Shown here piece after piece: positions 1 through 64,000 of a DNA stretch of 64,000 nucleotides (within the stretch, counting starts at the first letter, position 1; each line of letters opens with the position of its first letter). Under the pieces are notes generated by a model. It was given only the letters and a program-made list of their open reading frames with translations, had not been told where the DNA came from and searched no databases. Source of the DNA: Fidelibacterota bacterium (GTDB lineage Bacteria; Fidelibacterota; SORT01). The translations under genes and the position numbers were made by a program. The stretch lies in assembly GCA_022571215.1 (NCBI GenBank), contig JACZYG010000001.1:186001-250000 (forward strand), in the 5' to 3' direction.

Positions 1-924
1 TTCGAGAAAAAAAGTGATATTAACCCGATAGGAGGAAACCAGTAAACCATATCCCCCGATTACGTTACTTTGTGGAAGAAAGTTCGGGTCGGTAGGAGAA
101 TCCTCTATGTTCCTGATATTATAATTGTAATATGCCCGGTCAAGGGCGTACACCTCGAAAGACTGCCAGCCGTAAAATGTGTAGTATATCCAACCCATCT
201 TATACTCTGCATCGGGATCCACGCTGTTGAAGATTACTCTGTTTTTGGTACGTATTCTTTCGTTTATATCATCTTCATTATCATCTCCGATACCATGCCA
301 TTTGAATAGAAGAGCTTTCAATTCATTGTCTTCGGTGATCATAGTTTCTTTACTTGGCTCTAATGCCCTGTTTACGAGTCGTATCATCGGCGGGAATTTG
401 CCATCAATCGCCGGGTCTACCTTAAAGGAGAAAAGGTAAGGATCAAGAAACTGCGCATTGTCGCCCGCAGGAATATAAACAAGGGTATCACCGGATTTTA
501 ACTCCGGTGAGATATCTACTAAGCTGATAGGATAAGGTACGATGGTAGTAGCCGTTATCGGATCGTGCACGCCATCGGATACCTCAATCGTGTATGATTT
601 TCCGCTCATTATCAGAAATGAACTATCCCTATATTCGTACGAACCCACCGTAGTCTCTTCAAGCATAAGCTCGGTAGAATCAAACTTCAATTTCACTGTT
701 GCGCCACTCAGTGCTGTGCTTAGCGTATCAAAATTGTCTTCTATCGCCGTCGCAACATCCAACCTGATAATAACAGTTGAGCTTCCCAAAACAAGATTGC
801 CGTTTAGCACGATCTTCTCCTGGAATTGCACCGGATCCGGTAGGTCTATTATCGAATCACACGAGAACAGACTGAATAAACTAAACAGAATGAAATTCAG
901 CGCTATAAAATTCTTTTTGATCAA
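1..924 (-). CDS. DUF4249-type outer-membrane lipoprotein, C-terminus cut by window edge
   Basis: The reading frame is open from a TTG at 924 to base 1, about 308 codons, so it is nearly whole but lacks its stop. The N-terminus is a short Lys-rich start, a hydrophobic stretch and a lipobox ending LFSLFSC, so a lipid-anchored protein is expected. It continues with beta-rich sequence (IVLNGNLVLGSSTVIIRLD) and ends near the edge with IGGYGLLVSSY, which resembles the terminal motif of DUF4249 proteins. The TTG overlaps the TGA of the upstream TonB receptor (TTGA) and an AAGGA lies just before it, so translation is coupled. DUF4249 proteins usually accompany TonB receptors and probably act as a surface partner; the substrate is unknown. 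The start choice is firm, the family call is by sequence memory only. Confidence 0.7.
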   Translation of the reverse strand, partial: MIKKNFIALNFILFSLFSLFSCDSIIDLPDPVQFQEKIVLNGNLVLGSSTVIIRLDVATAIEDNFDTLSTALSGATVKLKFDSTELMLEETTVGSYEYRDSSFLIMSGKSYTIEVSDGVHDPITATTIVPYPISLVDISPELKSGDTLVYIPAGDNAQFLDPYLFSFKVDPAIDGKFPPMIRLVNRALEPSKETMITEDNELKALLFKWHGIGDDNEDDINERIRTKNRVIFNSVDPDAEYKMGWIYYTFYGWQSFEVYALDRAYYNYNIRNIEDSPTDPNFLPQSNVIGGYGLLVSSYRVNITFFLE

Positions 925-3239
925 AATTCCATCCTTATACCAATCGTGGGAAACAATGGAATACCCCTAAAATCGTTCCTTTCGGCAACTTTCCCGTTCT
1001 CTATATCCACTATATCCCAGCTGACAGCAAATATATTTTTTCTATTTAATACGTTAATTATCTGAAAATAATAATCTACCTTAGCTCCCTTAATTTTCTT
1101 ATGTTTGGTAATGCTGAAGTCAATTCTATTGTTATACGGTAACCGTGAATTATTTCTTGAACCCGGTATCAGGTCATATTCCGGTCGCAGTTGTTCAGGT
1201 TGCCAGTATACATAGGTTCCTAACTGCTGAGTAAAAGGAAATCCTGTGGTGTAAACCCAGCTAAATCCGAATTGAGTTGATTTGGATTTATGATAGTTCA
1301 TCACGCCTTTAAATGTATGCCTTCTGTCCCAATTCGCCCAATACCTCGGTTCGTTCTCAATCTGTTTAATAACATAAGAATGTACATACGAGAAATTACC
1401 GTTCATCGAGCCTACCTTTTTTTCGAAAAATAGTTCGATACCAAATGCTTCCGCTTCAGTTACATCGAATACATCCGCAACGGTAGGATTGAGCAATTGT
1501 TCATCAAATGTTGCTAATTCCGGTCTTCCAACCAATAAATTATGCATCTTCTTATAATAGGATTCTACAGTTACCCGGTCAAATCCCGAAAACGATGTCT
1601 CATACCCGAACATTATCTGGTCTGCGTACTGATTAGGCACTGACTTGTCTATCGCGAACCATTGGTCAATTATTTGAAATGAAAATTCATCGTTGAATGT
1701 ATAGATATATTGAAAATATCTGCCAATTGAAAAGTTGAACGCATTAAAATTACTTATGACTTTTTTAACCGCTACTCTCGGCGCAAAAGCCAATTTATCG
1801 GATGAGTCATCGTAGTAGGTTGACCTCAGCCCTGTTTGCATGACCCAACCCGGAAGTGACATTCTGGAATTAACATAAAAAGCAAAAAATTTAGGACTTT
1901 GGTCAATTCGTATGAGCTCTCTACCGTCAAAACTCTGAAAGAATTCTACTTTCAGATCTTTGAGTTCTGTACCGAAACTTATCTCATGATCCTCGGTTCT
2001 AAAATATGTTAAGTCGCCTTTCGCCGTCCAGTCCCGAACTCGATCAACCCCTAACAGAGCATCCTCTCCCCCGATATTGAAGTGAGCTGAAAACTTACTT
2101 CGAGCTATCATAAATGTCGAAAATAACCGATCACTGAACAGATGTCTCCAGCGTGTGGATACGGTTTGGTTTCCCCAATTAATCTTTGCCGTCGCTTCCT
2201 GCCAATCAAGCACATCGTTTCCATAATATGCGGATATCCGTAATCTGTCGTTAGGTGATAGATCCTGATAAAGATTTGCCTGAAGATCATAAAAATAATA
2301 AGGAAATTCGAATTCACTTATCCCCAGCTTTCGTGACGCGTCCAATGCCTTATCGATATAAGTTCTTCTGCCCGCGAAAAGCCAACCTCCTTTCCCAACA
2401 GGCGCTTCAAGCAACAACTTTGAAGAAACGAGACTTATCTCCGCAGAACCGGCAAGCCTTTTATTATTACCGTCCTTCGTTTTAATATCGAGTACGGATG
2501 AAAGCCGACCTCCGTATTCAGCCGAGTAACCTCCCTTCATGAGTTCCGCTTCTCGTAGTCCCTCTGTGATAAATGTGGAGAAAAACCCGCCCAAATGAGA
2601 TGGATTATATACCGTTATTCCATCCAGCAATATTAAATTCTGATCTGTGTTTCCACCCCTGACAATCAATCCTGATGAATAATCATTTTGTGCCGCCACA
2701 CCGGGCAGAAATTGTAACGCTCGAAAAAGATCCACCTCTCCGAGTTGTGGAAGTGATTTTATCTGCCTCGGACTAATTGAAATTGTCGATATATTGATAT
2801 TATGTTCAAATGCGGAAAGCTCGTCTGTCACTATTATACTTTCACCCTCTAAATCAACCGGAGAAAGACTGACGTCCATGCGTAATGATTTTCCTTTTCT
2901 AATCTCAAAATTCTCTTCATGTTGCGAAAATCCTATGAACGTAACTATAAGCGTGTATTCCCCTAAAGGTAGATTAGGCATAGAATAGAACCCTTCGATG
3001 TTACTTACCGTGCCTAAAGTGGTGCCTCTTAAAAAGATATTTGCGCCATAGACGTATTCACCCGTAGAAGCATCGGTTATCGTTCCATGCACGGTTGTGG
3101 ATTCTGCGGGTCTGCTTCCGGAAGCGTATGATGACACCAATATTGATATTAATAGAGGAATTCCTGATTTTAATAAAGCCGATGCAATTCTTATGATAAC
3201 TCCACTAACATTCAAAGATTTCATCAAACATTCCGTCAT
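921..3239 (-). CDS. TonB-dependent receptor with carboxypeptidase-regulatory-like N-domain
   Basis: A 772-residue outer-membrane receptor. After a hydrophobic export segment (about residues 20-42) comes a CarboxypepD_reg-like domain (about 48-125, VHGTITDASTGEYVYGANI), a plug domain (about 150-260, containing GLIVRGGNTDQNLILLDGI), then a beta-barrel of alternating aromatic strands ending in Phe (GIRMEF), as usual for outer-membrane proteins. No clear TonB box is visible. The start is uncertain: an ATG six codons in (at 3224) has a GGAA in front and gives a more normal signal peptide. It forms a pair with the downstream DUF4249 lipoprotein, so together they probably import a siderophore, peptide or other ligand that the sequence does not reveal. 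Confidence 0.88.
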   Translation of the reverse strand: MTECLMKSLNVSGVIIRIASALLKSGIPLLISILVSSYASGSRPAESTTVHGTITDASTGEYVYGANIFLRGTTLGTVSNIEGFYSMPNLPLGEYTLIVTFIGFSQHEENFEIRKGKSLRMDVSLSPVDLEGESIIVTDELSAFEHNINISTISISPRQIKSLPQLGEVDLFRALQFLPGVAAQNDYSSGLIVRGGNTDQNLILLDGITVYNPSHLGGFFSTFITEGLREAELMKGGYSAEYGGRLSSVLDIKTKDGNNKRLAGSAEISLVSSKLLLEAPVGKGGWLFAGRRTYIDKALDASRKLGISEFEFPYYFYDLQANLYQDLSPNDRLRISAYYGNDVLDWQEATAKINWGNQTVSTRWRHLFSDRLFSTFMIARSKFSAHFNIGGEDALLGVDRVRDWTAKGDLTYFRTEDHEISFGTELKDLKVEFFQSFDGRELIRIDQSPKFFAFYVNSRMSLPGWVMQTGLRSTYYDDSSDKLAFAPRVAVKKVISNFNAFNFSIGRYFQYIYTFNDEFSFQIIDQWFAIDKSVPNQYADQIMFGYETSFSGFDRVTVESYYKKMHNLLVGRPELATFDEQLLNPTVADVFDVTEAEAFGIELFFEKKVGSMNGNFSYVHSYVIKQIENEPRYWANWDRRHTFKGVMNYHKSKSTQFGFSWVYTTGFPFTQQLGTYVYWQPEQLRPEYDLIPGSRNNSRLPYNNRIDFSITKHKKIKGAKVDYYFQIINVLNRKNIFAVSWDIVDIENGKVAERNDFRGIPLFPTIGIRMEF

Positions 3240-3358
3240 AAATTAATTTATACATCACTGAATGATTACGAAGATTCTGAATAAATGTATTGGTTTAAAT
3301 CATTGCAATTTAAGAGAGCAAGTTTCTTTACTATTCTACGATATAGCATTGATCCCCA

Positions 3359-4015
3359 TTACATTAAAAACGCAATACCTGTAAGAGAAAGTATTATTCC
3401 GGACAGTACCTCTCCGTATTTCTCAAGAAATTCAAATTTAAATTTATAAGAAGTCAGAAGACCTAATGAAGTCAGCCCGACAAGCAGAACAATCGTTGTC
3501 AGGGCAAACGCCGCCGAAGCAAGCAGCATTACAATAAAACCTTTAGCGACCGTAGCAGAAATCACCGGTAGCACTACAACACAGGGATTAAGACCCATGA
3601 TCACCGCCAAACCCCAGCCGGTTATGTTTCTTTTCTTTCCCTTAAGATTATCTTCATGCGAGTGGGGACCGTGAGAATGTCCGATGTGAAGCGCTCCCCC
3701 TTGTGATTTCAATCCCCACGCGGAATATAATATTCCGAATAATAATAGACCTATGCCTATTACCGAATCCATCTTTTCACCTATTGATGAAGCGGAAGCA
3801 ATCCCTATTGTATAACCGATAATCCCCAATACGATTGATACCACTACATGCAAGGTAGCAGACAACGCGGAAAATGAGAGTGTTTTTCTTTTTGACCAAC
3901 CTTGCGCCTTGCCAACGAGTACGAACGGTAACCAATGATCCGGAACGACCGCATGAAAAAACGCAGTTGCGGAGGCAGATGTTATAAGCACTATACCGGC
4001 GTCAGGCAACTCCAT
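3359..4015 (-). CDS. NicO/UreH-like metal transporter, six-helix membrane protein
   Basis: A 218-residue polytopic membrane protein. The first helix carries the histidine/aspartate motif FHAVVPDHWLPF; further hydrophobic segments follow at about 50-75, 82-100, 130-155, 155-185 and 198-217. Between the two halves is a His-rich loop (HIGHSHGPHSHE, about residues 111-122), as in nickel/cobalt transporters of the NicO/RcnA/UreH group. The second half has GLNPCVVVLPV. These features support movement of a divalent metal, most likely nickel or cobalt, but direction and ion cannot be read from the sequence. Its ATG overlaps the stop of the upstream nucleotidyltransferase gene by one base (TAATG), so the two are translationally coupled although their functions look unrelated. 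Confidence 0.65.
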   Translation of the reverse strand: MELPDAGIVLITSASATAFFHAVVPDHWLPFVLVGKAQGWSKRKTLSFSALSATLHVVVSIVLGIIGYTIGIASASSIGEKMDSVIGIGLLLFGILYSAWGLKSQGGALHIGHSHGPHSHEDNLKGKKRNITGWGLAVIMGLNPCVVVLPVISATVAKGFIVMLLASAAFALTTIVLLVGLTSLGLLTSYKFKFEFLEKYGEVLSGIILSLTGIAFLM

Positions 4016-5247
4016 TAAGTCGGGAATGCCTTAGCGCGCTCCGCGGCAGTATCATTAAACAGATTTTTAAGCAATTTAATTTCAGACGGTTTCAATATAA
4101 CTTTCCGCCGTTTCATAACACGCTGCGCGGTTTCGACGGCTTTATCCAGGATGTGCTCTGTCATACCGTCCGCGCCTCCCCATGAAAATGAAGGAATAAA
4201 TTTAGGCGGGAATCCTCCTCCGTATATATTACATGCGACGCCGACATGCGTGCCTGTGTTAAACATTGTATTTATTCCTACTTTAGAGTGATCTCCCGCA
4301 ACCAGACCGCAATGTATTGTGCCCGTATCGATAAATTTTCCGTCAACATAAAATTTCACTTTTCCATAATTATTCTTAAGATCGCTACTGTTGCTGTCAG
4401 CGCCCAAGTTTACCCATTTACCTATATAAGAATGACCCAAAAAGCCTTCATGTTGTTTATTTGAGTAGGAGTGTATTATAGAATTACTTATTTCCCCGCC
4501 CACCCTGCACTCCTCCCCGATAGAACTGCCTCCGTAAATTCTCGTTCCCGCTTTTATAACGCTGTTCTCCCCGACATAAACTGGTCCTTGTATTACTGAG
4601 TTCGACATGATATGAACACCGGGAGCAATAATAATAGGTCCTTCTTCGGCATCAAGGACAGTTCCCGGTTTTACTTTTACTCCGCTACCGACCGATACCA
4701 TGTCGCTGTTTATGATAGTTACGCCATCATAGAGCTTTCCATCCATCATCGGACTGTCGAATTCTCTCTCTATCTCTTTTCCATTTCCGAGAAATAGATC
4801 CCAGGGATAATCCAGCCATAAACATTCTATTTCCTTTTCATTCAGCGCGGGAAAATCTTCCCTACCAAGTAATTTTCCCCCTGCTGCTTTGATTTTTTTT
4901 AGATTATCGCCGGTCAAAACGGCTACTGCTATCTTTCCGTTATTAGTATATAGCAGGTCATCGCCCGAGCTGATTTTTCCAAGCTCTTCCTCCGAAATAA
5001 CGCACCGTCCGTTAATGAAGATGTATTTATCAGCGGAATATGTATTTATCTCGGCTCTTGGATTTCGCTCCGCCATCACCGAAGCTAATTCATCGCGGCA
5101 ATGCAAAGATATGAACTCATCCCCAAAAATCAGCTGGTATTTTTCCCTGATCGAACGAATCCCGAACCGCAAATCGTAAACGGGACGGAGGTGCGCTAAA
5201 GGGTTCAGATTCCCCGCAAATTCATCTTCAAACATCGCTAATATCAT
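4015..5247 (-). CDS. alternative GlmU: sugar-1-phosphate nucleotidyltransferase with left-handed beta-helix
   Basis: 410 residues with the layout of the Bacteroidetes-type alternative GlmU (putative UDP-GlcNAc diphosphorylase/glucosamine-1-phosphate acetyltransferase). The N-terminus has the family hallmark LRPVYDLRFGIRSIREKY (about 19-36) in place of the usual nucleotidyltransferase GxGxR loop. Residues about 190-370 are hexapeptide repeats forming a left-handed beta-helix (VKPGTVLDAEEGPIIIAPGV, then GENSVIKAGTRIYGGSSIGE), with GHSYIGKWVNLGADSNSSDL near the acyltransferase site. It would supply UDP-GlcNAc for peptidoglycan and lipid A in the cytoplasm. It lies between an unknown gene and the metal transporter gene, which it overlaps by one base. 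Other nucleotide-sugar products cannot be excluded. Confidence 0.75.
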   Translation of the reverse strand: MILAMFEDEFAGNLNPLAHLRPVYDLRFGIRSIREKYQLIFGDEFISLHCRDELASVMAERNPRAEINTYSADKYIFINGRCVISEEELGKISSGDDLLYTNNGKIAVAVLTGDNLKKIKAAGGKLLGREDFPALNEKEIECLWLDYPWDLFLGNGKEIEREFDSPMMDGKLYDGVTIINSDMVSVGSGVKVKPGTVLDAEEGPIIIAPGVHIMSNSVIQGPVYVGENSVIKAGTRIYGGSSIGEECRVGGEISNSIIHSYSNKQHEGFLGHSYIGKWVNLGADSNSSDLKNNYGKVKFYVDGKFIDTGTIHCGLVAGDHSKVGINTMFNTGTHVGVACNIYGGGFPPKFIPSFSWGGADGMTEHILDKAVETAQRVMKRRKVILKPSEIKLLKNLFNDTAAERAKAFPT

Positions 5248-5291
5248 AGAATTCCGAATTGCTCCATCGCATTGTTTTTGCCCCGAATCAT

Positions 5292-5873
5292 CTACTTTTT
5301 CCTGCTTGACTGTTTCAGATCTTCTAACGGTATTAGGTTTGTGTAATCATCCCTGATAGTTCGGTAAATATTTTCCAGACTTGAATTATCCGCCTTCTTT
5401 TCAAGCAGCACATTATAAAACTCTTCCGCCCCATCCCATGCAAAGCCGATAATCAATCCGTCTCCCAATTTCATTGACAGATATGCGGCATATAAATGAT
5501 ATTTTGTATTAAGGTCGACCACTAAATCGTAGGTAGAAAATCCCTGCTCTTTTATCCATGAAGATTTGGGAATTTTCCAAAACCCAAGATTTTCCTCATT
5601 TATAACTATCTTACGCGCATTACTGTCTATCCGATAATCCGCTTCAACATTTTTATGCAATATTACGGTTATACGATTTGAAACGGGGGATTCGAATATC
5701 CCCTTAAACACATACCGCGCGATCCTGAACTCGTTGCGGTCTTCAGGTAAGCAGATAAGAACGCCGGAACTCTCCTCTATACTTCTCCCGATAGAAATTT
5801 GCGGTTTATCCTCATTTTTGTTACGTGTAAACTTGGTAAGCGCATATCCTGCTATATCTTCTCTAAATGACAT
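5292..5873 (-). CDS. conserved hypothetical, possible degenerate heptosyltransferase-like protein
   Basis: 193 residues, no signal peptide and no membrane segment. I do not recognise the family with certainty. The pattern of short beta-alpha units, with SSGVLICLPEDRNEFRIARYVF (about 35-56, broken here by an acidic loop) and YDLVVDLNTKYHLYAAYLSM (about 115-134), recalls the N-terminal Rossmann half of GT9 heptosyltransferases and the small Bacteroidetes DUF6913 proteins, which have the same xDLNxxxxxxxxxLSxKL segment. The C-terminal nucleotide-sugar half is absent. It sits between the glutaminyl cyclase and the alternative GlmU on the same strand, 85 and 44 bases away, which fits a role near the cell envelope but does not prove it. 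No strong ribosome site precedes the ATG. Confidence 0.6.
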   Translation of the reverse strand: MSFREDIAGYALTKFTRNKNEDKPQISIGRSIEESSGVLICLPEDRNEFRIARYVFKGIFESPVSNRITVILHKNVEADYRIDSNARKIVINEENLGFWKIPKSSWIKEQGFSTYDLVVDLNTKYHLYAAYLSMKLGDGLIIGFAWDGAEEFYNVLLEKKADNSSLENIYRTIRDDYTNLIPLEDLKQSSRKK

Positions 5874-5958
5874 CTGTTTATTTTTTCAATTCTAAATGAT
5901 TTATCAATTCGTAATATACGGATTTATTTGTTCAGATGAAATTGCGGTGAATTCTCAG

Positions 5959-6873
5959 TTACTCATAAATAAGTTCTATCAATGTTTTTCCCACGGCGGT
6001 AAGGCTTGCGGGACTGCACATCTCGGGGGTATCGAGAGATGTATGCCAGAGATTCACGCCGCCTCGGACGTAATCGAAATCGATAATATTTATCGCTTCA
6101 ATACCGGCGTGTTCGTATAACATCAGATGATCATCCTGGATATAGCTTCCCAATTTCCTCTTGAATTGGGTGGCGCCTGCTCTATCGGCGGCATCCCAGA
6201 CCATTTCAACTAATCTCTTATTTCGCTCAAATGAATACCGTTCTATAGGAATTTCGAGATTAGCATCTCCGACCATATCTATAATTACCGCCCATTCCGG
6301 TTTTTGCCCCGTGAAATTTTTCGCGAAATGTCTCGAACCGAGAAAGTAATTGTCCAAATCACCCTCTTCACCGAAATCTTCGCCATCGAACAGAATCAGA
6401 TCAACACCGATCGGAGGAGGGTTTTCACTAAATACTTTCGCTAGCTCCATCAGCACCGCTACTCCGCTCGCGCCATCGTTTGCGCCGAGTAAAGGTTGAT
6501 TTCGTTTCGAAGGATCTTTGTCCCGGTCCGAACGCGGTCTTGTATCCCAATGCGCTCCTATCAATACTCGTTTTGCGGCGGAAACTCCAAACGAGGCGAT
6601 GATATTTGATAAGTCGTATGATATTCCCGTTTCGTTATCAAGGTGTGTGAAATCTTGCACCCTTACACTCTCCGCAAACATTTTCATTTCAGCTAACAGA
6701 TAATTAAAAGTATTTTTATGCCCTCTCGATCCTGGATTTCGCGGGCCGAAATCACACTGCTTGACCAAATAATTAAATGCGCTCTCACCGTCAAAATCCG
6801 GTTTATTCCCGCTACATGAGATTGCTGTCAGAAAAAGTAGACTGGTGAGCAGCGTTGAGACGGACAGTTTCAT
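5959..6873 (-). CDS. type II glutaminyl-peptide cyclotransferase, lipoprotein (M28 family fold)
   Basis: 304 residues from the ATG at 6873, chosen because GGGGAT lies 8 bases ahead and the protein then begins with a clean lipoprotein signal peptide (LFLTAISC, Cys20). The fold is that of M28 zinc enzymes, and the motifs match type II glutaminyl cyclases such as the Porphyromonas gingivalis enzyme: CDFGPRNPGS, AHWDTRPRSD, LGANDGASG, LFDGEDFG, FLGSRHFA, IIDMVGD, QDDHLMLYEHAGI and LWHTSLDT. These supply the zinc ligands (Asp, Glu, His) and the catalytic acid. Such enzymes cyclise N-terminal Gln of exported proteins to pyroglutamate in the periplasm. The gene follows sprA directly: the sprA stop is 5 bases upstream. 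A plain aminopeptidase is the alternative, but the SRHFA and LWHT motifs favour the cyclase. Confidence 0.82.
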   Translation of the reverse strand: MKLSVSTLLTSLLFLTAISCSGNKPDFDGESAFNYLVKQCDFGPRNPGSRGHKNTFNYLLAEMKMFAESVRVQDFTHLDNETGISYDLSNIIASFGVSAAKRVLIGAHWDTRPRSDRDKDPSKRNQPLLGANDGASGVAVLMELAKVFSENPPPIGVDLILFDGEDFGEEGDLDNYFLGSRHFAKNFTGQKPEWAVIIDMVGDANLEIPIERYSFERNKRLVEMVWDAADRAGATQFKRKLGSYIQDDHLMLYEHAGIEAINIIDFDYVRGGVNLWHTSLDTPEMCSPASLTAVGKTLIELIYE

Positions 6874-6877
6874 ATGA

Positions 6878-9800
6878 TTATCCCCTGATAGCAATGTTCA
6901 CCGTAACACCAAAATCTCGAAAGCTCGTGGAGCCATGTGTTGTCTCTGTCTTCCCGAATTCGAAGAATATACCTCCGTTCAATTTAGAGTTGAAGGAATA
7001 ACTCATTTGCGGATGTAATGACCATCTTTTCGAGAAATTAATAGGGGCTAATTCTCCATCGGTTGAACCAGTTCTTGTTAGCGTTTCGCTCTTACCGTTA
7101 TCATAGGTCAATGAAAAGGATACCTGGTTATCAAGTTTGAAATCCCTCAAGAAGAAAAGAGGAATATTCAATCCCCCGCGTTTTGAGTAGTTTGCTGTTA
7201 TCGAAATATTAGAAGTATTCTGAAGTCGTGTACCTTCCCTTATCTTTCCGAAAAAATTGGAAATTGATGATGATTTGTTAAATCTGACTGTTGCCGTAAT
7301 ACTATTATTGAAATTAAAGGTCATACCCAAGAGCGGTTGCCATGATTTAGAATAATCCACGCTAGTTATCTCTTTCCCTACCGAATCTGTCTGTGTCTCT
7401 TGTATAAACCTGATGGTCTCCAATCCTTTTTCATTTTCCTTTCCTCCGAATCCATGTTCAAGACTCACACTTTTGGTAAATCTGTCAAATAATGGCAGTT
7501 TTTCAAGACCCGAAAAACGTATGTTCCATGACGGAAAAGGGAAACCATCTCTTCCTGTTACACCTATCGGGAAAAAATCTCTTGTCTTTGTTATATTCAA
7601 ATTACTTGCAGATGTTTGGTTTCTTCGTTCGCTTTGTGAATACGTAAAATTGAGCGTAATCCGCCTACTTATGTTTAATCCGCTTCTCGTGGAAAAATTA
7701 GTCGTCAACCCCTTTTTGTTTTCAGCAACTAATAGTGAATCTCTTTTTATGTTTGGATTTTCAGTAAATCCAAATTTATAAGCGTATCCCGGTTCTCCTA
7801 ACAGAGCAGGGTTCGATAAGTTTTTGCCCTTAGAATAGGTGATATTCACCGGCTGTAATTTATTTGATAACGCTGTTAAGAGTTCGCCTATAGTAGGGTT
7901 GCCTTTTTCCTTTTTAGTCGCTTCGTCTTTTCCGCTTTTCTTGACTGCAGATCTATTCCCTCTACCTCTCGTTGAGCGGCGACTTGATTGTTTTCTGCTC
8001 TTTCCTTTTTGAGACTTAGATTTATCTTTGGAGAAAATTGACATAAATTTTTTCAGATCAAAATTCAAATTAGTGTTAATTTGATTTTGACTGCTAACAT
8101 CGTTGCTGCTGCGTTGCCTGACATGCTGAAGGCGGTACGAACTGCTGTAACCAAAGCTTGTCGATACCCATTTGAAAACTTTAGGATTCCACTTTGTGGA
8201 AAAATTTTCATTTGCGTTCGTAAGCGTTCCGAAATCCCCTAAAAACAGATCAGATTTATTCTGTCTCAAATCACTGAGATCATTTGTCCAGCCTCTTCCA
8301 TAATCCAAAGTAAGCGACTTAAACAAAGGAAAACCGGTTTTGAAACCTCTCACCATATTGAATTTATAGGATTCCGTAGGAACTCCACGGCGAGGAATAT
8401 TATTGCTCTTCGATTCGGTCGCTTTAATATTCCAGTTGAACGAATTCGGATAATAATTGAATTTTTCGTCTCCTAATTTCTTGCCAATCCAGGGAACGGG
8501 TCTAACCCAGACAAATGGTTTTATCTTTGATTTACGTTTAATAGGTAAATTATATGTAAATCCTCCATTGTAAGCAATTGAAGATCTCTTTGCTATTTGG
8601 TTGTTGCTCCCGTTTTGATTTAAAATGTTTAAATTCGCTGTGGATTTATCAAGTGTATATTTTATCATTCTTGAGCGTGATTTACTGTTTTTCTTGAATG
8701 ATATTCCAAATTTCTTTTGGTTATTAAGGTTTTTAATAGAATCGGGAGCTGCGCCCTGTACCCTAATATCTGTTCCCGGCAGGTATTTGGGAGTCTTAAC
8801 CGAGCGGCTTATGTTAAAGGTTATTGGAATTGAAAGTCCCCATCGAGCCGGAAGAAGTTTGTTCGACCGAAACGTATTATTGAACCTATACGAAAAACTT
8901 TCTACGCTACTACCGGCTTTACCTACTTTTTCCTGGATACGACGAAAATCCGCATCCTCCCTCGTGACATTAAAGTTCATACTTCCAAGGTCGGCAATTT
9001 TAAGTGTCGCGCTCACTCGCGCCGCTATTCCCCCTTCTCTGCTGATTTCAGACACACGAAGCTCGTCAATCCAGATTTGACCTGTAATCTGCGCATCCCC
9101 CTTATTCCTGATTCCGACTATAATCTGCTTCAGCCTAGTTAACGACGGGGAATTCACTATTCGTACTTTTTTACCTTGCCCGAGGTTAAAGGACTCTCCG
9201 TCTTGCAGTTTCAGCTGTGTCAGTTCATCTAAGTTGATATCTATGAGATTTCTTTCGTCCCACCCCGGATAGACCGGCTCCGACAGCTCGTAGTAACTGT
9301 CATCGTTTCTACCCAATCTCATGAAAAATTCCACCGAAGAACTGTCTTGTCCGAAATGTTTATCCCCGTGAACGAACATCTTGAGCCTGCCGTATCTGAT
9401 TATATCTTGCTCGTTAAAGAATACTTTCCTTGCAGCTCCGATAGCGCCCGGAGGCAGATCATCAAATTTAAGAACTAATGATTGTTCTTTCGCTCTTACC
9501 CTTGTTATTCTGTCTTCAACTCCTTCAACTCCCGGGGGAGGTTGAAGGCTCGGATCGCCATTCTTCCGGTTTCCATCATAAATATCGTTGTTATCTTCAG
9601 TATTTACAACCGTTACCGCAAATGAAGAATCGCCTTTGTCGAATTCTAACGAACCCTTAAGTTTTACTCCCAACTCCTGCCACTCGTTCGCCACCATCTC
9701 GATAGTCGCTATCTGCACCAGTTTCTCGCCTGTTAGACCCGTTATCCAAATTCTCACATATTGTATATCTTGTAAATTCACGTTCGGACTCGACTTATAG

Positions 9801-12800
9801 TTAAATGAGTTTATCGGCAGACGATAAAGACGCCATCCTTTTTTATTATTTCTTCCACCGGCAATGAGATGATTGTCCCTGCCGTCTAACCAGAACGAGT
9901 ATTCAAAAAAATCACTTCTTGTGTCAAGAAAAGTGTTCCTATTAAGGTCCTCGGAATCAGGGATTCTTCCGCCTTCATCATTCGCGTTCCCCTCTGTTCC
10001 ATTTATTCTGCGATAATCAAGGATTCTGGCGTTCGAATCAAATTCCCAGTTGTCCGCATTAGGATCCGGGTTGGCGTTTGGATCATAACCCTCCTCCTCC
10101 TCGTCAAAAAGTCCGTCAATTCCTGTATCCTCACCTTCATCAACTATATTATTCCCGATAGTCCCGGCCACAGGTATATCTTCAGTATTGTATACACTGT
10201 CGTTATTAGCGTCTTCACTGATATGGCCTATATCAAAATTGACCTGTCCTTCGTCACCGTTGATCCAAATTTCGATAAATTTGGTTTGGGTCTGGTCAAA
10301 AAAACTTGCGGGAAGAGCTCTCATAACGCCTCCCCATCGTTGCTCTTGCGCAATGGAACTGTCCGGCACATCTCTTTGGTTATTTTTTGTATCGATTATG
10401 ATGTTCAGCACGTCTGTGAACAGATTTCCCGCTTGACCCTGATTCACATCCCTGTCCTCCCATATATCTGTCGTAAACACTCTAGCAAACGGATTGTACC
10501 AGTAGGTAAAAGCTCTCTCATTATCCGTTTTAAAATCAGGTGGAGATGCTTTATACCAATGTTTTCTCGTTATTGTAAGAGATGTAATTCTCTTACTTCC
10601 TTCAAAATCATCTAAATATGCCACTCCCTGATTGTCACCCGTTGTAGGACTGTTAAGCGTATTGTTGTTAGGTATTATCTTGGCGATCTCGCCTTCCATA
10701 CTGAATGAGGAGGGTTGATCGGTTTTAATCAGGGGAAGAGCGTTAACGCCCCTCGAAATAAAATTAGGCTTCGCCGAATATTTGCCGTTAAAATCCCATA
10801 ACATATTTCGTATTGGCTCTTCACCGACCCGCACCTTTTGGTCTATTGTGCTTTTACTGAAGAAAAGAAATGTTGCTCCGAAAAACGAATTCTCGTTTTC
10901 GCCAAATCGATACTCCGCTCTCGTCCCCAACAATGATTTTTTATCTAATTGGAAGAGCTGATTATTTTCGTATTTTATTTCTAAGTTGGCTCCAGGATCA
11001 GTGGCTCCTTCCTTAAGAAGAGTTAACTGCCCTGTAAAAGTGTCTATTGTATAGTCTGATCCTTTATTGAGCACGACCCCATCCAAAGTGACCACTTCGC
11101 TTCCCTTTATAAAGTTTAACCCGAGACTTATTGTCGAGGAGCGATTTTTATATGACACAATAATTTTAAATTTGCTTGCCGCTTGCCGTACAGGTTGCGA
11201 AGAAGTGTCATAGATCGCCTGACTATAGAAAGTTGAGTCTAATGCCTTTGGAGTATAAAACGGCCTCAATGCCGGAAACCATAGCTCTCCACGTTGTAAA
11301 TTGATTATCGCTTCAGTATCTATATCGAAAATTTCATCAGGTTGTGAATTACCGTTTACATCAAGGGAGTCGAGCCCGAATAACTGAAGAAAATTTGTGC
11401 CTTTTGAATTTCTTTCTTGAGGCTCTCCGGAGGAACGATCATCAACGATTTTTAGTTCAAATCCCTCTTTGTTTATATTTGTCGCTCCAAGGTAATAAAC
11501 ATTTTTAAATTCCAAATTCCATGTCGGATCTGTAGGGAAGGGATTCTTCCCCTTTATAAGTTTTAAAGCTATCAATGAATCTTGCCCTGCACCGGGAGTC
11601 ACCAATTGTCCGCCAAATACATCTCCTCCAAGATCAATATAGCTTATCGCAAGCACATCATCCTCACTCATATATGTATTCATTCTAATGAAGCCATGAT
11701 TTTCGCTTACTTCGTAATCTATATTTTTTATCAATCGTTTGAACCGTTGCTTTACGCCCTTGCTTTCGGTCAGATCAAGAATTTGTTCGGGGGAATTCGG
11801 ATCGGGTACGGCTATCGCTTCAAAGCTTCCCGTTTCCGTGCCGCTTGCCGTTAAATAAACTTCAATATTTTGAATTCTCCTGTTTGCGGGTTTAGCGCGA
11901 AATAAAGTCTGAATAGTCGGATACAACCTATCTCTATAGTAATCATCAAGAAAGAAATACGTGTTTCTCATATAACCGTAATCATTTATGTTCTTAATCT
12001 GCGACGTTGCACCGCCATCCAGTGTCAGCTTTTGCTTTTTCCCTCTCTCAACACTTACCACTGATGTAATATCCAAACCGCCAATCTTCAAGATTGATTT
12101 TAACCCGAACAATCCTTGATTTCGCCCGCCCGATACCGCAAATTGAGTCCCCGGGAGAGAGAGGTCAATGTTACCTGCATCTATTCGTTTGATGATTTCG
12201 TCTTCATTTCCCACGTAACGGATCTTCAATGCGTTATCAAACTCAAAATCCCTTTCGGAATCCTGATCGACAAGCAGGCTTATCTTATCGCCTATTGTCC
12301 CTTCAATGTTGAATTGCTGCTTTTGGTCAAGTTTAAAGGATGTGCTCTGGCTCTGGGCAAAGTTCAGGGCTACCGTGCTCCTGTTCTCTTTCCGGATACC
12401 GCCCTTTATATTGATATTACCGGTCACTCGCAGAGCTACGTCCTGTCCCGCAATCGTTCCGCCGACGATTTCAATAGCCCCTCCACGTCCCGCTTCTCTC
12501 TCTCGTTTTATTACTTCCTCTAATCTTTCTGACCAAATTTTTGTAAGATTACGATCTTTGGCGAGCAAAAAATAATCTTTCAGGCTCATGACGGTAGGAG
12601 CTTGAATATCTTTTCCATGATACGTTCTTCGAAATATAAAATACGTTCCTGAAGAATCCATGGTTACCACCGAAATGATCAATGGTGATTTAAATGGCAA
12701 TATCGCCCCATGAATAACAATATTCGAATCAAGAGAGGACCAATAAAGTCCTTCGTAACTCTCTTCAAACACGGGAACAAATCCGGGAATGGGGTATTGG

Positions 12801-12937
12801 GGCAGCTGTCCATTTTCCTGCGCATGCAGCGTAGGAACTTGGAGGATCAGTAAAACAAATAATATCAGATAACAGCGACACGCGGGAATTAATCTCTGCC
12901 TGTCGCTTCTGTTGTTTTTTTTAATACTTTTATTCAT
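6878..12937 (-). CDS. sprA: SprA, outer-membrane channel of the type IX secretion system
   Basis: 2019 residues, in the size class of SprA/Sov (about 2,000-2,500). A basic N-terminus and hydrophobic segment end in THLHA-type cleavage with Gln at +1 (LHAQENG). The body has repeated long beta-barrel motifs, a Gly/Asn-rich linker (about 960-1040, with acidic calcium-binding-like runs such as EDANNDSVYNTEDI), the segment VAYLDDFEGSKR typical of SprA, and a barrel-like C-terminus ending FGVTVNIAIRG. SprA forms the giant outer-membrane pore for proteins with type IX sorting tails. It is flanked by rdgB upstream (70 bases) and the glutaminyl cyclase downstream. No other type IX gene is in the window, although a likely cargo (M14 peptidase at 40.7 kb) is. 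A Lys/Arg/Ser-rich stretch near residues 1640-1680 is an unusual local feature. Confidence 0.93.
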   Translation of the reverse strand: MNKSIKKNNRSDRQRLIPACRCYLILFVLLILQVPTLHAQENGQLPQYPIPGFVPVFEESYEGLYWSSLDSNIVIHGAILPFKSPLIISVVTMDSSGTYFIFRRTYHGKDIQAPTVMSLKDYFLLAKDRNLTKIWSERLEEVIKREREAGRGGAIEIVGGTIAGQDVALRVTGNINIKGGIRKENRSTVALNFAQSQSTSFKLDQKQQFNIEGTIGDKISLLVDQDSERDFEFDNALKIRYVGNEDEIIKRIDAGNIDLSLPGTQFAVSGGRNQGLFGLKSILKIGGLDITSVVSVERGKKQKLTLDGGATSQIKNINDYGYMRNTYFFLDDYYRDRLYPTIQTLFRAKPANRRIQNIEVYLTASGTETGSFEAIAVPDPNSPEQILDLTESKGVKQRFKRLIKNIDYEVSENHGFIRMNTYMSEDDVLAISYIDLGGDVFGGQLVTPGAGQDSLIALKLIKGKNPFPTDPTWNLEFKNVYYLGATNINKEGFELKIVDDRSSGEPQERNSKGTNFLQLFGLDSLDVNGNSQPDEIFDIDTEAIINLQRGELWFPALRPFYTPKALDSTFYSQAIYDTSSQPVRQAASKFKIIVSYKNRSSTISLGLNFIKGSEVVTLDGVVLNKGSDYTIDTFTGQLTLLKEGATDPGANLEIKYENNQLFQLDKKSLLGTRAEYRFGENENSFFGATFLFFSKSTIDQKVRVGEEPIRNMLWDFNGKYSAKPNFISRGVNALPLIKTDQPSSFSMEGEIAKIIPNNNTLNSPTTGDNQGVAYLDDFEGSKRITSLTITRKHWYKASPPDFKTDNERAFTYWYNPFARVFTTDIWEDRDVNQGQAGNLFTDVLNIIIDTKNNQRDVPDSSIAQEQRWGGVMRALPASFFDQTQTKFIEIWINGDEGQVNFDIGHISEDANNDSVYNTEDIPVAGTIGNNIVDEGEDTGIDGLFDEEEEGYDPNANPDPNADNWEFDSNARILDYRRINGTEGNANDEGGRIPDSEDLNRNTFLDTRSDFFEYSFWLDGRDNHLIAGGRNNKKGWRLYRLPINSFNYKSSPNVNLQDIQYVRIWITGLTGEKLVQIATIEMVANEWQELGVKLKGSLEFDKGDSSFAVTVVNTEDNNDIYDGNRKNGDPSLQPPPGVEGVEDRITRVRAKEQSLVLKFDDLPPGAIGAARKVFFNEQDIIRYGRLKMFVHGDKHFGQDSSSVEFFMRLGRNDDSYYELSEPVYPGWDERNLIDINLDELTQLKLQDGESFNLGQGKKVRIVNSPSLTRLKQIIVGIRNKGDAQITGQIWIDELRVSEISREGGIAARVSATLKIADLGSMNFNVTREDADFRRIQEKVGKAGSSVESFSYRFNNTFRSNKLLPARWGLSIPITFNISRSVKTPKYLPGTDIRVQGAAPDSIKNLNNQKKFGISFKKNSKSRSRMIKYTLDKSTANLNILNQNGSNNQIAKRSSIAYNGGFTYNLPIKRKSKIKPFVWVRPVPWIGKKLGDEKFNYYPNSFNWNIKATESKSNNIPRRGVPTESYKFNMVRGFKTGFPLFKSLTLDYGRGWTNDLSDLRQNKSDLFLGDFGTLTNANENFSTKWNPKVFKWVSTSFGYSSSYRLQHVRQRSSNDVSSQNQINTNLNFDLKKFMSIFSKDKSKSQKGKSRKQSSRRSTRGRGNRSAVKKSGKDEATKKEKGNPTIGELLTALSNKLQPVNITYSKGKNLSNPALLGEPGYAYKFGFTENPNIKRDSLLVAENKKGLTTNFSTRSGLNISRRITLNFTYSQSERRNQTSASNLNITKTRDFFPIGVTGRDGFPFPSWNIRFSGLEKLPLFDRFTKSVSLEHGFGGKENEKGLETIRFIQETQTDSVGKEITSVDYSKSWQPLLGMTFNFNNSITATVRFNKSSSISNFFGKIREGTRLQNTSNISITANYSKRGGLNIPLFFLRDFKLDNQVSFSLTYDNGKSETLTRTGSTDGELAPINFSKRWSLHPQMSYSFNSKLNGGIFFEFGKTETTHGSTSFRDFGVTVNIAIRG

Positions 12938-13007
12938 CTATTTTTTAGAATGCGGCTTATATGTCGCACTCATCGTATCATTTTTGCTCTATAACTCCCT
13001 CCTTGTT

Positions 13008-13601
13008 TTATGATGAATACTTGGCATTCAAAATTCGCAGCAGCTCCTGAAACGCTATTCCTCTGTGGCTGATCGTTCTTTTCTCCTCTCGCGTCAATTC
13101 TCCGAATGTCTTCTCAGAATTCGCCGATTGAAATATCGGATCATAGCCAAATCCGTTGCTTCCCCTCTGTTCACTTGTTATCAATCCCTCTACCTCTCCC
13201 TTTGCTGTAAAATGTTCACGTTCATCAACGAGTACCGCAATTGTTTCAAACCTGGCTGTTCGTTCTGCTTCAGGAACGTTATCCAGGTTTTTCAGGAGCA
13301 TTTTACGGTTTTCTTCGTATGAAACATTTTCTCCCGCATATCTTGAAGAACGTACGCCGGGTTCTCCATTCAGCGCATCAACGAATAGACCTGTATCATC
13401 TGCTATTGCCGGCAGTCCCGTTGCATTCGCAGCGCTTTCTGCTTTTAACAAGGCATTCTCTAATAAGGTTTCACCCGTTTCTTCAACTTCTGGCGCTTGA
13501 GGGAATTCACTTAATGAGCTGAGTTCAAAACCGCTCCCTTCAAATATTTCCCTGATTTCTCTAATTTTATCTTCGTTCCTGGTAGCTATAACGAGTTTCA
13601 T
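13008..13601 (-). CDS. rdgB: XTP/dITP diphosphatase (RdgB/HAM1 family)
   Basis: 197 residues, full length for the family. Motifs are all present: VIATRNEDKIREI at the N-terminus (substrate loop), ADDTGLFVDALNGEPG (about 66-81, catalytic Asp), SSRYAGE, GSNGFGYDPIF (about 147-157) and SHRGIAF near the end. The enzyme hydrolyses non-canonical purine triphosphates (ITP, dITP, XTP) to monophosphates in the cytoplasm and so keeps them out of DNA and RNA. It is first in the minus-strand run leading into sprA; the 70-base gap to sprA has no terminator, so co-transcription is possible. Metabolically it has no evident link to secretion. Confidence 0.95.
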   Translation of the reverse strand: MKLVIATRNEDKIREIREIFEGSGFELSSLSEFPQAPEVEETGETLLENALLKAESAANATGLPAIADDTGLFVDALNGEPGVRSSRYAGENVSYEENRKMLLKNLDNVPEAERTARFETIAVLVDEREHFTAKGEVEGLITSEQRGSNGFGYDPIFQSANSEKTFGELTREEKRTISHRGIAFQELLRILNAKYSS

Positions 13602-13949
13602 TTTTAACTACTCTTCTTTTACTGATTAATGTTGTAATAGTTTCCTGATTATAGATTGCGGGAGGCAACCCTGAAATGACTAACAGTGATTATCTTTGTC
13701 ATCCTTATAAAAAAATTCGTCGAGATTGTCTCACAATCATCTCTTATCAAATATTTTGAACAAGTATCCATCCTTTTTCGTCACCAATATTGTTTTACAA
13801 CGCCGTAAAAGTATATCTCCTACCGAAATTTGTCAATGATTTTATGATGCATTTTCAGATCTGCTAATAGCCGTATTTAATACTTTTTTAAATGCATTTT
13901 GAAATTTTCCCTTTCCTGCCTATATTCACGTCTACAAAATATTTGAAAG
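13602..13949. other. 348-base divergent intergenic region between rdgB and the acyltransferase gene
   Basis: No gene, RNA or repeat is recognised here. It must hold the promoters for the minus-strand rdgB-sprA run and for the plus-strand acyltransferase. A small perfect inverted repeat (GATTGT-CTC-ACAATC, 13724-13738) is the only symmetric element seen; a promoter-like pair at its right end is listed separately. Confidence 0.6.
13898..13928 (+). promoter_or_regulatory. putative promoter, TTTG-N19-TATATTCA
   Basis: TTTG at 13898-13901 and TATATTCA at 13921-13928 are 19 bases apart, close to the Bacteroidetes promoter pattern TTTG-N19/21-TAnnTTTG. The same bases can also be read as TTGAAA-N16-TATATT of the sigma-70 type. 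The ATG of the acyltransferase gene is 21 bases downstream. No experimental support. Confidence 0.4.
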
Positions 13950-15326
13950 ATGATATTTTATTACTTCATAAGACTTTTAATTAAATTCTCCATCGAACTA
14001 TTCTTTGATGAAGTTGAAGTACATCGTGAAGAATATATTCCGAAAGAAGGCCCTTTGATAATCGCAGCTAACCATCCATCAAGCATAATGGATGCTTTAG
14101 TCGTAGGCGTAAAAACACCTCGTAAGATCCATTATATCGGTCACTCGGGTCTTTTTTCCAATAGTCTGAAATCGAAATTCCTTTTTGCAATGGGTATAAT
14201 TCCTGTTTACAGGCGTGAAGACAATCCCGGAAACACTGAAACTAACACCGATATGTTCCGGGCGGCTTATAGGATATTAGAGGAAGGAAAATGTATCGGG
14301 ATTTTTCCCGAGGGTACAAGTCAGACAGACCGAAAGGTGCTCAAACTCAAGACAGGAACTGCTCGTATCGCGCTCGGCGCCGAAAAACAAAATGATTTCA
14401 ACCTTGGTCTTACCATCATCCCTCTCGGGCTTTACTTCACAGCGCGTCATCGCTTCAGAAGCAAGGTATTACTTAATTTCGGCAAACCGATTCCTATTTC
14501 TGAATTTAAAGAAATCTATGAAGAAGACGAGTATGAGGGCGTTCACAGGCTGACTGACAGGATATCCGATGAACTCGTTAAACTCACCGTTAACGTGAAA
14601 AAGAATGAATTAGACGATTTTGTCGTTGATCTCGAAAAAATTTATAAGGCAACATTAATAGACGACCTTGTTGAAGAAGATCCGTTACAATCAAAAAGTG
14701 ATATATTCAAAGACATGTATCTCACTCAGCAGCTCGCAGACGCGGTAACTTATTATATGGAGAAAAGTCCCGATGATGTAAACGCGCTCATGAAAGATGT
14801 AAAAAATTATAGATTCAAAATTGACAAATTACAGCTGCATGATTCTCAACTTCGAAGCGATCTGAAAAAGGCAAACATAAGCAGACGAAGTTGGAAGATT
14901 ATGTTTTGGAGCGTCATCGGTTTTCCTATTTGGGTCGCTGGCGCGCTTACCAATTATATCCCTTACAAATTAGCAGAGTATATTGGCAATAAAGTCGGCT
15001 ATGATGAAACCAAAACCTCATCCGCCCTTATGATTGGCGGTGGAATCGGATTTTTACTCTATTACTCCCTCGAGACCTACCTCGTTTATTTATTCTACCG
15101 CCCATTGATAGCGCTGTCATTTCTCGTTTCACTCCCGTTTCTTGGTTTCGCGTCACTCGCTTATGTGAAAAAACTGAGATACCGATGGAGGATGTGGAAT
15201 TTTTCTATTACACTTCTCACTAATAAGCATATTGTTAAAAAACTGAAGCTCGAACGCAGGAGTATTATCAGACGTTTAGACCAATTTAAGGAAGACTATT
15301 TAAAAGTGATTAATCAATCGGGTTGA
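13950..15326 (+). CDS. 1-acyl-glycerol-3-phosphate acyltransferase family protein (PlsC-like) with membrane tail
   Basis: 458 residues. The N-terminal 220 residues form a PlsC-type acyltransferase domain: ANHPSSIMDALV (motif I, here H-x5-D rather than H-x4-D, as in the GPAT/Gpt-like subgroup of FCB bacteria), IPVYRRED, and IGIFPEGTSQ (motif III, about 122-131). The C-terminal part has an acidic helical region and three or four hydrophobic segments (about 315-335, 360-385, 385-405), placing it in the inner membrane. It probably acylates lysophospholipid or glycerol-3-phosphate in phospholipid synthesis; the precise acceptor is unknown. The next gene, a polysaccharide deacetylase, starts 3 bases after the stop, so the two form an operon linked to envelope assembly. 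Confidence 0.8.
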   Translation: MIFYYFIRLLIKFSIELFFDEVEVHREEYIPKEGPLIIAANHPSSIMDALVVGVKTPRKIHYIGHSGLFSNSLKSKFLFAMGIIPVYRREDNPGNTETNTDMFRAAYRILEEGKCIGIFPEGTSQTDRKVLKLKTGTARIALGAEKQNDFNLGLTIIPLGLYFTARHRFRSKVLLNFGKPIPISEFKEIYEEDEYEGVHRLTDRISDELVKLTVNVKKNELDDFVVDLEKIYKATLIDDLVEEDPLQSKSDIFKDMYLTQQLADAVTYYMEKSPDDVNALMKDVKNYRFKIDKLQLHDSQLRSDLKKANISRRSWKIMFWSVIGFPIWVAGALTNYIPYKLAEYIGNKVGYDETKTSSALMIGGGIGFLLYYSLETYLVYLFYRPLIALSFLVSLPFLGFASLAYVKKLRYRWRMWNFSITLLTNKHIVKKLKLERRSIIRRLDQFKEDYLKVINQSG

Positions 15327-15329
15327 AAA

Positions 15330-16109
15330 GTGCGTCTGATACAATTTCAAAAATGGAAGAAGTGGGGAATTACCACTTTTATTATAATTTCGACGATTGT
15401 AGTTCCTCCAACGACATTTTATGCGCTATCGTACTATACGGACATTATAATGTTTGAAAAGTACGGACATCTGCTTTCAAATCGCGTTGTCTGGTCTGTT
15501 GACACAGATGAAAAAGTTGTCGCTTTTACTTTCGATGACGGTCCGAGCGAAAAATATACGCCTCAACTGCTTGACATTCTTGCTCAAAAGGAAGTAAGGG
15601 CAACATTCTTCTTAATCGGTAAAAATGTGGAGAAGTATCCTGAAATTGTAAAACGAATTCACTCTGACGGACACGAAATAGGAAATCACTCTTTTAACCA
15701 TTCCTTGCTTCCCCTCTATTCCAAGAGTTATATCAAAAGAGAGCTTGAATCGACTTCCGCCTTGATCGAAGAAACTGTCGGTTCGTTGCCGTCTTATTTT
15801 AGACCCCCTATGGGGCTTTTCACTCCTTCAGTACTTGACGCGGTTGGCGAAAACGGGATGACGGCGGTAGTGGGAGAAGTTTATCCTCGCGACCCTTACA
15901 AACCCGGGATAGACAAGATAGTCAATCGAGTGATGAATCGCATTAAACCCGGCTCTATCATTATATTACATGATAGCGGCACATTCGGAAAAGTAGATCG
16001 TAGCCAGACGATCGCGGCCGTTTCAATACTTATCGACAGACTTGGAGATCAAGGTTACAGCTTCCTCACGGTCAGTGAATTAATAGGATTGAACGGCAGC
16101 TCACCTTAA
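15330..16109 (+). CDS. polysaccharide deacetylase (NodB/CE4 family), membrane-anchored
   Basis: 259 residues from a GTG start. One N-terminal hydrophobic segment (about 15-33) either anchors the protein or directs export. The NodB domain follows: TFDDGPSEKYTP (about 67-78, catalytic Asp and metal Asp), HEIGNHSFNHS (about 111-121, H-x4-H metal ligands), a central FRPPMGLF (the usual Arg-Pro-Pro motif), and SIIILHDSG near the end supplying the last His. The enzyme should remove N- or O-acetyl groups from peptidoglycan or an extracellular glycan at the envelope. It is coupled to the acyltransferase gene upstream and is followed by a 22-base palindrome. Confidence 0.88.
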   Translation: MRLIQFQKWKKWGITTFIIISTIVVPPTTFYALSYYTDIIMFEKYGHLLSNRVVWSVDTDEKVVAFTFDDGPSEKYTPQLLDILAQKEVRATFFLIGKNVEKYPEIVKRIHSDGHEIGNHSFNHSLLPLYSKSYIKRELESTSALIEETVGSLPSYFRPPMGLFTPSVLDAVGENGMTAVVGEVYPRDPYKPGIDKIVNRVMNRIKPGSIIILHDSGTFGKVDRSQTIAAVSILIDRLGDQGYSFLTVSELIGLNGSSP

Positions 16110-16130
16110 TTCTGACCCGCGGGTCAGAAT
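16109..16130. terminator. 22-base perfect palindrome between convergent genes, terminator-like
   Basis: ATTCTGACCCG-CGGGTCAGAAT is a perfect 11+11 palindrome with a GC-rich centre. It begins at the last base of the deacetylase stop codon and lies before the convergent leuC-type gene. The zero-base loop and the weak T-run (TTTATAAG) are not typical of an intrinsic terminator, so a protein-binding site is also possible. Confidence 0.45.
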
Positions 16131-16164
16131 TTATAAGATAATAATAGCACAGCTTAGGCAGGCT

Positions 16165-17430
16165 TTAGTCTAACTTTCGCGGATCGGTAATTCTACCCGT
16201 GATAGCCGTCGCGGCTGCTACCGCAGGGTTCGTAAGATATACTTCCGCAGTGCGTGAGCCTGTCCTGCCCGGAAAATTCCTATTAGTAGTGAAGACGCCT
16301 ACCTCTTTATCGCCCATAACGCCAAGATGAGCGCCGATACACGCTCCGCATCCCGGTGTGGTTATTGCCGCTCCCGCTTCCGAAAATTTCAATGACAGCC
16401 CTGATTTTATCATTTTATTGTATATCTCGGTTGTAGCCGGTGAAATAATCGTCCGTATATCTTTTGAAAACTTTTTATCTCCAAGTACTTCAGCCACCAG
16501 TTCAAAATCTGAGTAGCGTCCGTTCGTACAGGAGCCTATCATTACCTGATCCACCTTTCTCGGCTCGACTTCCGATATCGGTTTTACATTACTCGGAAGG
16601 AAGGGTAAGGCGACTTGCGGCTCCAGATCGGAAATGTCATACTCCAGGACACTATGATACTCCGCATCATCGTCAGACTCGAAAATTTGATAATCATCTC
16701 TTTGAAGCCTACCCTCCAAATATTTCATTGTAGTATCATCGGCTTTAATAACGCCGTTTTTTGCGCCTGCTTCTATCGCCATATTCGTCAAGGTCAGCCT
16801 GTCTTCCATCGTCATATTCTCGACCGTCTCACCGCAATACTCAAGAGCTTTATATGTACCGCCCTCCATCCCGAGGTCACGACAGACAATCAGAACAAGG
16901 TCTTTGCCGATCACGTATTTGGGTAATTTTCCCTTGAATTCTATCTTTATCGTCTCCGGAACTCGGAGCCAGACTTCACCCTCCGCCCATACGCAGGCGA
17001 TATCAGTCGCTCCCATCCCGGTACCGAAACAACCAAATGCCCCGTATGTTGTCGAATGCGAATCAGCACCTACGATAATATCTCCCGGCGCTACTAACCC
17101 GTCATCAGGGAGGATCACATGAGAGATACCCGAACGACCCACTTCATAATAATGTTTGATACCATACTTCTTCGCGAATTCTCTCATCATTTTGCTGAAA
17201 CCGGCGGCAGCAATATCTTTTGCCGGAGTCAGATGATCATTTACCAACGCTATCTTATTCGGGTCAAAAACCTTATCTCTGTTCAACTCCTCAAAAACCT
17301 GTATCGTTATCGGCGAAGCTATATCTGTCGCCATAGAAAGATCAACCTGCGCAAATATTATATCCCCAGGTTTCACGCTCGAATTCCCCGATTTATTTGC
17401 GAGTATTTTTTCTGTAAGTGTCATTCCCAT
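16165..17430 (-). CDS. 3-isopropylmalate/homoaconitate dehydratase large subunit (LeuC/HacA family)
   Basis: 421 residues, the length of the archaeal-type LeuC/HacA large subunit rather than the 460-470 residues of E. coli LeuC. The [4Fe-4S] ligands are clear: GSCTNG (about 298-303) and TPGCGACIGAHLG (about 357-369). VNDHLTPA, GADSHSTTYGAFG and GRTGSR are other family hallmarks. The enzyme would isomerise 2-isopropylmalate (leucine synthesis) or homocitrate, together with a separate small subunit. No small subunit, leuA or leuB is next to it; the neighbours are yqeB and mocA-like genes on the same strand with a 93-base gap. So the substrate cannot be settled from context, and I leave the symbol empty. 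Confidence 0.85.
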   Translation of the reverse strand: MGMTLTEKILANKSGNSSVKPGDIIFAQVDLSMATDIASPITIQVFEELNRDKVFDPNKIALVNDHLTPAKDIAAAGFSKMMREFAKKYGIKHYYEVGRSGISHVILPDDGLVAPGDIIVGADSHSTTYGAFGCFGTGMGATDIACVWAEGEVWLRVPETIKIEFKGKLPKYVIGKDLVLIVCRDLGMEGGTYKALEYCGETVENMTMEDRLTLTNMAIEAGAKNGVIKADDTTMKYLEGRLQRDDYQIFESDDDAEYHSVLEYDISDLEPQVALPFLPSNVKPISEVEPRKVDQVMIGSCTNGRYSDFELVAEVLGDKKFSKDIRTIISPATTEIYNKMIKSGLSLKFSEAGAAITTPGCGACIGAHLGVMGDKEVGVFTTNRNFPGRTGSRTAEVYLTNPAVAAATAITGRITDPRKLD

Positions 17431-17523
17431 TTATCTGTTCCTTTCAAATCAAATCTTGAATAGTTTTCAATGTTACCGAATTTAAGTTAATAAGAGAGGT
17501 AGACCGATGAAAGAGTAATCTTT

Positions 17524-18327
17524 TCATTGACTAATTCCCCTAAAAACCGCCTCCATCACCCCACCGGCGACGGCATTCGCCTTATCGGATATTGTATACA
17601 TGTAGTCTCTGTTTCCCCTCGGGTCTACGTCTCCTATCTTCATCCCCGCTGAAACCGTTACTCCATCATAGAGCAGCCCTCGAAGTAACCCGTTCAGTTC
17701 CGATTTGACCTCCGTTCCGTTCAGTTCCCCGACTACATCTCCTTCCGACACCATCTCACCCAATTTCGCGATAGAATTAAATTTCCCGCTAACCGGAGCG
17801 CGCAAAACCCGCTTCGCGGTTTCCCCTCCCAATTCCCCGGGGATTCCTGTATCGGGCAAAGCCGAACCTTTTGAGATCACCCTGCCGAGGTCATGCCCGC
17901 GTGCCGTTTCTATAACATAATGGACATCTTCGGAAGCAGTCTGTCCGGGACCTAACGCAATTACTACAGGAGCCGATTCTTTTTTCAGGTCCGAATTTTT
18001 TTTCATCATCCTTGCGTCAACCAAAACAGTCGGGGAAAGATTATCGATTGAGTCCCCTGTAGGATCGATTATAATAGCTGCTATTCCCTCTTTAGCGCCT
18101 TTTAGCGCTCCATCGCTAACTTCATAAAATAATTTCCCCCTAACGCCTTCCACCTCTGTCTCGTTCTCATAAACCGCTGTGGCAAAAGAAACTCTCCTGC
18201 GGATACAGAAGGGACTCTCAACTTCAAGGGCAATAACAGGAAATCCGGCGAGGATGAGTCTGCGAATAGAGCCCGACGCAAGTTCACCTGCGCCGCGAAA
18301 GATAATCAAATTATCTGAATTGCTCAT
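17524..18327 (-). CDS. yqeB: YqeB/EF2563-type selenium-dependent molybdenum hydroxylase accessory protein
   Basis: 267 residues. FRGAGELASGSIRRLILAGF (about 9-28) is a dinucleotide-binding-like Gly-rich motif shared with the EF2563/YqeB family, and IRRRVSFATAVY (about 42-53) is a second family block. The middle has VVIALGPGQTA and the C-terminus APVSGKFNSIAKLGEMVSEGDVVGEL, a lipoyl/biotinyl-like fold seen in this family. EF2563 proteins occur in genomes with selenium-dependent molybdenum hydroxylases (xanthine dehydrogenase-like) and are thought to help mature their cofactor. The mocA-like gene ends 9 bases upstream, a pairing typical of this maturation system. No hydroxylase or selenium gene is visible here. 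Confidence 0.8.
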   Translation of the reverse strand: MSNSDNLIIFRGAGELASGSIRRLILAGFPVIALEVESPFCIRRRVSFATAVYENETEVEGVRGKLFYEVSDGALKGAKEGIAAIIIDPTGDSIDNLSPTVLVDARMMKKNSDLKKESAPVVIALGPGQTASEDVHYVIETARGHDLGRVISKGSALPDTGIPGELGGETAKRVLRAPVSGKFNSIAKLGEMVSEGDVVGELNGTEVKSELNGLLRGLLYDGVTVSAGMKIGDVDPRGNRDYMYTISDKANAVAGGVMEAVFRGISQ

Positions 18328-18336
18328 TTTTCACTT

Positions 18337-18954
18337 TCACTCTTTCTCATATTTTTCTATCAGCTTTTTATAATCTCCATTGGTGTTCACATTAAATTGG
18401 GTCGAATTATCTTCGATCTCGAACGTCGCTACATCGTCTTTAAATATCTCCGTCAAAATGTATCCCGAAACATCTCCACCTATCTTTAATAGTTCTTTGA
18501 TACCTCCGGCTGAAAACAGAACAGGATGCGCTTTTTCTCCTTTATAAACAGGATACATCATAGGGGACTTAGGATATTCTTCCACCAATGAGAGCACTGA
18601 ATTTATCAACTCAGATGTCATTAAGGGTTGATCGCCCTGTAAGAACATCACATGACTCTTTTTATCTTCTAACGACTTTATTCCTTTTGCGACCGAAGTT
18701 GAACGACCTTCTTTCCATTTTGGATTTACATGAATTTTGAACCTTTCCCCGCCCCCGATATTTTTAACCGCGTAAAGTATTTTGTTCTTGTTAGCTCCAA
18801 CTATAAGCGTGACACTTTTTAAACGGGATTCTAACGCAGCCCTCAGGGACCACCAGAGTAACGGTTTCTGTCTAAATGGCAGCGTAAGCTTCGGAAACTT
18901 CTCATCCATCCGGCTCGAACTGCCTGCCGCTAAAATTATTCCGTGAACATTCAT
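18337..18954 (-). CDS. mocA: molybdenum cofactor nucleotidyltransferase-like protein (MocA/MobA family)
   Basis: 205 residues. The N-terminus has the nucleotidyltransferase loop GIILAAGSSSRMDEKFPKL (about 5-23), followed by LIVGANKN, FLQGDQPLM (about 105-113, metal-binding Asp) and HPVLFS (about 149-154). This is the MobA-like NTP transferase fold; MocA adds CMP to molybdopterin for xanthine dehydrogenase-type enzymes. The placement immediately upstream of yqeB supports a role in molybdenum hydroxylase maturation rather than sugar activation. The absence of a MobB partner and of any molybdoenzyme nearby means the exact nucleotide (CTP or GTP) remains inferred. Confidence 0.78.
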   Translation of the reverse strand: MNVHGIILAAGSSSRMDEKFPKLTLPFRQKPLLWWSLRAALESRLKSVTLIVGANKNKILYAVKNIGGGERFKIHVNPKWKEGRSTSVAKGIKSLEDKKSHVMFLQGDQPLMTSELINSVLSLVEEYPKSPMMYPVYKGEKAHPVLFSAGGIKELLKIGGDVSGYILTEIFKDDVATFEIEDNSTQFNVNTNGDYKKLIEKYEKE

Positions 18955-19014
18955 TTATTCTGCCTGCCGCAACTAAAATCTCATCTGCTGTTTCAATGAG
19001 ATATGTGCCTAAAT

Positions 19015-19608
19015 TTAGGGTCGTTCCATTCTGAAAATATCATTTACGTTGCTGTAAAGAGGATTGCCTAATCTACCAACCGATTGTAATTTATGAGGGT
19101 CTACCACTCCCTCAGAATATATCGCTTCATCTATGTGAAATAGAACCACCTCCCCAATGATCAGATAGTTTGTCGGTTCTCCAATTTCCACTATTTTTTC
19201 CAACCTGCATTCCATATTTACCGGTGATTCTTTTATACAGGGTGTAGAAATTTTTTCTGACTCACCGGTCGATAAATTCGCCTTCAGAAGCTCGTCAACA
19301 CCGTATTCATAGTCTACCGAAGTAATATTCATCGCTTCCACATTTGATTTCGTAACGAGATTAACCACAAATTCTTCAGTTCTAATTATATTTTTCGCTG
19401 TGTCTTTTGGTATTCCACCTCTCGAAGAAGCCGAAATTGCCAATCGCGGCGGGTAGCTGGTTACTCCCATAAAGAAACTGAATGGCGCAGCGTTCGTGGA
19501 GCCATTCTCATTAAGTGTCGTCACCCACGCGATGGGGCGGGGAACTATTACGCTTGTAAATAGGCTATAAGCTTCTTTTCTTCCAATTTCATTTGGATCT
19601 ATATTCAT
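19015..19608 (-). CDS. flavin reductase / FMN-binding split-barrel protein
   Basis: 197 residues from the ATG at 19608, which overlaps the crotonase stop as ATGA with GGAGG ahead. Motifs of the DIM6/NTAB flavin reductase family are plain: YSLFTSVIVPRPIAWVTTLN, then NAAPFSFFMGVTSYPPRLAIS (flavin-binding split barrel), KDTAKNI, and EFVVNLV. It likely binds FMN or FAD and reduces it with NAD(P)H to feed a partner oxygenase or reductase. It ends an apparent operon queD-thiolase-unknown-crotonase-flavin reductase, so it may take part in oxidation or reduction of an acyl-CoA-derived compound. A 60-base gap separates it from mocA-like. Confidence 0.85.
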   Translation of the reverse strand: MNIDPNEIGRKEAYSLFTSVIVPRPIAWVTTLNENGSTNAAPFSFFMGVTSYPPRLAISASSRGGIPKDTAKNIIRTEEFVVNLVTKSNVEAMNITSVDYEYGVDELLKANLSTGESEKISTPCIKESPVNMECRLEKIVEIGEPTNYLIIGEVVLFHIDEAIYSEGVVDPHKLQSVGRLGNPLYSNVNDIFRMERP

Positions 19609-20375
19609 TTGTGCCTCCAATCCGGTTTTCGTTTTTCAGAGAACGCATTTAATCCTTCCTTTACGTCTTCAGTTTTCAAAAGCTCATCAATATATATATC
19701 TTCTGCCTTTGTCAGCGCCAAATTGAACTCCCATTCCGTTCCGGCTCTCACCGCTTTTTTGGCAAGAGAAAGAACTGATCGGCTTTTTCCTTCAAGAGTT
19801 GCAAGGAGTTCGGTTAGGGACTCTTCAAGTTTGTCATCGGGAACTACACGCGTTATCAAGCCGAATGCCTGCGCTTCCTTAGCTGATAATTTTCTTCCCG
19901 TTAAAACCATATCCATAGCTATTTTAGGTCCTGCTACCCTCGGAAACGCTGCTGCGGCAATGGGTGGATAACATCCGACATCTATTTCAGGCTGTGAAAT
20001 ATAAGTAGATTCCGCCGCAATCACAAAATCACAAAACGTTGCTAATTCGCATCCTCCCCCGATTGCAGGCGCATGTACCACAGAAATTGATATTTTATCC
20101 CATCTATACAGAAGTCTGAAGATGTCATGGAATTTTGAAAGCATCTCCTCTACTTTATCTTCCGTATGGTCTAAAACGTCTACACCTGCGGAAAACATCT
20201 TATCCCCGGCTCCCCTGAAAACCACAAAATGCGCATCCGAACTATTTTCTATTTCAACAAGTGCGCTGTTGATCTCATCCATCGTGGCAATATTAATAAC
20301 ATTATATGGAGGGCGATTGAGCGTTATTGTCGCCACCTGGTCGGTTACATTATAGATAATATTATTATATTGCAT
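19605..20375 (-). CDS. enoyl-CoA hydratase/isomerase (crotonase family)
   Basis: 256 residues. ATITLNRPPYNVINIATM (about 14-31) opens the crotonase fold; the oxyanion-hole segments are VFRGAGDKMFSAGVD (about 52-66) and APAIGGGCELATFCDFVIA (about 104-122). In canonical hydratases two Glu act on water; here the first catalytic Glu lies in the CELATFCD block while the second position reads QPEIDVGCYPP, so one acid is at least shifted. The LNRPPxNVxxIATM signature resembles hydratases acting on cyclic dienoyl-CoA (Dch) as well as ordinary short-chain hydratases. It lies 11 bases after the 122-residue unknown and is coupled to flavin reductase. The true substrate is open. Confidence 0.85.
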   Translation of the reverse strand: MQYNNIIYNVTDQVATITLNRPPYNVINIATMDEINSALVEIENSSDAHFVVFRGAGDKMFSAGVDVLDHTEDKVEEMLSKFHDIFRLLYRWDKISISVVHAPAIGGGCELATFCDFVIAAESTYISQPEIDVGCYPPIAAAAFPRVAGPKIAMDMVLTGRKLSAKEAQAFGLITRVVPDDKLEESLTELLATLEGKSRSVLSLAKKAVRAGTEWEFNLALTKAEDIYIDELLKTEDVKEGLNAFSEKRKPDWRHK

Positions 20376-20386
20376 AAGTGTAACAG

Positions 20387-20755
20387 CTATGCTTTCTTCA
20401 AGACCTTAAGCGCTTGCGTTATTTGGTCATCCACGTTGTCTGCAATCCGACCAGCGAGTCGGTAAATCTCCGATATCTTCTCATAATGCTCTTCTTCCAA
20501 TTCAGGAGTAGTAGTGCTAACAGCAAATATCGGTTCATCATCAGGACCATGCATTCGCAAAATATGCGCAGACTCCTGCTCGTCCGGATTTGTGATATAC
20601 AGAAAAACTACAAAAGATAATGAATCGCCAACCGTGGCGCGATACCTCGTCGGTTCGTCACTCTTTTCCCAGGCAATTTTACCCTTTCGTGTTTTTTCGT
20701 AGAGCGAGTTTATTATAGATTCGTAATCAGGTTCATCAGATATTGCTTTAGCCAT
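20387..20755 (-). CDS. small conserved hypothetical protein (122 residues)
   Basis: I do not recognise this protein. It is acidic, soluble and without signal peptide. The N-terminal half is a helix rich in charge (YESIINSLYEKTRKGKIAWE), followed by a beta-hairpin-like region (RYRATVGDSLSFVVFLYITN) and a C-terminal helix (EHYEKISEIYRLAGRIADN). That helix-sheet-helix layout occurs in small adaptor or immunity-like proteins, but no motif decides it. A GAGGAAT ribosome site precedes its ATG. It sits between thiolase (19 bases upstream) and crotonase (11 bases downstream) on the same strand, so it is almost certainly co-expressed with them. Confidence 0.7.
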   Translation of the reverse strand: MAKAISDEPDYESIINSLYEKTRKGKIAWEKSDEPTRYRATVGDSLSFVVFLYITNPDEQESAHILRMHGPDDEPIFAVSTTTPELEEEHYEKISEIYRLAGRIADNVDDQITQALKVLKKA

Positions 20756-20774
20756 TAATATTCCTCATTGTGTA

Positions 20775-21962
20775 TTACACTCTCTCAAACAGAGCGGCGA
20801 TTCCCATGCCTCCCGAAACGCACAATGTCGCTATGCCGTATTGGGATTTTCTTCGCTGCATTTCATGCAGTAAGGTCACCGTTATCCGGGCGCCGGTGCA
20901 CCCAATTGGATGACCGAGCGCTATCGCTCCACCGTTTACATTAAGCTTTTCTTCATCAATATTCAACTCCCGTTGACATGCTATCACTTGAGCCGCGAAA
21001 GCTTCGTTAATTTCTATCAGGTCGACATCTTCGACTTTTACCCCCGTTTTCTCTTCCAATTTCCGCAAAGCCGGCAACGGTCCTAATCCCATATACTTCG
21101 GGTCCAAGCCAACTACGGAATAATCGATAAGCCGAGCCATCGGTTCGATATTATGTTCTTCAGCGCACTCCTTTGACATGACAAGCAATGAAGCCGCGCC
21201 ATCCGTGATTCCTGAAGACGCTCCCGCATGAACGATACCTTCTTCTTTAAATACGGGTTTAAGTTTAGAGAGCGACTCAGCCGTGACACCGCTTCTCGGA
21301 TTTTCGTCTTTGTCTATTTGAGAACTGTTTCCTTTTTTATCGCTCAACTCTACGGGTGTAATTTCAGATTCAAATTTTCCCTCTTTAATCGCCGATTCAC
21401 ATTTCTGTTGACTCCGGGCTGCGTATTCATCCTGCTCTTCACGCGTAATACCGTATTTATCCACAAGGTTTTCCGCCGTCTCCCCCATCAATACGCTGCA
21501 GAGAGGACACATGAAACCATCCCAATATTGAGCGTCCAACAGTTCGCTGTGCCCCAATTTATAACCCCACCGCGCGTTCATGAGAAGGTATGGAGTAGTG
21601 CTCATAGATTCCATCCCGCCGGCAATTATCGCATTGCTGTCGCCAAGAGCGACTGATTGCGCGGCAGCTATGATGCTCCTTAACCCTGAAGCGCATGCCT
21701 GATTCAGTGTCCACGCGGGAACCTCATCCGGTAACCCGGATAGCCGAACAACCTGACGGGCTGGATTCGGCCTATTACCAGCCTGCCTGCCGTGCCCGAA
21801 GATTAGTTCATCCACCGAATCACGAGAGATTCCCGTACGGCTCAACGTCTCCTTGACAGCTGTTTTGCCGAGTTCCACGGCTTTTGTCTCTTTGAAAACT
21901 CCTCCGAAACTACCCATAGGAGTGCGAACAGCGCCAGCCAGATAAACTTCTCTGCGTTCCAA
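20775..21962 (-). CDS. acetyl-CoA C-acyltransferase (thiolase)
   Basis: 395 residues from a TTG start, preceded by an AGAGG. All thiolase signatures are present: NQACASGLRSIIAAAQ (about 84-99, nucleophilic Cys), GGMESMSTTPYLL, EINEAFAAQ (about 318-326), NVNGGAIALGHPIGCTGAR (about 343-361, catalytic His and Cys), and CVSGGMGIAALFE at the end. It forms or cleaves a C-C bond between acyl-CoAs, for example acetoacetyl-CoA. The operon context with crotonase and flavin reductase suggests fatty acid or amino-acid carbon breakdown, though a biosynthetic role cannot be excluded. The queD stop lies 4 bases upstream. Confidence 0.93.
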   Translation of the reverse strand: MERREVYLAGAVRTPMGSFGGVFKETKAVELGKTAVKETLSRTGISRDSVDELIFGHGRQAGNRPNPARQVVRLSGLPDEVPAWTLNQACASGLRSIIAAAQSVALGDSNAIIAGGMESMSTTPYLLMNARWGYKLGHSELLDAQYWDGFMCPLCSVLMGETAENLVDKYGITREEQDEYAARSQQKCESAIKEGKFESEITPVELSDKKGNSSQIDKDENPRSGVTAESLSKLKPVFKEEGIVHAGASSGITDGAASLLVMSKECAEEHNIEPMARLIDYSVVGLDPKYMGLGPLPALRKLEEKTGVKVEDVDLIEINEAFAAQVIACQRELNIDEEKLNVNGGAIALGHPIGCTGARITVTLLHEMQRRKSQYGIATLCVSGGMGIAALFERV

Positions 21963-21966
21963 TCAA

Positions 21967-22368
21967 CTAACCTCTGTACACCGCGTTTGAGTTTGGCGTT
22001 TCCCAGACCCTCACACTCGTCACGGGAAACCCTAACGAACCGACCTGGTCGAATATCATTTTTGCAATGAATTCTGCCGTCGGATTTCCATCAACCGCTA
22101 AATATCTTTCTTCCAACTCCTCAAGAATCGGAATTATTTCATCTTCTTTGTTCAACAGCATCACATGATCGATATTATCATCAATCCACGTTTTAACCGA
22201 TTTCTTTATCTCCGAGAAATCATAGACCATCCCCATCTCGTCAAGTTCTTCAGAACTCAATTCAATTTCCGCCTTGGCGTTATGACCATGGAGGTGTCTG
22301 CACTTGCCTTCGTAATTCAACAGGCGGTGACCGTAACAGAATTCAATAGTTTTTATTACACTATACAT
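21967..22368 (-). CDS. queD: 6-carboxytetrahydropterin synthase / PTPS family (QueD)
   Basis: 133 residues from the ATG at 22368, chosen because AAGGA stands 5 bases ahead and because the 48-codon extension upstream is low-complexity and not part of the family. Zinc ligands are FCYGHRL and RHLHGHN; the catalytic Cys precedes them as KCRHLHGH. MVYDFSEIKK and LDHVMLL-like (NIDHVMLLN) blocks and ETPNSNAVY at the end complete the T-fold. QueD converts dihydroneopterin triphosphate to 6-carboxytetrahydropterin in queuosine synthesis. The window carries queE, queC and queF at 43.5-45.3 kb, so this assignment is favoured over eukaryote-type PTPS. It is the first gene of the run that continues with thiolase. 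Confidence 0.85.
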   Translation of the reverse strand: MYSVIKTIEFCYGHRLLNYEGKCRHLHGHNAKAEIELSSEELDEMGMVYDFSEIKKSVKTWIDDNIDHVMLLNKEDEIIPILEELEERYLAVDGNPTAEFIAKMIFDQVGSLGFPVTSVRVWETPNSNAVYRG

Positions 22369-22540
22369 CTCGTCCTTCGATTGTTTTATCTTTGTCAGCA
22401 ATAAAAATATACTCAGTGAATTGAGGAAATCACAAACAAAAAAGTTGTATATCTTTTTACTCTTATTTAGTTTGGCTTTCATAAAGTTTAATATGATTAA
22501 ATTAGGACTCAATTAATTTACACCTTAAAGGATCTGAATT

Positions 22541-23716
22541 TTGTTAGCTGTTACTAAACCCAAGCCTTCATTAGATAAAGACTGGCCTAAGAGCTTCGAA
22601 CTGACCGATATGCCGGAAGCTACGTTGAACAATGATCTCGACGTGATAATCGAAGTTGCCTCAGGAGCGATTTGTGGCACCGACGTTGGTATTTACAAAT
22701 CCAAGGATTCTTTAAAGGAGGAGATGTTAGAAGCAAAGGTAGATCCGATAATCATCGGACACGAATTCGCCGGAAGTGTTGTAACCGTGGGGAATAGCGC
22801 TCTTGAATTTTTAAGTAAAAAGTTTAACGCATCGGCGAACAATGACTTTAAAAATCAGATTCTTAATAATTACCATGCCACCGCTGAAATGCATATCACT
22901 TGCGGCAGCTGCCTGCAATGTCGAATCGGCGAGAAGCATGTATGCAAGAATACTCTTATCAAGGGAATTCACATGCACGGAGCTTTTACGAAGTATGTGA
23001 GCGTCCCCGCAGAAAATTTGGTTCTTATTCCGAAGGGAGAAATTCCGCTCGATATAATGTCCTTTATGGACGCTATAGGAAATGCCGTTCACACCGCAAG
23101 CAGCATGGAGAAAAAGGATAAGACTATCGCCATACTCGGCTGCGGCATACAGGGATTGATGGCAACAGCGATTTCTCATCAATTAGGCGCAAAAAAAATA
23201 TTTGTCACTGATGCTTCTCATCCGGATGTCGGGATGACGCACGAAAGGCTTGAATCTACCCATTTCGACATGGCGCGAAAATTCGGGGCGGACGTCTGTT
23301 TCGACATGGCGATCCCGGAAAACCGGCAATTGTTTTTGGATTACGTAATGGAAGAAACAGATGGTGTCGGCGTTGACGGCGTGCTTGAGATGTCCGGGAA
23401 CTATAGAGCATACGAAGACGCTTTCAGGGTAATTCGTTCCGGCGGTATTTTCGCCTTATTAGGGCTTCCGAGTGGAGAGTTCAATCTAAATTTCGCCAAG
23501 AGTATTATATTCAAAGGAGTTACGGTCAAGGGAATTATCGGAAGGCGGATTTGGGAAACGTGGGATATAATGATAGATCTCTTGAAGGACGGCTTAAGCG
23601 ATACTTTTATGGATAACGGATTAGTAACCCACAAATTGAACATTTCGGAATTTGAGCACGCATTCTCTGAAATTGAATCGGGCAATGCTCTCAAAGTTTT
23701 ACTTAAACCTGAATAA
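22541..23716 (+). CDS. tdh: L-threonine 3-dehydrogenase, zinc-dependent alcohol dehydrogenase family
   Basis: 391 residues from a TTG start with AAAGGAT ahead; LAVTKPKPS matches the usual N-terminus. Catalytic zinc residues are Cys45 (AICGTDVG) and His74-Glu75 (GHEFAG); the structural zinc Cys are C121, C124, C127 and C135 ([10 protein letters not shown]). The NAD-binding motif is [12 protein letters not shown] (about 197-208). It is about 45 residues longer than E. coli Tdh (341), largely from an insert at 85-113 between the catalytic and structural zinc sites. Tdh oxidises threonine to 2-amino-3-ketobutyrate, which Kbl (next gene) splits to glycine and acetyl-CoA; the pairing makes the assignment secure. 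Confidence 0.87.
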
Positions 23717-23732
23717 CCGGGATTATTTCACC

Positions 23733-24953
23733 ATGAACGATATGATAAGCATTATCAAAGAAGAATTAGAACGCATCCACGAAACCAATACTTTTAAATA
23801 TGAAACCGAGATTGAATCCGCCCAATCCGCTGTCGTCAAAGTTAACGGGAAAGAGATGGTGATGCTTGCCTCTAACAATTATCTCGGCTTATCCAACCAT
23901 CCGAAAATAAAAGAAGCGGCGATACGCGGAATTAACGAATATGGACACGGTGTTGCCTCGGTTCGATTCCTTTGCGGAACTCAGACTATACATCGCGATC
24001 TCGAAAGAAGAATCTCAAAATTCTTAGGCAAGGACGATTCCATCCTTTTTTCGTCTTGTTTTGCGGCAAATGAGGGATTGTTTGCAAGCTTGTTTAACGA
24101 ACCGCTCGGCAGGGAGGAGTGGCAGGACGTCATTTATACGGATCAATTCAACCATGCGAGCATCATAGACGGGTTGCGACTCTGTCGGTCAAAAAGCACC
24201 GTCAAACGAATTTATAAACATATGGACATGAACGAACTTGAACAATTGCTCAAGGAAGACAAGGATAAAGATTTTAGATTCAGGCTCCTTGTCACTGATG
24301 GAGTCTTCAGCATGGAAGGTGATTTGGCGCCCCTGCCGAGAATAGTCGAGCTTTGCAGGCAATACGGAATAACCCTGACAATTGATGATTCTCATGCTCT
24401 CGGAGTAATCGGCGACAGCGGGAGAGGCACTCCCGAAGAGTTAGGCGTACTTGGAGAAATTGATATTATCACGGGAACTCTCGGTAAAGCCTTAGGCGGG
24501 GCGGCGGGCGGATTCATAGCCGGGGATAAGGAGCTGATCAGTTACCTCCGGCAAAAATCCAGACCGTATACTTTTTCGAATTCTCTGCCGCCGAGTATCG
24601 TCATGGCTGCTATAGAAGCCTTTAATCTGATTGACGGCGATTCATCTATTATCAGTAAGCTCAAAGAAAACACCGCCTACTTTCGCAAGGAGATCAAAGC
24701 GCTCGGATTCACAATTTTGGAAGGCATTCATCCAATAGTTCCCATAATGCTTGGCAAGGCAACGCTTGCGCAGGAGATGGCAAAATCACTTTTGGACGAA
24801 AATGTTTACATCAAGGGGCTTTGGTTCCCGGTCGTTCCGAAAGGCGAAGCAAGACTCAGAACACAAATTTCAGCCGCGCTTAGCAGAGATGATCTTGACC
24901 GAGCTCTTTCGGCTTTTGAAATAGTCGGCAAAAAAATGGGGGTTATAAGCTGA
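23733..24953 (+). CDS. kbl: glycine C-acetyltransferase (2-amino-3-ketobutyrate CoA ligase)
   Basis: 406 residues from the ATG at 23733, 16 bases after tdh; the frame is open further upstream but that would overlap tdh and add a non-homologous leader. Alpha-oxoamine synthase motifs are present: [13 protein letters not shown] (about 47-59), [39 protein letters not shown] (about 215-226) and the PLP-lysine motif [14 protein letters not shown]. The enzyme uses PLP and CoA in the cytoplasm to cleave 2-amino-3-ketobutyrate to glycine and acetyl-CoA. With tdh it forms the main threonine-breakdown route, in line with a protein-using lifestyle. Confidence 0.92.
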
Positions 24954-25016
24954 TTACTGTCCTACAAGATTTTATTGCTATCTATAGTAAGTTACAAATA
25001 ATATAAGGAGGTCTCT

Positions 25017-26051
25017 ATGCGGAATCGATTCAGTAATTATATCGTATCCATTTTCATATTATTAACCCTGCTGTTAAGCGCTTGCGCCAATGAGGAATTA
25101 TCCACTTCAAGAGATTTTGACTTTGCTTTAGTAATTCACGGTGGAGCAGGCACTATAAAAAGAGAATCCATGAGCAGCGATACAGAGGCGGAATACAGAG
25201 CAAAATTACTTGAGTCTTTGCAAAAAGGTTATAGCGTGCTCGAAAACGGAGGTTCGAGTCTCGATGCCGTAATAGCCGCAATAAAAATAATGGAAGACTC
25301 TCCACTGTTCAATGCAGGTAAGGGCGCGGTATTCACTCACAACGGATTGAACGAACTCGATGCTTCAATTATGGACGGTAAAACATTAAAAGCAGGCGCG
25401 GTCGGCGCGGTGAGAAATGTTAAAAACCCAATAGAGCTCGCTCGTCTCGTGATGGAAAAAACATGGCATGTATTACTTATAGGAGAGGGAGCTCGGCTTT
25501 TCGCTGAAGATCAAGGAGTTGAGCTTGTTTCAGACGAATATTTCTTTACCAAAAGAAGGTGGGATTCTCTTCAAAACGCGCTTGAGACAGAGTCAAGGAA
25601 AGATCAATCAGGGCTGTCTATTGAATCATACAGTCATTTGGGTACAGTCGGAGCGGTGGCGCTTGACAAAAACGGAAACCTCGCTGCGGGTACGTCAACC
25701 GGCGGAATGACCAATAAATTATATGGTCGGGTTGGAGACTCGCCGATAATTGGAGCTGGAACTTATGCTAATAATAAAACCTGCGCAGTTTCCGCTACTG
25801 GACAAGGTGAGTATTTTATCAGAGGCATGATTGCTCATGACATATCCGCTATGATGGAATATAGCGGGAATAGTCTTGAAGAAGCCTCACATGAGGTAAT
25901 ACTGAATAAACTGACTGCCATGGGAGGCACGGGAGGAGTCATATCAATTGACTCTGACGGCAACATATCAATGCCGTTCAATACATCCGGAATGTACAGG
26001 GCGTATCACCGGGCGGGTGAAGAACCGGTCGTAAAGATATTTAAAGACTAA
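25017..26051 (+). CDS. isoaspartyl peptidase / plant-type L-asparaginase, lipoprotein
   Basis: 344 residues preceded by a near-perfect AAGGAGGT. Residues 1-23 are a lipoprotein signal peptide (LLLSAC, Cys23). The Ntn-hydrolase fold is shown by VIHGGAGTI (about 39-47), SSLDAVIAAIKIMEDSPLFNAGKG split over 80-104, and the autocleavage site HLGTVGAVA with the nucleophile Thr210. After self-processing the enzyme hydrolyses isoaspartyl dipeptides or asparagine. Being a lipoprotein it acts in the periplasm or at the surface, on peptides released by the many proteases here. The convergent gene ends directly at its stop: the two stop codons touch (26049-26054). Confidence 0.9.
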   Translation: MRNRFSNYIVSIFILLTLLLSACANEELSTSRDFDFALVIHGGAGTIKRESMSSDTEAEYRAKLLESLQKGYSVLENGGSSLDAVIAAIKIMEDSPLFNAGKGAVFTHNGLNELDASIMDGKTLKAGAVGAVRNVKNPIELARLVMEKTWHVLLIGEGARLFAEDQGVELVSDEYFFTKRRWDSLQNALETESRKDQSGLSIESYSHLGTVGAVALDKNGNLAAGTSTGGMTNKLYGRVGDSPIIGAGTYANNKTCAVSATGQGEYFIRGMIAHDISAMMEYSGNSLEEASHEVILNKLTAMGGTGGVISIDSDGNISMPFNTSGMYRAYHRAGEEPVVKIFKD

Positions 26052-26888
26052 TTATGATGAAGATATAAATTCGACTATCTTAACGATAATTTCCGGGTCT
26101 TTTAGAATTCTTCTATGTCCCAATCCTGTTGTAGTCACAAACTCTACGTCGGGCAGACTATTCGCATACCCCTCTCCTTGACTATACGGGACATCTTTAT
26201 CTTCTTTATCGTGTATCACAAGAAACGGCATTTTCAATTCCACCGCGAATGAATCCACCGAAAGATCATGTATATTCAAATCACTACTCTCTTTAAACCT
26301 CTTTTGGATTCCTCTGATCATCATATCATTTACTTTAGCGCTGATGTTTATCAATTCACGGAAACTTTCGATTATATAGTTCATTGTAAAGGGAGACGCT
26401 ACTATAACTACCCGTTTTACATTTAAATTATGACGATGTATCGCATTACTAAGCGCCATTCCACCAAAAGAATGACCAATAATGGCGCGGATCGGGCTGA
26501 ATTGTTCATATATTTGCGTGATTATCTCAGAGCCCTCGAACAGGTTGGTGGTCTTTCCTTCCGAATCTCCATGAGCCGGCATGTCGAATGAAATAACCCG
26601 GTAACCTTTTTTATTCAGCGGCTCTGCAAGATGCCCCAAACGAGTCCCCCTGCTTGCCCAACCGTGAACTAAAATTATTGTTTCCTCTCCTTCACCCCAT
26701 CTGTAGACAGCGACTTTTTTGCCGCCGTATTCTATGCTCGAGTGAGTAGCCGATTCATAGTATGGCATCTCTGAATCAGGTCGCGGAAGACCCATAGGAG
26801 TGAAGAACATTTTATCTGCAATACGCGCTGCAACATGAGGAGCCAAAACGCTTAGTACTCCTAAAGATATACTCATCAATTTGTGCAC
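26052..26888 (-). CDS. alpha/beta hydrolase
   Basis: 278 residues, probably with an N-terminal hydrophobic segment (about 5-20) that may anchor it. The alpha/beta hydrolase features are IILVHGWASRG (about 71-81, oxyanion hole), IGHSFGGMALSN (about 138-149, nucleophile Ser141), a late Asp in VIHDKEDKDVP, and His in TGLGHRRILKDP. The substrate is unknown; related proteins are esterases or lipases. It is transcribed alone, toward the asparaginase gene. The start is a GTG at 26888 or an ATG four codons inside, neither with a strong ribosome site. Confidence 0.82.
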   Translation of the reverse strand: MHKLMSISLGVLSVLAPHVAARIADKMFFTPMGLPRPDSEMPYYESATHSSIEYGGKKVAVYRWGEGEETIILVHGWASRGTRLGHLAEPLNKKGYRVISFDMPAHGDSEGKTTNLFEGSEIITQIYEQFSPIRAIIGHSFGGMALSNAIHRHNLNVKRVVIVASPFTMNYIIESFRELINISAKVNDMMIRGIQKRFKESSDLNIHDLSVDSFAVELKMPFLVIHDKEDKDVPYSQGEGYANSLPDVEFVTTTGLGHRRILKDPEIIVKIVEFISSS

Positions 26889-27000
26889 TAATTTAAAAAT
26901 ATTTAAAATGTTTCTGCCTCCACTTCATTATAACTCAGCAGTCTGATATAAATGTTCAATTCAGTAACGGCTCGCAATATAAACCTCAATTCACAAATAA

Positions 27001-27025
27001 AAAAGCCCGCCAACGGCGGGCTTTT
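27001..27025 (-). terminator. intrinsic terminator for the repeat-protein/small-peptide unit
   Basis: AAAAGCCCGCC-AAC-GGCGGGCTTTT forms a perfect 11-base-pair stem with a 3-base loop. Read on the minus strand it is followed by a T-run (26999-27004) and lies 22 bases after the stop of the 34-residue gene. Confidence 0.85.
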
Positions 27026-27047
27026 GTCATTGAATTCAAGTTATATT

Positions 27048-27152
27048 CTAAACAGGTACTGGAACTTCATGAAATATTTCCGGTTCTCCGCCGAGAGCGG
27101 TTCCTACTGACAGAAGCAAGATTATCAGCAGAAATAGTAGCTTTTTTTTCAT
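27048..27152 (-). CDS. 34-residue putative secreted peptide
   Basis: A very short frame starting at an ATG with GGTGG ahead. It encodes MKKKLLFLLIILLLSVGTALG (a textbook signal peptide: three Lys, a long Leu/Ile core and an A-L-G cleavage site) followed by only 13 residues, GEPEIFHEVPVPV. It lies 24 bases downstream of the repeat-protein gene on the same strand and directly ahead of a strong terminator, so it is part of that transcript. The function is unknown; it could be a secreted peptide, a small lipoprotein-like factor, or a remnant of a longer gene. I consider it real because of the signal peptide, ribosome site and terminator placement. Confidence 0.55.
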   Translation of the reverse strand: MKKKLLFLLIILLLSVGTALGGEPEIFHEVPVPV

Positions 27153-27176
27153 AATACCACCATGTTTTATTCGTTA

Positions 27177-28934
27177 TCATTCAACCACCCTGACTGTAAT
27201 CCCCCAGTTGAACGGATCGTATGGTTGCGACGCGTTCCAGTCATTAAACGAATGTGAACCATCGGTTTCGTATCGTACTTCATACTCTCCCGGCTCTAAT
27301 ATGATGGTACCGTCAAACATTCGATTTTTTTTCGCTCCTCCTGCGTGTTCTGTAATTCTGTACGACATCTCCCAAATAGTTTTCCCCGAATGAAGATCTT
27401 CAATCCACCCGTAATCATACATCTGTCCTCTGCTTCCTTCTCCAATCGCGTATATTCGCACTCTTTTCCGCTCATTCAACTTAAAACGAGCGGAGATCAT
27501 ATCATTATTACCCACGTTAATAACGCTGGCTAAAATATTTTCATCTTCCTCTTCTTCATATTCTTCGACATCGTTTGCATCAAATTTTGAATCAATTGAA
27601 ATCAATCTCAAACCCCACGCCTTTTGATCGGATGGAGGCGATGAATTCCACATTCGATAAGAATGCGAGCCGTCAGTCAGATAATACGCAATGTAATTAC
27701 CTTTCTTGAATCTAACCACGTCGTCGAATACTCTGTTCTTTTCCGCTCCGCCGGCGTGCTCCGTATCTCTGTACCTCATTTCCCAAACCCGTCCCCTGTC
27801 CGACGCATCGATTATCCAGCCGTAATCGGCCATCTCTCTGTTTACTCCCTCTCCAACGCAGTATATGTTCAAGTCCATATCTTTTTTAAGTTTGAACCCG
27901 TACGAAACTACTTCGCTGTTTCTCACTTTAGTCAGATTAACCACTGTTCTTTCTTTGAAAAATTTCTCGCTATCAAACATTTCTACATTCTTCCTGTCCT
28001 TGCGGTTTTTCAAATCGACCCTGATACCCCAAAATTCGGGATCGTAAGGAGGCTGGGAGTTCCATCTTCTCGGCATATGCGAATCATCCGTAGAATACAC
28101 GACAGAATACTTGCCCTTGGGAAGTGTCAGAGTGCTTCTTTTCATGCGGTTCTTCCTTGCCCCGCCGGCTTCCTTAGATTTCCTGTATGATAATTCCCAA
28201 ACGCGCTCTCCTGTAAGCAGGTTTTGTATCCAGCCATAATCGTGATTTCCGTTTCTTGTAAGCTCTCCTATAGCATAGACCTCAAGCTCAACGGTTCGGT
28301 TGGCAATAAATCCTACGCTCTTATATAAATTCTTTTTGTCCCCGCTAATCCAAATAAACGCATCGTCTTTTTGCTTTTCTTGCAGCGTATAAACATCTTC
28401 TCTGCTTAGTGTTTCACCATCGCCTTTTATAACTATTTTAAATTCCCTGTACAGATCCCACATCTCTTTCTTGTAGTGATCACGATCTCCTCTAAACCAT
28501 CCCTTGAAAAATGAACTAAGAAATTCTCCTAAATCATCAATGTTGAAATCCGAGAATGACCTGAGAGGATAAGAAGCGTAATACACTTCATAAACACCCT
28601 TCGGAAGAGAGACATCATCAGAAAACTCTAACAATCCCCGGCTTCTTCGTTTTGAATCAGCTTCGGAAAGATCCCAGACAACCTCTCTCGTATCTGCGTC
28701 AAGAATCCAACTATTACCTAAAAGTACTCTGTTTCCGCCATCTCTGTAATAAAATCCAACTGCATCAATTACTATATCTTGATCTGAGTTTAAAACAAAT
28801 CCTTCCATCCTAACATCTTCGGGGTATATATCGTCTATCTCTATAAGAGATTTCTGACCGAATAATGAAATTAAATTGAATGAAAGAACGAACAGCAACA
28901 GTGATATAGTACTAAATATGGTAGGTTTGGTCAT
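27177..28934 (-). CDS. secreted protein with four tandem ~100-residue modules of unknown family
   Basis: 585 residues. A signal peptide ends at about residue 26 with Gln at +1 (SLFGQKS). Four related modules follow: a divergent one at about 41-170, then 205-306, 340-445 and 475-585. The last three share the order VYAIGEG, DYGWI, GxxVWExxYR, HAGGAxKNR, a Gly/Asp-rich turn, YxTDGSHS and WNSxPPxDxxxWGI. Each looks like a small beta-sandwich, with a likely aromatic surface from the conserved Trp. A Glu/Asp-rich linker (EEYEEEEDENI, about 457-467) precedes the last module. I do not recognise the family. The number of copies and conserved Trp/Asp/His pattern suggest a binding role, such as carbohydrate or protein recognition at the cell surface. 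Confidence 0.8.
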   Translation of the reverse strand: MTKPTIFSTISLLLFVLSFNLISLFGQKSLIEIDDIYPEDVRMEGFVLNSDQDIVIDAVGFYYRDGGNRVLLGNSWILDADTREVVWDLSEADSKRRSRGLLEFSDDVSLPKGVYEVYYASYPLRSFSDFNIDDLGEFLSSFFKGWFRGDRDHYKKEMWDLYREFKIVIKGDGETLSREDVYTLQEKQKDDAFIWISGDKKNLYKSVGFIANRTVELEVYAIGELTRNGNHDYGWIQNLLTGERVWELSYRKSKEAGGARKNRMKRSTLTLPKGKYSVVYSTDDSHMPRRWNSQPPYDPEFWGIRVDLKNRKDRKNVEMFDSEKFFKERTVVNLTKVRNSEVVSYGFKLKKDMDLNIYCVGEGVNREMADYGWIIDASDRGRVWEMRYRDTEHAGGAEKNRVFDDVVRFKKGNYIAYYLTDGSHSYRMWNSSPPSDQKAWGLRLISIDSKFDANDVEEYEEEEDENILASVINVGNNDMISARFKLNERKRVRIYAIGEGSRGQMYDYGWIEDLHSGKTIWEMSYRITEHAGGAKKNRMFDGTIILEPGEYEVRYETDGSHSFNDWNASQPYDPFNWGITVRVVE

Positions 28935-29126
28935 TTCTTATACTTTCCTTTGTATAGGACGCTTTATATTAGGCTGAAATTAACTTTAACGGCCAATCTT
29001 ACTTACGTAATTCCTGTTACTTTGTTGCCTATAAAGTAGTAATAAATTTTATTTTCTTGTATAGAAATCGCTAACCTCTTAATTTAAATTTACCGGGAAA
29101 AGTATTAATAATTTTAAGGAGCGAGA

Positions 29127-31214
29127 ATGTTAATTAAGCAGGTCGTTGCATCTATTTTCATCGTTTTATCCCTTTACGGTTTTGCCGGCGCGCAGATAGC
29201 GCCCTGGCACTATCAAACTCTGATTTCAGAAGAGCTCGTAGATAAGTTTATCGGAGAGATATCCGGTGAAATTGCCATGAGCCACGTTTATGAAATGGCG
29301 GCATATAACAAGGGCAGAAAACTTGAGGAGTATCAAACTACTTTCCGGGAAGCGTCATACGTTTATAACAAAGCAATAGAATACGGTTTCGACACCGTAG
29401 AGATTGAATACTTCGAGAGCGATTCCATTTGGGATGGAGAGGTAGGAGAGCTTTGGGAAATTTCGCCTAATCTGACCGAAATAGCGGATTATGACGACCA
29501 AAAGGCGGTTCTTGCTGTCGGCAGCAAATCTACAGAAGTCACTGCTGAACTTATCTACGTAGGAAATGGCACGAAAAACTCTGATTATGAAGCTGTTGAT
29601 GTCAAAGGCAAAATTGTTCTTGGCTACGGTGGTACGAATTCACTCCACAAAAAAGCCGTCTTGGAACGGGAAGCAGCAGGCGTAATATCGTTTGCTTCGA
29701 TCCATCCTGTTTTCGATCCGGACCAGATTCCCTGGTTCGAAATTAGCAAGGATAGCGCAAAAGGTACTTTTGCTTTTAATTTAGGCTATCGAAGAGGTAA
29801 CGAGCTTAGGGCGCGACTTGAAAAAGGAGAGAAAATCACAGTTCGAGCAACGGTGAAATCATCCATACAGCCGTATAAACATAATATTGTTCATGCTTCT
29901 ATCAAAGGAAGAGAGTTTCCCGATGAATCAATTATATTTAGCGCTCATCTCTTCGAGGGAATAGCCAAGCAGGGAGCGAACGATGATATAAGCGGAAGCG
30001 CAGCTATATTAGAAATAGGACGCGCCTATCTTCAAATGATCAAAGACGGTTCACTTGAGCGACCGCGCCGAACCATTCATTTTATCTGGGTACCCGAAAT
30101 ACATGGCACAGAACCGTGGATAAAGAAACATCTCGATCTGGTGAAAACGATGCTCGTAAATCTGAATCTCGATATGGTCGGCGCCCATATGAGCAAAAGC
30201 TTGGGCAGTTATAATCTTCAGCGGACTCCATACAGCCGGCCGAGCTATCTCAATGACGTGCTTCAAAACGTCATAGAATATGTAGCGCATACGAACAGGG
30301 AGATTTTGAATAATAGACCGCGATTGTTCACAAAACCTATAATTGCGCCTACAGGTTCGCGCGATCCATTTCAATATAACATAGACTATCATTATGGTTC
30401 GTCGGATCATATTATGTTTAATGACTGGGGGGTCGGCGTTCCCGGCGTTATGCCGATAACCTGGCCCGACATGTACTACCACTCTTCTTCCGACCGGCCG
30501 GTCAATATGGACCCGACACAAATGAAGCGCGCTGCGTTCATCAATGCCGTCTCAGGTTATGCCATCGCAAACGCTGATGAACGAATGGCGTTGAAAATCG
30601 CAACCGACTCATACTCTTATGGATTAGACCGGCTCGGCAAAGAATATAAACGTTCTACGGAAATGCTGAATTCATCTGAACCGGAAAACCTTACTGCGGC
30701 ATACAAACGCGCGTCCAATGTCTTAAAACAGGCTATCATCCTGCAATCTGAAACGCTGAGATCCGTGACAGAATTGGCTAAAGGAAGCAGAAGCCTCAAA
30801 AATTACGTTTCTTCGCTTGTTAAAGATATAAGTAAAACAGGAAAAGAAATGGAGAAAAGGCTTTTCAGTTATTACAAGCAAACAGCTAAAGCGATGAATC
30901 TGAGAGCTGTCAAGCCCTCTCTCACAGCCTCGGAACGTAAAGCCCGCAAGATCAGACCTAAACCGACTCTCCTCGTGGAAGGATATATGGGAACCGACCT
31001 TCCTTCCACCGCCCTGATAAGCAAAGAAACCGAAAAAAAGTTCTCGGCTATCGGCAAGAAAAAAATAAGGGAACTCCGAAGACTTATAGACGGTAAGCGC
31101 AACGCCCTCGAGATAACTCAAACTTTAGACGCTCAATTCGAGTCAGCCACCGAAGCTGAAGATGTAATGAACTATCTCGAACTCCTTAAACTCTCGGGAC
31201 TCGTTAAGTTGTAA
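29127..31214 (+). CDS. M28-family zinc aminopeptidase, secreted, with PA-like domain
   Basis: 695 residues with a ribosome site AAGGAG. A signal peptide ends at about residue 22 (GFAGAQIAP, Gln at +1). A PA-like domain (about 130-210) has TAELIYVGNGTKNSDY and VKGKIVLGYGG. The M28 domain then shows SAHLFEGIAKQGANDDISGSA (His and Asp ligands, about 272-292), WVPEIHGTEPW (catalytic and metal Glu), NLDMVGA (Asp) and MYYHSSSDRPVNMDP (final His). The C-terminal region (about 560-695) is helical and charged. The enzyme should remove amino acids from peptides outside the cytoplasm. It is transcribed alone, followed by a bidirectional terminator. Confidence 0.83.
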   Translation: MLIKQVVASIFIVLSLYGFAGAQIAPWHYQTLISEELVDKFIGEISGEIAMSHVYEMAAYNKGRKLEEYQTTFREASYVYNKAIEYGFDTVEIEYFESDSIWDGEVGELWEISPNLTEIADYDDQKAVLAVGSKSTEVTAELIYVGNGTKNSDYEAVDVKGKIVLGYGGTNSLHKKAVLEREAAGVISFASIHPVFDPDQIPWFEISKDSAKGTFAFNLGYRRGNELRARLEKGEKITVRATVKSSIQPYKHNIVHASIKGREFPDESIIFSAHLFEGIAKQGANDDISGSAAILEIGRAYLQMIKDGSLERPRRTIHFIWVPEIHGTEPWIKKHLDLVKTMLVNLNLDMVGAHMSKSLGSYNLQRTPYSRPSYLNDVLQNVIEYVAHTNREILNNRPRLFTKPIIAPTGSRDPFQYNIDYHYGSSDHIMFNDWGVGVPGVMPITWPDMYYHSSSDRPVNMDPTQMKRAAFINAVSGYAIANADERMALKIATDSYSYGLDRLGKEYKRSTEMLNSSEPENLTAAYKRASNVLKQAIILQSETLRSVTELAKGSRSLKNYVSSLVKDISKTGKEMEKRLFSYYKQTAKAMNLRAVKPSLTASERKARKIRPKPTLLVEGYMGTDLPSTALISKETEKKFSAIGKKKIRELRRLIDGKRNALEITQTLDAQFESATEAEDVMNYLELLKLSGLVKL

Positions 31215-31317
31215 TTTCTTGGGACTTACATTTCAGAATTTTATTCGTTACCCAACTCGGTACGGCAGCTGAGGTAACCCACGCAAACACATAAATTGTT
31301 CACTACCCTCTCAACAT

Positions 31318-31343
31318 AAAAGCCCCCTTTCGGGGGCTTTTTT
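31318..31343. terminator. bidirectional terminator between convergent peptidase genes
   Basis: AAAAGCCCCC-TTTC-GGGGGCTTTTTT: a 10-base-pair stem with a 4-base loop and T-runs on both strands, placed between the plus-strand M28 gene and the minus-strand M16 gene. Confidence 0.88.
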
Positions 31344-31363
31344 AAACCTAATTTATACCAAAA

Positions 31364-32890
31364 TTATCCCTCGAACAACTCTCCGGCATCAACTATCTTC
31401 AGAGCTTCTTCGTTTATGTTCAGATCATAGGATTCGATGAGTTTGTCTTCATCCAACAGCTCCTGAGACACGCTGCCCGCCTGATATACAATCGGAGTTT
31501 TTTCTCCCGAGAGGAGCATATCACGAACCTTCTCCGCCTCCTCGGTTATGATCGCGACTTTCAGGTTTTCAGCTTGTAGATATTTCTTGATTGCCGCGTT
31601 CACATCCTCACGGGTGAGCTTTGGAAGCTCTTCCGCAATCTTATCAATGAAATAACCTGTGCCGTACCAGTCGGAATCCATCAGGTACCCGAGTCTTCTG
31701 CTTGCTGTCTGCACCCACAATTTCGAATAGTTGAGCAGGTATTTACGTGTCGTCTCGAAATCCTCCTCAGAGATGCCGTCAGTTACCAGCATATCCAGTT
31801 CCCTTATCGCTTGCTTCAGTGAAAAGAGAGCATTCGCATGAGAAACCGGTCGAATCCAGATACTGAAGAACTGTTGCCTCCGTGGAACGTTCGGCACCGG
31901 AAAAGTGCTTCCGCCGTCCTGAATGAAATTCTCTATATATGCGTAGTCGCCGTAATTCAGTCCCCTGTCCTCTCTCATATGCCTCATCAATGCGCCGTTG
32001 AACGTTCTGTGTTCGCCGAGATATGAGTTGGCAACCATAAGCGCGTAAAAATCCTTGTCTGAGCGAGTGACGTCAATCGGAGCGCCGATTGAGATTGCTG
32101 CTCCATCGTTATCCTTTTTGACTATCATTACTTCGATACCGTTAATAGGCTTTGGTTCCGGAAGCTCGACCACGGCGGGAGCATCTTTCGCTAAAACAGA
32201 GAAATCAGCCCGCATCCTGTCACTGAACCCGTCAGGATATCCTCCCGCAATTCCTATTACAAGATTATCCTGAGTGTAGTTAGCCGCCGCAAATGCCTTC
32301 AGGTCTTCGATAGTGAGAGCCGCAAGGGACTTCACCGTTCCCGCTCCTATGCCGCTATACGGGTGTCCTTCATACATAAATAGATTAAGAGCGGCTTTTC
32401 CGAGATTCTCATCGTCATTGCTACGCAGACTGTTCTTTATCTGATTTGAATGTTCATCAACAATTCTTTTAAAATCGGACTCGTCCCATCTCGGATTCAG
32501 GATCAGATTCGAGAAAATATCATAGAACTCTTCTAAATGATCGGCATGAACGTTTCCGGTAAAGACTGTGACCTCTTTATTTATCTGTTGACCTATATTT
32601 GCCGCCATCGGATAGAGAGCCTGCACGACATCATTATACGACATCTCGCCGGTTCCGCCCTGCGCCATTACGGATGCCGTGATAGAAGCTATTCCTTCTT
32701 TTCCCTTCGGCTCATTAATTGTACCGCTTTTAAAAAGAATTCTGAACGCAATTAACGGCGAATGGGCGCTCGGTATTTCGGTAACTTTCAAATTCATTCC
32801 TTTTTTATCAACAACTTTCGTTTTTGAACCTGCGCAGCCTGCAATAAGCAACAGTGAGATGAGAGTTAAAACTAATCTTTGTCCTTTCAT
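31364..32890 (-). CDS. M16-family peptidase-like lipoprotein, catalytically inactive subunit
   Basis: 508 residues. A lipoprotein signal ends at Cys19 (SLLLIAGCAGS). Two M16 half-domains can be followed, with FKSGTINEPKGKEGIASITA in the first but no HxxEH zinc motif anywhere, so it is not a protease by itself. The second half has LNYGDYAYIENFIQDGG, the Arg/Tyr-type substrate region of M16B partners. The family is known to work as a dimer in which one subunit lacks zinc. It overlaps the active subunit upstream by one base (TAATG), which fits a one-to-one complex in the periplasm or outer membrane. Confidence 0.87.
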   Translation of the reverse strand: MKGQRLVLTLISLLLIAGCAGSKTKVVDKKGMNLKVTEIPSAHSPLIAFRILFKSGTINEPKGKEGIASITASVMAQGGTGEMSYNDVVQALYPMAANIGQQINKEVTVFTGNVHADHLEEFYDIFSNLILNPRWDESDFKRIVDEHSNQIKNSLRSNDDENLGKAALNLFMYEGHPYSGIGAGTVKSLAALTIEDLKAFAAANYTQDNLVIGIAGGYPDGFSDRMRADFSVLAKDAPAVVELPEPKPINGIEVMIVKKDNDGAAISIGAPIDVTRSDKDFYALMVANSYLGEHRTFNGALMRHMREDRGLNYGDYAYIENFIQDGGSTFPVPNVPRRQQFFSIWIRPVSHANALFSLKQAIRELDMLVTDGISEEDFETTRKYLLNYSKLWVQTASRRLGYLMDSDWYGTGYFIDKIAEELPKLTREDVNAAIKKYLQAENLKVAIITEEAEKVRDMLLSGEKTPIVYQAGSVSQELLDEDKLIESYDLNINEEALKIVDAGELFEG

Positions 32891-34248
32891 TACTCACCTC
32901 CGTCATAGCTTAAATTAACTACAGTTTTGTTCTCATTCGTAAAGTATTTTTTCGTGACCATTTGTATATCTTCAGCCGTGACCCTGTCATAAAGTTCATA
33001 TACCCGATTCACGGTCTCCGGGTCGCCTGTCAAGCCGATATAATGCGCAAGAGTGCCTGCAACGCTCTTCGGGCTGTTCAACCCCATCGCAAATTGATAT
33101 TTCATGTGAGATTTAATAGATGCAAGGCGTTCCTCGTCAACAAGAACATTTTTCACATCCTCAAGCGCCTTATAGATCTCCTGCTCAACCATCTCAACAT
33201 TCGCAGTCTCTTTCACGCGTGTAAAGATCATGAACATAGTAGCGTCTCTTTTGTCCCCCGCGCCTCCCTGAATGAAATCCACTAACTGTTCATCGATGAC
33301 CAATTTCCTGTATAGAGGCGAAGATCGCGAAAATACCACCTGCGAAAGCAGGTCGAGCGCAGGCATATCAATCTCTCTGTCGCTGAATGCCGGACCATGA
33401 TAACCGATAGCCATAATCGGCAGTGTTGGATTATCCCATCCTAATTTTTCTCTTTTTTCTTCTGTTTGAGGCGCTTCCTGAGGAATTTCGGGCTGACCCG
33501 GTCCACTTTCCCAATTACCATAATACTTTTCTGCGAGAGCCATCAATGATTCATGATTTACATCTCCGACCACAAGAATTACACAGTTTTCAGGTCTATA
33601 GTAGGTGTCAAAAAAATATAAACTGTGCTCGTACTGATTCGGCATATCCTCTATATCTTTTAGAAAACCTATAGTAGTATGCTTATATGTATGAGTTTGA
33701 TATGCCGTATCCCGAAGTTTTTCTATCAGGGGAAGAAACGGACTCGTTATGCTCTTTCGATATTCCCCAAGAACCGCTCCCGCTTCCTTTTTGAAATCCT
33801 CTTCATCGTATTTCAAATTCAGAAACCTATCAGATTCAATATCCATTATCGCCTCTAAAGCGTCAGAACTGGAAAGCGAGTGGTATGCGGTAATATCATC
33901 ATTTGTGAAGGCATTGTGGTCTGCCCCCAATCCCTTCAAAATATCGTTGTAACCTGTCGAAGAATACTTTTCAGTGCCTCGAAACATCATATGCTCAAAG
34001 AAATGAGCGAATCCCGATTTTCCCGGTTCTATTTCATTCCGCGAACCGGTTCGGACTATTGTGTAAAATGCGATCAATCCTGGACTGTCGAATTCTACCG
34101 ATACGACCTTCAGCCCGTTTTTCAAGACTCCTACATTTATTGGATATTGAAAGATCTTTTCTCCCCCTTTAGTATCCGCTGGAAAAAATGTAAATAAAAG
34201 CGGGATCAGAGCGAAAAGAGACAATAGACTGCTTTTCGAAAAATTCAT
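32890..34248 (-). CDS. M16-family zinc metallopeptidase, active subunit
   Basis: 452 residues with GGAG ahead of the ATG. The N-terminus is a signal peptide (about 1-28). The inverted zinc motif is FAHFFEHMMFRGTEKY (about 81-96: His, Glu, His), and the third ligand Glu lies in EAGAVLGEYR. A second M16 domain follows. The enzyme should degrade peptides of limited size in the periplasm. It is paired and coupled with the inactive subunit gene downstream. Its start faces the TRAP cassette, so the 160-base divergent gap must carry both promoters. Confidence 0.92.
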   Translation of the reverse strand: MNFSKSSLLSLFALIPLLFTFFPADTKGGEKIFQYPINVGVLKNGLKVVSVEFDSPGLIAFYTIVRTGSRNEIEPGKSGFAHFFEHMMFRGTEKYSSTGYNDILKGLGADHNAFTNDDITAYHSLSSSDALEAIMDIESDRFLNLKYDEEDFKKEAGAVLGEYRKSITSPFLPLIEKLRDTAYQTHTYKHTTIGFLKDIEDMPNQYEHSLYFFDTYYRPENCVILVVGDVNHESLMALAEKYYGNWESGPGQPEIPQEAPQTEEKREKLGWDNPTLPIMAIGYHGPAFSDREIDMPALDLLSQVVFSRSSPLYRKLVIDEQLVDFIQGGAGDKRDATMFMIFTRVKETANVEMVEQEIYKALEDVKNVLVDEERLASIKSHMKYQFAMGLNSPKSVAGTLAHYIGLTGDPETVNRVYELYDRVTAEDIQMVTKKYFTNENKTVVNLSYDGGE

Positions 34249-34367
34249 AAGTTGTACTCCGGTTCAATAGTTATGATTACTCCAATAATTACGTATAATA
34301 ATGAAAAAAGTTATTAATAATATTTATATAGACAAGCTGATTTATTTAATTCTGTAGTACCTCCTGC

Positions 34368-34397
34368 TTTGATTTTTGCCGACTATGTTTATATTTA
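34368..34397 (+). promoter_or_regulatory. putative promoter, TTTG-N18-TATATTTA
   Basis: TTTG at 34368-34371 and TATATTTA at 34390-34397 are 18 bases apart and resemble the element upstream of the acyltransferase gene at 13.9 kb. The expected transcript start would fall only a few bases before the ATG at 34409, and no ribosome site is seen there, so the mRNA may be nearly leaderless. Confidence 0.3.
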
Positions 34398-34408
34398 CTC
34401 ATTGAATA

Positions 34409-35323
34409 ATGAAATTTTCCGGAATACATATTTCAGTCGCTATTTTATCACTGAGTTTATTGAGCTCGGGTTGCTCCATAAGGAGCATGGTGATAAATTC
34501 TGCCGCTGACGCTCTTAGCGCATCCGGAACGGCATTTGCCTCTGACGATGACCCCGAGCTTATTAGGGATGCGACAGCTTTCAGCTTGAAAACAATTGAG
34601 ATTCTTCTCGAGGAACGACCCGAACACTCCGGATTATTGCTCACCGCGGCAAAAGGGTTTACACAATACTCTTATGGATTCGTCCAACAGGATGCGGACT
34701 TTATCGAGGAAGAAGATTTCGACGAGGCTCTGAGGCTCAGAAAGCGCGCCGCAAAACTTTATTCTCGCTCTATCGGATATTCACGCCGTGGGTTGGAAGT
34801 TCATCATAACGGATTTTTAGATGTCTTTGATGCCAATTCGGACTCCGCGGTTTCCATTTTGGATAAAAATGACGTAGCTCTGCTCTATTGGTATGCTGCC
34901 GCTCTCGGGCTTAAAATCGGTCTTTCAAAAGACGAACCGATGGAAATCGCCAAACTTCCACAGGTCGGCAGCTTGATTCATCGGGCGCTTGAGCTTGATC
35001 CCGACTGGGACAACGGAGCTCTTTATGAATTTATGATTTCTTACGAAGGCGGTCTTCCGGAATCTATGGGGGGTTCTGTGGAGAGGGCGGCGGATTATCT
35101 TGAAAAGGCGGTAGAACATTCTAACGGTAATCGAGCGGGACCCTATGTCGCTTACGCTGAAACCGTTTGTGTGATGCAGCAAGATAAAGAAGCGTTTGTC
35201 GAAAATCTTAATAAAGCCCTTGCGGTAGACGTGTCAGAGCCATCGGTTGACAGGCTTGCGAATATAATAAACCAAAACCGAGCCGTGTGGCTCCTTGAAA
35301 CAGTGGATGATCTGTTTTTTTAA
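34409..35323 (+). CDS. TRAP transporter-associated TatT-type lipoprotein
   Basis: 304 residues. A lipoprotein signal peptide ends in LLSSGC (Cys22). The remainder is an all-helical, TPR-like protein with repeated pairs such as LKTIEILLEERPEHSGLLLTAA cut at 55-75 and ALELDPDWDNGALYEFMISY further on. This is the layout of TatT (TRAP-associated TPR lipoprotein), which forms a trimer with a central pore and is thought to pass ligand to the substrate-binding protein DctP. The gene order TatT-DctP-DctQM here supports that. No ribosome site is visible before the ATG. Confidence 0.85.
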   Translation: MKFSGIHISVAILSLSLLSSGCSIRSMVINSAADALSASGTAFASDDDPELIRDATAFSLKTIEILLEERPEHSGLLLTAAKGFTQYSYGFVQQDADFIEEEDFDEALRLRKRAAKLYSRSIGYSRRGLEVHHNGFLDVFDANSDSAVSILDKNDVALLYWYAAALGLKIGLSKDEPMEIAKLPQVGSLIHRALELDPDWDNGALYEFMISYEGGLPESMGGSVERAADYLEKAVEHSNGNRAGPYVAYAETVCVMQQDKEAFVENLNKALAVDVSEPSVDRLANIINQNRAVWLLETVDDLFF

Positions 35324-35344
35324 CTGAAGTTATCGGAGAAATAA

Positions 35345-36376
35345 TTGCTCAAATCAAATCATAGGACATTCTTAATTCTTTTTTCAATTTTACTTTTGTC
35401 AAATCTCGCAATTGGGCAGAAACGTATTAAGATAAAGATGGCTACGCTTGCTCCGAAGGGTTCCCCCTGGCATGAGGTGCTAATGAAGATGGGGCGGGAA
35501 TGGCAAGAGGTCACTAACGGAAAAGTGATCCTTAAGATCTATCCGGACGGTGTGGCGGGAGACGAAGATGCGATGATACGGAAAATGCGTATAGGACAAT
35601 TCCAGGCTGCCGCTCTGACGTTCAACGGTATCGCATTTATTGACCAATCAGTAAACGCATTCGCTATTCCTATGCTATACGATAATTATGAGCAGCTCGA
35701 TAAGGTTAGGGATATTGTTGAAGGAGAGATAAAACGCAGAATTGAAGCAAAAGGTTTTATTCTGCTCGCATGGGCTGATGTCGGGTGGATTAGATTTTTC
35801 AGCACTGAACCGATGCGAACTCCGGAAGAATTAAAAAAGATGAAAATGTTCACCTGGGCGGGTGATGAGGTTGCTCTCAGAATGTGGAAAAACGCCGGCT
35901 ACCGCGCTGTACCGCTTCAGCCTATTGATATTCTCACCGGATTACAGACCGGTCTCATCAACTCGTTTTCCTCACCTCCTTTCGGGGCGCTTTCTTCTCA
36001 GTGGTTCGGTATAGCCGACCATATGTTAGACCTGCCGTTTGCCCCGTTCACGGGAGGATTCGTCATTGACAAGAAGACATGGAACAAAATCCCCGAGGAG
36101 TATAAACCCGATCTCATTGCCGCCGCGGCTAAGGTAGCGAAGAAAATTAAAGACGACCTGCGTCATGGAGACCAGGCGTTTATAGATGCGATGGTGGAGC
36201 ACGGTCTGACAGTTCATGAGGCGAATGCCGAGACGAGAACCCTTTGGAGGGAGACTGCCCGGACTTTTTATGACGATCTTCGCGGTGATTTTGTTCCGGC
36301 GGATATTTTCGACTGGGTCGTCTCTCTAAGTGACAGCATCAGGTATGTAGATTCCGGAAATACATCTGGTCACTGA
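35345..36376 (+). CDS. dctP: TRAP transporter substrate-binding protein DctP
   Basis: 343 residues from a TTG start with GGAG 8 bases ahead. A signal peptide is followed by Gln at +1 (NLAIGQKRIK). DctP hallmarks are KMATLAPKGSPWHEVLMKM (about 31-49), a helix-rich two-lobed body, and GLQTGLINSFSSPP with the conserved Arg replaced by a local pattern around residue 150 (WIRFFSTEP). The protein binds organic acids (or another anion) in the periplasm and passes them to the DctQM permease. The helper TatT lies just upstream and the fused permease 26 bases downstream. Confidence 0.9.
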   Translation: MLKSNHRTFLILFSILLLSNLAIGQKRIKIKMATLAPKGSPWHEVLMKMGREWQEVTNGKVILKIYPDGVAGDEDAMIRKMRIGQFQAAALTFNGIAFIDQSVNAFAIPMLYDNYEQLDKVRDIVEGEIKRRIEAKGFILLAWADVGWIRFFSTEPMRTPEELKKMKMFTWAGDEVALRMWKNAGYRAVPLQPIDILTGLQTGLINSFSSPPFGALSSQWFGIADHMLDLPFAPFTGGFVIDKKTWNKIPEEYKPDLIAAAAKVAKKIKDDLRHGDQAFIDAMVEHGLTVHEANAETRTLWRETARTFYDDLRGDFVPADIFDWVVSLSDSIRYVDSGNTSGH

Positions 36377-36402
36377 CTATACCCGCTGATTATATTGATT
36401 CA

Positions 36403-38223
36403 ATGAAGACTCGATATAATAGACTTCTCCAATTCGTTCACTCTACTGAAGATTATATTTCTATAATTCTTCTTTTACTAATGGCATTACTCCCATTGAT
36501 AGAAATTGTCTACAGAAATATCGCTACGGGAGGAATACCCGGCTCTTCCGTAATTGTACAGCACCTGACTCTTTTAATAGCATTCACCGGAGCAGCCATT
36601 GCGGCAAGAGAGGGTCGTCTTCTGTCACTGACGTCCGGCAGGGCGCTATTTAAAGGTAAATACGGTGAATTTACACGGTATTACGCCTCTGCGATCGGAG
36701 CGGCGGTTTCTGTCGGGCTTTTCTGGGCAAGTTGGCAGATGGTCAAAATCGATTATGAATACCCCATCAATATTATTAAGGGAGTTCCTAATTGGACAGC
36801 CGAAGCTGTAATGCCGATCGTATTTATTCTGATAGCGGTAAGGCTTATTTTAAAATCATCTCCTCGAATAAAAATAAGACTTGTCATCGTGGCAGTGGTA
36901 ATACTGATTGCAATTCTCGGAAATGTTGAAGCGATACAGGGATCCAATTTTGTCTGGTTTGGTCTTTTACTGATTATCATTTCTGTCGCATTCGGAGCGC
37001 CGATTTTCGTTGGACTCGGCGGGGCGGCGCTGTTGCTGTTCTGGAGCGATTTTGTGCCGATCGCTTCCATTCCCGCCGAGAGTTACCGGATAGTCGTTTC
37101 CCCCACACTCCCGACTATACCTCTATTTACGCTTGCGGGGTATATTCTTGCGGAGAGCAATGCCGCGAAGCGTCTCGTAAAAGTATTCCGCGCATGGTTC
37201 GGCTGGCTCCCCGGTGGAACTCCAGTCGTCACCGTTGCTGTCTGCGCGTTTTTTACCACATTCACCGGCGGTTCCGGAGTCACGATACTTGCTCTCGGCG
37301 GACTTCTTCTTCCCATGCTGATACAAGAAAAATATCCTGAAAAATTCTCTATCGGACTCCTAACCGCCTCAGGTTCGCTCGGACTCTTTTTCCCGCCGAG
37401 TCTTGCCGTGATACTATACGGCGTGATTTCTCATACTCCTATAGATGAGATTTTTATAGCCGGAATCGTTCCGGGAATTTTTCTCATGATCCTCGTAGCG
37501 CTGTGGGGAATAAGGCAGGGCTATCTGTCGAAAATAGAAAGAACGGAATTCAACTTAAAAGAAGCCTTTGAGGCGCTGTGGGAAGCTAAATGGGAAGTGG
37601 CTCTACCTGTTGTCGTCCTTGTAGGTATTTACGGCGGATTCACCACGATGGTAGAGACGGCAGCCTTAGCTGCGCTTTACGCTCTCGTGGTAGAAGTGTT
37701 CATACATAAAGACCTGAGCTTGCGGTATGATCTTCCCCGCGTGGTCTCATCTTGCGCGACCCTTATCGGTGGCGTGCTCATCATACTCAGCGTAGCCATG
37801 GGTCTTACCGCATATTTAGTTGATGCCGAGGTTCCGATGCTTGCGCTCGAATTCGTGCAGACGCATGTGGAATCACCATGGGTATTCCTACTTACACTTA
37901 ACATTCTCCTGCTTTTGGTCGGAGCGATGATGGATATCTTCTCCGCTATCGTAGTGATTGTACCGCTTATAGTTCCCATTGCTGCCGCATACGGAATTGC
38001 TCCCGTGCATCTCGCCATAATATTTCTCGCCAACCTTGAATTAGGCTACCTGACTCCGCCTGTCGGAATGAACCTCTTTCTCGCGTCATACAGGTTCGAC
38101 AAGGATTTGCTTACCGTTTATCGCGCGGCAATCCCCTATCTCATAATCCTCCTGATAGGCGTTATAGCAATTACGTATATCCCGATATTAACGCTCGGGC
38201 TTGGAAGGCTGCTCGGATACTAA
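36403..38223 (+). CDS. TRAP transporter fused permease DctQM
   Basis: 606 residues in which the small (DctQ, about 1-160, four helices) and large (DctM, about 175-606, about twelve helices) subunits are one polypeptide. Signatures of DctM include GGSGVTILALGGLLLPML and GSLGLFFPPSLAVILYG, then LELGYLTPPVGMNLF near the end. It uses the sodium or proton gradient to import the DctP-bound substrate across the inner membrane. Fused DctQM with TatT is a known subtype. A weak stem (CAAG-N6-CTTG, 38225-38238) with T-run follows the stop and may end the transcript. Confidence 0.93.
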   Translation: MKTRYNRLLQFVHSTEDYISIILLLLMALLPLIEIVYRNIATGGIPGSSVIVQHLTLLIAFTGAAIAAREGRLLSLTSGRALFKGKYGEFTRYYASAIGAAVSVGLFWASWQMVKIDYEYPINIIKGVPNWTAEAVMPIVFILIAVRLILKSSPRIKIRLVIVAVVILIAILGNVEAIQGSNFVWFGLLLIIISVAFGAPIFVGLGGAALLLFWSDFVPIASIPAESYRIVVSPTLPTIPLFTLAGYILAESNAAKRLVKVFRAWFGWLPGGTPVVTVAVCAFFTTFTGGSGVTILALGGLLLPMLIQEKYPEKFSIGLLTASGSLGLFFPPSLAVILYGVISHTPIDEIFIAGIVPGIFLMILVALWGIRQGYLSKIERTEFNLKEAFEALWEAKWEVALPVVVLVGIYGGFTTMVETAALAALYALVVEVFIHKDLSLRYDLPRVVSSCATLIGGVLIILSVAMGLTAYLVDAEVPMLALEFVQTHVESPWVFLLTLNILLLLVGAMMDIFSAIVVIVPLIVPIAAAYGIAPVHLAIIFLANLELGYLTPPVGMNLFLASYRFDKDLLTVYRAAIPYLIILLIGVIAITYIPILTLGLGRLLGY

Positions 38224-38359
38224 ATCAAGTTTAATCTTGCTTTTACCACTCCATTTTGGGTAATATTTAGCCTGCTTTTATAAAATTTTGGCTTTTTAAC
38301 ATAGTTCCAACTATCTACCCGCCGATTCTGAAAAAGGGCAGATAAATAAGGAGGGGCAG

Positions 38360-40270
38360 ATGTCTCAAGATAATTCTATTAAGGTAACTTCAGAAAGTTC
38401 AGAAATTTATAATCCGAGTGATGAAGTGCTGAATCAGGCAAATATAAAAGATTATGATTCTCTTTATAAGCGTTCTATTGAAGACAGGGAAGGGTTTTGG
38501 GCTGAGGAGGCGGAAAAGCTCAGTTGGTATAAAAAATGGGATAAGGTTCTTGACGATTCCGACAAGCCTTTCTATAAATGGTTCACCGGAGGAAAAACGA
38601 ATATCATTCAAAACGCAATTGACAGGCATCAAGAGACGGCTATCGCCGACAAGACAGCAATCATCTGGGAGGGTGAGCCGGGCGACAAACGAAAATTCAC
38701 GTATCGTCAGGTCAACGAGGAAGTGTCCAAATTCGCTAATATCCTTAAAGATAAGGGTGTCAAAAAAGGTGACATCGTCACTATTTATATGCCGCAAATT
38801 CCTGAACTCGCCTTTGCCATGCTCGCCTGCGCGAAGATCGGCGCGGCTCACAGCGTGGTGTACGGCGGATTCAGCGCCGAAGCTCTTTCCCAACGAATTA
38901 ACGATGCGAAATGCCGCATCCTCATCACCGCAGACGGCGGATGGCGAAGGGGGAAGATCACCGACCTCAAAGCGATCTCAAATGATGCGATGTCACGCTC
39001 TTCATCAGTGGAAGTCTGCATCACCGTAAAACGGACTGAACATGAAGTTGAGATGCGGGAAGGTCGCGACTATTGGTATCACGAGCTTCATGCAGAGGCG
39101 AGCGCCGATTGCGAAACGGAAGTCACGGATGCGGAAGATATGCTATTTATACTATATACTTCGGGCACCACAGGCAGACCTAAGGCTCTTCTCCACACAC
39201 ATGGCGGATATTCGCTGTACACTTCGGTCACTCTCAAGTATGTATTCGATATTAAGGATGATGATATATGGTGGTGCGCCGCCGATCCCGGTTGGATTAC
39301 CGGACACAGTTATATTGTATATAGCCCGCTGATAAACGGCGCAACTGTTGTTATGTATGAAGGCGCGCCGAACTTTCCCGACCCCGGTCGCTGGTGGGAA
39401 ATGATAAATAGATATAAAGTGAGCATCCTTTACACTTCGCCGACAGCTATCAGAGGACTCATGCGGTTTGGTGACAAATGGCCTGAGAAACATGATATCA
39501 GTTCTCTAAGACTTCTCGGATCGGTCGGTGAACCGATAAATCCCGAGGCGTGGAAGTGGTATCATCGTGTCATTGGCAAAAATAAATGCCCGATAATGGA
39601 TACCTGGTGGCAGACAGAAACAGGCGGGTTTATGATTACACCGCTTCCCATAACACCGTTAAAACCCGGCTCGGCTACAAAACCGTTCTTCGGAAATGAA
39701 GTTGCCGTAGTTGACGATGACGGAAACGAAGTAGCTGTCGGAGAGGAGGGTAAGTTGGTGCTGAAAGCGCCCTGGCCCGGAATGGCTCGCACAATTTACG
39801 GCGACGATGAACGCTTCAAAGAGGTCTACTGGAAGGATTACGAGAAACAGGGCTGGTATAAAACAGGTGATTCCGCCCGTATAGATTCCGACGGCTACGT
39901 CTGGATAATCGGTCGTATAGACGATGTTATCAAGGTCAGCGGATACCGGCTCGGAACGGCGGAGATCGAAAGCGCGCTCGTAAGCCATGACGCTGTCTCG
40001 GAAGCCGCCGCTATCGGACTCCCGCACGAATTAAAAGGTAACGCCATTCATACATTCGTCATTCTTCGCGAGGGATTAGAAGGCTCTGATGAACTCCGGG
40101 AAGAACTCGGTCAGCATGTCCGCAGCGAGATAGGACCTATCGCCCGGCCCGAATCTATCGAGTTCGTGGACTCGCTCCCGAAAACCCGAAGCGGCAAGAT
40201 AATGCGGCGTGTGCTTAAAGCCCGCGCCCTCGGCGAGGATGAAGGCGATCTTTCGACTTTGGAGGAATAA
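38360..40270 (+). CDS. acs: acetyl-CoA synthetase (AMP-forming)
   Basis: 636 residues with AAGGAGG 5-6 bases ahead of the ATG. The AMP-binding core motif is LYTSGTTGRPKALLHTHGG, with the downstream DTWWQTETGGFMITP, and DDVIKVSGYRLGTAEIES. The C-terminal catalytic lysine motif is PKTRSGKIMRR, subject to acetylation control in this family. Acs converts acetate, ATP and CoA to acetyl-CoA in the cytoplasm. It lies 136 bases downstream of the TRAP permease on the same strand; a TRAP system that brings in small carboxylates would fit feeding Acs, but this is a guess. Confidence 0.94.
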   Translation: MSQDNSIKVTSESSEIYNPSDEVLNQANIKDYDSLYKRSIEDREGFWAEEAEKLSWYKKWDKVLDDSDKPFYKWFTGGKTNIIQNAIDRHQETAIADKTAIIWEGEPGDKRKFTYRQVNEEVSKFANILKDKGVKKGDIVTIYMPQIPELAFAMLACAKIGAAHSVVYGGFSAEALSQRINDAKCRILITADGGWRRGKITDLKAISNDAMSRSSSVEVCITVKRTEHEVEMREGRDYWYHELHAEASADCETEVTDAEDMLFILYTSGTTGRPKALLHTHGGYSLYTSVTLKYVFDIKDDDIWWCAADPGWITGHSYIVYSPLINGATVVMYEGAPNFPDPGRWWEMINRYKVSILYTSPTAIRGLMRFGDKWPEKHDISSLRLLGSVGEPINPEAWKWYHRVIGKNKCPIMDTWWQTETGGFMITPLPITPLKPGSATKPFFGNEVAVVDDDGNEVAVGEEGKLVLKAPWPGMARTIYGDDERFKEVYWKDYEKQGWYKTGDSARIDSDGYVWIIGRIDDVIKVSGYRLGTAEIESALVSHDAVSEAAAIGLPHELKGNAIHTFVILREGLEGSDELREELGQHVRSEIGPIARPESIEFVDSLPKTRSGKIMRRVLKARALGEDEGDLSTLEE

Positions 40271-40688
40271 AGAATTAAGAATTTGCGGGTTAGGGTCACC
40301 GCCTTTGGCGGGACTGTCGCTTCTGTCGAAGACACTCCTTTGGGTGTCCTGACCATGCTTTCAAAACAACCACCCCTCAGTCCCCTCCTTACAAGGAGGG
40401 GATATTCATCGTCATGGGATCCCGCCATCGGCGGGGGATGTTGTGACACGGCAATCTCATAATTGCGATTGGATAAACCTGAGATTGACACTACCTGATA
40501 AATCAGGTTTCGCAAAGACACCTACATGCGATTCAGGATTCTTCAACCTCCTCCTTTAGGGGAGAGGAAAATCGTGCGAGTCAGGATTTATCCTGACTGC
40601 ATAAAACTTTTAATTATTAGATTTATTCAGTTGATTCCGTAGGAATGCCCAAGTTCCTCTTCATCTGAAAAATAAAGAGAATTTATAC
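40271..40688. repeat. 418-base convergent intergenic region packed with hairpins
   Basis: No gene. Between 40299 and 40597 lie at least six inverted repeats: CCGCC-TTT-GGCGG (40299-40311), GACACTCC/TGGGTGTC (40331-40348, imperfect), TCCCCTCCTT-AC-AAGGAGGGGA (40381-40402, perfect 10-base arms), CCCGCC-ATC-GGCGGG (40421-40435), ACCTGAT-AA-ATCAGGT (40493-40508) and GTCAGGAT-TT-ATCCTGAC (40580-40597). Some could act as terminators for the two convergent genes, yet the number and variety look like accumulated REP-like or decayed repeat units. Confidence 0.65.
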
Positions 40689-43463
40689 CTACCTCAACAA
40701 AACCATCTTTCTGACCTGCTCGAAAGATTTGGTAGGCGTTTGAGCGGTGAGTTTATAGATATAGACACCGCTTGCGAGGCTCATACCGTTGTTATTTCTG
40801 CCGAACCAGGTTGCTGTGTGGAAGCCCGCATCCTGCTGATTGTCAACAATAGTTGAGAGTTCCTGTCCGAGTAGATTATATATTCTGAGGCGAACATATG
40901 CGGGTTCGGGGAGCTCGTAACCGATTTCAGTGACCGGATTAAACGGATTCGGATAATTCTGGAGGAGCGAAAATTTTTGTGGTAATAGCGCTGTCGGTTC
41001 CGTCCCGATGATTATATCTACCTTAAACATATAAGGAGACGTCCCTCCCTCCAACGGAACGGTAGTGACGTTACCGTCGTTGTCAATTGCTTCTACGTAG
41101 TAGCTGATTTCGGTTTCCTGTTTCTGTCCCGGTATGGCAGATTCATAACGGAATTCAGCTGATCTTGTCATGGGGAGAGTGATGAAATCGGAACCGTTTA
41201 CAGAATAATTCAGATTCGCCTCGATAATGCTTCCCTCATCTGAGATAACAGCCCCAACAGCATAACCGGTTGTGTCCGGCGTGTCTTGAATTTGCGGGAC
41301 ATCAAGAATAACAGGGTTCATAGATTCACTCGTATAGATGCCTATCGCTATATCATCCGCATAGAAGCCGTCATATTCCACGCCGTCGTTCATGGAAGTC
41401 ATTAGGCGTATCTTACTGTTAGAAACGTCACCTGTCAATAGTTTTGAGATATCGAGCTCTTGTGTTTTCCATCTGTAATTATTATAACCGCTGTACACAG
41501 GTCTGTTTTGGAACTGAATCCCAACCTGCGTATCGTTTCCTTTCAGAGAATTCCACGTTACCCCGCCATCCGGTGAATATTGCACCATTGTAACGTCGGA
41601 AACGTTTTCGATATCCCAGCGAGCTTTAAGGCTGACAAAAGCGCCGTTGACATTCGTTAAATCTATCGGTACCGCTAACACCATTTCCGTAGTCGAATTT
41701 ATGCCCGGCTTCCCGTCAGGGCTGTCGTTAAACGCCCAATCTCCTGTCGCGGCATATTTGTCTGAAATTCCCCACGAACCGGTCGAGTTCCAGTTTCTCA
41801 TACCGTCTTCCGCCCCGTCGAAAAAAACTAATACAGGGCTTCCGACAACTATCCTGACAGTGTCAACGCTATAATATGACCCGATTGCGTTTGCTCTCCA
41901 TGTTACGTTGAGCTCGAGAGTATCTCCCGGCACGGCAGCGCTGTTTAATGAAATCAAAAATGGCTCGGTTGAATTATCAGTCTCCGTCAAAATCGCGGCA
42001 TCAGGAAAACTAACCTTAGATCTGTTTATAGTCAGCAGCGGATCGTTCGTTGAGATCGTCCCCGTAATACCGGTCGCGTTTGCGCCAACACCCTTATTTT
42101 TTGCGTATAATATCAATGAAACAGTCTCACCCGGGTCAAGCCAACCGTCCGCATCGTTGCTTGAGGAATCAATATTCAGATAGTCACCTATATCATGTTC
42201 TGTTACGCTCAAATATGCTCCGCCAAGCCACGCCAATGTCTTGTTCATATGGAGTACTTCTTCCATCATCGGAAGAATCCGACTCGGTTCGGGCCAAAAA
42301 CCGTCGTCATTTGTGCCGATTTCAGGTGTCATCCAATAAACGCCGTAAGCCTTATACATCTGATCGTCGGATATTCCGTTTACATCATCTCGTACCGTTT
42401 GTCCGGCAGTACCTGCGACATATTTATTAAAACGGGTCAACTCCTCGCCAAGATTTCTAAAAATAGTTGAATCGTTGGTCTCCGAATCAGAAAATCCCCA
42501 GGGCCAGATAAGGAGATTTCCGAAGCTGTGATAATTTAAGGCTACCTTGAACTCCCTGCCCGCGACAAAATTCTGAAGTCCTTGAGTTTCAGGCTCCGAA
42601 ACCGCGGAAGGACCTCGATATTTCTTACTTGAAAAACTTCCGCTTGATCCAAAATCATCAAAACCCCATTGATATTCAAAGTTCCGATTCAGATCAACGC
42701 CGTCGCTCCCCAGCTCAAAAACATCGCTGTTGTCATTATCTCTTACGTTCTTCCGCCACAACCCGCCACCCTTTGGCCAGATGCTGTCGTTTATCGCAAA
42801 GCCATCCGGATTTACAATAGGAATAAAATACAACTCTCTGTTATTCAGGAGATAAATCGTTTCCAAATCTCCTGCCGCATATGAATTCATCAACCATTCG
42901 GCAAAGAAAAGAAGAGCTGTCGGACCTCCCATTTCCCGAGCATGGGTCAGACCGGTATAAAGAACCTCCGGTTCCTGTTCGTCAACTTCAGGATTATCGG
43001 ACAGCTTCCACATCCATTGTGTTCTGTTCCGATGAGTCCTACCTATACTGTCTTTTTCGCTGATAAGAGTCGGATATTTCGCTTGCAGGCTATCCATGAA
43101 AAGATACATCGAATCAAGGCTGAAAAAACCCATTTTTGTTCCGTCGCCTATCGTCAGACTCTTTCCGGAAACCCAACTCCCCGCCCGGTCGAGATAGAAC
43201 TGGGTCATATCCGGAATAATAATATCGTAGTCTATGCCTTGAGATTTTAATCGATTCAGGTCATCTTCAGAAGCAATTATCTCTGAATAATAACCTTCTT
43301 TCCTTTCTACTACATCAAATCCGTTTCGCTCTAATTCGCGAATAGATTCTCTGTCGGGAGTTGATATTCGTATCAGGCTCGACTTGCCGTTTGCGGAATG
43401 CGCGCTGTCAAATGAAAACAGAAACAGTAAAACGATGGCTACGGTATATTTCAATATATTCAT
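40689..43463 (-). CDS. M14 zinc carboxypeptidase with type IX-like C-terminal sorting domain
   Basis: 924 residues. After a signal peptide (about 1-24) and a propeptide-like region, the M14 peptidase domain has GLTHAREMGGP (His174, Glu177), NPDGF, GVDLNRNF (about 254-261), NYHSFGNLLIWPWG (His312) and the catalytic Glu381 in TPEIGTNDDG. Residues about 420-820 form beta-sandwich domains of the CARDB/MAM-like kind. The final 85 residues are a PNPFNP-type sorting domain (LLQNYPNPFNPVTEIGYEL, then LGQEL and SGVYIYKL), as on proteins sent through SprA. It is a secreted, probably surface-bound carboxypeptidase for protein use. Confidence 0.92.
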   Translation of the reverse strand: MNILKYTVAIVLLFLFSFDSAHSANGKSSLIRISTPDRESIRELERNGFDVVERKEGYYSEIIASEDDLNRLKSQGIDYDIIIPDMTQFYLDRAGSWVSGKSLTIGDGTKMGFFSLDSMYLFMDSLQAKYPTLISEKDSIGRTHRNRTQWMWKLSDNPEVDEQEPEVLYTGLTHAREMGGPTALLFFAEWLMNSYAAGDLETIYLLNNRELYFIPIVNPDGFAINDSIWPKGGGLWRKNVRDNDNSDVFELGSDGVDLNRNFEYQWGFDDFGSSGSFSSKKYRGPSAVSEPETQGLQNFVAGREFKVALNYHSFGNLLIWPWGFSDSETNDSTIFRNLGEELTRFNKYVAGTAGQTVRDDVNGISDDQMYKAYGVYWMTPEIGTNDDGFWPEPSRILPMMEEVLHMNKTLAWLGGAYLSVTEHDIGDYLNIDSSSNDADGWLDPGETVSLILYAKNKGVGANATGITGTISTNDPLLTINRSKVSFPDAAILTETDNSTEPFLISLNSAAVPGDTLELNVTWRANAIGSYYSVDTVRIVVGSPVLVFFDGAEDGMRNWNSTGSWGISDKYAATGDWAFNDSPDGKPGINSTTEMVLAVPIDLTNVNGAFVSLKARWDIENVSDVTMVQYSPDGGVTWNSLKGNDTQVGIQFQNRPVYSGYNNYRWKTQELDISKLLTGDVSNSKIRLMTSMNDGVEYDGFYADDIAIGIYTSESMNPVILDVPQIQDTPDTTGYAVGAVISDEGSIIEANLNYSVNGSDFITLPMTRSAEFRYESAIPGQKQETEISYYVEAIDNDGNVTTVPLEGGTSPYMFKVDIIIGTEPTALLPQKFSLLQNYPNPFNPVTEIGYELPEPAYVRLRIYNLLGQELSTIVDNQQDAGFHTATWFGRNNNGMSLASGVYIYKLTAQTPTKSFEQVRKMVLLR

Positions 43464-43543
43464 AGACTAATTCAACTGTGATTTATGAGTATAATATAGT
43501 GCGTTAGGGTTTTAAACGCCTCCGGTTACCTATGGTTTCATTT

Positions 43544-43948
43544 TCAGGAGCTTTTTTTCTCCCATGAGACCTTTGATGTAGTATGCACGCCACCCCTGAT
43601 TGTAAAATCTCCAAATACCGTTGCGCGTTTCGGTTCAACGGCTGCCACAAAATCTTCCAATATCCTGTTTACCACATGCTCATGAAATATCCCTACATGC
43701 CTGTAGGACATCAAATAAAATTTCCAGCTTCGCAGTTCAACGCATTTTTTATCCGGTAAATAGTTTATTCTGATGGTTCCAAAATCAGGCAGCCCGCTTT
43801 TTGGACAGACGCTTGTAAATTCCTCTGTACTGATATTCAATTCTACATCTCTTTCGGGATATTCATAATCAAATGAATCCAGAACATCAGCCCGTATAGC
43901 CTCAGTGGATTTCATTTCTCCGACTATCTCTTTTTCTATTTCTCTCAT
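43544..43948 (-). CDS. queF: 7-cyano-7-deazaguanine reductase (QueF)
   Basis: 134 residues, the short unimodular QueF type. The catalytic Cys lies in SVCPKSGLPDFG (about 49-60), the NADPH/substrate segment is VELRSWKFYLMSYRHVGIFHEHV (split over 71-93), close to the usual ELKSLKLYLxxYRnxgifHE. It reduces preQ0 to preQ1, the step before queuosine insertion into tRNA. Its ATG overlaps the queC stop (TAATG). Confidence 0.94.
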   Translation of the reverse strand: MREIEKEIVGEMKSTEAIRADVLDSFDYEYPERDVELNISTEEFTSVCPKSGLPDFGTIRINYLPDKKCVELRSWKFYLMSYRHVGIFHEHVVNRILEDFVAAVEPKRATVFGDFTIRGGVHTTSKVSWEKKSS

Positions 43949-44646
43949 TAACTTACTTTTCCCTCCATCTCAACATATTTGATAGGGTCTTCAATTCCCA
44001 ATTCCTTATAGCCCCTTAGCCTTAATACGCATGATTCGCACTTTCCGCATGCTTTCTCTTCGTTTCTGTAGCAAGACCATGTAAGTTCTAACGGCGCGCC
44101 GAGCTCCAATCCATTTTTTATTACCTCTCCCTTGGTCATATGGATAAGCGGCGCTATGAGCTCAATATTAGTCTCAGGGCGAGTCCCGACCTTTATCATA
44201 TTATTGAACGCATTGATAAAATCTTCTGTGCAGTCAGGATATCCCGCGCTGTCCTCTTCCATCATCCCGACATAAATTAAGCCTGCCCCTATCGCTTCTC
44301 CCCATGAAACCGCAATTGAAAGAATATTTGCGTTTCTGAAAGGCACATATGTCGGTGGAATACCTTGGATGTTCGGGTCGTAATCTTCTACGGGGATATT
44401 TCTGTCTGTAAGACTCGAATTCCCTATCTTGCGTAAATGGTCTATATCCGCTACGAATCTTTTGTCGAGATTATAGAAATCCGCTATCGCATGAAATGCT
44501 TCCAACTCTCTCTTTTGAGTTTTATTTCCATAACTGATGTGCATCAGCGCCAGCTCATGCTTTTCTGCCGCTATTGCCGTAGCTACCGCAGAGTCCAATC
44601 CGCCTGATACCGCCACGACAGCCAACGATTTATTCTGATTTTCCAT
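43948..44646 (-). CDS. queC: 7-cyano-7-deazaguanine synthase (QueC)
   Basis: 232 residues. The PP-loop AVSGGLDSAVATAIAAE (about 13-29) binds ATP; the zinc site is at the C-terminus, CYRNEEKACGKCESCVLRLRG (C-x7-C-x2-C-x2-C, near residue 200). FRNANILSIAVSWGEAIGA is the central substrate loop. QueC turns carboxy-deazaguanine into preQ0 using ammonia and ATP. It lies between queE (11 bases upstream) and queF. Confidence 0.95.
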   Translation of the reverse strand: MENQNKSLAVVAVSGGLDSAVATAIAAEKHELALMHISYGNKTQKRELEAFHAIADFYNLDKRFVADIDHLRKIGNSSLTDRNIPVEDYDPNIQGIPPTYVPFRNANILSIAVSWGEAIGAGLIYVGMMEEDSAGYPDCTEDFINAFNNMIKVGTRPETNIELIAPLIHMTKGEVIKNGLELGAPLELTWSCYRNEEKACGKCESCVLRLRGYKELGIEDPIKYVEMEGKVS

Positions 44647-44657
44647 TTCGCTGCTAT

Positions 44658-45296
44658 TTATACTCCTACTGCCTTATCACCCCAGATATATTTATGCAGC
44701 TGAAGATTCACTCTCACATCTAAACTATCTTCCATTATCCACTTTATCAACTCAGCCGGTTGCAGCACATTATGTACGGGCGAGAGATTAACGATGGTTT
44801 TATTTTCCAACTCATATTCCTTTATCATATCAATTGACCAATCGTAATCAGCCCTGTCACAAATCACAAACTTCACTTCGTCTCCCGCAATCAATCGGGA
44901 TATATTATTCCAATCATTTTCGTCCACCATTAGGCTTGAGGGGGTCTTGAAATCAATTATTTTTTTTACTCGCTCGTCTACCTTGATAGTATCAATGGAA
45001 CCTCCCGTTTCAAGCAGAACTATCAATCCTTCATCGCATAAGGCAGTCATAAGCTCGTAACATTCTTCCTGGATGAGAGGCTCTCCGCCGGTTATTTCCA
45101 CGAGCGAGAGACCTGTTTCTTTGACCTTATTCAAAATGTGCTCAACGCTCTTTTCTTCTCCGCCAAAAAAAGCGTATGCGGTGTCGCACCATGAGCAACG
45201 TAAATTGCATCCGGTCAATCGAACAAACACACATGGTAATCCCTGGTAACTCGATTCACCTTGAATACTCGAATATATCTCACTAATTTTTAACAA
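44658..45296 (-). CDS. queE: 7-carboxy-7-deazaguanine synthase, radical SAM (QueE)
   Basis: 212 residues from a TTG start with GAGG 7 bases ahead. The motif SIQGESSYQGLPCVFVRLTG (11-30) is the QueE start, and the radical-SAM cluster is CNLRCSWC (C-x3-C-x2-C). EITGGEPL (about 68-75) follows. It rearranges 6-carboxytetrahydropterin (from QueD, 21.9 kb) to 7-carboxy-7-deazaguanine. A terminator separates it from the bioY operon upstream, so queE-queC-queF is its own unit. Confidence 0.94.
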   Translation of the reverse strand: MLKISEIYSSIQGESSYQGLPCVFVRLTGCNLRCSWCDTAYAFFGGEEKSVEHILNKVKETGLSLVEITGGEPLIQEECYELMTALCDEGLIVLLETGGSIDTIKVDERVKKIIDFKTPSSLMVDENDWNNISRLIAGDEVKFVICDRADYDWSIDMIKEYELENKTIVNLSPVHNVLQPAELIKWIMEDSLDVRVNLQLHKYIWGDKAVGV

Positions 45297-45327
45297 TTTT
45301 AAACCTCAACAATATCTCTGCCACCCT

Positions 45328-45354
45328 AAAAAAAGGGGCGCACGTTGCGCCCCT
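45328..45354 (-). terminator. intrinsic terminator at the end of the cysS-bioY operon
   Basis: On the minus strand AGGGGCGCA-ACG-TGCGCCCCT is a perfect 9-base-pair stem followed by TTTTTTT. It lies 21 bases after the bioY stop and 31 bases before queE. Confidence 0.9.
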
Positions 45355-45375
45355 GAAACTTGCTTTAATGATTGT

Positions 45376-45954
45376 TTATCTGTCTTTTCTGTTATATTTA
45401 AACGCTTCAACCAGTGCTATTACAAGCCCTATTTTAATTATTGCGCCCGGAATGAACGGCAAAAAACCAAGCGAAAGCGTATTCATCAGAGTGCCGCCGG
45501 TTATTTTCCAAAGCCAAAGATTCCCGGACAAAAATATTACGATGGTTCCCGCTGTTAGAGCGCCCATTAAACGCGAGCGAGAAGATGAATCGCCGATCAG
45601 ATAGCTTACAACGGCCGGCGCGAGCAAAAAACCTGCTAAGAATCCACCCGTCGGACCCGCTAATAGCGCAATTCCCGAGGCCATCCCGGCAAATATCGGA
45701 ATTCCTATCGCTCCTGCCGACACGTAAACCATTTGCGAAAGAGTACCCCTTTTACTTCCCAATGTCGCCCCTGCAAGAAGAACAAAAAAAGTTTGTAGTG
45801 TTATAGGAACGGGGGTAAACGGCAGCGGAATTCTGATCAAAGCTCCAAGAGCTGTAAGAAGGGCAAATCCGCCAACGAGAAATATCGTTCTTACAGCCCT
45901 ACTTTCCTGATATGGTAAAACATTATTTATAGCGCTTTTCATAAACTGATACAA
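45376..45954 (-). CDS. bioY: biotin transporter substrate-binding subunit BioY
   Basis: 192 residues from a TTG start with AAGGAG 7 bases ahead. Six hydrophobic helices and the BioY block RIPLPFTPVPITLQTFFVLL (about 42-61), followed by GATLGSKRG and GPTGGFLAGF (about 105-114), identify the S-component of the biotin ECF transporter in the inner membrane. No BioM/BioN genes are here, so it either shares an ECF module elsewhere or works alone. It is the last gene of the cysS operon. Confidence 0.92.
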   Translation of the reverse strand: MYQFMKSAINNVLPYQESRAVRTIFLVGGFALLTALGALIRIPLPFTPVPITLQTFFVLLAGATLGSKRGTLSQMVYVSAGAIGIPIFAGMASGIALLAGPTGGFLAGFLLAPAVVSYLIGDSSSRSRLMGALTAGTIVIFLSGNLWLWKITGGTLMNTLSLGFLPFIPGAIIKIGLVIALVEAFKYNRKDR

Positions 45955-45970
45955 TTATCTCTCCTTAATA

Positions 45971-46411
45971 TTAAAACGGCAGATCATCATCTTCATCTTC
46001 CATCTCCTTCGATTCATCAGGAGAATTTTCCGTGTTGGGCGCTGAATCGGGACTTTTGCCTCCACTGTCTCCCTTTGAGCCGAGCATGGTAATATTGTCC
46101 GCCACAATTTCTGTCATATATTTTTTCTCGCCGTCTTGTTCCCAAGAACGAGTCTGGAGCTTACCTTCCACACATACTAATTGTCCTTTTTTGAGCCATT
46201 CTCCCGCAAATTCCGCTTGCCTGCGCCATGTAATAATACGATGCCACTCGGTCTTTTCCTGGTTTTTTCCATCATTATCTTTCCAGCGCTCAGAGGTAGC
46301 AAGATTCAGCTTAGCCTGCGCAGTCCCGTTAGGAGTATATTTCAGCTCCGGATCGCCCCCGAGTCTGCCGATGAGAATTACTTTATTCATACTGCTTATA
46401 GCATAAGCCAT
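45971..46411 (-). CDS. ssb: single-stranded DNA-binding protein (Ssb)
   Basis: 146 residues with CGGAGT ahead of the first ATG (an internal MNKVILIG at 46390 is the alternative start). The OB-fold shows MNKVILIGRLGGDPELKYT, TEWHRIITWRRQAEFAGEWL and GKLQTRSWEQDGEKKY. The acidic, Ser/Asn-rich tail ends in DDDLPF, the usual partner-binding tip. It coats single-stranded DNA during replication and repair. Genes bioY and the PNP-like protein flank it on the same strand, the latter with a 59-base gap. Confidence 0.95.
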   Translation of the reverse strand: MAYAISSMNKVILIGRLGGDPELKYTPNGTAQAKLNLATSERWKDNDGKNQEKTEWHRIITWRRQAEFAGEWLKKGQLVCVEGKLQTRSWEQDGEKKYMTEIVADNITMLGSKGDSGGKSPDSAPNTENSPDESKEMEDEDDDLPF

Positions 46412-46470
46412 TATTGACTCCGATGATTAATTAAGAATAAAAATTACTTGTTCGCATCTAAAACATCAAG

Positions 46471-47220
46471 CTAATTACTCTCGGGATTTAATTGCCCGAG
46501 CAACCTTCTGAGCTTTTCAGCTGCATCTTCTGAAGGATTAACTAATAAAGAAAGAGATAAATTGAGTTTTCCGTGCGCTGCGGCTATTGATTCACTCATC
46601 AACTCATCACTAAAATAGTGAACAGAATTTTTTGTAAGGTTATTCGAGAATTCATCCAACCGATTGCTATCAGTGTCAAACGCCGCCCATACACCTTCTT
46701 CAACTTTAAAGCCCGCTTTTTCGGACTCGGTTTTTCCGATTGATGTCAATTCTTTGTCATAAACAGCAGTCATATCAGGAAATCTGGTTCCAAACTCATC
46801 AATATTTGCCCCTACAAGCGGATTGATTCCCGACAGATTTATATGATCCTTAGCCCAAAACATCAGTTCTCCGTTATCATCTTTTTGGAGCGATTCACCT
46901 ATCCCGAAAAGAAACAGTTCTCTTATCCCAAGGATTTGCAATATCCTTACGCCTGCCGCGCGCAGTCGAACATCGATCTCCGACTCATCCTCAAAAAGCG
47001 GAAGCGTGTTCATAATTACATCGTTTTCAGAATAAAAACCGCCACCATTAAATCCCATATCTTTTAGTCCTGAAAGGGAAGAGTAGGCGATAAATTTTTC
47101 TGAATCAAAGTTTAAAAAAGTATGTAGTTTATTACCGAGAACGAATGCTCTTTTACCAGTTATCAGGAACCTGCTCTGTATTTCATTTGCCGCGGACTCA
47201 AACCTCTCATAAAGGTCCAT
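46471..47220 (-). CDS. purine nucleoside phosphorylase homologue, probably inactive
   Basis: 249 residues. The middle retains a clear PNP block: GELMFWAKDHINLSGINPLV (about 116-135) and RFPDMTAVYDKEL (about 144-156). But the three phosphate/catalytic motifs of the family are missing: the N-terminal GSGLG reads LGNKL, the GR-x-H-x-YEG loop reads NTLPLFEDES, and TNAAGG reads FGIGES. The GPxYETPAE loop reads VWAAFDTDSN. So phosphorolysis is unlikely. It could bind purine or a nucleoside for sensing, or be a structural paralogue. It lies between divIVA (33 bases) and ssb in the cysS operon. I am sure of the homology, not of the role. Confidence 0.75.
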   Translation of the reverse strand: MDLYERFESAANEIQSRFLITGKRAFVLGNKLHTFLNFDSEKFIAYSSLSGLKDMGFNGGGFYSENDVIMNTLPLFEDESEIDVRLRAAGVRILQILGIRELFLFGIGESLQKDDNGELMFWAKDHINLSGINPLVGANIDEFGTRFPDMTAVYDKELTSIGKTESEKAGFKVEEGVWAAFDTDSNRLDEFSNNLTKNSVHYFSDELMSESIAAAHGKLNLSLSLLVNPSEDAAEKLRRLLGQLNPESN

Positions 47221-47253
47221 TCGATTCGCTCTTTTCTTTCAAAAAATCATCCA

Positions 47254-47841
47254 TCATACTTGTAGATGAGATTGCTCCTCCGATTCAGATTCTTGAACAT
47301 CTTCATCATTCTGCTCATGTATGACCGGTTCGGAGTCCACTTTATCCTCTTCAATAATCTCTTTCCTGACAACCTTCTCCCCTTCATCTGTATTTACCTC
47401 GTCAAATAATTCCAATAATTCTATCTGAGAATTCAGCATACCCTTCAATTTAACCATAAATGAATCCCTCAGTACTGTCAATCGAGTTATCTCGTCCTCA
47501 ATCTTCGAGACTTTTTTACGGGCTGAGTCCATTAACTTATCCGCATGTAACTCCGCGTCCCCGACTATCAACTCCGCTTCCTTACGAGAATTTTGCATTG
47601 ATTTGTCAGTAGTTTCCTTCGCGCTTATCAGAGTATCCTGAAGGCTTTTCTCTACCCGCCGGTATTCTTCTATCTCTTTTTCAAGCCTCTTGCTTTTTTG
47701 TTCAAACTCTCTTCGTTCCTGTTGAAGTTTTTCAAATTCTTCAGAAGCAAGTTCAAGGAATGCCTGAACTTCGTATTTATCGTATCCTCTTACTCCTTTT
47801 TTGAATTCCCATTTTCGTATGTCGATAGGTGTAAGTTTCAA
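47254..47841 (-). CDS. divIVA: DivIVA domain-containing coiled-coil protein
   Basis: 195 residues from a TTG start preceded by a near-perfect AGGAGGT. The N-terminal DivIVA block reads LTPIDIRKWEFKKGVRGYDK (3-22) with YEVQAFLEL, the membrane-curvature and dimerisation part. A long coiled coil (about 35-150) follows, then an acidic, Glu-rich tail (about 155-195, EEDKVDSEPVIHEQNDED). In Gram-positive bacteria DivIVA marks poles and septa; in this FCB genome its role is inferred. It is next to yggT and yggS. Confidence 0.88.
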   Translation of the reverse strand: MKLTPIDIRKWEFKKGVRGYDKYEVQAFLELASEEFEKLQQERREFEQKSKRLEKEIEEYRRVEKSLQDTLISAKETTDKSMQNSRKEAELIVGDAELHADKLMDSARKKVSKIEDEITRLTVLRDSFMVKLKGMLNSQIELLELFDEVNTDEGEKVVRKEIIEEDKVDSEPVIHEQNDEDVQESESEEQSHLQV

Positions 47842-47855
47842 GCGTTACCTCCTGA

Positions 47856-48149
47856 TTATTTAAGTCTAAATCCGATGTCAAGAAGACTTTCAACTACAAA
47901 TATATCCGCGAAATAAAGTACCAACAATGCCGCCATTGGAGAAAAATCTATAGTTCCCGCGGGCATATATTTTCTTATTGGCGCCAATATAGGCTCTGTT
48001 ATGTTATATAAGAAAACTACAAACTGATTGTCTCTGTCCACTTCGACCCACGAGATTACCGACCTTACCAAGAAAAGAATATATCCGATACTTATCAACA
48101 GGTCGAGAATCTTCCCCAGCGCAACTAATAAATTTCCTATGATAACCAA
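47856..48149 (-). CDS. yggT: YggT family integral membrane protein
   Basis: 97 residues from a TTG at 48149, which has GGGGAGG 5 bases ahead and clears the yggS stop by one base; a longer start at 48179 would overlap yggS. Two long hydrophobic segments (about 2-30 and 68-90) flank the family motif SVISWVEVDRDNQFVVFLYN, then ITEPILAPIRKYMPAG. The same family in Gram-positives (YlmG) and plants affects nucleoid or chloroplast division. It sits between yggS and divIVA. Confidence 0.9.
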   Translation of the reverse strand: MVIIGNLLVALGKILDLLISIGYILFLVRSVISWVEVDRDNQFVVFLYNITEPILAPIRKYMPAGTIDFSPMAALLVLYFADIFVVESLLDIGFRLK

Positions 48150-48150
48150 T

Positions 48151-48855
48151 TCAACCTCCCCATACCGCGCGTTCACCAAATATTGCGCGCCCGATTCTCA
48201 CCATAGTAGAACCTTCTTCTATCGCTATCTCAAAATCATTCGTCATACCCATCGAAAGATATTTCATTTCAATTCCTTCAATATTTGAACCTGATGCGCT
48301 GTCGTATAACGATTTCAATTTCCGGAAAGCGCTTCTAATTTTGCTTTCATCTGTTGACCTCGGCCCTACTGTCATCAATCCACACATCTTCAATTCAGTG
48401 GTCTCGGTTATCTCACTCAACAGATCCAACGTTTCTTCGGGTCTGACCCCGAATTTTGTCTCTTCACCGGAAGTGTTAACCTCAAGTAACAACTCTTTAT
48501 CGTTCCCACCGACAGAAGCTATTTTTTTCGCAAGTTTCAGGCTGTCCACAGAATGAATGATATCAAATAACTTAAGCGCTTTGCTGACCTTATTCGATTG
48601 TAAGTGTCCTACCATATGTTTTTTAAATCCGCCAACAGTGTTGGGGAACTTTCTTTCGGCTTCCTGTATTCGATTTTCGCCTATATCGGTGATACCGGCA
48701 TTAACAGCTTCTATTATTGCCATAGCGTCAAAAGTTTTAGAAATTCCAACGATACGGACTTCCCCTTCACGCCTTCCATACTTCAACTCCGCATCTTTCA
48801 CTCTTTCGAGCACCTGCGCGACATTTTCAGCTATTGATATAGTAATTAAATCCAA
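48151..48855 (-). CDS. yggS: YggS/PLPBP pyridoxal phosphate homeostasis protein
   Basis: 234 residues. VRIVGISKTFDAMAIIEA (about 33-50) carries the PLP lysine; IGENRIQEAERK, HMVGHLQSNK, LLEVNTSGEETKFGV, CGLMTVGP and LSMGMTNDFEIAIEEGSTMV (split over about 205-224) complete the alanine racemase-like barrel. The protein has no known catalysis and balances PLP and amino/keto acids in the cytoplasm. It is 57 bases after cysS and leads into yggT-divIVA. Confidence 0.95.
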   Translation of the reverse strand: MDLITISIAENVAQVLERVKDAELKYGRREGEVRIVGISKTFDAMAIIEAVNAGITDIGENRIQEAERKFPNTVGGFKKHMVGHLQSNKVSKALKLFDIIHSVDSLKLAKKIASVGGNDKELLLEVNTSGEETKFGVRPEETLDLLSEITETTELKMCGLMTVGPRSTDESKIRSAFRKLKSLYDSASGSNIEGIEMKYLSMGMTNDFEIAIEEGSTMVRIGRAIFGERAVWGG

Positions 48856-48912
48856 TATAACCTGCTTAATATATCTTCAGACCGCACTAAAATCAAGCGG
48901 TTTAGGTTAGAA

Positions 48913-50322
48913 CTATTTTCTCCTTTTCGGCAGAGTGCCTCGAGGAGTATCTTCTAAATTGTATCCCATTTCAAACAATTCATCCCTGATCTTATCTGAC
49001 AAAGCCCAATCCTTTGCTAAGCGGGCATCCTCCCTCTGCCTGATCATTTCATAGACCGATTGATCTATTTCCGTCTCTTTTTCCGGCAGTATTCCCAAAA
49101 CTTTGTTCATATGGTCTAACTCAAGAAGAAATTGTCCGGCTTCCTCTTTCCCTATATCGCCCTCGTCTTTTAGGATATTTGCGTTTCGCATAGTCCTGTA
49201 AAGAGCTGACAGGGCTTCTGATATATTCAGGTCATCCTCAAGAGCTTCTTCAAATTCCTTATGAAGCTCCATTGGTCTCCCAGCACTAAGCGGTCCAACA
49301 AATCTTCCTTCCCCCCGGATTCTTTCCATGGTTTGCATAAAATCAGTTATTTTCCGGATGCTCCCCTCCGCCTCCTTCAGTTTCTTATCGGTCAGGTCAA
49401 GCTGAGAACGATAGTGAGTAGAAAGAAGCGCTAACCGTATCGCCTCAGGCGAATATTTCTTTATTAGATCTTCCAATAATATTATATTTCCACGCGATTT
49501 GGACATCTTCTCACCCTCGTATATCAGGTGAGCGCAGTGAACCCAGTACTTGACAAACTTTTTGCCTGATGCCGCTTCGCTTTGCGCTATCTCGTTTTCA
49601 TGATGAGGGAATATATTGTCTACCCCTCCGCAATGAATATCCAGCTCCTCGCCGAGGTATTTCATTGACATAGCCGAACATTCGATGTGCCAGCCGGGAC
49701 GACCTTTGCCTAATGAAGTTTCCCAATAAATATCTCCGTCTTCCTCTTTCCATGCTTTCCAGAGAACAAAATCGTGGGCGCCTTCTTTGTCGTACTCATC
49801 GTCCGAGACTCTCTCGCCGGCTCTCATTTCATCAGGATTTAAATGAACGAGGTTTTCCTTTCCGTATCCGGGATATTTATCTATCGAAAAATACAGGGAG
49901 CCGTCTTCTGCCTTGTAGGCATATTTTTTCTTGAGAAGCTCCTCTATCAATTCAACCATCTCGTCAATAGTTTCCGTAGCCCTTGGATATTCATCCGCGT
50001 TTTTTACATTTAAAACCGACAGACCCTTTTTAAACGCTTTTTCATACCTTCTTGTTATAGAGAGAAGCTTGCTCTTATCTCCGTCGGATGCTTTTATGGT
50101 CTTGTCATCAACATCCGTTATATTCATTATCAGCGTCACGTCATAATCCTTGTATTCCAAATACCTCCGCAGAAGATCCTCGAATACATACGCCCTGTAA
50201 TTACCGATATGCGGATAACTGTATACAGTCGGACCGCAGGCATACATCTTTACTTTCTTGTCTTGAAGCGGAACGAATTCTTCCTTCTTCCTGGAGAGAG
50301 TGTTATATAGTTTCAGAGTCAT
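48913..50322 (-). CDS. cysS: cysteinyl-tRNA synthetase
   Basis: 469 residues. YACGPTVYSYPHIGNYRAYV (28-47) contains the zinc Cys and the HIGH-type motif PHIGN; GRPGWHIECSAMS (about 208-220) and HCGGVDNIFPHHENE (about 231-245) supply the other zinc ligands; EKMSKSRGN (about 273-281) is the KMSKS loop. It charges tRNA-Cys in the cytoplasm. It heads an operon cysS-yggS-yggT-divIVA-pnp-like-ssb-bioY and has an unusual 486-base AT-rich upstream region. Confidence 0.96.
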   Translation of the reverse strand: MTLKLYNTLSRKKEEFVPLQDKKVKMYACGPTVYSYPHIGNYRAYVFEDLLRRYLEYKDYDVTLIMNITDVDDKTIKASDGDKSKLLSITRRYEKAFKKGLSVLNVKNADEYPRATETIDEMVELIEELLKKKYAYKAEDGSLYFSIDKYPGYGKENLVHLNPDEMRAGERVSDDEYDKEGAHDFVLWKAWKEEDGDIYWETSLGKGRPGWHIECSAMSMKYLGEELDIHCGGVDNIFPHHENEIAQSEAASGKKFVKYWVHCAHLIYEGEKMSKSRGNIILLEDLIKKYSPEAIRLALLSTHYRSQLDLTDKKLKEAEGSIRKITDFMQTMERIRGEGRFVGPLSAGRPMELHKEFEEALEDDLNISEALSALYRTMRNANILKDEGDIGKEEAGQFLLELDHMNKVLGILPEKETEIDQSVYEMIRQREDARLAKDWALSDKIRDELFEMGYNLEDTPRGTLPKRRK

Positions 50323-50428
50323 AGATGTAAATTAAGACAATTGAGATGTTTAAACAAGTCCCGGAAGAACAGCAACACTGTTGACATAAATTTTCGCGTT
50401 CAATTTCAATTAAAAAAATTTAATATTA

Positions 50429-50442
50429 GTTTAAATTTAAAT
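50429..50442. repeat. GTTTA-N4-TAAAT palindrome, copy 1
   Basis: GTTTA-AATT-TAAAT, the imperfect copy (last base T instead of C), preceded by ATATTA. It lies 183 bases from copy 2. Confidence 0.5.
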
Positions 50443-50611
50443 TGTCCTTGTAATTTTAGTACTTATTGCTGTTTATCGTCCAATATTGAATCAAAAAAGA
50501 TAAATCAGTATTATATACCGAAAATAATTACGATTTTTATCTTTATACAGCAAACCACGGATTTATTTACTATATCATGTAGTTAATAAACATAAATTGA
50601 ACATATTGTTA

Positions 50612-50625
50612 GTTTATATTTAAAC
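50612..50625. repeat. GTTTA-N4-TAAAC palindrome, copy 2
   Basis: GTTTA-TATT-TAAAC with perfect 5-base arms, preceded by TGTTA. It lies 184 bases from copy 3. Confidence 0.55.
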
Positions 50626-50792
50626 CAATATTATTTGCTGCAATTCACCCTATTTGTAACATATTTTCATAAAATTACAACTGTTTTTTTTCAGGCAGCT
50701 ATGATTATAGTGAATGTTCTACACATTTTATAAGATTGTCGCCTTATACCCTACACTATACAGCATATTACGAACAATATGCGTATATAATA

Positions 50793-50812
50793 TTAGTTTA
50801 CTCTTAAACTAA
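50793..50812. repeat. TTAGTTTA-N4-TAAACTAA palindrome, copy 3
   Basis: TTAGTTTA-CTCT-TAAACTAA with perfect 8-base arms. Its right arm includes the stop codon of the oligopeptidase gene. It may also act as a weak stem at the end of that transcript, although there is no strong T-run. Confidence 0.55.
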
Positions 50813-52950
50813 TTTTGAATACCCAAAACACTAAAAATCAGCGCATACTCGAATGCTTTATCTCTGAGATAATCGTATCGCCCCGAAGCCCCCATATGTC
50901 CTGCCCCCATTTTCGTTTTTAGCAATAGTAAATTGTTATCGGTTTTCATTTCCCTCAACTTTGCCGTCCATTTTGCAGGCTCCCAATAACCGACTCGCGG
51001 ATCATTCAAGCCCGCCTCGATTAACATATTCGGATAATCTTTCTCGACCACATTATCATAAGGCGAATACTTCACCATGTAATCGTAATCTTCTTTCAGT
51101 TTCGGATTACCCCACTCTTCCCACTCGATAGCCGTTAGCGGAATTGTTTCATCCAACATTGTATTTATCACGTCAACAAACGGCACGCTTGCGATCACCA
51201 ACTCAAATAAATCCGGCTTCATGTTGGTAACGGCTCCCATCAACAACCCGCCCGCGCTTCCGCCGTAAATAACCAATTTATCTTTATTCGTATATTTTTC
51301 ACTTATCAAATATTCCGCGCAAGCGATGAAGTCGGTAAAAGTATTCATCTTATTATTCAATTTTCCGTCTTCATACCATGCTCTTCCCATCTCTCCACCA
51401 CCCCGAACGTGGGCAAGAGCATACACAAAACCCCTGTCTAACAGCGACAATATTTTCGAATCGAACGAAGGTTCTCTGCTTGACCCATACGAACCGTATC
51501 CATATAACAAGACCGGACGGCTTCCATCTCTGACATAATCGTTCCGGTATACAATCGAAATCGGGATGCTTTTCCCATCGGCAGCGGTGGCGAAAATGCG
51601 ACGTGTTGTGTAGTCCTTTTTATCATAACCGCCAAGCACCTCATATTCCTTTAAGAGCCTCTGTTCTTTAGTTCCCATATCATAATCAAACACGCTTTTC
51701 GGTGTGATCATTGAAGTGTACGTAAACCGGAGTTCCTTTTTATTAAATTCTTTGTTTCCTCTCGCCCTAAAGGTATATACAGGCTCAGGAAACTCAACAT
51801 AATAATGTGTGCCGCTATTCATATCTACTATACGAATCTGTTTTAATCCGCCCTTACGTTCATAAACCGCCATATGACCGTTAAACATATCAACGTAATC
51901 AATTTTCACATCCTCGCGATGCGGCAAGACCTCCTTCCAGTTGTCCTTACCGGGATTTTCGTCTGAAACTTCCATCAGTTTAAAGTTTAAAGCCTCGTCA
52001 TTCGTCACTACATAGAATTTGTCCGCATGGTGATAAACATAGTATTCCATCATGTGTTGGCGTGGATGGAATATCTTGAATTCGCCCTCAGGTTCATCTG
52101 CAGATAGATAACGGACTTCTGTTGTCGTGGCGCTGCCTGAACTTAAAATCAGGAATTTTCCGTCTTTCGTTTTTCCGGGGTAAAGGAAATATTGGTCATC
52201 TTCCTCGTGATAGACCAGTTCGTCTGAAGCTCCGCTTTCACCAAGCCTGTGCCTGAAGACCTTATCCGGTCGATGCGCCTCATCCAGAGTATTATAGAAG
52301 AGAGTTTTATTGTCGTTGCCCCATTCAATAGAGTATCCACCGATATTCTTTACTTCATCGGGATAAAACTCTCCGGTTTCCAAGTTTTTTATGCGGAGTA
52401 AATATCGCTCTGATCCGTTACTGTCAACGGTTACCGCGACAAGATTGTGATCCGGACTTACCTCAATCGCCCCGATTTGGAAAAAATCGTATCCTTCAGC
52501 AAGTTTATTCTGGTCGAGCAAAACCTCTTCTTCAGCGTCTAACGTTCCCTTTTTACGCGCGTAGATAGGATATTGTTTTCCTTCTTCCGTACGATTGTAA
52601 TAAAAATATTCTCCCCTTTTTTCTGGGACGGAGAGATCTGTTTCCTTTATCCTTCCCACCATCTCTTTATACAGCTTTTCCTGTAACCCTTCGGTGTGCT
52701 TCATCATCAATTTTGTGTAATCGTTTTCCGCTTCTAAATAATCTATTACGTCAGGATTATCTCTATCCTTAAGCCAATAATAATTGTCAACCCTTTCATA
52801 TCCATGCAACGTCTCAATTTTAGGTATCTTCTTAGCAATCGGCGGCTGAGGCATGTTTTTGTTTTCTTTATCTGTCATTATATTCTCTCCTGCTGAACAC
52901 CCGATTGAGACAATTGCTATTGAAACCATTGATATTATTCTTGATTTCAT
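50809..52950 (-). CDS. S9 family oligopeptidase B-like serine peptidase, lipoprotein
   Basis: 713 residues. A lipoprotein signal ends in VSIGC (Cys18). The seven-blade propeller (about 90-430) precedes the alpha/beta hydrolase domain, with LLYGYGSYGSSREPSF, the nucleophile motif IYGGSAGGLLMGAV (around residue 560), an Asp in LIEAGLNDPRVGYWEPAKW and the His in GAGHMGASGRY. This is the oligopeptidase B/prolyl oligopeptidase family, which cuts short peptides. Being exported, it works outside the cytoplasm, unlike E. coli PtrB. It leads or ends a run of four hydrolase genes (amidase, M1, DUF885) with gaps of 22-28 bases. Confidence 0.92.
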   Translation of the reverse strand: MKSRIISMVSIAIVSIGCSAGENIMTDKENKNMPQPPIAKKIPKIETLHGYERVDNYYWLKDRDNPDVIDYLEAENDYTKLMMKHTEGLQEKLYKEMVGRIKETDLSVPEKRGEYFYYNRTEEGKQYPIYARKKGTLDAEEEVLLDQNKLAEGYDFFQIGAIEVSPDHNLVAVTVDSNGSERYLLRIKNLETGEFYPDEVKNIGGYSIEWGNDNKTLFYNTLDEAHRPDKVFRHRLGESGASDELVYHEEDDQYFLYPGKTKDGKFLILSSGSATTTEVRYLSADEPEGEFKIFHPRQHMMEYYVYHHADKFYVVTNDEALNFKLMEVSDENPGKDNWKEVLPHREDVKIDYVDMFNGHMAVYERKGGLKQIRIVDMNSGTHYYVEFPEPVYTFRARGNKEFNKKELRFTYTSMITPKSVFDYDMGTKEQRLLKEYEVLGGYDKKDYTTRRIFATAADGKSIPISIVYRNDYVRDGSRPVLLYGYGSYGSSREPSFDSKILSLLDRGFVYALAHVRGGGEMGRAWYEDGKLNNKMNTFTDFIACAEYLISEKYTNKDKLVIYGGSAGGLLMGAVTNMKPDLFELVIASVPFVDVINTMLDETIPLTAIEWEEWGNPKLKEDYDYMVKYSPYDNVVEKDYPNMLIEAGLNDPRVGYWEPAKWTAKLREMKTDNNLLLLKTKMGAGHMGASGRYDYLRDKAFEYALIFSVLGIQN

Positions 52951-52975
52951 GAGATCTGTCCTTTTTTAAAATTGA

Positions 52976-54658
52976 TTATTTTTCCGATAGCACAGGATAT
53001 CTCAAATGGAAGTCAGTTGCATTCTGATACGCGCCGGCGATAGCGAGCAACGTGCCTTCATCATAAAGTTTTCCGGTGAATGTGATGCTTGTCGGCGTAC
53101 CGTTTTCCCTGAAACCGTTCGGTAACACGATTGCGGGGTGGCCTGTCAGGTTCGTTGCGAGCAGATCGCCGCTTCCAAATGTGGGCGCAACGAATACGTC
53201 AACAGATTTGAACAATGTTTCCATCTCCATCATCAAAAGCGTTCTTGCTCGATTCGCATTGATATATTCCACAGCCGGTATCAACCGTGCCTGCCTGAAG
53301 ACATTCGGCCATGCTTGCTTTTTTTGACGAATCAATCTGTCGTCGTCCCCTGAACGAGTCAACTTATCAAATGCCGCTGCTGCCTCCGCGCTCAGTATAA
53401 AACCGATGTCATAGACCGGAAAATCAGGAAATTCGATCGGTACAAGCTCGGCGCCAAGCGCCCATAATACATCCAAAACCTCATCATCGATAGCTTTTTG
53501 GTCTCTTTCTTTATCAAATTCAGCTTTCAGATAACCTATTCTTACAGAACTCAAATCAATATTTTCATTGTAGTTAAAAGGTCTGTCTGTAACCGTAAGG
53601 TCTTGACCGTCCGGGCCATATATTGCGTTAAATACTATCGCCGCGTCAGTTACGGAACGTGTCATAGGTCCGAGTTTATCCATCGTCCATGATAGTGCCA
53701 TTGCTCCCGTTCGGCTGACCCTTCCAAAAGTAGGCCTCAATCCGGTCGTTCCCGTTCGCGTAGATGGTGAAATAATAGACCCCCAGGTCTCTGAACCGAT
53801 GGCAAAGCCAACAAGTCCAGCCGCTGTAGCAGCGCCGGGACCAGCCGAGGAACCGCTCGAACCCTCTTCAAGATTCCACGGATTCCTTGTAAGTCCGCCA
53901 TACCAGACATCGCCCCATGCCAAAGCGCCGAGCGTCAGTTTAGCGACAAGAACAGCCCCCGCTTCTTCTAATTTTTTGACGACAGTCGCATCATAGTCAA
54001 AGACCTGTTCCTTAAACGGTACGCTCCCCCATGTAGTTTTTATGCCCTTTGTTGCAAGCAGATCCTTAGCGCCCCATGGAATCCCGTGAAGAGGTCCCTT
54101 ATAATTACCTGCGGCAATTTCTTCATCCGCCCGCTTCGCTTGCCGCAACGCCAACTCGTCGGTCAGAGTAATCACGCATTCCAACAGAGGACCGTATTTT
54201 CTCAACCTGTCAAGATACATGTTGGTCAGTTCAACAGACGAAACCTTTCGGGTTCTGATAAGCTCTGATAATTTTGTTATGGGCCAAAACGCTACATCTT
54301 CAAGATTTTCAGGTCTTTCAACGTTTGCGGGACGATTGTGGCTAAATTTGCTCGACTTGTTTTCAAATACCATTCCGGGAAGTATCGGGTTGAACACAAT
54401 TGCCGGAACGATTGAATTCGGCATCTCGATCCCGCGCAGCGATTCATAATTTTCTAACAAATCGCTGAGGTCTTCGACCATGGAATCTTTTTCTGCCCGG
54501 CTGAATTCCAATCCAATTACGGCTGCTGCGTCATCTATCATGGAATAGGTCACACTTCTCTCGTTTTTTAGTGTGCCATAGAATATCAATGATATAAATG
54601 CAAGTAGAGCGACAGCGGCAATAGTTATGTAAACGGTTCTTTTATTCAGATTGCTCAT
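52976..54658 (-). CDS. amidase signature-family hydrolase, membrane-anchored
   Basis: 560 residues with GGAG ahead. An N-terminal hydrophobic helix (about 9-27) anchors or exports it. The Ser-Ser-Lys triad is GIPWGAKDLLATKG (Lys, about 190) and GSSGSSAGPGAATAAGLVGF with GSETWGSI (the cis-Ser and nucleophile Ser). Substrate may be peptide amides or other amides; sequence does not specify it. GatA is excluded by the membrane segment and the missing gatB/gatC. It is in the hydrolase run 26 bases before oligopeptidase. Confidence 0.9.
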   Translation of the reverse strand: MSNLNKRTVYITIAAVALLAFISLIFYGTLKNERSVTYSMIDDAAAVIGLEFSRAEKDSMVEDLSDLLENYESLRGIEMPNSIVPAIVFNPILPGMVFENKSSKFSHNRPANVERPENLEDVAFWPITKLSELIRTRKVSSVELTNMYLDRLRKYGPLLECVITLTDELALRQAKRADEEIAAGNYKGPLHGIPWGAKDLLATKGIKTTWGSVPFKEQVFDYDATVVKKLEEAGAVLVAKLTLGALAWGDVWYGGLTRNPWNLEEGSSGSSAGPGAATAAGLVGFAIGSETWGSIISPSTRTGTTGLRPTFGRVSRTGAMALSWTMDKLGPMTRSVTDAAIVFNAIYGPDGQDLTVTDRPFNYNENIDLSSVRIGYLKAEFDKERDQKAIDDEVLDVLWALGAELVPIEFPDFPVYDIGFILSAEAAAAFDKLTRSGDDDRLIRQKKQAWPNVFRQARLIPAVEYINANRARTLLMMEMETLFKSVDVFVAPTFGSGDLLATNLTGHPAIVLPNGFRENGTPTSITFTGKLYDEGTLLAIAGAYQNATDFHLRYPVLSEK

Positions 54659-54680
54659 TATTGCTCCATACTGAAGTTTT

Positions 54681-56573
54681 TCACATCTTTTCCGGATTTA
54701 AAATCTTGTCTAAAGTAAGATTAGTCGAATAATGATATTTAAACCTTACCTTTTCATGAATTTCTCTGCCCCAATTAAGACCTTCAGGCGTTTTAGCCAA
54801 TTTAATGTATAGTTTTTTAAGAAACTTCCGCCTTCCGACTTCCATAAGAAACTTTTCTAAAGCAGGATAAGCCGATTGATAATCACTTTCTATGGCTAAC
54901 AGAAACCACTCTACAAGAATTTCAGGATTGTTGGATTCATTAAACCCGAATGTTTTGTTCAGCTCGTCCATCTGCTCCCGGCTTGCATTCCTCGGAATAT
55001 CTCTAAGGAATTGAAGCCAATGATGGGTCGTCCATCCGTCTGTCTCGATATCGGAGATTGAACCGCCGTTCACCCAGTTAGAAGCGCTCTTTGACACTTT
55101 TGCCAATTCATTTGAGCGCACTTCCGGGAAGTTACCGGGTAGTCCCACTCCGTATACCCATTCTGAAACATCCAAACTATCGCTTAGTTGCTTATTATCA
55201 GCCAATAACTCGGCATTCAGGTGTTCTATAAATCGTTCCGTAGTCATATTTTTAAACGCGTTATCGTCGAAATAATTTCGTAAAAACTCATCCCATTTTT
55301 CTCTTCCCACGGCTCTTTCAATAGCGGTCAGAAAGAAACGCCCCTTTTGGTATGGAATACCTGTAAAACCGTCATCCGGATCGCCTCCGGCAAGGTCTAA
55401 TTTCAATCGCGTGGCCGGGCTATCACTCCCTAAATCCTTTACCTCTCTAATCAGATTTTCTTTATCAAGGACAGCGAGCATTCGGTCATACTCGACCCCG
55501 TACACCTCTTCCATGATTCTACTTTCGATATAAGTGGTAAAGCCTTCGTTAAGCCAGATATCATTCCAATCTGCGTTGGTAACGAGATTTCCCGACCAGG
55601 AATGAGCAAGCTCATGAGCTATCAGGGCAACCAACGACCTGTCCCCCACCAAAACAGTAGGTGTCAGAAAGGTAAGTCGAGGATTTTCCATACCGCCCCA
55701 TGGAAAACTCGGAGGCAATACAATAACATCGTAGCGTTCCCACCTGTAGGGACCGTACATCCCTTCGGCGGCGACGATCATTTCTTCTGTTTCCCCGAAT
55801 TCATAAGCGGCAGCTTCCACCAATTCAGGTTCCGCATAAACGCCTGTCCGCGGTCCGGTGGCTTTGAATTCAAGATTTCCTACCGCCAACGCAAGCAGAT
55901 ACGAGGGGATAGCCTGCGGCATATTGAAATTATATACTCCTTCCGCGTTTTTCTCCATAGGATTTTCGGCGCTCATGACCGCCATCAGTTCCGCCGGAAC
56001 TTTTATTTTCGCGTCATATGTGATTCTAATCCCGGGAGAATCTTGCAAGGGTATCCATGTGCGGGCAAAAATCGGTTGTGATTGCGTATACAAAAACGGA
56101 TGCTTCCCTCCGGCTGTTTGAAGAGGGCTTACCCAATCGAGACCACCTGATTTGGGTGATGTGGAATAGTAGATGTTTACTATGCTCGTTCCCGGCAGAA
56201 TATCTATGATAAGCGGACGACCCAACAGATCTACCTTTTCACCCAAACGGAATTCGGTAGGTGTTTCTTCACTCCCGAGAGTAACGTTATTAATACTCAA
56301 ATCCCCCGTATCAAGATATAACTCTCTCACATTTTCTTTTGTTTTTATTTTCAGGCTTACCTTGCCGTCAAGCGTCTTCTTTTCAAAATCCACCACTAAG
56401 TCAAGCGATAGATGGGTTACAACGGCTTCCCAGGGTCTTGAGAACGAATGCGGGTCTTTAACATATTCCGGGATGACCGGTTTCTCTTCCGCCATCTTAG
56501 CGGCTTCTTTCGTGTTTGAACATCCGAACACAAGGAACAACAACGCCGGTATAATCATAAATTTCTTTAACAA
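54681..56573 (-). CDS. M1-family aminopeptidase (leukotriene A4 hydrolase-like), lipoprotein
   Basis: 630 residues from a TTG with AGGAGAT ahead. A lipoprotein signal ends in FLVFGC (Cys18). GGMENPRL (293-300) is the exopeptidase motif and HELAHSWSGN with LNEGF gives the zinc site His320, Glu321, His324 and Glu343. The C-terminal helical bundle (about 480-630) is of the LTA4-hydrolase type. It removes N-terminal residues from peptides in the periplasm or at the surface. It lies between the amidase (22 bases) and DUF885 (28 bases) genes. Confidence 0.93.
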   Translation of the reverse strand: MLKKFMIIPALLFLVFGCSNTKEAAKMAEEKPVIPEYVKDPHSFSRPWEAVVTHLSLDLVVDFEKKTLDGKVSLKIKTKENVRELYLDTGDLSINNVTLGSEETPTEFRLGEKVDLLGRPLIIDILPGTSIVNIYYSTSPKSGGLDWVSPLQTAGGKHPFLYTQSQPIFARTWIPLQDSPGIRITYDAKIKVPAELMAVMSAENPMEKNAEGVYNFNMPQAIPSYLLALAVGNLEFKATGPRTGVYAEPELVEAAAYEFGETEEMIVAAEGMYGPYRWERYDVIVLPPSFPWGGMENPRLTFLTPTVLVGDRSLVALIAHELAHSWSGNLVTNADWNDIWLNEGFTTYIESRIMEEVYGVEYDRMLAVLDKENLIREVKDLGSDSPATRLKLDLAGGDPDDGFTGIPYQKGRFFLTAIERAVGREKWDEFLRNYFDDNAFKNMTTERFIEHLNAELLADNKQLSDSLDVSEWVYGVGLPGNFPEVRSNELAKVSKSASNWVNGGSISDIETDGWTTHHWLQFLRDIPRNASREQMDELNKTFGFNESNNPEILVEWFLLAIESDYQSAYPALEKFLMEVGRRKFLKKLYIKLAKTPEGLNWGREIHEKVRFKYHYSTNLTLDKILNPEKM

Positions 56574-56601
56574 TTTTTATATCTCCTGTTATTTATTTTA
56601 A

Positions 56602-57948
56602 CTAATTCAGACTCGATGGAAGCCTCGGCGAGGAGAGCAACGCCTCAAACTCAGCCCACCTCTTTTCCGGATTATCGGATGTCCCGCCGCGTGACTCTAT
56701 GTATTCTCTTACAAGGTCTTTTCCTAAATTATAGTTAATCACGTAAGCTCTGTATTGATCAATGAACCGTACCCTCTGGGCGGCTCTTTCCGGTGTTAAC
56801 AATCGCAGCCGAACCAATTTCTCTTCCGCTTGTTTCCTATCAAGAATGCCGTTCAAATACCCTCTGGCTACCTCGTTATCAACATAATCCAGCCTTTCCG
56901 TGAGTTCAAAAACTTTATAGTATTCCTCTACCCGTGTGGAGTCAAGTCCTGCAAGCGGAAAAAGAATTTCTCTTTCGTATTTTATTCTTTCCTCACCCGG
57001 AAACGCGACTTCAATACCGAAATTTGCGCTACCCTCAGAGATCATGGATTGAGAACTGTATAACGGATTGACCGTGAATTCCACCCAACCCCTGCCTTTA
57101 GCTAATTTATTTTCCAACAGGACATTATATACGTGGTGTCCCGGATATCCTTCGTGACTTGCCACATCAATCACCCTGTCTATGCTAAGAGGTATATCTC
57201 GATTTAATTGAATCAGGCTATGATTGTTTCCCTTATACCAATTATATCCTGTCCACGACTTTCCTCTGACGTATTCTAATTCGAATTTTTCGTTTTCAGG
57301 CAATCGGATATGTTTTTTAGTTCTTTCTCTCGCCTCCCTTATCGCTTCCTCAAAGACGACATCCACCTTCTCATCCGGAACTATAAAATCTGCCTTAAAT
57401 TTATTCAAACGTTCCGAAACACTTCCTTCTCCGGGTAATAAATCATCAAGTTCTTCTATTATCTTTTCAAAAAAGCTATCCGGCAAAGTCGGTGGGGTTG
57501 CATCGAATATAAATTTTGCTTCTTCGTCGAAACTGAACTTGATACCTTCTACCATATCTATTCGGGCGCGAACGGATTCCAACTGTTTTGCTAAATATTG
57601 CCTCCTGAGCAGCAGAATTTCCTCCTCCCCGGTCATATCAATTTCGTTTACGCTTTGCAACAGTTCTTCCGCTTCAGATTTCAATTCGGCGAGAGTCACT
57701 CCCGATAACTCCACCTCTTCCTTTATGGCAGGCTCGCCGTAATAAGCATCCACGTATCCCCGTTCATGCGTATCCATGCCTAACATCAGTCTTACATAGC
57801 TTTCAGCAATCGTATTCAGCTCTTCATTGGGATTTTTCGGCAGAGGTGTAACATCTTTTTTAATATTAGATTCAGCGCACGAGAACAGGAAGAGTATGAA
57901 AAAAACCGATAAAACATTCAGTAACACAGTTAAATCCTTAAATCTCAT
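56602..57948 (-). CDS. DUF885-type putative metallopeptidase, lipoprotein
   Basis: 448 residues from the ATG at 57948, which has GGGAGA 2-9 bases ahead; the TTG four codons upstream is rejected. A lipoprotein signal ends in ILFLFSC. The hallmark HEGYPGHH (about 265-272) of the DUF885 family, a HExxxGHH zinc-type motif, is followed by SEGSANFGIEVAFP. Family members are thought to be dipeptidase-like or carboxypeptidase-like enzymes. As the first gene of the hydrolase run it is 28 bases ahead of the M1 gene. The activity is inferred. Confidence 0.85.
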   Translation of the reverse strand: MRFKDLTVLLNVLSVFFILFLFSCAESNIKKDVTPLPKNPNEELNTIAESYVRLMLGMDTHERGYVDAYYGEPAIKEEVELSGVTLAELKSEAEELLQSVNEIDMTGEEEILLLRRQYLAKQLESVRARIDMVEGIKFSFDEEAKFIFDATPPTLPDSFFEKIIEELDDLLPGEGSVSERLNKFKADFIVPDEKVDVVFEEAIREARERTKKHIRLPENEKFELEYVRGKSWTGYNWYKGNNHSLIQLNRDIPLSIDRVIDVASHEGYPGHHVYNVLLENKLAKGRGWVEFTVNPLYSSQSMISEGSANFGIEVAFPGEERIKYEREILFPLAGLDSTRVEEYYKVFELTERLDYVDNEVARGYLNGILDRKQAEEKLVRLRLLTPERAAQRVRFIDQYRAYVINYNLGKDLVREYIESRGGTSDNPEKRWAEFEALLSSPRLPSSLN

Positions 57949-58143
57949 TAAATCTCCCAAGTCTGTTTTTCAATCTGCCTAAAATAATTAAAGTATAAAT
58001 ATACGCGCTTAATACAAAGAGCAATGAAAGATATGAACCACTCTAATTTATTACAAGTGGAACGTATTATAATTAACTCTGTTCAGAGTAATATTATGGG
58101 CAGGATGATAGTTTCTATCGTTATCATAATATACTTCTCTCGT

Positions 58144-58169
58144 TAACCCCTGGATTAATCCAGGGGTTA
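58144..58169. repeat. REP-like palindrome A
   Basis: TAACCCCTGGAT-TA-ATCCAGGGGTTA: a perfect 12-base-pair stem with a 2-base loop, no T-run on either side. It is placed between the ddl stop and the DUF885 start. Confidence 0.6.
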
Positions 58170-58189
58170 CTGATATGTAACGTTGCAAG

Positions 58190-58207
58190 AAACCGTTTTA
58201 ACGGTTT
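58190..58207. repeat. REP-like palindrome B
   Basis: AAACCGTT-TT-AACGGTTT, perfect 8-base-pair stem, 20 bases after palindrome A. The T-run after it on the plus strand is short. The pair looks like a composite repetitive unit or a ddl terminator. Confidence 0.55.
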
Positions 58208-58247
58208 TACTTAAAAACCAAAAAACTGCTCTATTTGGAATAGCTAA

Positions 58248-59234
58248 TTATTTAGCCAGCTCGACTATCTTCTCTACCAAATCTTGAAAGCTCATGCCAA
58301 CCGCTTCTGCCGCTTTAGGCACGAGGCTTGTTTCGGTCAAACCGGGAAGCGTATTTACTTCAAGACAATAAAACCGATCGTCGGAATCGAGTAAGAAATC
58401 CGCTCTTCCATAATGCCTGCAACCGAGCGCATTGAAAGCTTTTAGCGCCGCTAATTGTACTCCGACCTCTAATTGCTCCGGAAGGTCGGCAGGGCAGACA
58501 TATTCCGTCATTCCGGGTGTATATTTGCTCTTATAATTATATACCTTGCTCTTTGGTTTAATTTCAATTATCGGCAGAGATTGTTTGTCGAGAATTGTAA
58601 CCGTGAGCTCCCTGCCATCGACATATTTTTCTACCATCACATGGCTTGAATACTTTGCGGCTTTCGCTGCCGCTTTATCGAGCTCTTCCGAACTATGTAC
58701 AATGCTGAACCCGACTGTTGACCCCTGGTCATTAGGTTTAACTATCATGGGGAAATCCATATCACTGTCGCTGTAAAACATTTGCCCGTCACGAACCATC
58801 GTCCACTCAAGCACAGGAACACCTGCCTCTATGAATAATTTTTTCGACAGGTCTTTATCCATCGCCAATGCGCTCGCAAGAACGTTCGAACCCGTATATT
58901 TCAGCCCTGCGGAGTCAAGCAATGCCTGAATAGTACCGTCCTCCCCGAACGTACCGTGCAGGGTCAAAAAAGCCAGTTCGGCTTCTTTAATGAGCGGAGA
59001 GCTGAGCATCTCTATCGCTTTTGCCTGATTTGTCGTTTCTAACTCGGGTGGTTCGGTGCCCGGCTTAGTCTTATACAGTTCTGATTCGGGCGGTTGCTGC
59101 TCCGCGCCCAACAACGGATCAGCGATAGAAACATTATGCCCCGCGTCTTGCAGGGCGGAAGCAACTGCGCTGCCGGAAGCGAGAGAGACTTCACGTTCCG
59201 GTGAAAAACCGCCGCATATAACAACTATTTTCAA
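58248..59234 (-). CDS. ddl: D-alanine--D-alanine ligase
   Basis: 328 residues from a TTG at 59234 (GGGAG 5 bases ahead); the start (M)KIVVICGGFSPEREVSLASG fits the family much better than the upstream GTG. ATP-grasp blocks include LHGTFGEDGTIQALLD (about 95-110), DFPMIVKPNDQGSTVGFS, VEKYVDGRELTV and the metal loop YCLEVNTLPGLTETSL. Ddl joins two D-Ala for peptidoglycan synthesis in the cytoplasm. GmhB, for LPS heptose, lies 27 bases upstream, so both are envelope genes. Confidence 0.93.
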   Translation of the reverse strand: MKIVVICGGFSPEREVSLASGSAVASALQDAGHNVSIADPLLGAEQQPPESELYKTKPGTEPPELETTNQAKAIEMLSSPLIKEAELAFLTLHGTFGEDGTIQALLDSAGLKYTGSNVLASALAMDKDLSKKLFIEAGVPVLEWTMVRDGQMFYSDSDMDFPMIVKPNDQGSTVGFSIVHSSEELDKAAAKAAKYSSHVMVEKYVDGRELTVTILDKQSLPIIEIKPKSKVYNYKSKYTPGMTEYVCPADLPEQLEVGVQLAALKAFNALGCRHYGRADFLLDSDDRFYCLEVNTLPGLTETSLVPKAAEAVGMSFQDLVEKIVELAK

Positions 59235-59261
59235 TTTGACTCCCACAGATCCGACGAATAT

Positions 59262-59843
59262 TTACGCATCGGTTACCAATCTTAATTTATCCATCGCAAA
59301 AAGAAAATCGAACGCTTCAGATAGATTATTGACGACCTTTACGGCATCCTCTTCCGTGACCGTTATCCCGGGGACGGGCTTTCCTCCTCGAATAAGAATC
59401 GGTTTTGTCCCTACTCTCATAGCGACGGCTACGTCGGTCAGCTTGTCTCCGACGAACCAGGTGTTTGTCAGTTTGATATTATATTTCTCCGCCGCCTGAA
59501 AAAATAGGTCAGGCTCAGGTTTTCGGCATTTACACTTATCGTCCGGAGTATGTGGACAATAAAATATATCCTTGATCTTTCCGCCGTGCGCTTCCACCTT
59601 TTCAACCATATTTGACATTATTTCATCAATGGTTTCCCGACTGCACAATCCCCGATTTATGGCCGATTGGTTTGAGACGACTATAATCCTGTATCCCTCG
59701 TCCGTCGCGCGCCTTATGGTGTCAAGCGCATCAGGCAGAAACTCGAACTCTTTCCAATCCGTTACATAGCCATCGGCCTCAACATTGATGACGCCATCGC
59801 GGTCAAGAAAGAGGACTTTTTTAATTTTATTAGTTTGAGGCAT
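59262..59843 (-). CDS. gmhB: D-glycero-beta-D-manno-heptose-1,7-bisphosphate 7-phosphatase (GmhB-like HAD)
   Basis: 193 residues. The HAD motifs are FLDRDGVINVEADGYV (nucleophile Asp, about 12-27), VVSNQSAINRG (about 56-66) and FVGDKLTD (about 140-147). The zinc-binding loop YCPHTPDDKCKCRKPEP (about 99-115) is a GmhB hallmark. The enzyme removes the 7-phosphate of heptose bisphosphate in ADP-heptose synthesis for LPS. No other heptose genes are in the window, except the unrelated GT9-like fragment at 5.3 kb. Histidinol phosphatase is the alternative, less likely without a his operon. Confidence 0.85.
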   Translation of the reverse strand: MPQTNKIKKVLFLDRDGVINVEADGYVTDWKEFEFLPDALDTIRRATDEGYRIIVVSNQSAINRGLCSRETIDEIMSNMVEKVEAHGGKIKDIFYCPHTPDDKCKCRKPEPDLFFQAAEKYNIKLTNTWFVGDKLTDVAVAMRVGTKPILIRGGKPVPGITVTEEDAVKVVNNLSEAFDFLFAMDKLRLVTDA

Positions 59844-59881
59844 TTATATCTGAGTGTAATTTACTGCGGTAGCTAAGTATG

Positions 59882-61264
59882 TCAAGTTAGATTCGGCTCC
59901 TTGTTCATCTGCTTCACACCGAGAAATGAGCATATTTTTTCCGCCATATCCGTGATATCCAATTTTTCATCGCTATCATCACCGTTTAAATATACGAATG
60001 CGTCCCCGTAAGAATGCATACCGCTGAACCTATCTGTCCCGAACAATGTATTGCCAGAGAGATCTCCCTTCAGCTCGTAACCGGGAGACGGAATCGCAAT
60101 CAGGTCCGGGAGCTGCAGCATTGATTTGTCAAATCCGGTCAAATTCCATTCCTCTCTCATGTCAACTACTTTTTGTATTACGTTAGAGCCGGTTTCAGGA
60201 TCATGAACATTTTCAAGGGATTGCGAAATCTCTTGTCTCAGCGATTCCGCGATGTGGTCATTGGAGACATTTCCATTGGGAGCCTTACCTTTAAGGTGAA
60301 GATATATCCTTCCCGGAGCCATGCTGAATGCCTTACTGCTCGGAGCTATTCCTTCAAGATTATTGACAGTTGCTTCTCTGAGAGAGAGATATCCTGTCTC
60401 TATCAAATATCGGTTCAGATAAAAATCTTTTTTAAGTTCGGTAAAACCATGATCCGAGAGGATTATCAGCGCGGTTTCTTCAGTGAGCCTCTCCATAATA
60501 TTCTTAAGGAAACTGTCAATCTGACCGTACAGCTTGGAAAACAGCTCAAGCGCCTTCGGTTCTTTATCCTTCATCTGTCGCCACATAAAATGGTGCAAAC
60601 GGTCAGTTTCGAGGATATGAAACACGAACAGGTCCCACTTTTCTTTATTCAAATAGTGGATTGCGGTATTGATTCGAGCCGAAAGTGTTTTCGGTAATTG
60701 GGTAATCAAAGATTCATCTGATTCCCTTGCAGACCAGGCATCAATGTCAAGTTTATAGTCAAATGACCTCAGCGTTTCAATTTCTTCAATCGGATACACG
60801 CAACGCTCAACATTCGGCGCGAGAAATCCTGAAACCAATATACCGTTTATCGGAACAGGCGGAAATGTAGCCGGAACCCCAATCGAACAAACCCTTAGTC
60901 CAATCCGTGAAAGATGTTGATAAATTGTGGAAACCTGTATCTCTTCAGCCGTTGGCACAAATGGCGCATATCCTTCCTGCCTCCTGTCAACGAATCCTGT
61001 TATTCCATGAACCCCGGGATTCACGCCGGTAAGAAATGATGCCCATGCAACGGATGAGACCGGCGGTAGCGTAGTGGTCATCGTCTGAATTTTATTTGTT
61101 TTATGAAGAGATGATAAAATCGGTGACAGATTCATTTCCCCGATAGCGGGGAAAAAGGAGTACGGCACGCCGTCGAGCGCGATAACTATCACGCGCTTAC
61201 GTGATGATTCGGATGATATTATTTTCTTGGAATTATATTCGAGATTCTTGGTAGACAAGCGCAT
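59882..61264 (-). CDS. alkaline phosphatase-superfamily phosphodiesterase/phosphohydrolase, paralogue 1
   Basis: 460 residues. VIVIALDGVPYSFFP (about 25-39, metal Asp), PVSSVAWASFLTGVNPGVHG (about 63-82, nucleophile region), ETDRLHHFMW (metal Asp and His), LIILSDHGFTELKK (Asp-His) and MHSYGDAFVYL belong to the type I phosphodiesterase/nucleotide pyrophosphatase branch. No signal peptide is visible, so it is cytoplasmic unless exported oddly. It is similar in plan to the gene at 62.8 kb and sits near cysC and a PHP phosphatase, pointing to nucleotide or sulfonucleotide metabolism. The substrate is unknown. Confidence 0.85.
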   Translation of the reverse strand: MRLSTKNLEYNSKKIISSESSRKRVIVIALDGVPYSFFPAIGEMNLSPILSSLHKTNKIQTMTTTLPPVSSVAWASFLTGVNPGVHGITGFVDRRQEGYAPFVPTAEEIQVSTIYQHLSRIGLRVCSIGVPATFPPVPINGILVSGFLAPNVERCVYPIEEIETLRSFDYKLDIDAWSARESDESLITQLPKTLSARINTAIHYLNKEKWDLFVFHILETDRLHHFMWRQMKDKEPKALELFSKLYGQIDSFLKNIMERLTEETALIILSDHGFTELKKDFYLNRYLIETGYLSLREATVNNLEGIAPSSKAFSMAPGRIYLHLKGKAPNGNVSNDHIAESLRQEISQSLENVHDPETGSNVIQKVVDMREEWNLTGFDKSMLQLPDLIAIPSPGYELKGDLSGNTLFGTDRFSGMHSYGDAFVYLNGDDSDEKLDITDMAEKICSFLGVKQMNKEPNLT

Positions 61265-61287
61265 GTCTCCTCAGAAGAAGGTAGAAT

Positions 61288-62121
61288 TTATATCCTCTGT
61301 TTCATCTCCTGAAGTACTTCATAGGGAATAGCCATATTACCGTAACCCACACCCAATTTTATCGACGGCTTATTTTCGCCGTGGAAATCCGTACCTCCGG
61401 AAATGATAAATCCAAGCTTGTCCGCAATTTTCATCAGCCTGTCTTCCTCAACCTGAGAATGGTTGTTATAAAAAACCTCAATTCCGTCAAAGCCGGTCTC
61501 TTTCAACTCCGATAATAGATTATCAAAATTAGAGCCGTTTACGCCTAACGTTCCCGGATGCGCAAGAATAAGAAGTCCTCCAGCGCCATGAATCGCGTCA
61601 GCCGCTTCCTCCCGTGATAGACGATATCTCTCAAAATAAGCGGTAGCGCCCTTTTTCAAGTATTTGTCAAAGGCTTCTTGAATGTTACTGACATGACCGT
61701 TTTTCAGCAGCGCCGCTGCGATATGCGGTCTACCGACTTGTCCACCGCCTGAGATTTTTTCCACTTCTTCCATCGTTATCGGCATTCCGAGCCGGTTAAG
61801 CTTTTCAATAATCTTGGGATTTCTGGATGAACGACTTTCCTGAAGTTTAGAAAGAGTATCGTTCAATCCCTTATCTTCAGGGTTTATCAACAATCCGAGT
61901 ATATGCATCGACCCGGGACCGTGCTCTACGCTTAATTCCATACCCGGAATTACTTCAACACCTAATCGCTCACCGGTTTCCCGCGCTTCCGCCAGTCCCT
62001 CGATAGTATCATGATCGGTAACCGCAATAGCTTCTATTCCATGCTCCTTCGCTAATGTTACAAGCGACGCCGGGCTATACGTCCCGTCCGATGCGGATGT
62101 ATGTGTGTGTAAGTCTATCAT
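61288..62121 (-). CDS. PHP-domain phosphatase (3',5'-nucleoside bisphosphate phosphatase / RNase AM-like)
   Basis: 277 residues. PHP metal ligands are complete: DLHTHTSASDGTYSP (3-17), AVTDHDTIEGL (about 33-43), GMELSVEHG (about 60-68), ILAHPGTLG (about 190-198) and ISGGTDFHGENKPS (about 247-260). The closest known group is YciV/TrpH, which hydrolyses 3',5'-nucleoside bisphosphates such as pAp and trims 5' RNA ends. Its ATG directly abuts the stop of cysC. That makes it a strong candidate for clearing PAP formed from the PAPS that CysC makes. RNA trimming would be an alternative role. Confidence 0.88.
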   Translation of the reverse strand: MIDLHTHTSASDGTYSPASLVTLAKEHGIEAIAVTDHDTIEGLAEARETGERLGVEVIPGMELSVEHGPGSMHILGLLINPEDKGLNDTLSKLQESRSSRNPKIIEKLNRLGMPITMEEVEKISGGGQVGRPHIAAALLKNGHVSNIQEAFDKYLKKGATAYFERYRLSREEAADAIHGAGGLLILAHPGTLGVNGSNFDNLLSELKETGFDGIEVFYNNHSQVEEDRLMKIADKLGFIISGGTDFHGENKPSIKLGVGYGNMAIPYEVLQEMKQRI

Positions 62122-62745
62122 TTAAAGGTAACCGAGTGCCTCGAGACGCTTCTGTATAAATGCCTTCTCCTCGGAAGTATATCCTTCATCCGATTTGGAA
62201 GGTTCTATTCTTCCTAATTCTTCTAATCTGCGGATAACGAAATTTGCCGATTCTTCAGGAGATTCTTTATCCGTATGTACCTCGATTTCTGCGTCTTCAG
62301 GAGCCTCGTAAGGATCGTCAATCCCTGTAAAATGTTTTATCTCACCTGCCAGCGCTTTTTTATAAAGCCCCTTTACGTCTCTTTCTATGCATTTTTCGAT
62401 GGGAGCGTTGATATAGACCTCAATAAAATTCTCATCTTCTTTTCGGAGATTTTTCCTGATATAATCGTATGGACTTATCGCGGCGGCGATTGCAATCGCG
62501 CCGTTTCGGGAGAGCAGCCTGCAAACAAATCCTATCCTCATAAGATTCGTTTCTCTGTCTTCTTTGCTGAAACCTAATCCCTTGCTCAAGTTAGTGCGGA
62601 CAACGTCGCCGTCCAATATCTCTACCTTTTCACCGCGTCTTGTCAATTTTTCGGCTAAAAGAGTAGCAATTGTCGTTTTCCCGGCTCCCGACAACCCTGT
62701 CATCCAGAGTGTCGTTCCCGGTTTATAAATATCTAATGATGCCAC
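62122..62745 (-). CDS. cysC: adenylyl-sulfate kinase (CysC)
   Basis: 207 residues from a GTG with AAGGA ahead. The P-loop is TGLSGAGKTTIA (about 17-28), followed by DGDVVRTNLSKGLGFSKED (45-63), the phospho-Ser region AAAISPYDYIR, and KGLYKKALAGEIKHFTGIDD with DPYEAPEDAEI. These are unmistakable APS kinase features; the enzyme makes PAPS from APS and ATP. It has a C-terminal extension of about 20 residues (SEEKAFIQKRLEALGYL). There is no ATP sulfurylase (cysDN or sat) nor sulfotransferase nearby. Confidence 0.9.
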   Translation of the reverse strand: MASLDIYKPGTTLWMTGLSGAGKTTIATLLAEKLTRRGEKVEILDGDVVRTNLSKGLGFSKEDRETNLMRIGFVCRLLSRNGAIAIAAAISPYDYIRKNLRKEDENFIEVYINAPIEKCIERDVKGLYKKALAGEIKHFTGIDDPYEAPEDAEIEVHTDKESPEESANFVIRRLEELGRIEPSKSDEGYTSEEKAFIQKRLEALGYL

Positions 62746-62761
62746 TATTCTAATTCCTTAT

Positions 62762-64000
62762 TTATATAATTGGTTTTCCCACCATATCGGAGGGAATTTC
62801 TATTCCATGTAAATTCAATAGCGTAGGAGATATGTCTAACAATTTCGCCCCTTCAATTTTTCTTCCGCCCTCAACGCCGGGATGCTTGATCAAAAACATA
62901 CCGTTCATGGCATGATTGGCGTCGTCCGGACCTGTATCATTCTCAAATGTATGTATTTTCCCGCTTCCGATGACCCCTACCGAACGCCAATACAGATCGC
63001 CGAAGATGACTATCAGGTCTGGCGCAACTCCATTGACCACTGGATAAAGCTCCTCCGGTTTGTGCGCTACAGAGTTGATGTTGACTCCGTCCGGATCGGT
63101 GATAGCAGCGATCTTTTCCTGTAATTCGTTTCGTAAGTCTTCATATTCCGACTGCTTCACTATCCCTTCCGGCTCACGCCCTTCAACATTAATGAATAAC
63201 CTGCCGTAATAACCGCCGTCACCCCACGCCTTTGTTTTAGGCCAATCTATCATATCGAAAGTCAATCGGGTTGGCTCGGAGGGATATTCTTTCACGGTCA
63301 AGTAACCTTCCTTTATCAGCCATTCATTGAAACAGATTCCACCGTCCATCTTTTTAACGCCGTGGTCCGAAACGACCATAACCGTATCGTCCTCGTCCAT
63401 CCGCTCAAGAAGCGTGCCTATCTCTTTATCTATATATTTGTAGTACTCGAGCATTGCGGAATTGAGTTTTTCGTCCTCGATGAATGAACGGTGAGTTTTA
63501 TCGAAATATTTCCAGATCCCGTGATGAATACGATCCGTTCCCATCTCCACGAACATGAAGAAACGCCATTCCTTCTCATCCATGAAGCTGCGTATGACCT
63601 TGAAACGCTTCTCCGTCATCTCGTATATCTGTTTAAGGAGATATGTCTTATCGTCTGTCCTGAAATTCGGCACGTCAATCATGTACTCTCCAACGAGCTC
63701 GGCGATCTCTTCTTTTATTTCGGGAGGATATGTGTATTGACTATCAATACTCGGAGCAAGAAATGAGCTGACCTGAATACCATCAACCTGTCGAGGCGGA
63801 TACGTTTGCGGCACGCCCACCGTGATAGTTTTCCACCCCTGTCGATTCAAAATTTCCCAAAGCAGAGGCTCTTTTACCGCTGTTGATGTAGCGAAATACA
63901 GAGCGTCGTACGAATGGTCTTTTCTGTTGCGGAATCCGTAATAACCAAGTTGACCCGGTGTCTTGCTCGTCATCATACACATCCACGCAGGCACCGTAAT
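62762..64000 (-). CDS. alkaline phosphatase-superfamily phosphohydrolase, paralogue 2, N-terminus cut by window edge
   Basis: The frame is open to base 64000, where the sequence reads ITVPAWMCMMTSKTPG, the internal nucleophile region of this family, so the true start lies outside the window. Motifs: MGTDRIHHGIWKY (metal Asp and His), VMVVSDHGVKKMDGG and the late HAMNGMFLIKHP. The order TxPAWxCMxTxKxPGxLGxYGF matches a subgroup of predicted phosphodiesterases with paralogue 1 at 59.9 kb. Substrate unknown. It is the first gene visible of the cysC unit, 16 bases ahead of cysC. Confidence 0.85.
   Translation of the reverse strand: MTVPAWMCMMTSKTPGQLGYYGFRNRKDHSYDALYFATSTAVKEPLLWEILNRQGWKTITVGVPQTYPPRQVDGIQVSSFLAPSIDSQYTYPPEIKEEIAELVGEYMIDVPNFRTDDKTYLLKQIYEMTEKRFKVIRSFMDEKEWRFFMFVEMGTDRIHHGIWKYFDKTHRSFIEDEKLNSAMLEYYKYIDKEIGTLLERMDEDDTVMVVSDHGVKKMDGGICFNEWLIKEGYLTVKEYPSEPTRLTFDMIDWPKTKAWGDGGYYGRLFINVEGREPEGIVKQSEYEDLRNELQEKIAAITDPDGVNINSVAHKPEELYPVVNGVAPDLIVIFGDLYWRSVGVIGSGKIHTFENDTGPDDANHAMNGMFLIKHPGVEGGRKIEGAKLLDISPTLLNLHGIEIPSDMVGKPII

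What the first reader, a model, noticed from the sequence alone, without database searches (positions are those of the whole stretch)
5959..12937. Glutaminyl cyclase encoded directly behind sprA, with Gln at +1 in four local exported proteins
The gene following sprA matches type II glutaminyl-peptide cyclotransferases (AHWDTRP, GANDGASG, SRHFA, LWHT). In Bacteroidetes a 'Q-rule' is known: signal peptidase I often leaves Gln at the new N-terminus, which the cyclase turns into pyroglutamate. Here four proteins predicted to be cut by signal peptidase I put Gln at +1: SprA (LHA|QENG), the repeat protein (LFG|QKS), the M28 peptidase at 29.1 kb (AGA|QIA) and DctP (AIG|QKR). The physical link between the channel and the cyclase is what is unusual.
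Basis: partly seen in the sequence, partly recalled or inferred. Interest (0 to 1): 0.68.

Follow-up and report, generated by a model that had tools for sequence, protein, structure and literature searches.

The report
Secretion channel paired with capping enzyme
In a little-studied phylum of marine bacteria, the gene for the outer-membrane channel of a protein-export machine is followed within a few bases by the gene for an enzyme that caps exported proteins at a leading glutamine; the pairing is kept across the whole phylum, and a large share of exported proteins do start with glutamine, a rule thought to be confined to the Bacteroidetes.

Summary
Window 5959-6873(-) encodes a type II (animal-type) glutaminyl cyclase (QC). 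Its AlphaFold model matches Bacteroides, Tannerella and Porphyromonas QC crystal structures (TM about 0.9), and every catalytic residue checked is present. It starts 4 nt after the sprA stop codon. The genome is not Bacteroidota but Candidatus Neomarinimicrobiota (Fidelibacterota). Gln at +1 is genome-wide: with a home-made cleavage-site scorer that ignores the +1 residue, 37% of sites have Gln at +1 against 5% expected. Other members of the phylum give 35% against 4%, Bacteroidota 55% (positive control), E. coli 6% against 6%. So the 'Bacteroidetes Q-rule' operates in this phylum. The sprA-QC pair is no local curiosity: QC follows sprA in every phylum genome where the upstream DNA could be read (about 65), median gap 2.5 nt, usually inside a T9SS cluster. 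It also occurs in Calditrichota, KSB1, Zixibacteria and Krumholzibacteriota MAGs, but not in typical Bacteroidota. No paper in the held library describes it. Best reading: QC is the general N-terminal capping enzyme, co-expressed with the T9SS translocon. T9SS cargo shows no extra Gln, so a T9SS-specific role is not supported. Whether the linkage is functional or operon inertia is open.

The parts
5959..6873 (-). Type II glutaminyl cyclase (glutaminyl-peptide cyclotransferase), predicted lipoprotein (MKLSVSTLLTSLLFLTAIS|CSGN)
   Evidence: Pfam M28 106 bits; closest solved structures are Bacteroidota QCs; AlphaFold pLDDT 90.6, top 50 Foldseek hits all QC-type; catalytic residues invariant; start at ATG 6873
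6878..12937 (-). SprA/Sov, type IX secretion outer-membrane translocon; signal peptide ends LHA|QENG (Gln codon about 12818-12820)
   Evidence: TIGR04189 865 bits; PDB 6h3j 2e-77
13008..13601 (-). RdgB-like ITP/XTP pyrophosphatase, first gene of the conserved rdgB-sprA-QC order in this phylum
   Evidence: sequence homology across loci; function name from general knowledge of the family
5292..5873 (-). hypothetical protein, 193 aa, downstream of QC in this family only
   Evidence: no Pfam or NCBIfam hit; homologue at the same place in G195 (L174)
4015..5247 (-). GlmU-like UDP-GlcNAc diphosphorylase/acetyltransferase (TIGR03991), downstream gene in this family
   Evidence: 421 bits
921..3239 (-). 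TonB-dependent receptor with carboxypeptidase regulatory-like domain; exported, no Gln at +1 (ASG|SRPAE)
   Evidence: Pfam Plug and CarbopepD_reg_2
27177..28934 (-). repeat protein with predicted cleavage LFG|QKS
   Evidence: reading
29127..31214 (+). M28-like peptidase with predicted cleavage AGA|QIA
35345..36376 (+). DctP-like solute-binding protein with predicted cleavage AIG|QKR
40689..43463 (-). carboxypeptidase-like protein with C-terminal YPNPFNP-type sorting domain, a local T9SS cargo candidate; no Gln at +1 (AHS|ANGK)
   Evidence: reading; weak match to the operon CTD protein profile

Best explanation
This is a genuine glutaminyl cyclase that caps proteins exported by Sec. Signal peptidase I cuts so that Gln becomes the new N-terminus of a large share of its substrates, including periplasmic and outer-membrane proteins, T9SS parts and T9SS cargo. 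The periplasmic cyclase, a lipoprotein in about half of the lineages, converts that Gln to pyroglutamate and shields the protein from aminopeptidases. That is the Q-rule pathway known from Bacteroidetes, here present in Candidatus Neomarinimicrobiota. The cyclase gene is the second cistron of an old, probably translationally coupled sprA-QC unit inside a T9SS gene cluster (rdgB-sprA-QC-[prmA]-lipoprotein-CTD protein-PorV-PorQ), which most likely keeps capping capacity in step with production of the outer-membrane export machinery. Shown: homology, fold, catalytic residues, Gln+1 excess, conserved overlap or short gap. Inferred: cyclase activity, pyroglutamate, co-expression and its purpose.
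For: QC identity: D, E-D, D, D-D-H, W-H-T invariant in 76/76 phylum sequences; Asp-Gly rather than the Asp-Asn of aminopeptidases, and Trp before His, the discriminators given in PMC7948796. Only one clear type II QC and no type I QC in the genome. Gln at +1: own genome 17/63 with the first scorer against 4.2% background, p=7e-10; 37% against a null of 5.3 +/- 1.8% with a fixed scorer blind to +1; other members of the phylum 35% against 3.9%; Bacteroidota 55%; E. coli 5.7% against 6.0%. Linkage: sprA directly upstream of QC in 28/28 informative loci, in 19 of 20 family representatives (the other, L169, begins near a contig edge) and 23/23 further loci; gap median 2.5 nt, 56 of 70 within 20 nt. 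sprA in 226/245 and QC in 222/245 phylum genomes. T9SS cluster membership. Linkage in other phyla.
Against: No enzyme assay or N-terminal mass spectrometry. The signal-peptide scorer is home-made; the true Gln fraction is probably higher, but the figure is not SignalP-grade. rdgB and prmA, which have no evident link to secretion, are also conserved neighbours, so synteny alone does not prove functional coupling. T9SS cargo-like proteins have no more Gln+1 than other exported proteins (38% against 37% in the own genome, 40% against 34% elsewhere). The Phe four residues before the WHT Trp, shared by Bacteroidota and animal QCs, is replaced in many phylum sequences, by Gly in the window.
Confidence: 0.78

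Rival explanations
1. Operon inertia: QC and the Q-rule are real, but the sprA-QC adjacency is an ancestral gene order without functional coupling to type IX secretion.
For: rdgB (nucleotide sanitation) and, in several families, prmA (ribosomal protein methylation) are conserved neighbours too; QC-prmA also occurs in Ignavibacteria, Balneolota and other MAGs without sprA; cargo has no excess Gln; PMC5837995 argues pyroglutamate does not steer T9SS sorting.
Against: The sprA-QC gap stays at a few bases over a phylum with about 45% QC identity while downstream genes are rearranged; in Zixibacteria, KSB1 and Calditrichota the pair persists though rdgB was not seen beside sprA.
Confidence: 0.4
2. 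Dedicated T9SS role: the cyclase primarily modifies SprA itself or T9SS cargo, and the genome-wide Q-rule came later.
For: QC sits within the T9SS cluster across the phylum; four Zixibacteria MAGs have sprA-QC, yet none of about 8 effective predicted sites in the Zixibacteria and Krumholzibacteriota sample has Gln+1.
Against: Only about 18 of 29 readable SprA proteins in the phylum have Gln+1 (my reading); no enrichment in sorting-domain proteins; the Zixibacteria sample is small.
Confidence: 0.15
3. The enzyme is a zinc aminopeptidase of family M28, not a cyclase.
For: Pfam calls it Peptidase_M28; some homologues were first deposited as aminopeptidases.
Against: Single-zinc QC signature (Asp-Gly, Glu-Asp, Trp-His), nearest solved structures are QCs; Gln+1 excess in the same genomes.
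Confidence: 0.04
4. The Gln+1 excess is a composition or predictor artefact.
For: Home-made predictor.
Against: The +1 residue is not scored apart from a penalty on Pro; Gln is near background at other positions; E. coli through the same pipeline is at background; Bacteroidota are recovered as positive.
Confidence: 0.03

Closest known systems
Bacteroidetes Q-rule pathway with PgQC (Porphyromonas gingivalis PG2157; PMC5837995, PMC10653852)
   Same: Type II QC with the Asp-for-Glu202 zinc ligand, lipoprotein in many members, Gln at +1 of a large share of signal peptidase I substrates.
   Different: Another phylum (Neomarinimicrobiota); the gene is the cistron after sprA, whereas PgQC heads an operon with PG2158 and hemG; QC is a lipoprotein in only about half of the lineages and otherwise often carries Gln+1 itself.
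Type IX secretion system core (SprA/Sov, PorV, PorQ, CTD proteins)
   Same: sprA, PorV/PorQ-family proteins and CTD-bearing proteins present and clustered.
   Different: Cluster includes a QC, RdgB, sometimes PrmA and an unnamed lipoprotein; this cluster composition is not reported in any paper found.
Animal QC (human QPCT and QPCTL)
   Same: Fold and catalytic residues (TM about 0.7).
   Different: About 20% identity; zinc ligand Glu202 is Asp here.

Membership tests
Type II glutaminyl cyclase | fold closest to solved QCs | tested here: met
   AlphaFold pLDDT 90.6; best matches 7d1d, 3tc8, 6qro, 6qql
Type II glutaminyl cyclase | zinc ligands and catalytic acids (human D159, E201, E202 or Asp, D248, H330) | tested here: met
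   invariant in 76/76 phylum sequences; E-D form as in PgQC
Type II glutaminyl cyclase | Asp-Gly after the metal Asp and Trp before the metal His (aminopeptidases: Asp-Asn, Tyr) | tested here: met
Type II glutaminyl cyclase | Phe four residues before that Trp (PgPhe294) | tested here: not met
   Gly in the window, variable in the phylum, Phe in 14 of 15 named Bacteroidota; shared by PgQC and animal QCs, lines the site but is not a catalytic residue, so I do not treat it as defining
Type II glutaminyl cyclase | cyclises N-terminal Gln | not testable with these tools
   needs an assay
Q-rule pathway | strong excess of Gln at +1 of signal peptidase I substrates genome-wide | tested here: met
   37% against 5%; E. 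coli 6% against 6%; about half of the own genome sampled
Q-rule pathway | majority (published predictions above 48%) of substrates have Gln+1 | tested here: inconclusive
   27-37% by crude scorers; the same scorer gives 55% for Bacteroidota; many missed sites visible
Q-rule pathway | pyroglutamate present on mature proteins | not testable with these tools
   mass spectrometry needed
Type IX secretion system | SprA/Sov translocon | tested here: met
   TIGR04189 865 bits
Type IX secretion system | PorV/PorQ family proteins | tested here: met
   several over the NF033709 cut-off in the genome; tandem pair at G000:C1:177981-179816
Type IX secretion system | cargo with C-terminal sorting domains | tested here: met
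   by motif only
Type IX secretion system | PorL/PorM motor, PorK/PorN ring, PorU sortase | not tested
   not searched

The most novel reading that the evidence does not exclude
The sprA-QC pair is the ancestral state of the FCB superphylum and the cyclase began as part of the type IX secretion apparatus; the global Q-rule of Bacteroidota and Neomarinimicrobiota evolved from it, while lineages such as Zixibacteria keep the linked cyclase without a Q-rule.
Probability: 0.15. Interest if true: 0.8.

Novelty: new variant of a known kind. Interest (0 to 1): 0.62.

Why it matters
The Q-rule is described as exclusive to Bacteroidetes, and its coincidence with type IX secretion has been judged probably not mechanistic. 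A phylum-wide sprA-cyclase operon outside Bacteroidota, in genomes that follow a Q-rule, gives a gene-order link between the two and makes the question testable: which came first, and does uncoupling them harm secretion? It also widens the range of bacteria expected to carry pyroglutamate-capped envelope proteins to a mostly uncultured marine phylum.

Tried and rejected
A self-training cleavage-site model drifted onto the edge of the hydrophobic core and was discarded; the reported figures use fixed parameters blind to +1, with an independent cruder scorer as check. Excess Gln specific to T9SS cargo: tested, no difference. Conserved Gln+1 of SprA as a special target: not universal. Type I (plant-type) QC as the real cyclase: absent. 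Aminopeptidase reading: rejected on residues and fold. Promoter and terminator scan gave no more than chance. An apparent exception to the linkage in family f21 (L157) was an ORF-calling artefact at a contig edge. The QC tree does not resolve phylum relations well enough to prove a single origin of the linkage: linked QCs cluster far more than shuffled labels, but at least 3 changes are forced.

Full report
What is in the window. Two minus-strand genes meet at 6.87 kb. 6878-12937 encodes SprA/Sov, the type IX secretion (T9SS) outer-membrane translocon (TIGR04189, 865 bits against a cut-off of 200; PDB SprA 6h3j, E=2e-77). Four bases after its stop codon, an ATG at 6873 opens a 304-residue protein; the last bases of sprA hold an AGGGG ribosome-binding-like sequence. 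The protein has a lipobox (TAIS|C).

Is it a glutaminyl cyclase? Sequence search puts it nearest to the Bacteroidota QCs 3tc8, 4fuu/7d1d, 6qro and 6qql. Several of these were deposited as aminopeptidases, but PMC7948796 assigns 3tc8 and 4fuu to QCs with one zinc. The residues corresponding to human D159, E201, E202 (Asp here, as in PgQC), D248, D305 and H330, and the Trp before that His, are invariant in 76 of 76 sequences of the phylum and nearly so in 80 sequences from many phyla (the residue correspondence is my reading of the alignment). The Asp-Gly step that distinguishes QC from aminopeptidase (Asp-Asn) is also kept in the phylum. An AlphaFold model (pLDDT 90.6) matches Bacteroides, Parabacteroides, Tannerella and Porphyromonas QCs best (TM about 0.9), and all 50 listed hits are QC-type. 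One feature differs: the Phe four positions before the Trp, shared by Bacteroidota and animal QCs, is Gly here and variable in the phylum. The genome has one clear type II QC and no type I QC.

Which organism? The window lies in a 2.56 Mb draft genome whose phylum holds 245 species genomes in the collection. Contig lengths identify several phylum members as Candidatus Neomarinimicrobiota/Marinimicrobia (G024:C33, 151178 bases = DEAI01000016.1; G047:C1, 642810 = CABZHT010000001.1; G052:C1, 97569 = CACKGC010000001.1). NCBI ranks name it Fidelibacterota. So this is outside Bacteroidota, where the Q-rule was described; PMC10653852 says 'exclusively in the Bacteroidetes phylum', and PMC5837995 reports scattered high values such as Ignavibacterium album but does not mention Marinimicrobia.

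Is Gln at +1 more than chance? I took 1.26 Mb of the genome (and the window), called ORFs and predicted signal peptides. A simple scorer gave 17 Gln at 63 sites (27%) against 4.2% in the following residues, p=7e-10, with a sharp peak at +1; reading the list showed many true Gln sites missed by a few residues. A second scorer, with fixed -3/-1 and distance weights and no use of +1 (only Pro penalised), gave a weighted Gln fraction of 37% in this genome (null 5.3 +/- 1.8%, none of 2000 randomisations as high), 35% in other members of the phylum (null 3.9%), 55% in Bacteroidota loci as positive control and 5.7% in E. coli K-12 (null 6.0%). Four sampled families of the phylum each exceed their null. 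A Q-rule thus operates in this phylum, as far as sequence can show. Sorting-domain proteins do not differ from other exported proteins, in line with the conclusion of PMC5837995 that pyroglutamate is not a T9SS sorting signal.

How general is the sprA-cyclase link? QC was found in 222 and SprA in 226 of 245 genomes. sprA lies directly upstream of QC in all 28 informative loci, in 19 of 20 family representatives (the other, L169, starts near a contig edge) and in 23 of 23 further loci chosen from the remaining families: about 65 different genomes, no exception. By eye, the coordinates agree for roughly 100 genomes that have both on one contig; I saw none with the two apart on one contig. The gap has a median of 2.5 nt; 56 of 70 lie within 20 nt, often as stop-start overlaps. 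In most families the order is rdgB-sprA-QC-(prmA)-lipoprotein c5-CTD protein c3-PorV/PorQ-PorQ-polysaccharide deacetylase. In the window's own family the cluster has split: c5-c3-PorV-PorQ sits 12 kb away on the other strand (G000:C1:175569-179816).

Outside the phylum (names), sprA is immediately upstream of QC in MAGs of Calditrichota (3), Zixibacteria (4), KSB1, Krumholzibacteriota, one labelled Bacteroidota and one unnamed. It is not in Bacteroides luti, Anaerophaga, Saccharicrinis and other Bacteroidota, nor in the sampled Ignavibacteria, Cloacimonadota, Poribacteria, Fibrobacteres or Armatimonadota. A Saprospiraceae MAG has sprA 2.4 kb before two tandem QC-like genes (L251). QC-prmA is shared with Ignavibacteria and Balneolota. 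The QC tree broadly follows phyla and clusters the linked genes, compatible with an old linkage lost in several lineages, but it is not well resolved.

Interpretation. The best-supported mechanism is the known Q-rule pathway. Signal peptidase I exposes Gln and a periplasmic cyclase caps it, which in P. gingivalis protects exported proteins and is essential (PMC10653852). A supporting detail is that where the phylum's QC has no lipobox Cys it often has Gln at +1 instead (for example CMG|QNAPP, IYS|QTVLY, VFG|QEIPQ; my reading). Why QC is tied to sprA is inferred: most likely co-expression with the outer-membrane export machinery. Operon inertia is a serious rival because rdgB and prmA are conserved neighbours too. 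If that holds, the linkage may predate the Q-rule.

Literature. No paper in the held library contains SprA, glutaminyl cyclase and type IX secretion together, and the Q-rule paper mentions neither operon nor SprA. Searches found no description of the operon or of a Q-rule in this phylum. Subscription papers are not covered.

Noticed in passing
G000:C1:175569-179816 (L044), about 6-10 kb before the window: Block of lipoprotein c5, CTD protein c3, PorV-like and PorQ-like genes that elsewhere in the phylum directly follows sprA-QC.
   Followed up: yes
L263, L265, L268, L276, L278, L281, L282 and others (QC N-termini): In lineages where QC lacks a lipobox, the cyclase itself often seems to have Gln at +1, as if Cys+1 and Gln+1 were alternatives.
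   Followed up: partly
L186, L212, L240, L247: Zixibacteria and Krumholzibacteriota MAGs have the sprA-QC pair but no Gln+1 among about 8 effective predicted cleavage sites; needs full proteomes.
   Followed up: partly
L251:1-10882: Saprospiraceae MAG with sprA 2.4 kb upstream of two tandem QC-like genes: a possible Bacteroidota relic of the linkage.
   Followed up: no
L147:9226-10053: Conserved 275-aa predicted lipoprotein (c5) in the T9SS cluster with no Pfam or NCBIfam match.
   Followed up: no
G165:C9:2506-9399 and G011:C52, C32: Genomes with an additional sprA away from QC; the one in G165 matches TIGR04189 over its full length at 2362 bits, far above the rest of its phylum, suggesting contamination or transfer from Bacteroidota.
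   Followed up: no
L193:1-5424: MAG labelled Bacteroidota with sprA read as two ORFs separated by a stop, followed by QC and prmA.
   Followed up: no
window 31364-34248: Two adjacent M16-like peptidase genes, one a predicted lipoprotein and one apparently secreted.
   Followed up: no

Follow-up and report, generated by a model that had tools for sequence, protein, structure and literature searches.

The four-module gene and a deleted gene downstream of it

We analysed a stretch of 64,000 nucleotides from a Fidelibacterota bacterium (the window; GenBank assembly GCA_022571215.1, contig JACZYG010000001.1, positions 186,001 to 250,000). On its minus strand, at 27177..28934, an open reading frame encodes a secreted protein of 585 residues made up of four modules, with orthologues in all five genomes of the family (this one included) and in other groups. 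The N-terminus carries what reads by eye as a signal peptide (residues 1-27, approximately; 28854..28934), i.e. a hydrophobic stretch ending in LFGQ and lacking a lipobox cysteine, and on this reading of the export signal the protein is predicted to be extracytoplasmic. A divergent module 1 (residues 29-172; 28419..28850), recognised by a weak profile match (E 1.1e-9) and by its strands in the full-length structural model, is followed by three canonical modules of about 120 residues each, also on the minus strand: module 2 (residues 190-309; 28008..28367; profile E 2.0e-44), module 3 (residues 329-448; 27591..27950; E 1.6e-50) and module 4 (residues 466-585; 27180..27539; E 9.9e-52). The first-pass annotation had described one set of motifs as common to all four modules. 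In the aligned protein parts, DYGWI, (H/E)AGGAxKNR, D(G/D)SH and WG(I/L) are indeed common to modules 2-4, but module 1 has none of the four and keeps only the framework.

Next to this gene on the minus strand is a 34-codon frame (27048..27152), which had been proposed to encode a secreted partner of the four-module protein. It has the ribosome site, signal peptide and terminator hairpin on which that proposal was based, but all of these are remains of a larger gene. In the corresponding locus of MT.SAG.3 (L019), a gene of 754 residues lies 19 bp downstream of the four-module gene and opens with this ribosome site and signal peptide; its product is identified by DUF5916 (PF19313) and CBM9_1 (PF06452) and is separate from the four-module protein. 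The window aligns to L019 at 1032-1353, then at 3496-3587 and then from 5413 onward; missing from it are about 2.1 kb of the DUF5916 gene and the amidohydrolase gene that follows. What the window keeps is the start of the deleted gene (its first ∼24 codons), fused in a different frame to its last codons and terminator. The 3' remnant (26997..27092, minus strand; ending in KFQYLFRI and the stop) matches L019:3496-3587 in blastn at 77.8% identity, the old C-terminus (YFMKFQYLFRI and the stop) can be read in another frame of the window, and the terminator, a hairpin GCCCGCC..GGCGGGC followed by a run of T (27005..27021, minus strand), is the same hairpin that stands behind the intact L019 gene.

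Among the relatives, both L017 and L019 have a long gene in place of the 34-codon frame, and across the five genomes of the family the DUF5916 gene is intact in one, interrupted by an in-frame TGA in one (G004) and carries differing internal deletions in three, as if the gene behind the four-module gene had been lost repeatedly. Other junctions are found in MT.SAG.2 and G003, and the junctions of L002/L007 and L003 differ; the L002/L007 (MT.SAG.2) deletion could be a chimeric or amplification artefact, because two of the relatives are named as SAGs. When conservation of the short gene was checked, the intact locus held the 754-residue gene and other relatives carried different remnants. Judged by these sequence comparisons, the 34-residue frame is a deletion scar and is not supported as a gene. 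A partnership between the four-module protein and a secreted peptide of 34 residues is very hard to credit, despite the presence of a ribosome site, signal peptide and terminator, since the frame consists of the joined ends of a deleted gene.

Remnants of DUF5916 genes were also seen elsewhere. Downstream of the four-module gene in L018 (G003:C123) the last DUF5916 codons (KFQYLFRI) are present as two consecutive copies some 100 bp apart. Contig C6 of the window's own genome carries a second, broken copy covering the first ∼400 residues (79% identical), near a frame labelled by eye as serine-resolvase-like; this locus, L110 (G000:C6:1-3607), also holds a piece of the 3' end of a four-module gene, with ∼71% DNA identity to L019, and represents either a fragment that was transposed or contamination by a relative. 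We found no paper on DUF5916.

A module family with a fixed 1+3 order

Searches of Pfam, NCBIfam and PDB sequences returned only sub-threshold or spurious rows for the four-module protein and its modules, which bears out the initial impression that the family was not a recognised one. In NCBIfam, RNA polymerase A'' appeared with E 0.00036 and 18.7 bits, where the cut-off is 783; this row and a similar one for IolD each matched one of ten members, and both were dismissed. The titles and abstract openings by which the literature was judged contained no description of the module family. The family is real, conserved and uncatalogued, i.e. it has no curated model in the catalogues searched.

With the full protein as query, six of 61 genomes matched (the window's own included), among them all five of its family. 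A full-protein search of named genome records gave ten loci, belonging to Marinimicrobia MT.SAG.2 and MT.SAG.3, to Ignavibacteria, Caldithrix, Bacteroidetes and Zixibacteria MAGs, to three KSB1 MAGs and to an unclassified bacterium. Using a module profile (A1) built from 30 modules of ten proteins, we found the module in 8 of 245 genomes of the window's own phylum and in 32 of 63 genomes of the class of a KSB1 genome. For the class to which the Ignavibacteria MAG belongs the count was 62 of 294 genomes sampled, and for the phylum that includes the Zixibacteria MAG it was 80 of 132 genomes. In the last three groups most genomes with a match carried exactly four modules (21/32, 47/62 and 73/80, respectively), the others having 1-3, 5, 6, 8 or 9. 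No relative of the four-module protein was found in the viral contigs, plasmids and phages searched.

The order of the modules is highly regular. Among 40 open reading frames that are 480-760 residues long and contain the GG..KN motif two or more times, 39 have three strong modules, and all 39 proteins selected for having three strong modules had exactly one weak module before these and none after, a pattern that is far beyond chance. When 156 modules and five sensor modules (described below) were placed in a FastTree tree, the modules 1 grouped together (39/39, support 0.75), as did the modules 4 (39/39, support 0.90) and the sensor modules (5/5), while modules 2 and 3 grouped only partly (24/39 and 22/39). 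The clean grouping of modules 1 and 4 indicates that the module order is old and has not been freely reshuffled.

We examined residue conservation in the 122 distinct canonical modules that remained once rows exceeding 25 gaps had been removed, numbering residues as in module 4. E34, D42, G67, G68, N72, Y86, D93, H96, P106 and G113 were invariant (122/122 for E34, D42, G67, G68, D93 and H96), N102 was present in 121/121 and K71 in 121/122, and W45, W56, W101 and W112 were conserved. The spacing between E34 and D42 was 8 in 84 of 117 canonical modules, other values being 7, 9 and 10, with 23-24 in two modules. There are no conserved cysteines, and 13 of 39 proteins have no cysteine at all after residue 60. 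Module 1 departs from this pattern in a selective way. In 39 full-length proteins, each of modules 2-4 retained E34 and D42 without exception (39/39), and D93 and H96 were kept there in 37-39/39; in module 1 of the same proteins E34 and D42 were found in 0/39 each, D93 in 4/39 and H96 in 3/39, although the tryptophans W45 and W56 were both kept in 39/39. As the polar set is lost while W45 and W56 are kept, module 1 appears to be a copy without the site, and the core appears separable from the site; W45 and W56 look like core residues for the same reason.

The module also occurs inside propeller sensors. All 13 large module-bearing frames tested against Pfam contained Reg_prop. L082 and L083 (two modules each) and L084 (one module) combine Reg_prop with Y_Y_Y, HisKA_3 and HATPase_c, and each lies beside a LuxR-type response regulator; the sensor frame of L050 has a SpoIIE output, and nine further frames, which are partial because they end at locus edges, had Reg_prop in every case. 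E34, D42, G67, G68, K71, N72, D93 and H96 were each present in 5/5 of the sensor modules counted. These two-component sensors carry the module in the propeller region, whereas the window protein has neither a propeller nor an output domain.

Predicted fold and comparison with known domains

An AlphaFold2 model of module 4 (30 sequences) was of high confidence (mean pLDDT 96.5, pTM 0.89) and predicted a beta-sandwich of eight strands. The full-length model (10 sequences; window 27180-28850; pLDDT 84.3) consisted of four sandwiches in succession; the stretch that follows module 1 (model residues 97-123) was poorly modelled. For module 4, two Foldseek rows had E below 0.001, p24delta1 GOLD and the ColG collagen-binding domain, and CBM6-type chains were also among the rows. 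In VIA-align the best single match was PPC 5sv5 (Z 8.3, rmsd 2.9, 91 aligned), followed by the Kremen CUB-containing chain 5fws (Z 8.1, rmsd 2.5, 92 aligned), C1s CUB1 (PDB 1nzi; Z 7.8, rmsd 2.6, 92 aligned) and GOLD 5azy (Z 7.5, rmsd 3.8, 88 aligned). The PPC, CUB and GOLD scores are tied at Z of about 8 or less, and the modelled likeness may reflect a common arrangement only. With the full-length model as query, the top Foldseek row was a ciliary central-pair chain (7sqc_1A, E 9.1e-7, TM 0.26), and another ciliary chain, 7n6g_6M, gave Z 7.3 over 311 residues at 7.7 A.

Profile searches did not place the modules in any of these families. PPC (PF04151) and ColG collagen-binding domains, the best single fold match, are secreted bacterial domains; the four-module protein has no appended peptidase, and PF04151 gave no row for the 30 modules at E up to 1 and none in the window's own genome at E up to 0.001. 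GOLD domains (p24/emp24) are beta-sandwiches, as the module is predicted to be, but p24 proteins are eukaryotic trafficking proteins, and the GOLD/EMP24_GP25L profiles gave no row for the 30 modules at E up to 1. CUB domains (PF00431) are also beta-sandwiches, and many CUB chains aligned to the modelled module with Z up to 8.1, which can be the level of a common arrangement. However, they have conserved disulphide cysteines, which the module does not, and the AGG..KN loop of the module was not seen in the CUB sequences compared. PF00431 gave no row for any of the 30 modules at E up to 1 and found nothing in the six family-carrying genomes at E up to 10, and hhalign of 117 canonical modules gave a probability of 0.4% against a CUB set of only four sequences, which makes this a weak test. 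Membership of the CUB family by sequence was rejected on these grounds.

The CUB comparison nevertheless hints at a likeness of the putative site. In C1s CUB1 (PMC4222235), Glu45, Asp98 and Ser100 are contacted by a lysine of the ligand, the calcium site requires Asp53, and altering Glu45, Tyr52 or Asp98 changes binding. The three invariant acids of the module and a common serine have a spacing similar to that of Glu45, Asp53, Asp98 and Ser100 of C1s: the prevalent E34-D42 spacing of 8 equals that of Glu45 and Asp53, D93..S95 resembles Asp98..Ser100, and the spacings of E34, Y/F41, D42, D93 and S95 are mostly like those of the C1s set, although D42 and D93 are further apart (51 residues, compared with 45 in C1s). 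These polar residues also lie at similar turns in the strand order, the strands of the module being taken from the AlphaFold2 model and those of C1s judged by eye. Because profile comparison gives no support for CUB homology, we treat the likeness as an analogy.

Gene neighbourhoods and possible function

Neighbouring genes were compared in 65 loci with wide flanks, selected from the loci found. An Omp85/DUF5686-like barrel gene was present in 11 of the 65, across three groups, on the same strand in all 11 and within 400 bp in eight (members were Pfam-checked except L013, which clusters with L014); it was missing from the other 54. An Asparaginase_2 neighbour was present in seven loci (Pfam on L189, L190, L196 and L202), on the same strand and 26-156 bp away in five Ignavibacteria-class loci and 3-5 kb away in the Marinimicrobia loci L017 and L019. 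In the window, Pfam and the neighbourhood clusters place an Asparaginase_2 gene at 25017..26051 on the plus strand, and M28 and M16 peptidases are also found on the window side; TldD/PmbA-type genes occur in seven Zixibacteria loci (one member checked). Weakly, these neighbours suggest a link to the outer membrane and to peptide breakdown. The segment 22541-34248 of the window, with a zinc-binding dehydrogenase, Aminotran_1_2, Asparaginase_2 and the M28 and M16 peptidases, looks like a run for peptide or amino-acid breakdown. A response-regulator cluster (20/65 loci; same strand in 9 of its 36 members) and a sigma-factor cluster (13/65 loci, mixed orientation) were judged uninformative. In three KSB1 loci a PglZ domain fused to a response regulator lies downstream of the four-module gene (L096:3675-5240, L090:7509-9089 and L094:7315-8265; checked in L096 only).

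The explanation we favour, to which we would give an even chance, is that the protein is an extracytoplasmic ligand-binding protein of four tandem sandwiches of the PPC/CUB/GOLD class, with a putative site in each of modules 2-4 and none in module 1. The polar set carried by each of these three modules (E34, D42, G67-G68, K71-N72, D93 and H96) would be the candidate binding site, present in three copies in a fixed order, and by analogy with the CUB site it may hold a divalent cation. The ligand could be an envelope or extracellular peptide or a glycan, and capture or sensing would take place at the outer membrane, where the Omp85/DUF5686 or DUF5916 barrel neighbours would sit; the 34-residue frame would have no role. 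The earlier suggestion of a surface recognition system survives in part, in that a recognition role is plausible for an extracytoplasmic modular protein, without the 34-residue partner.

A structural role in the envelope is possible though unlikely, i.e. the protein could be a spacer, a scaffold or an assembly factor for outer-membrane barrels, with the invariant residues holding the fold or the contacts between modules. The fixed 1+3 architecture would fit a defined assembly, and the same-strand barrels in 11/65 loci and the DUF5916 gene in Marinimicrobia point in the same direction. However, the model gives module 1 the same sandwich although it lacks the polar set, and its core residues are kept, so that the set is seemingly dispensable for the fold; in sensor proteins, moreover, modules bearing this set are found singly or in pairs. 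We consider it improbable that the modules are CBM-like lectins for polysaccharides. The beta-sandwich, the CBM6-type chains among the Foldseek rows, the four conserved tryptophans and matches to AMPK1_CBM (PF16561; E 0.03-0.12) would all be in keeping with such lectins, but the AMPK1_CBM matches are far below threshold (15 bits against a curated cut-off of 26.8), W45 and W56 look like core, and no glycosidase was found among the Pfam-checked neighbours, which are a selection.

A more specific proposal about the site, drawn by analogy and in our view a long shot, is that the module corresponds, in bacteria, to the CUB domain of the calcium-binding type. E34, D42 and D93 (with S95) would form a cation-stabilised acidic pocket gripping a basic side chain, which could belong to an extracellular protein ligand or be that of the near-invariant K71 in an adjacent module. 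If this were true, the protein, with three such sites in a fixed order, would act as a polyvalent receptor dependent on Ca2+, and in the propeller sensor kinases of the same phyla this pocket would be the part that reads the signal.

The deleted DUF5916 gene carries a caution for the annotation of short open reading frames, as what looks like a perfect small gene for a secreted product can consist of the two ends of a large gene that has been lost. For the extracytoplasmic ligand-binding protein that we favour, module 1, as a copy without the putative site, would provide a natural negative control. The module is common in several bacterial groups that have been little studied and are known mainly through environmental genomes, and a ligand found for one of its two forms, such as the four-module protein, would suggest what the propeller sensors read.
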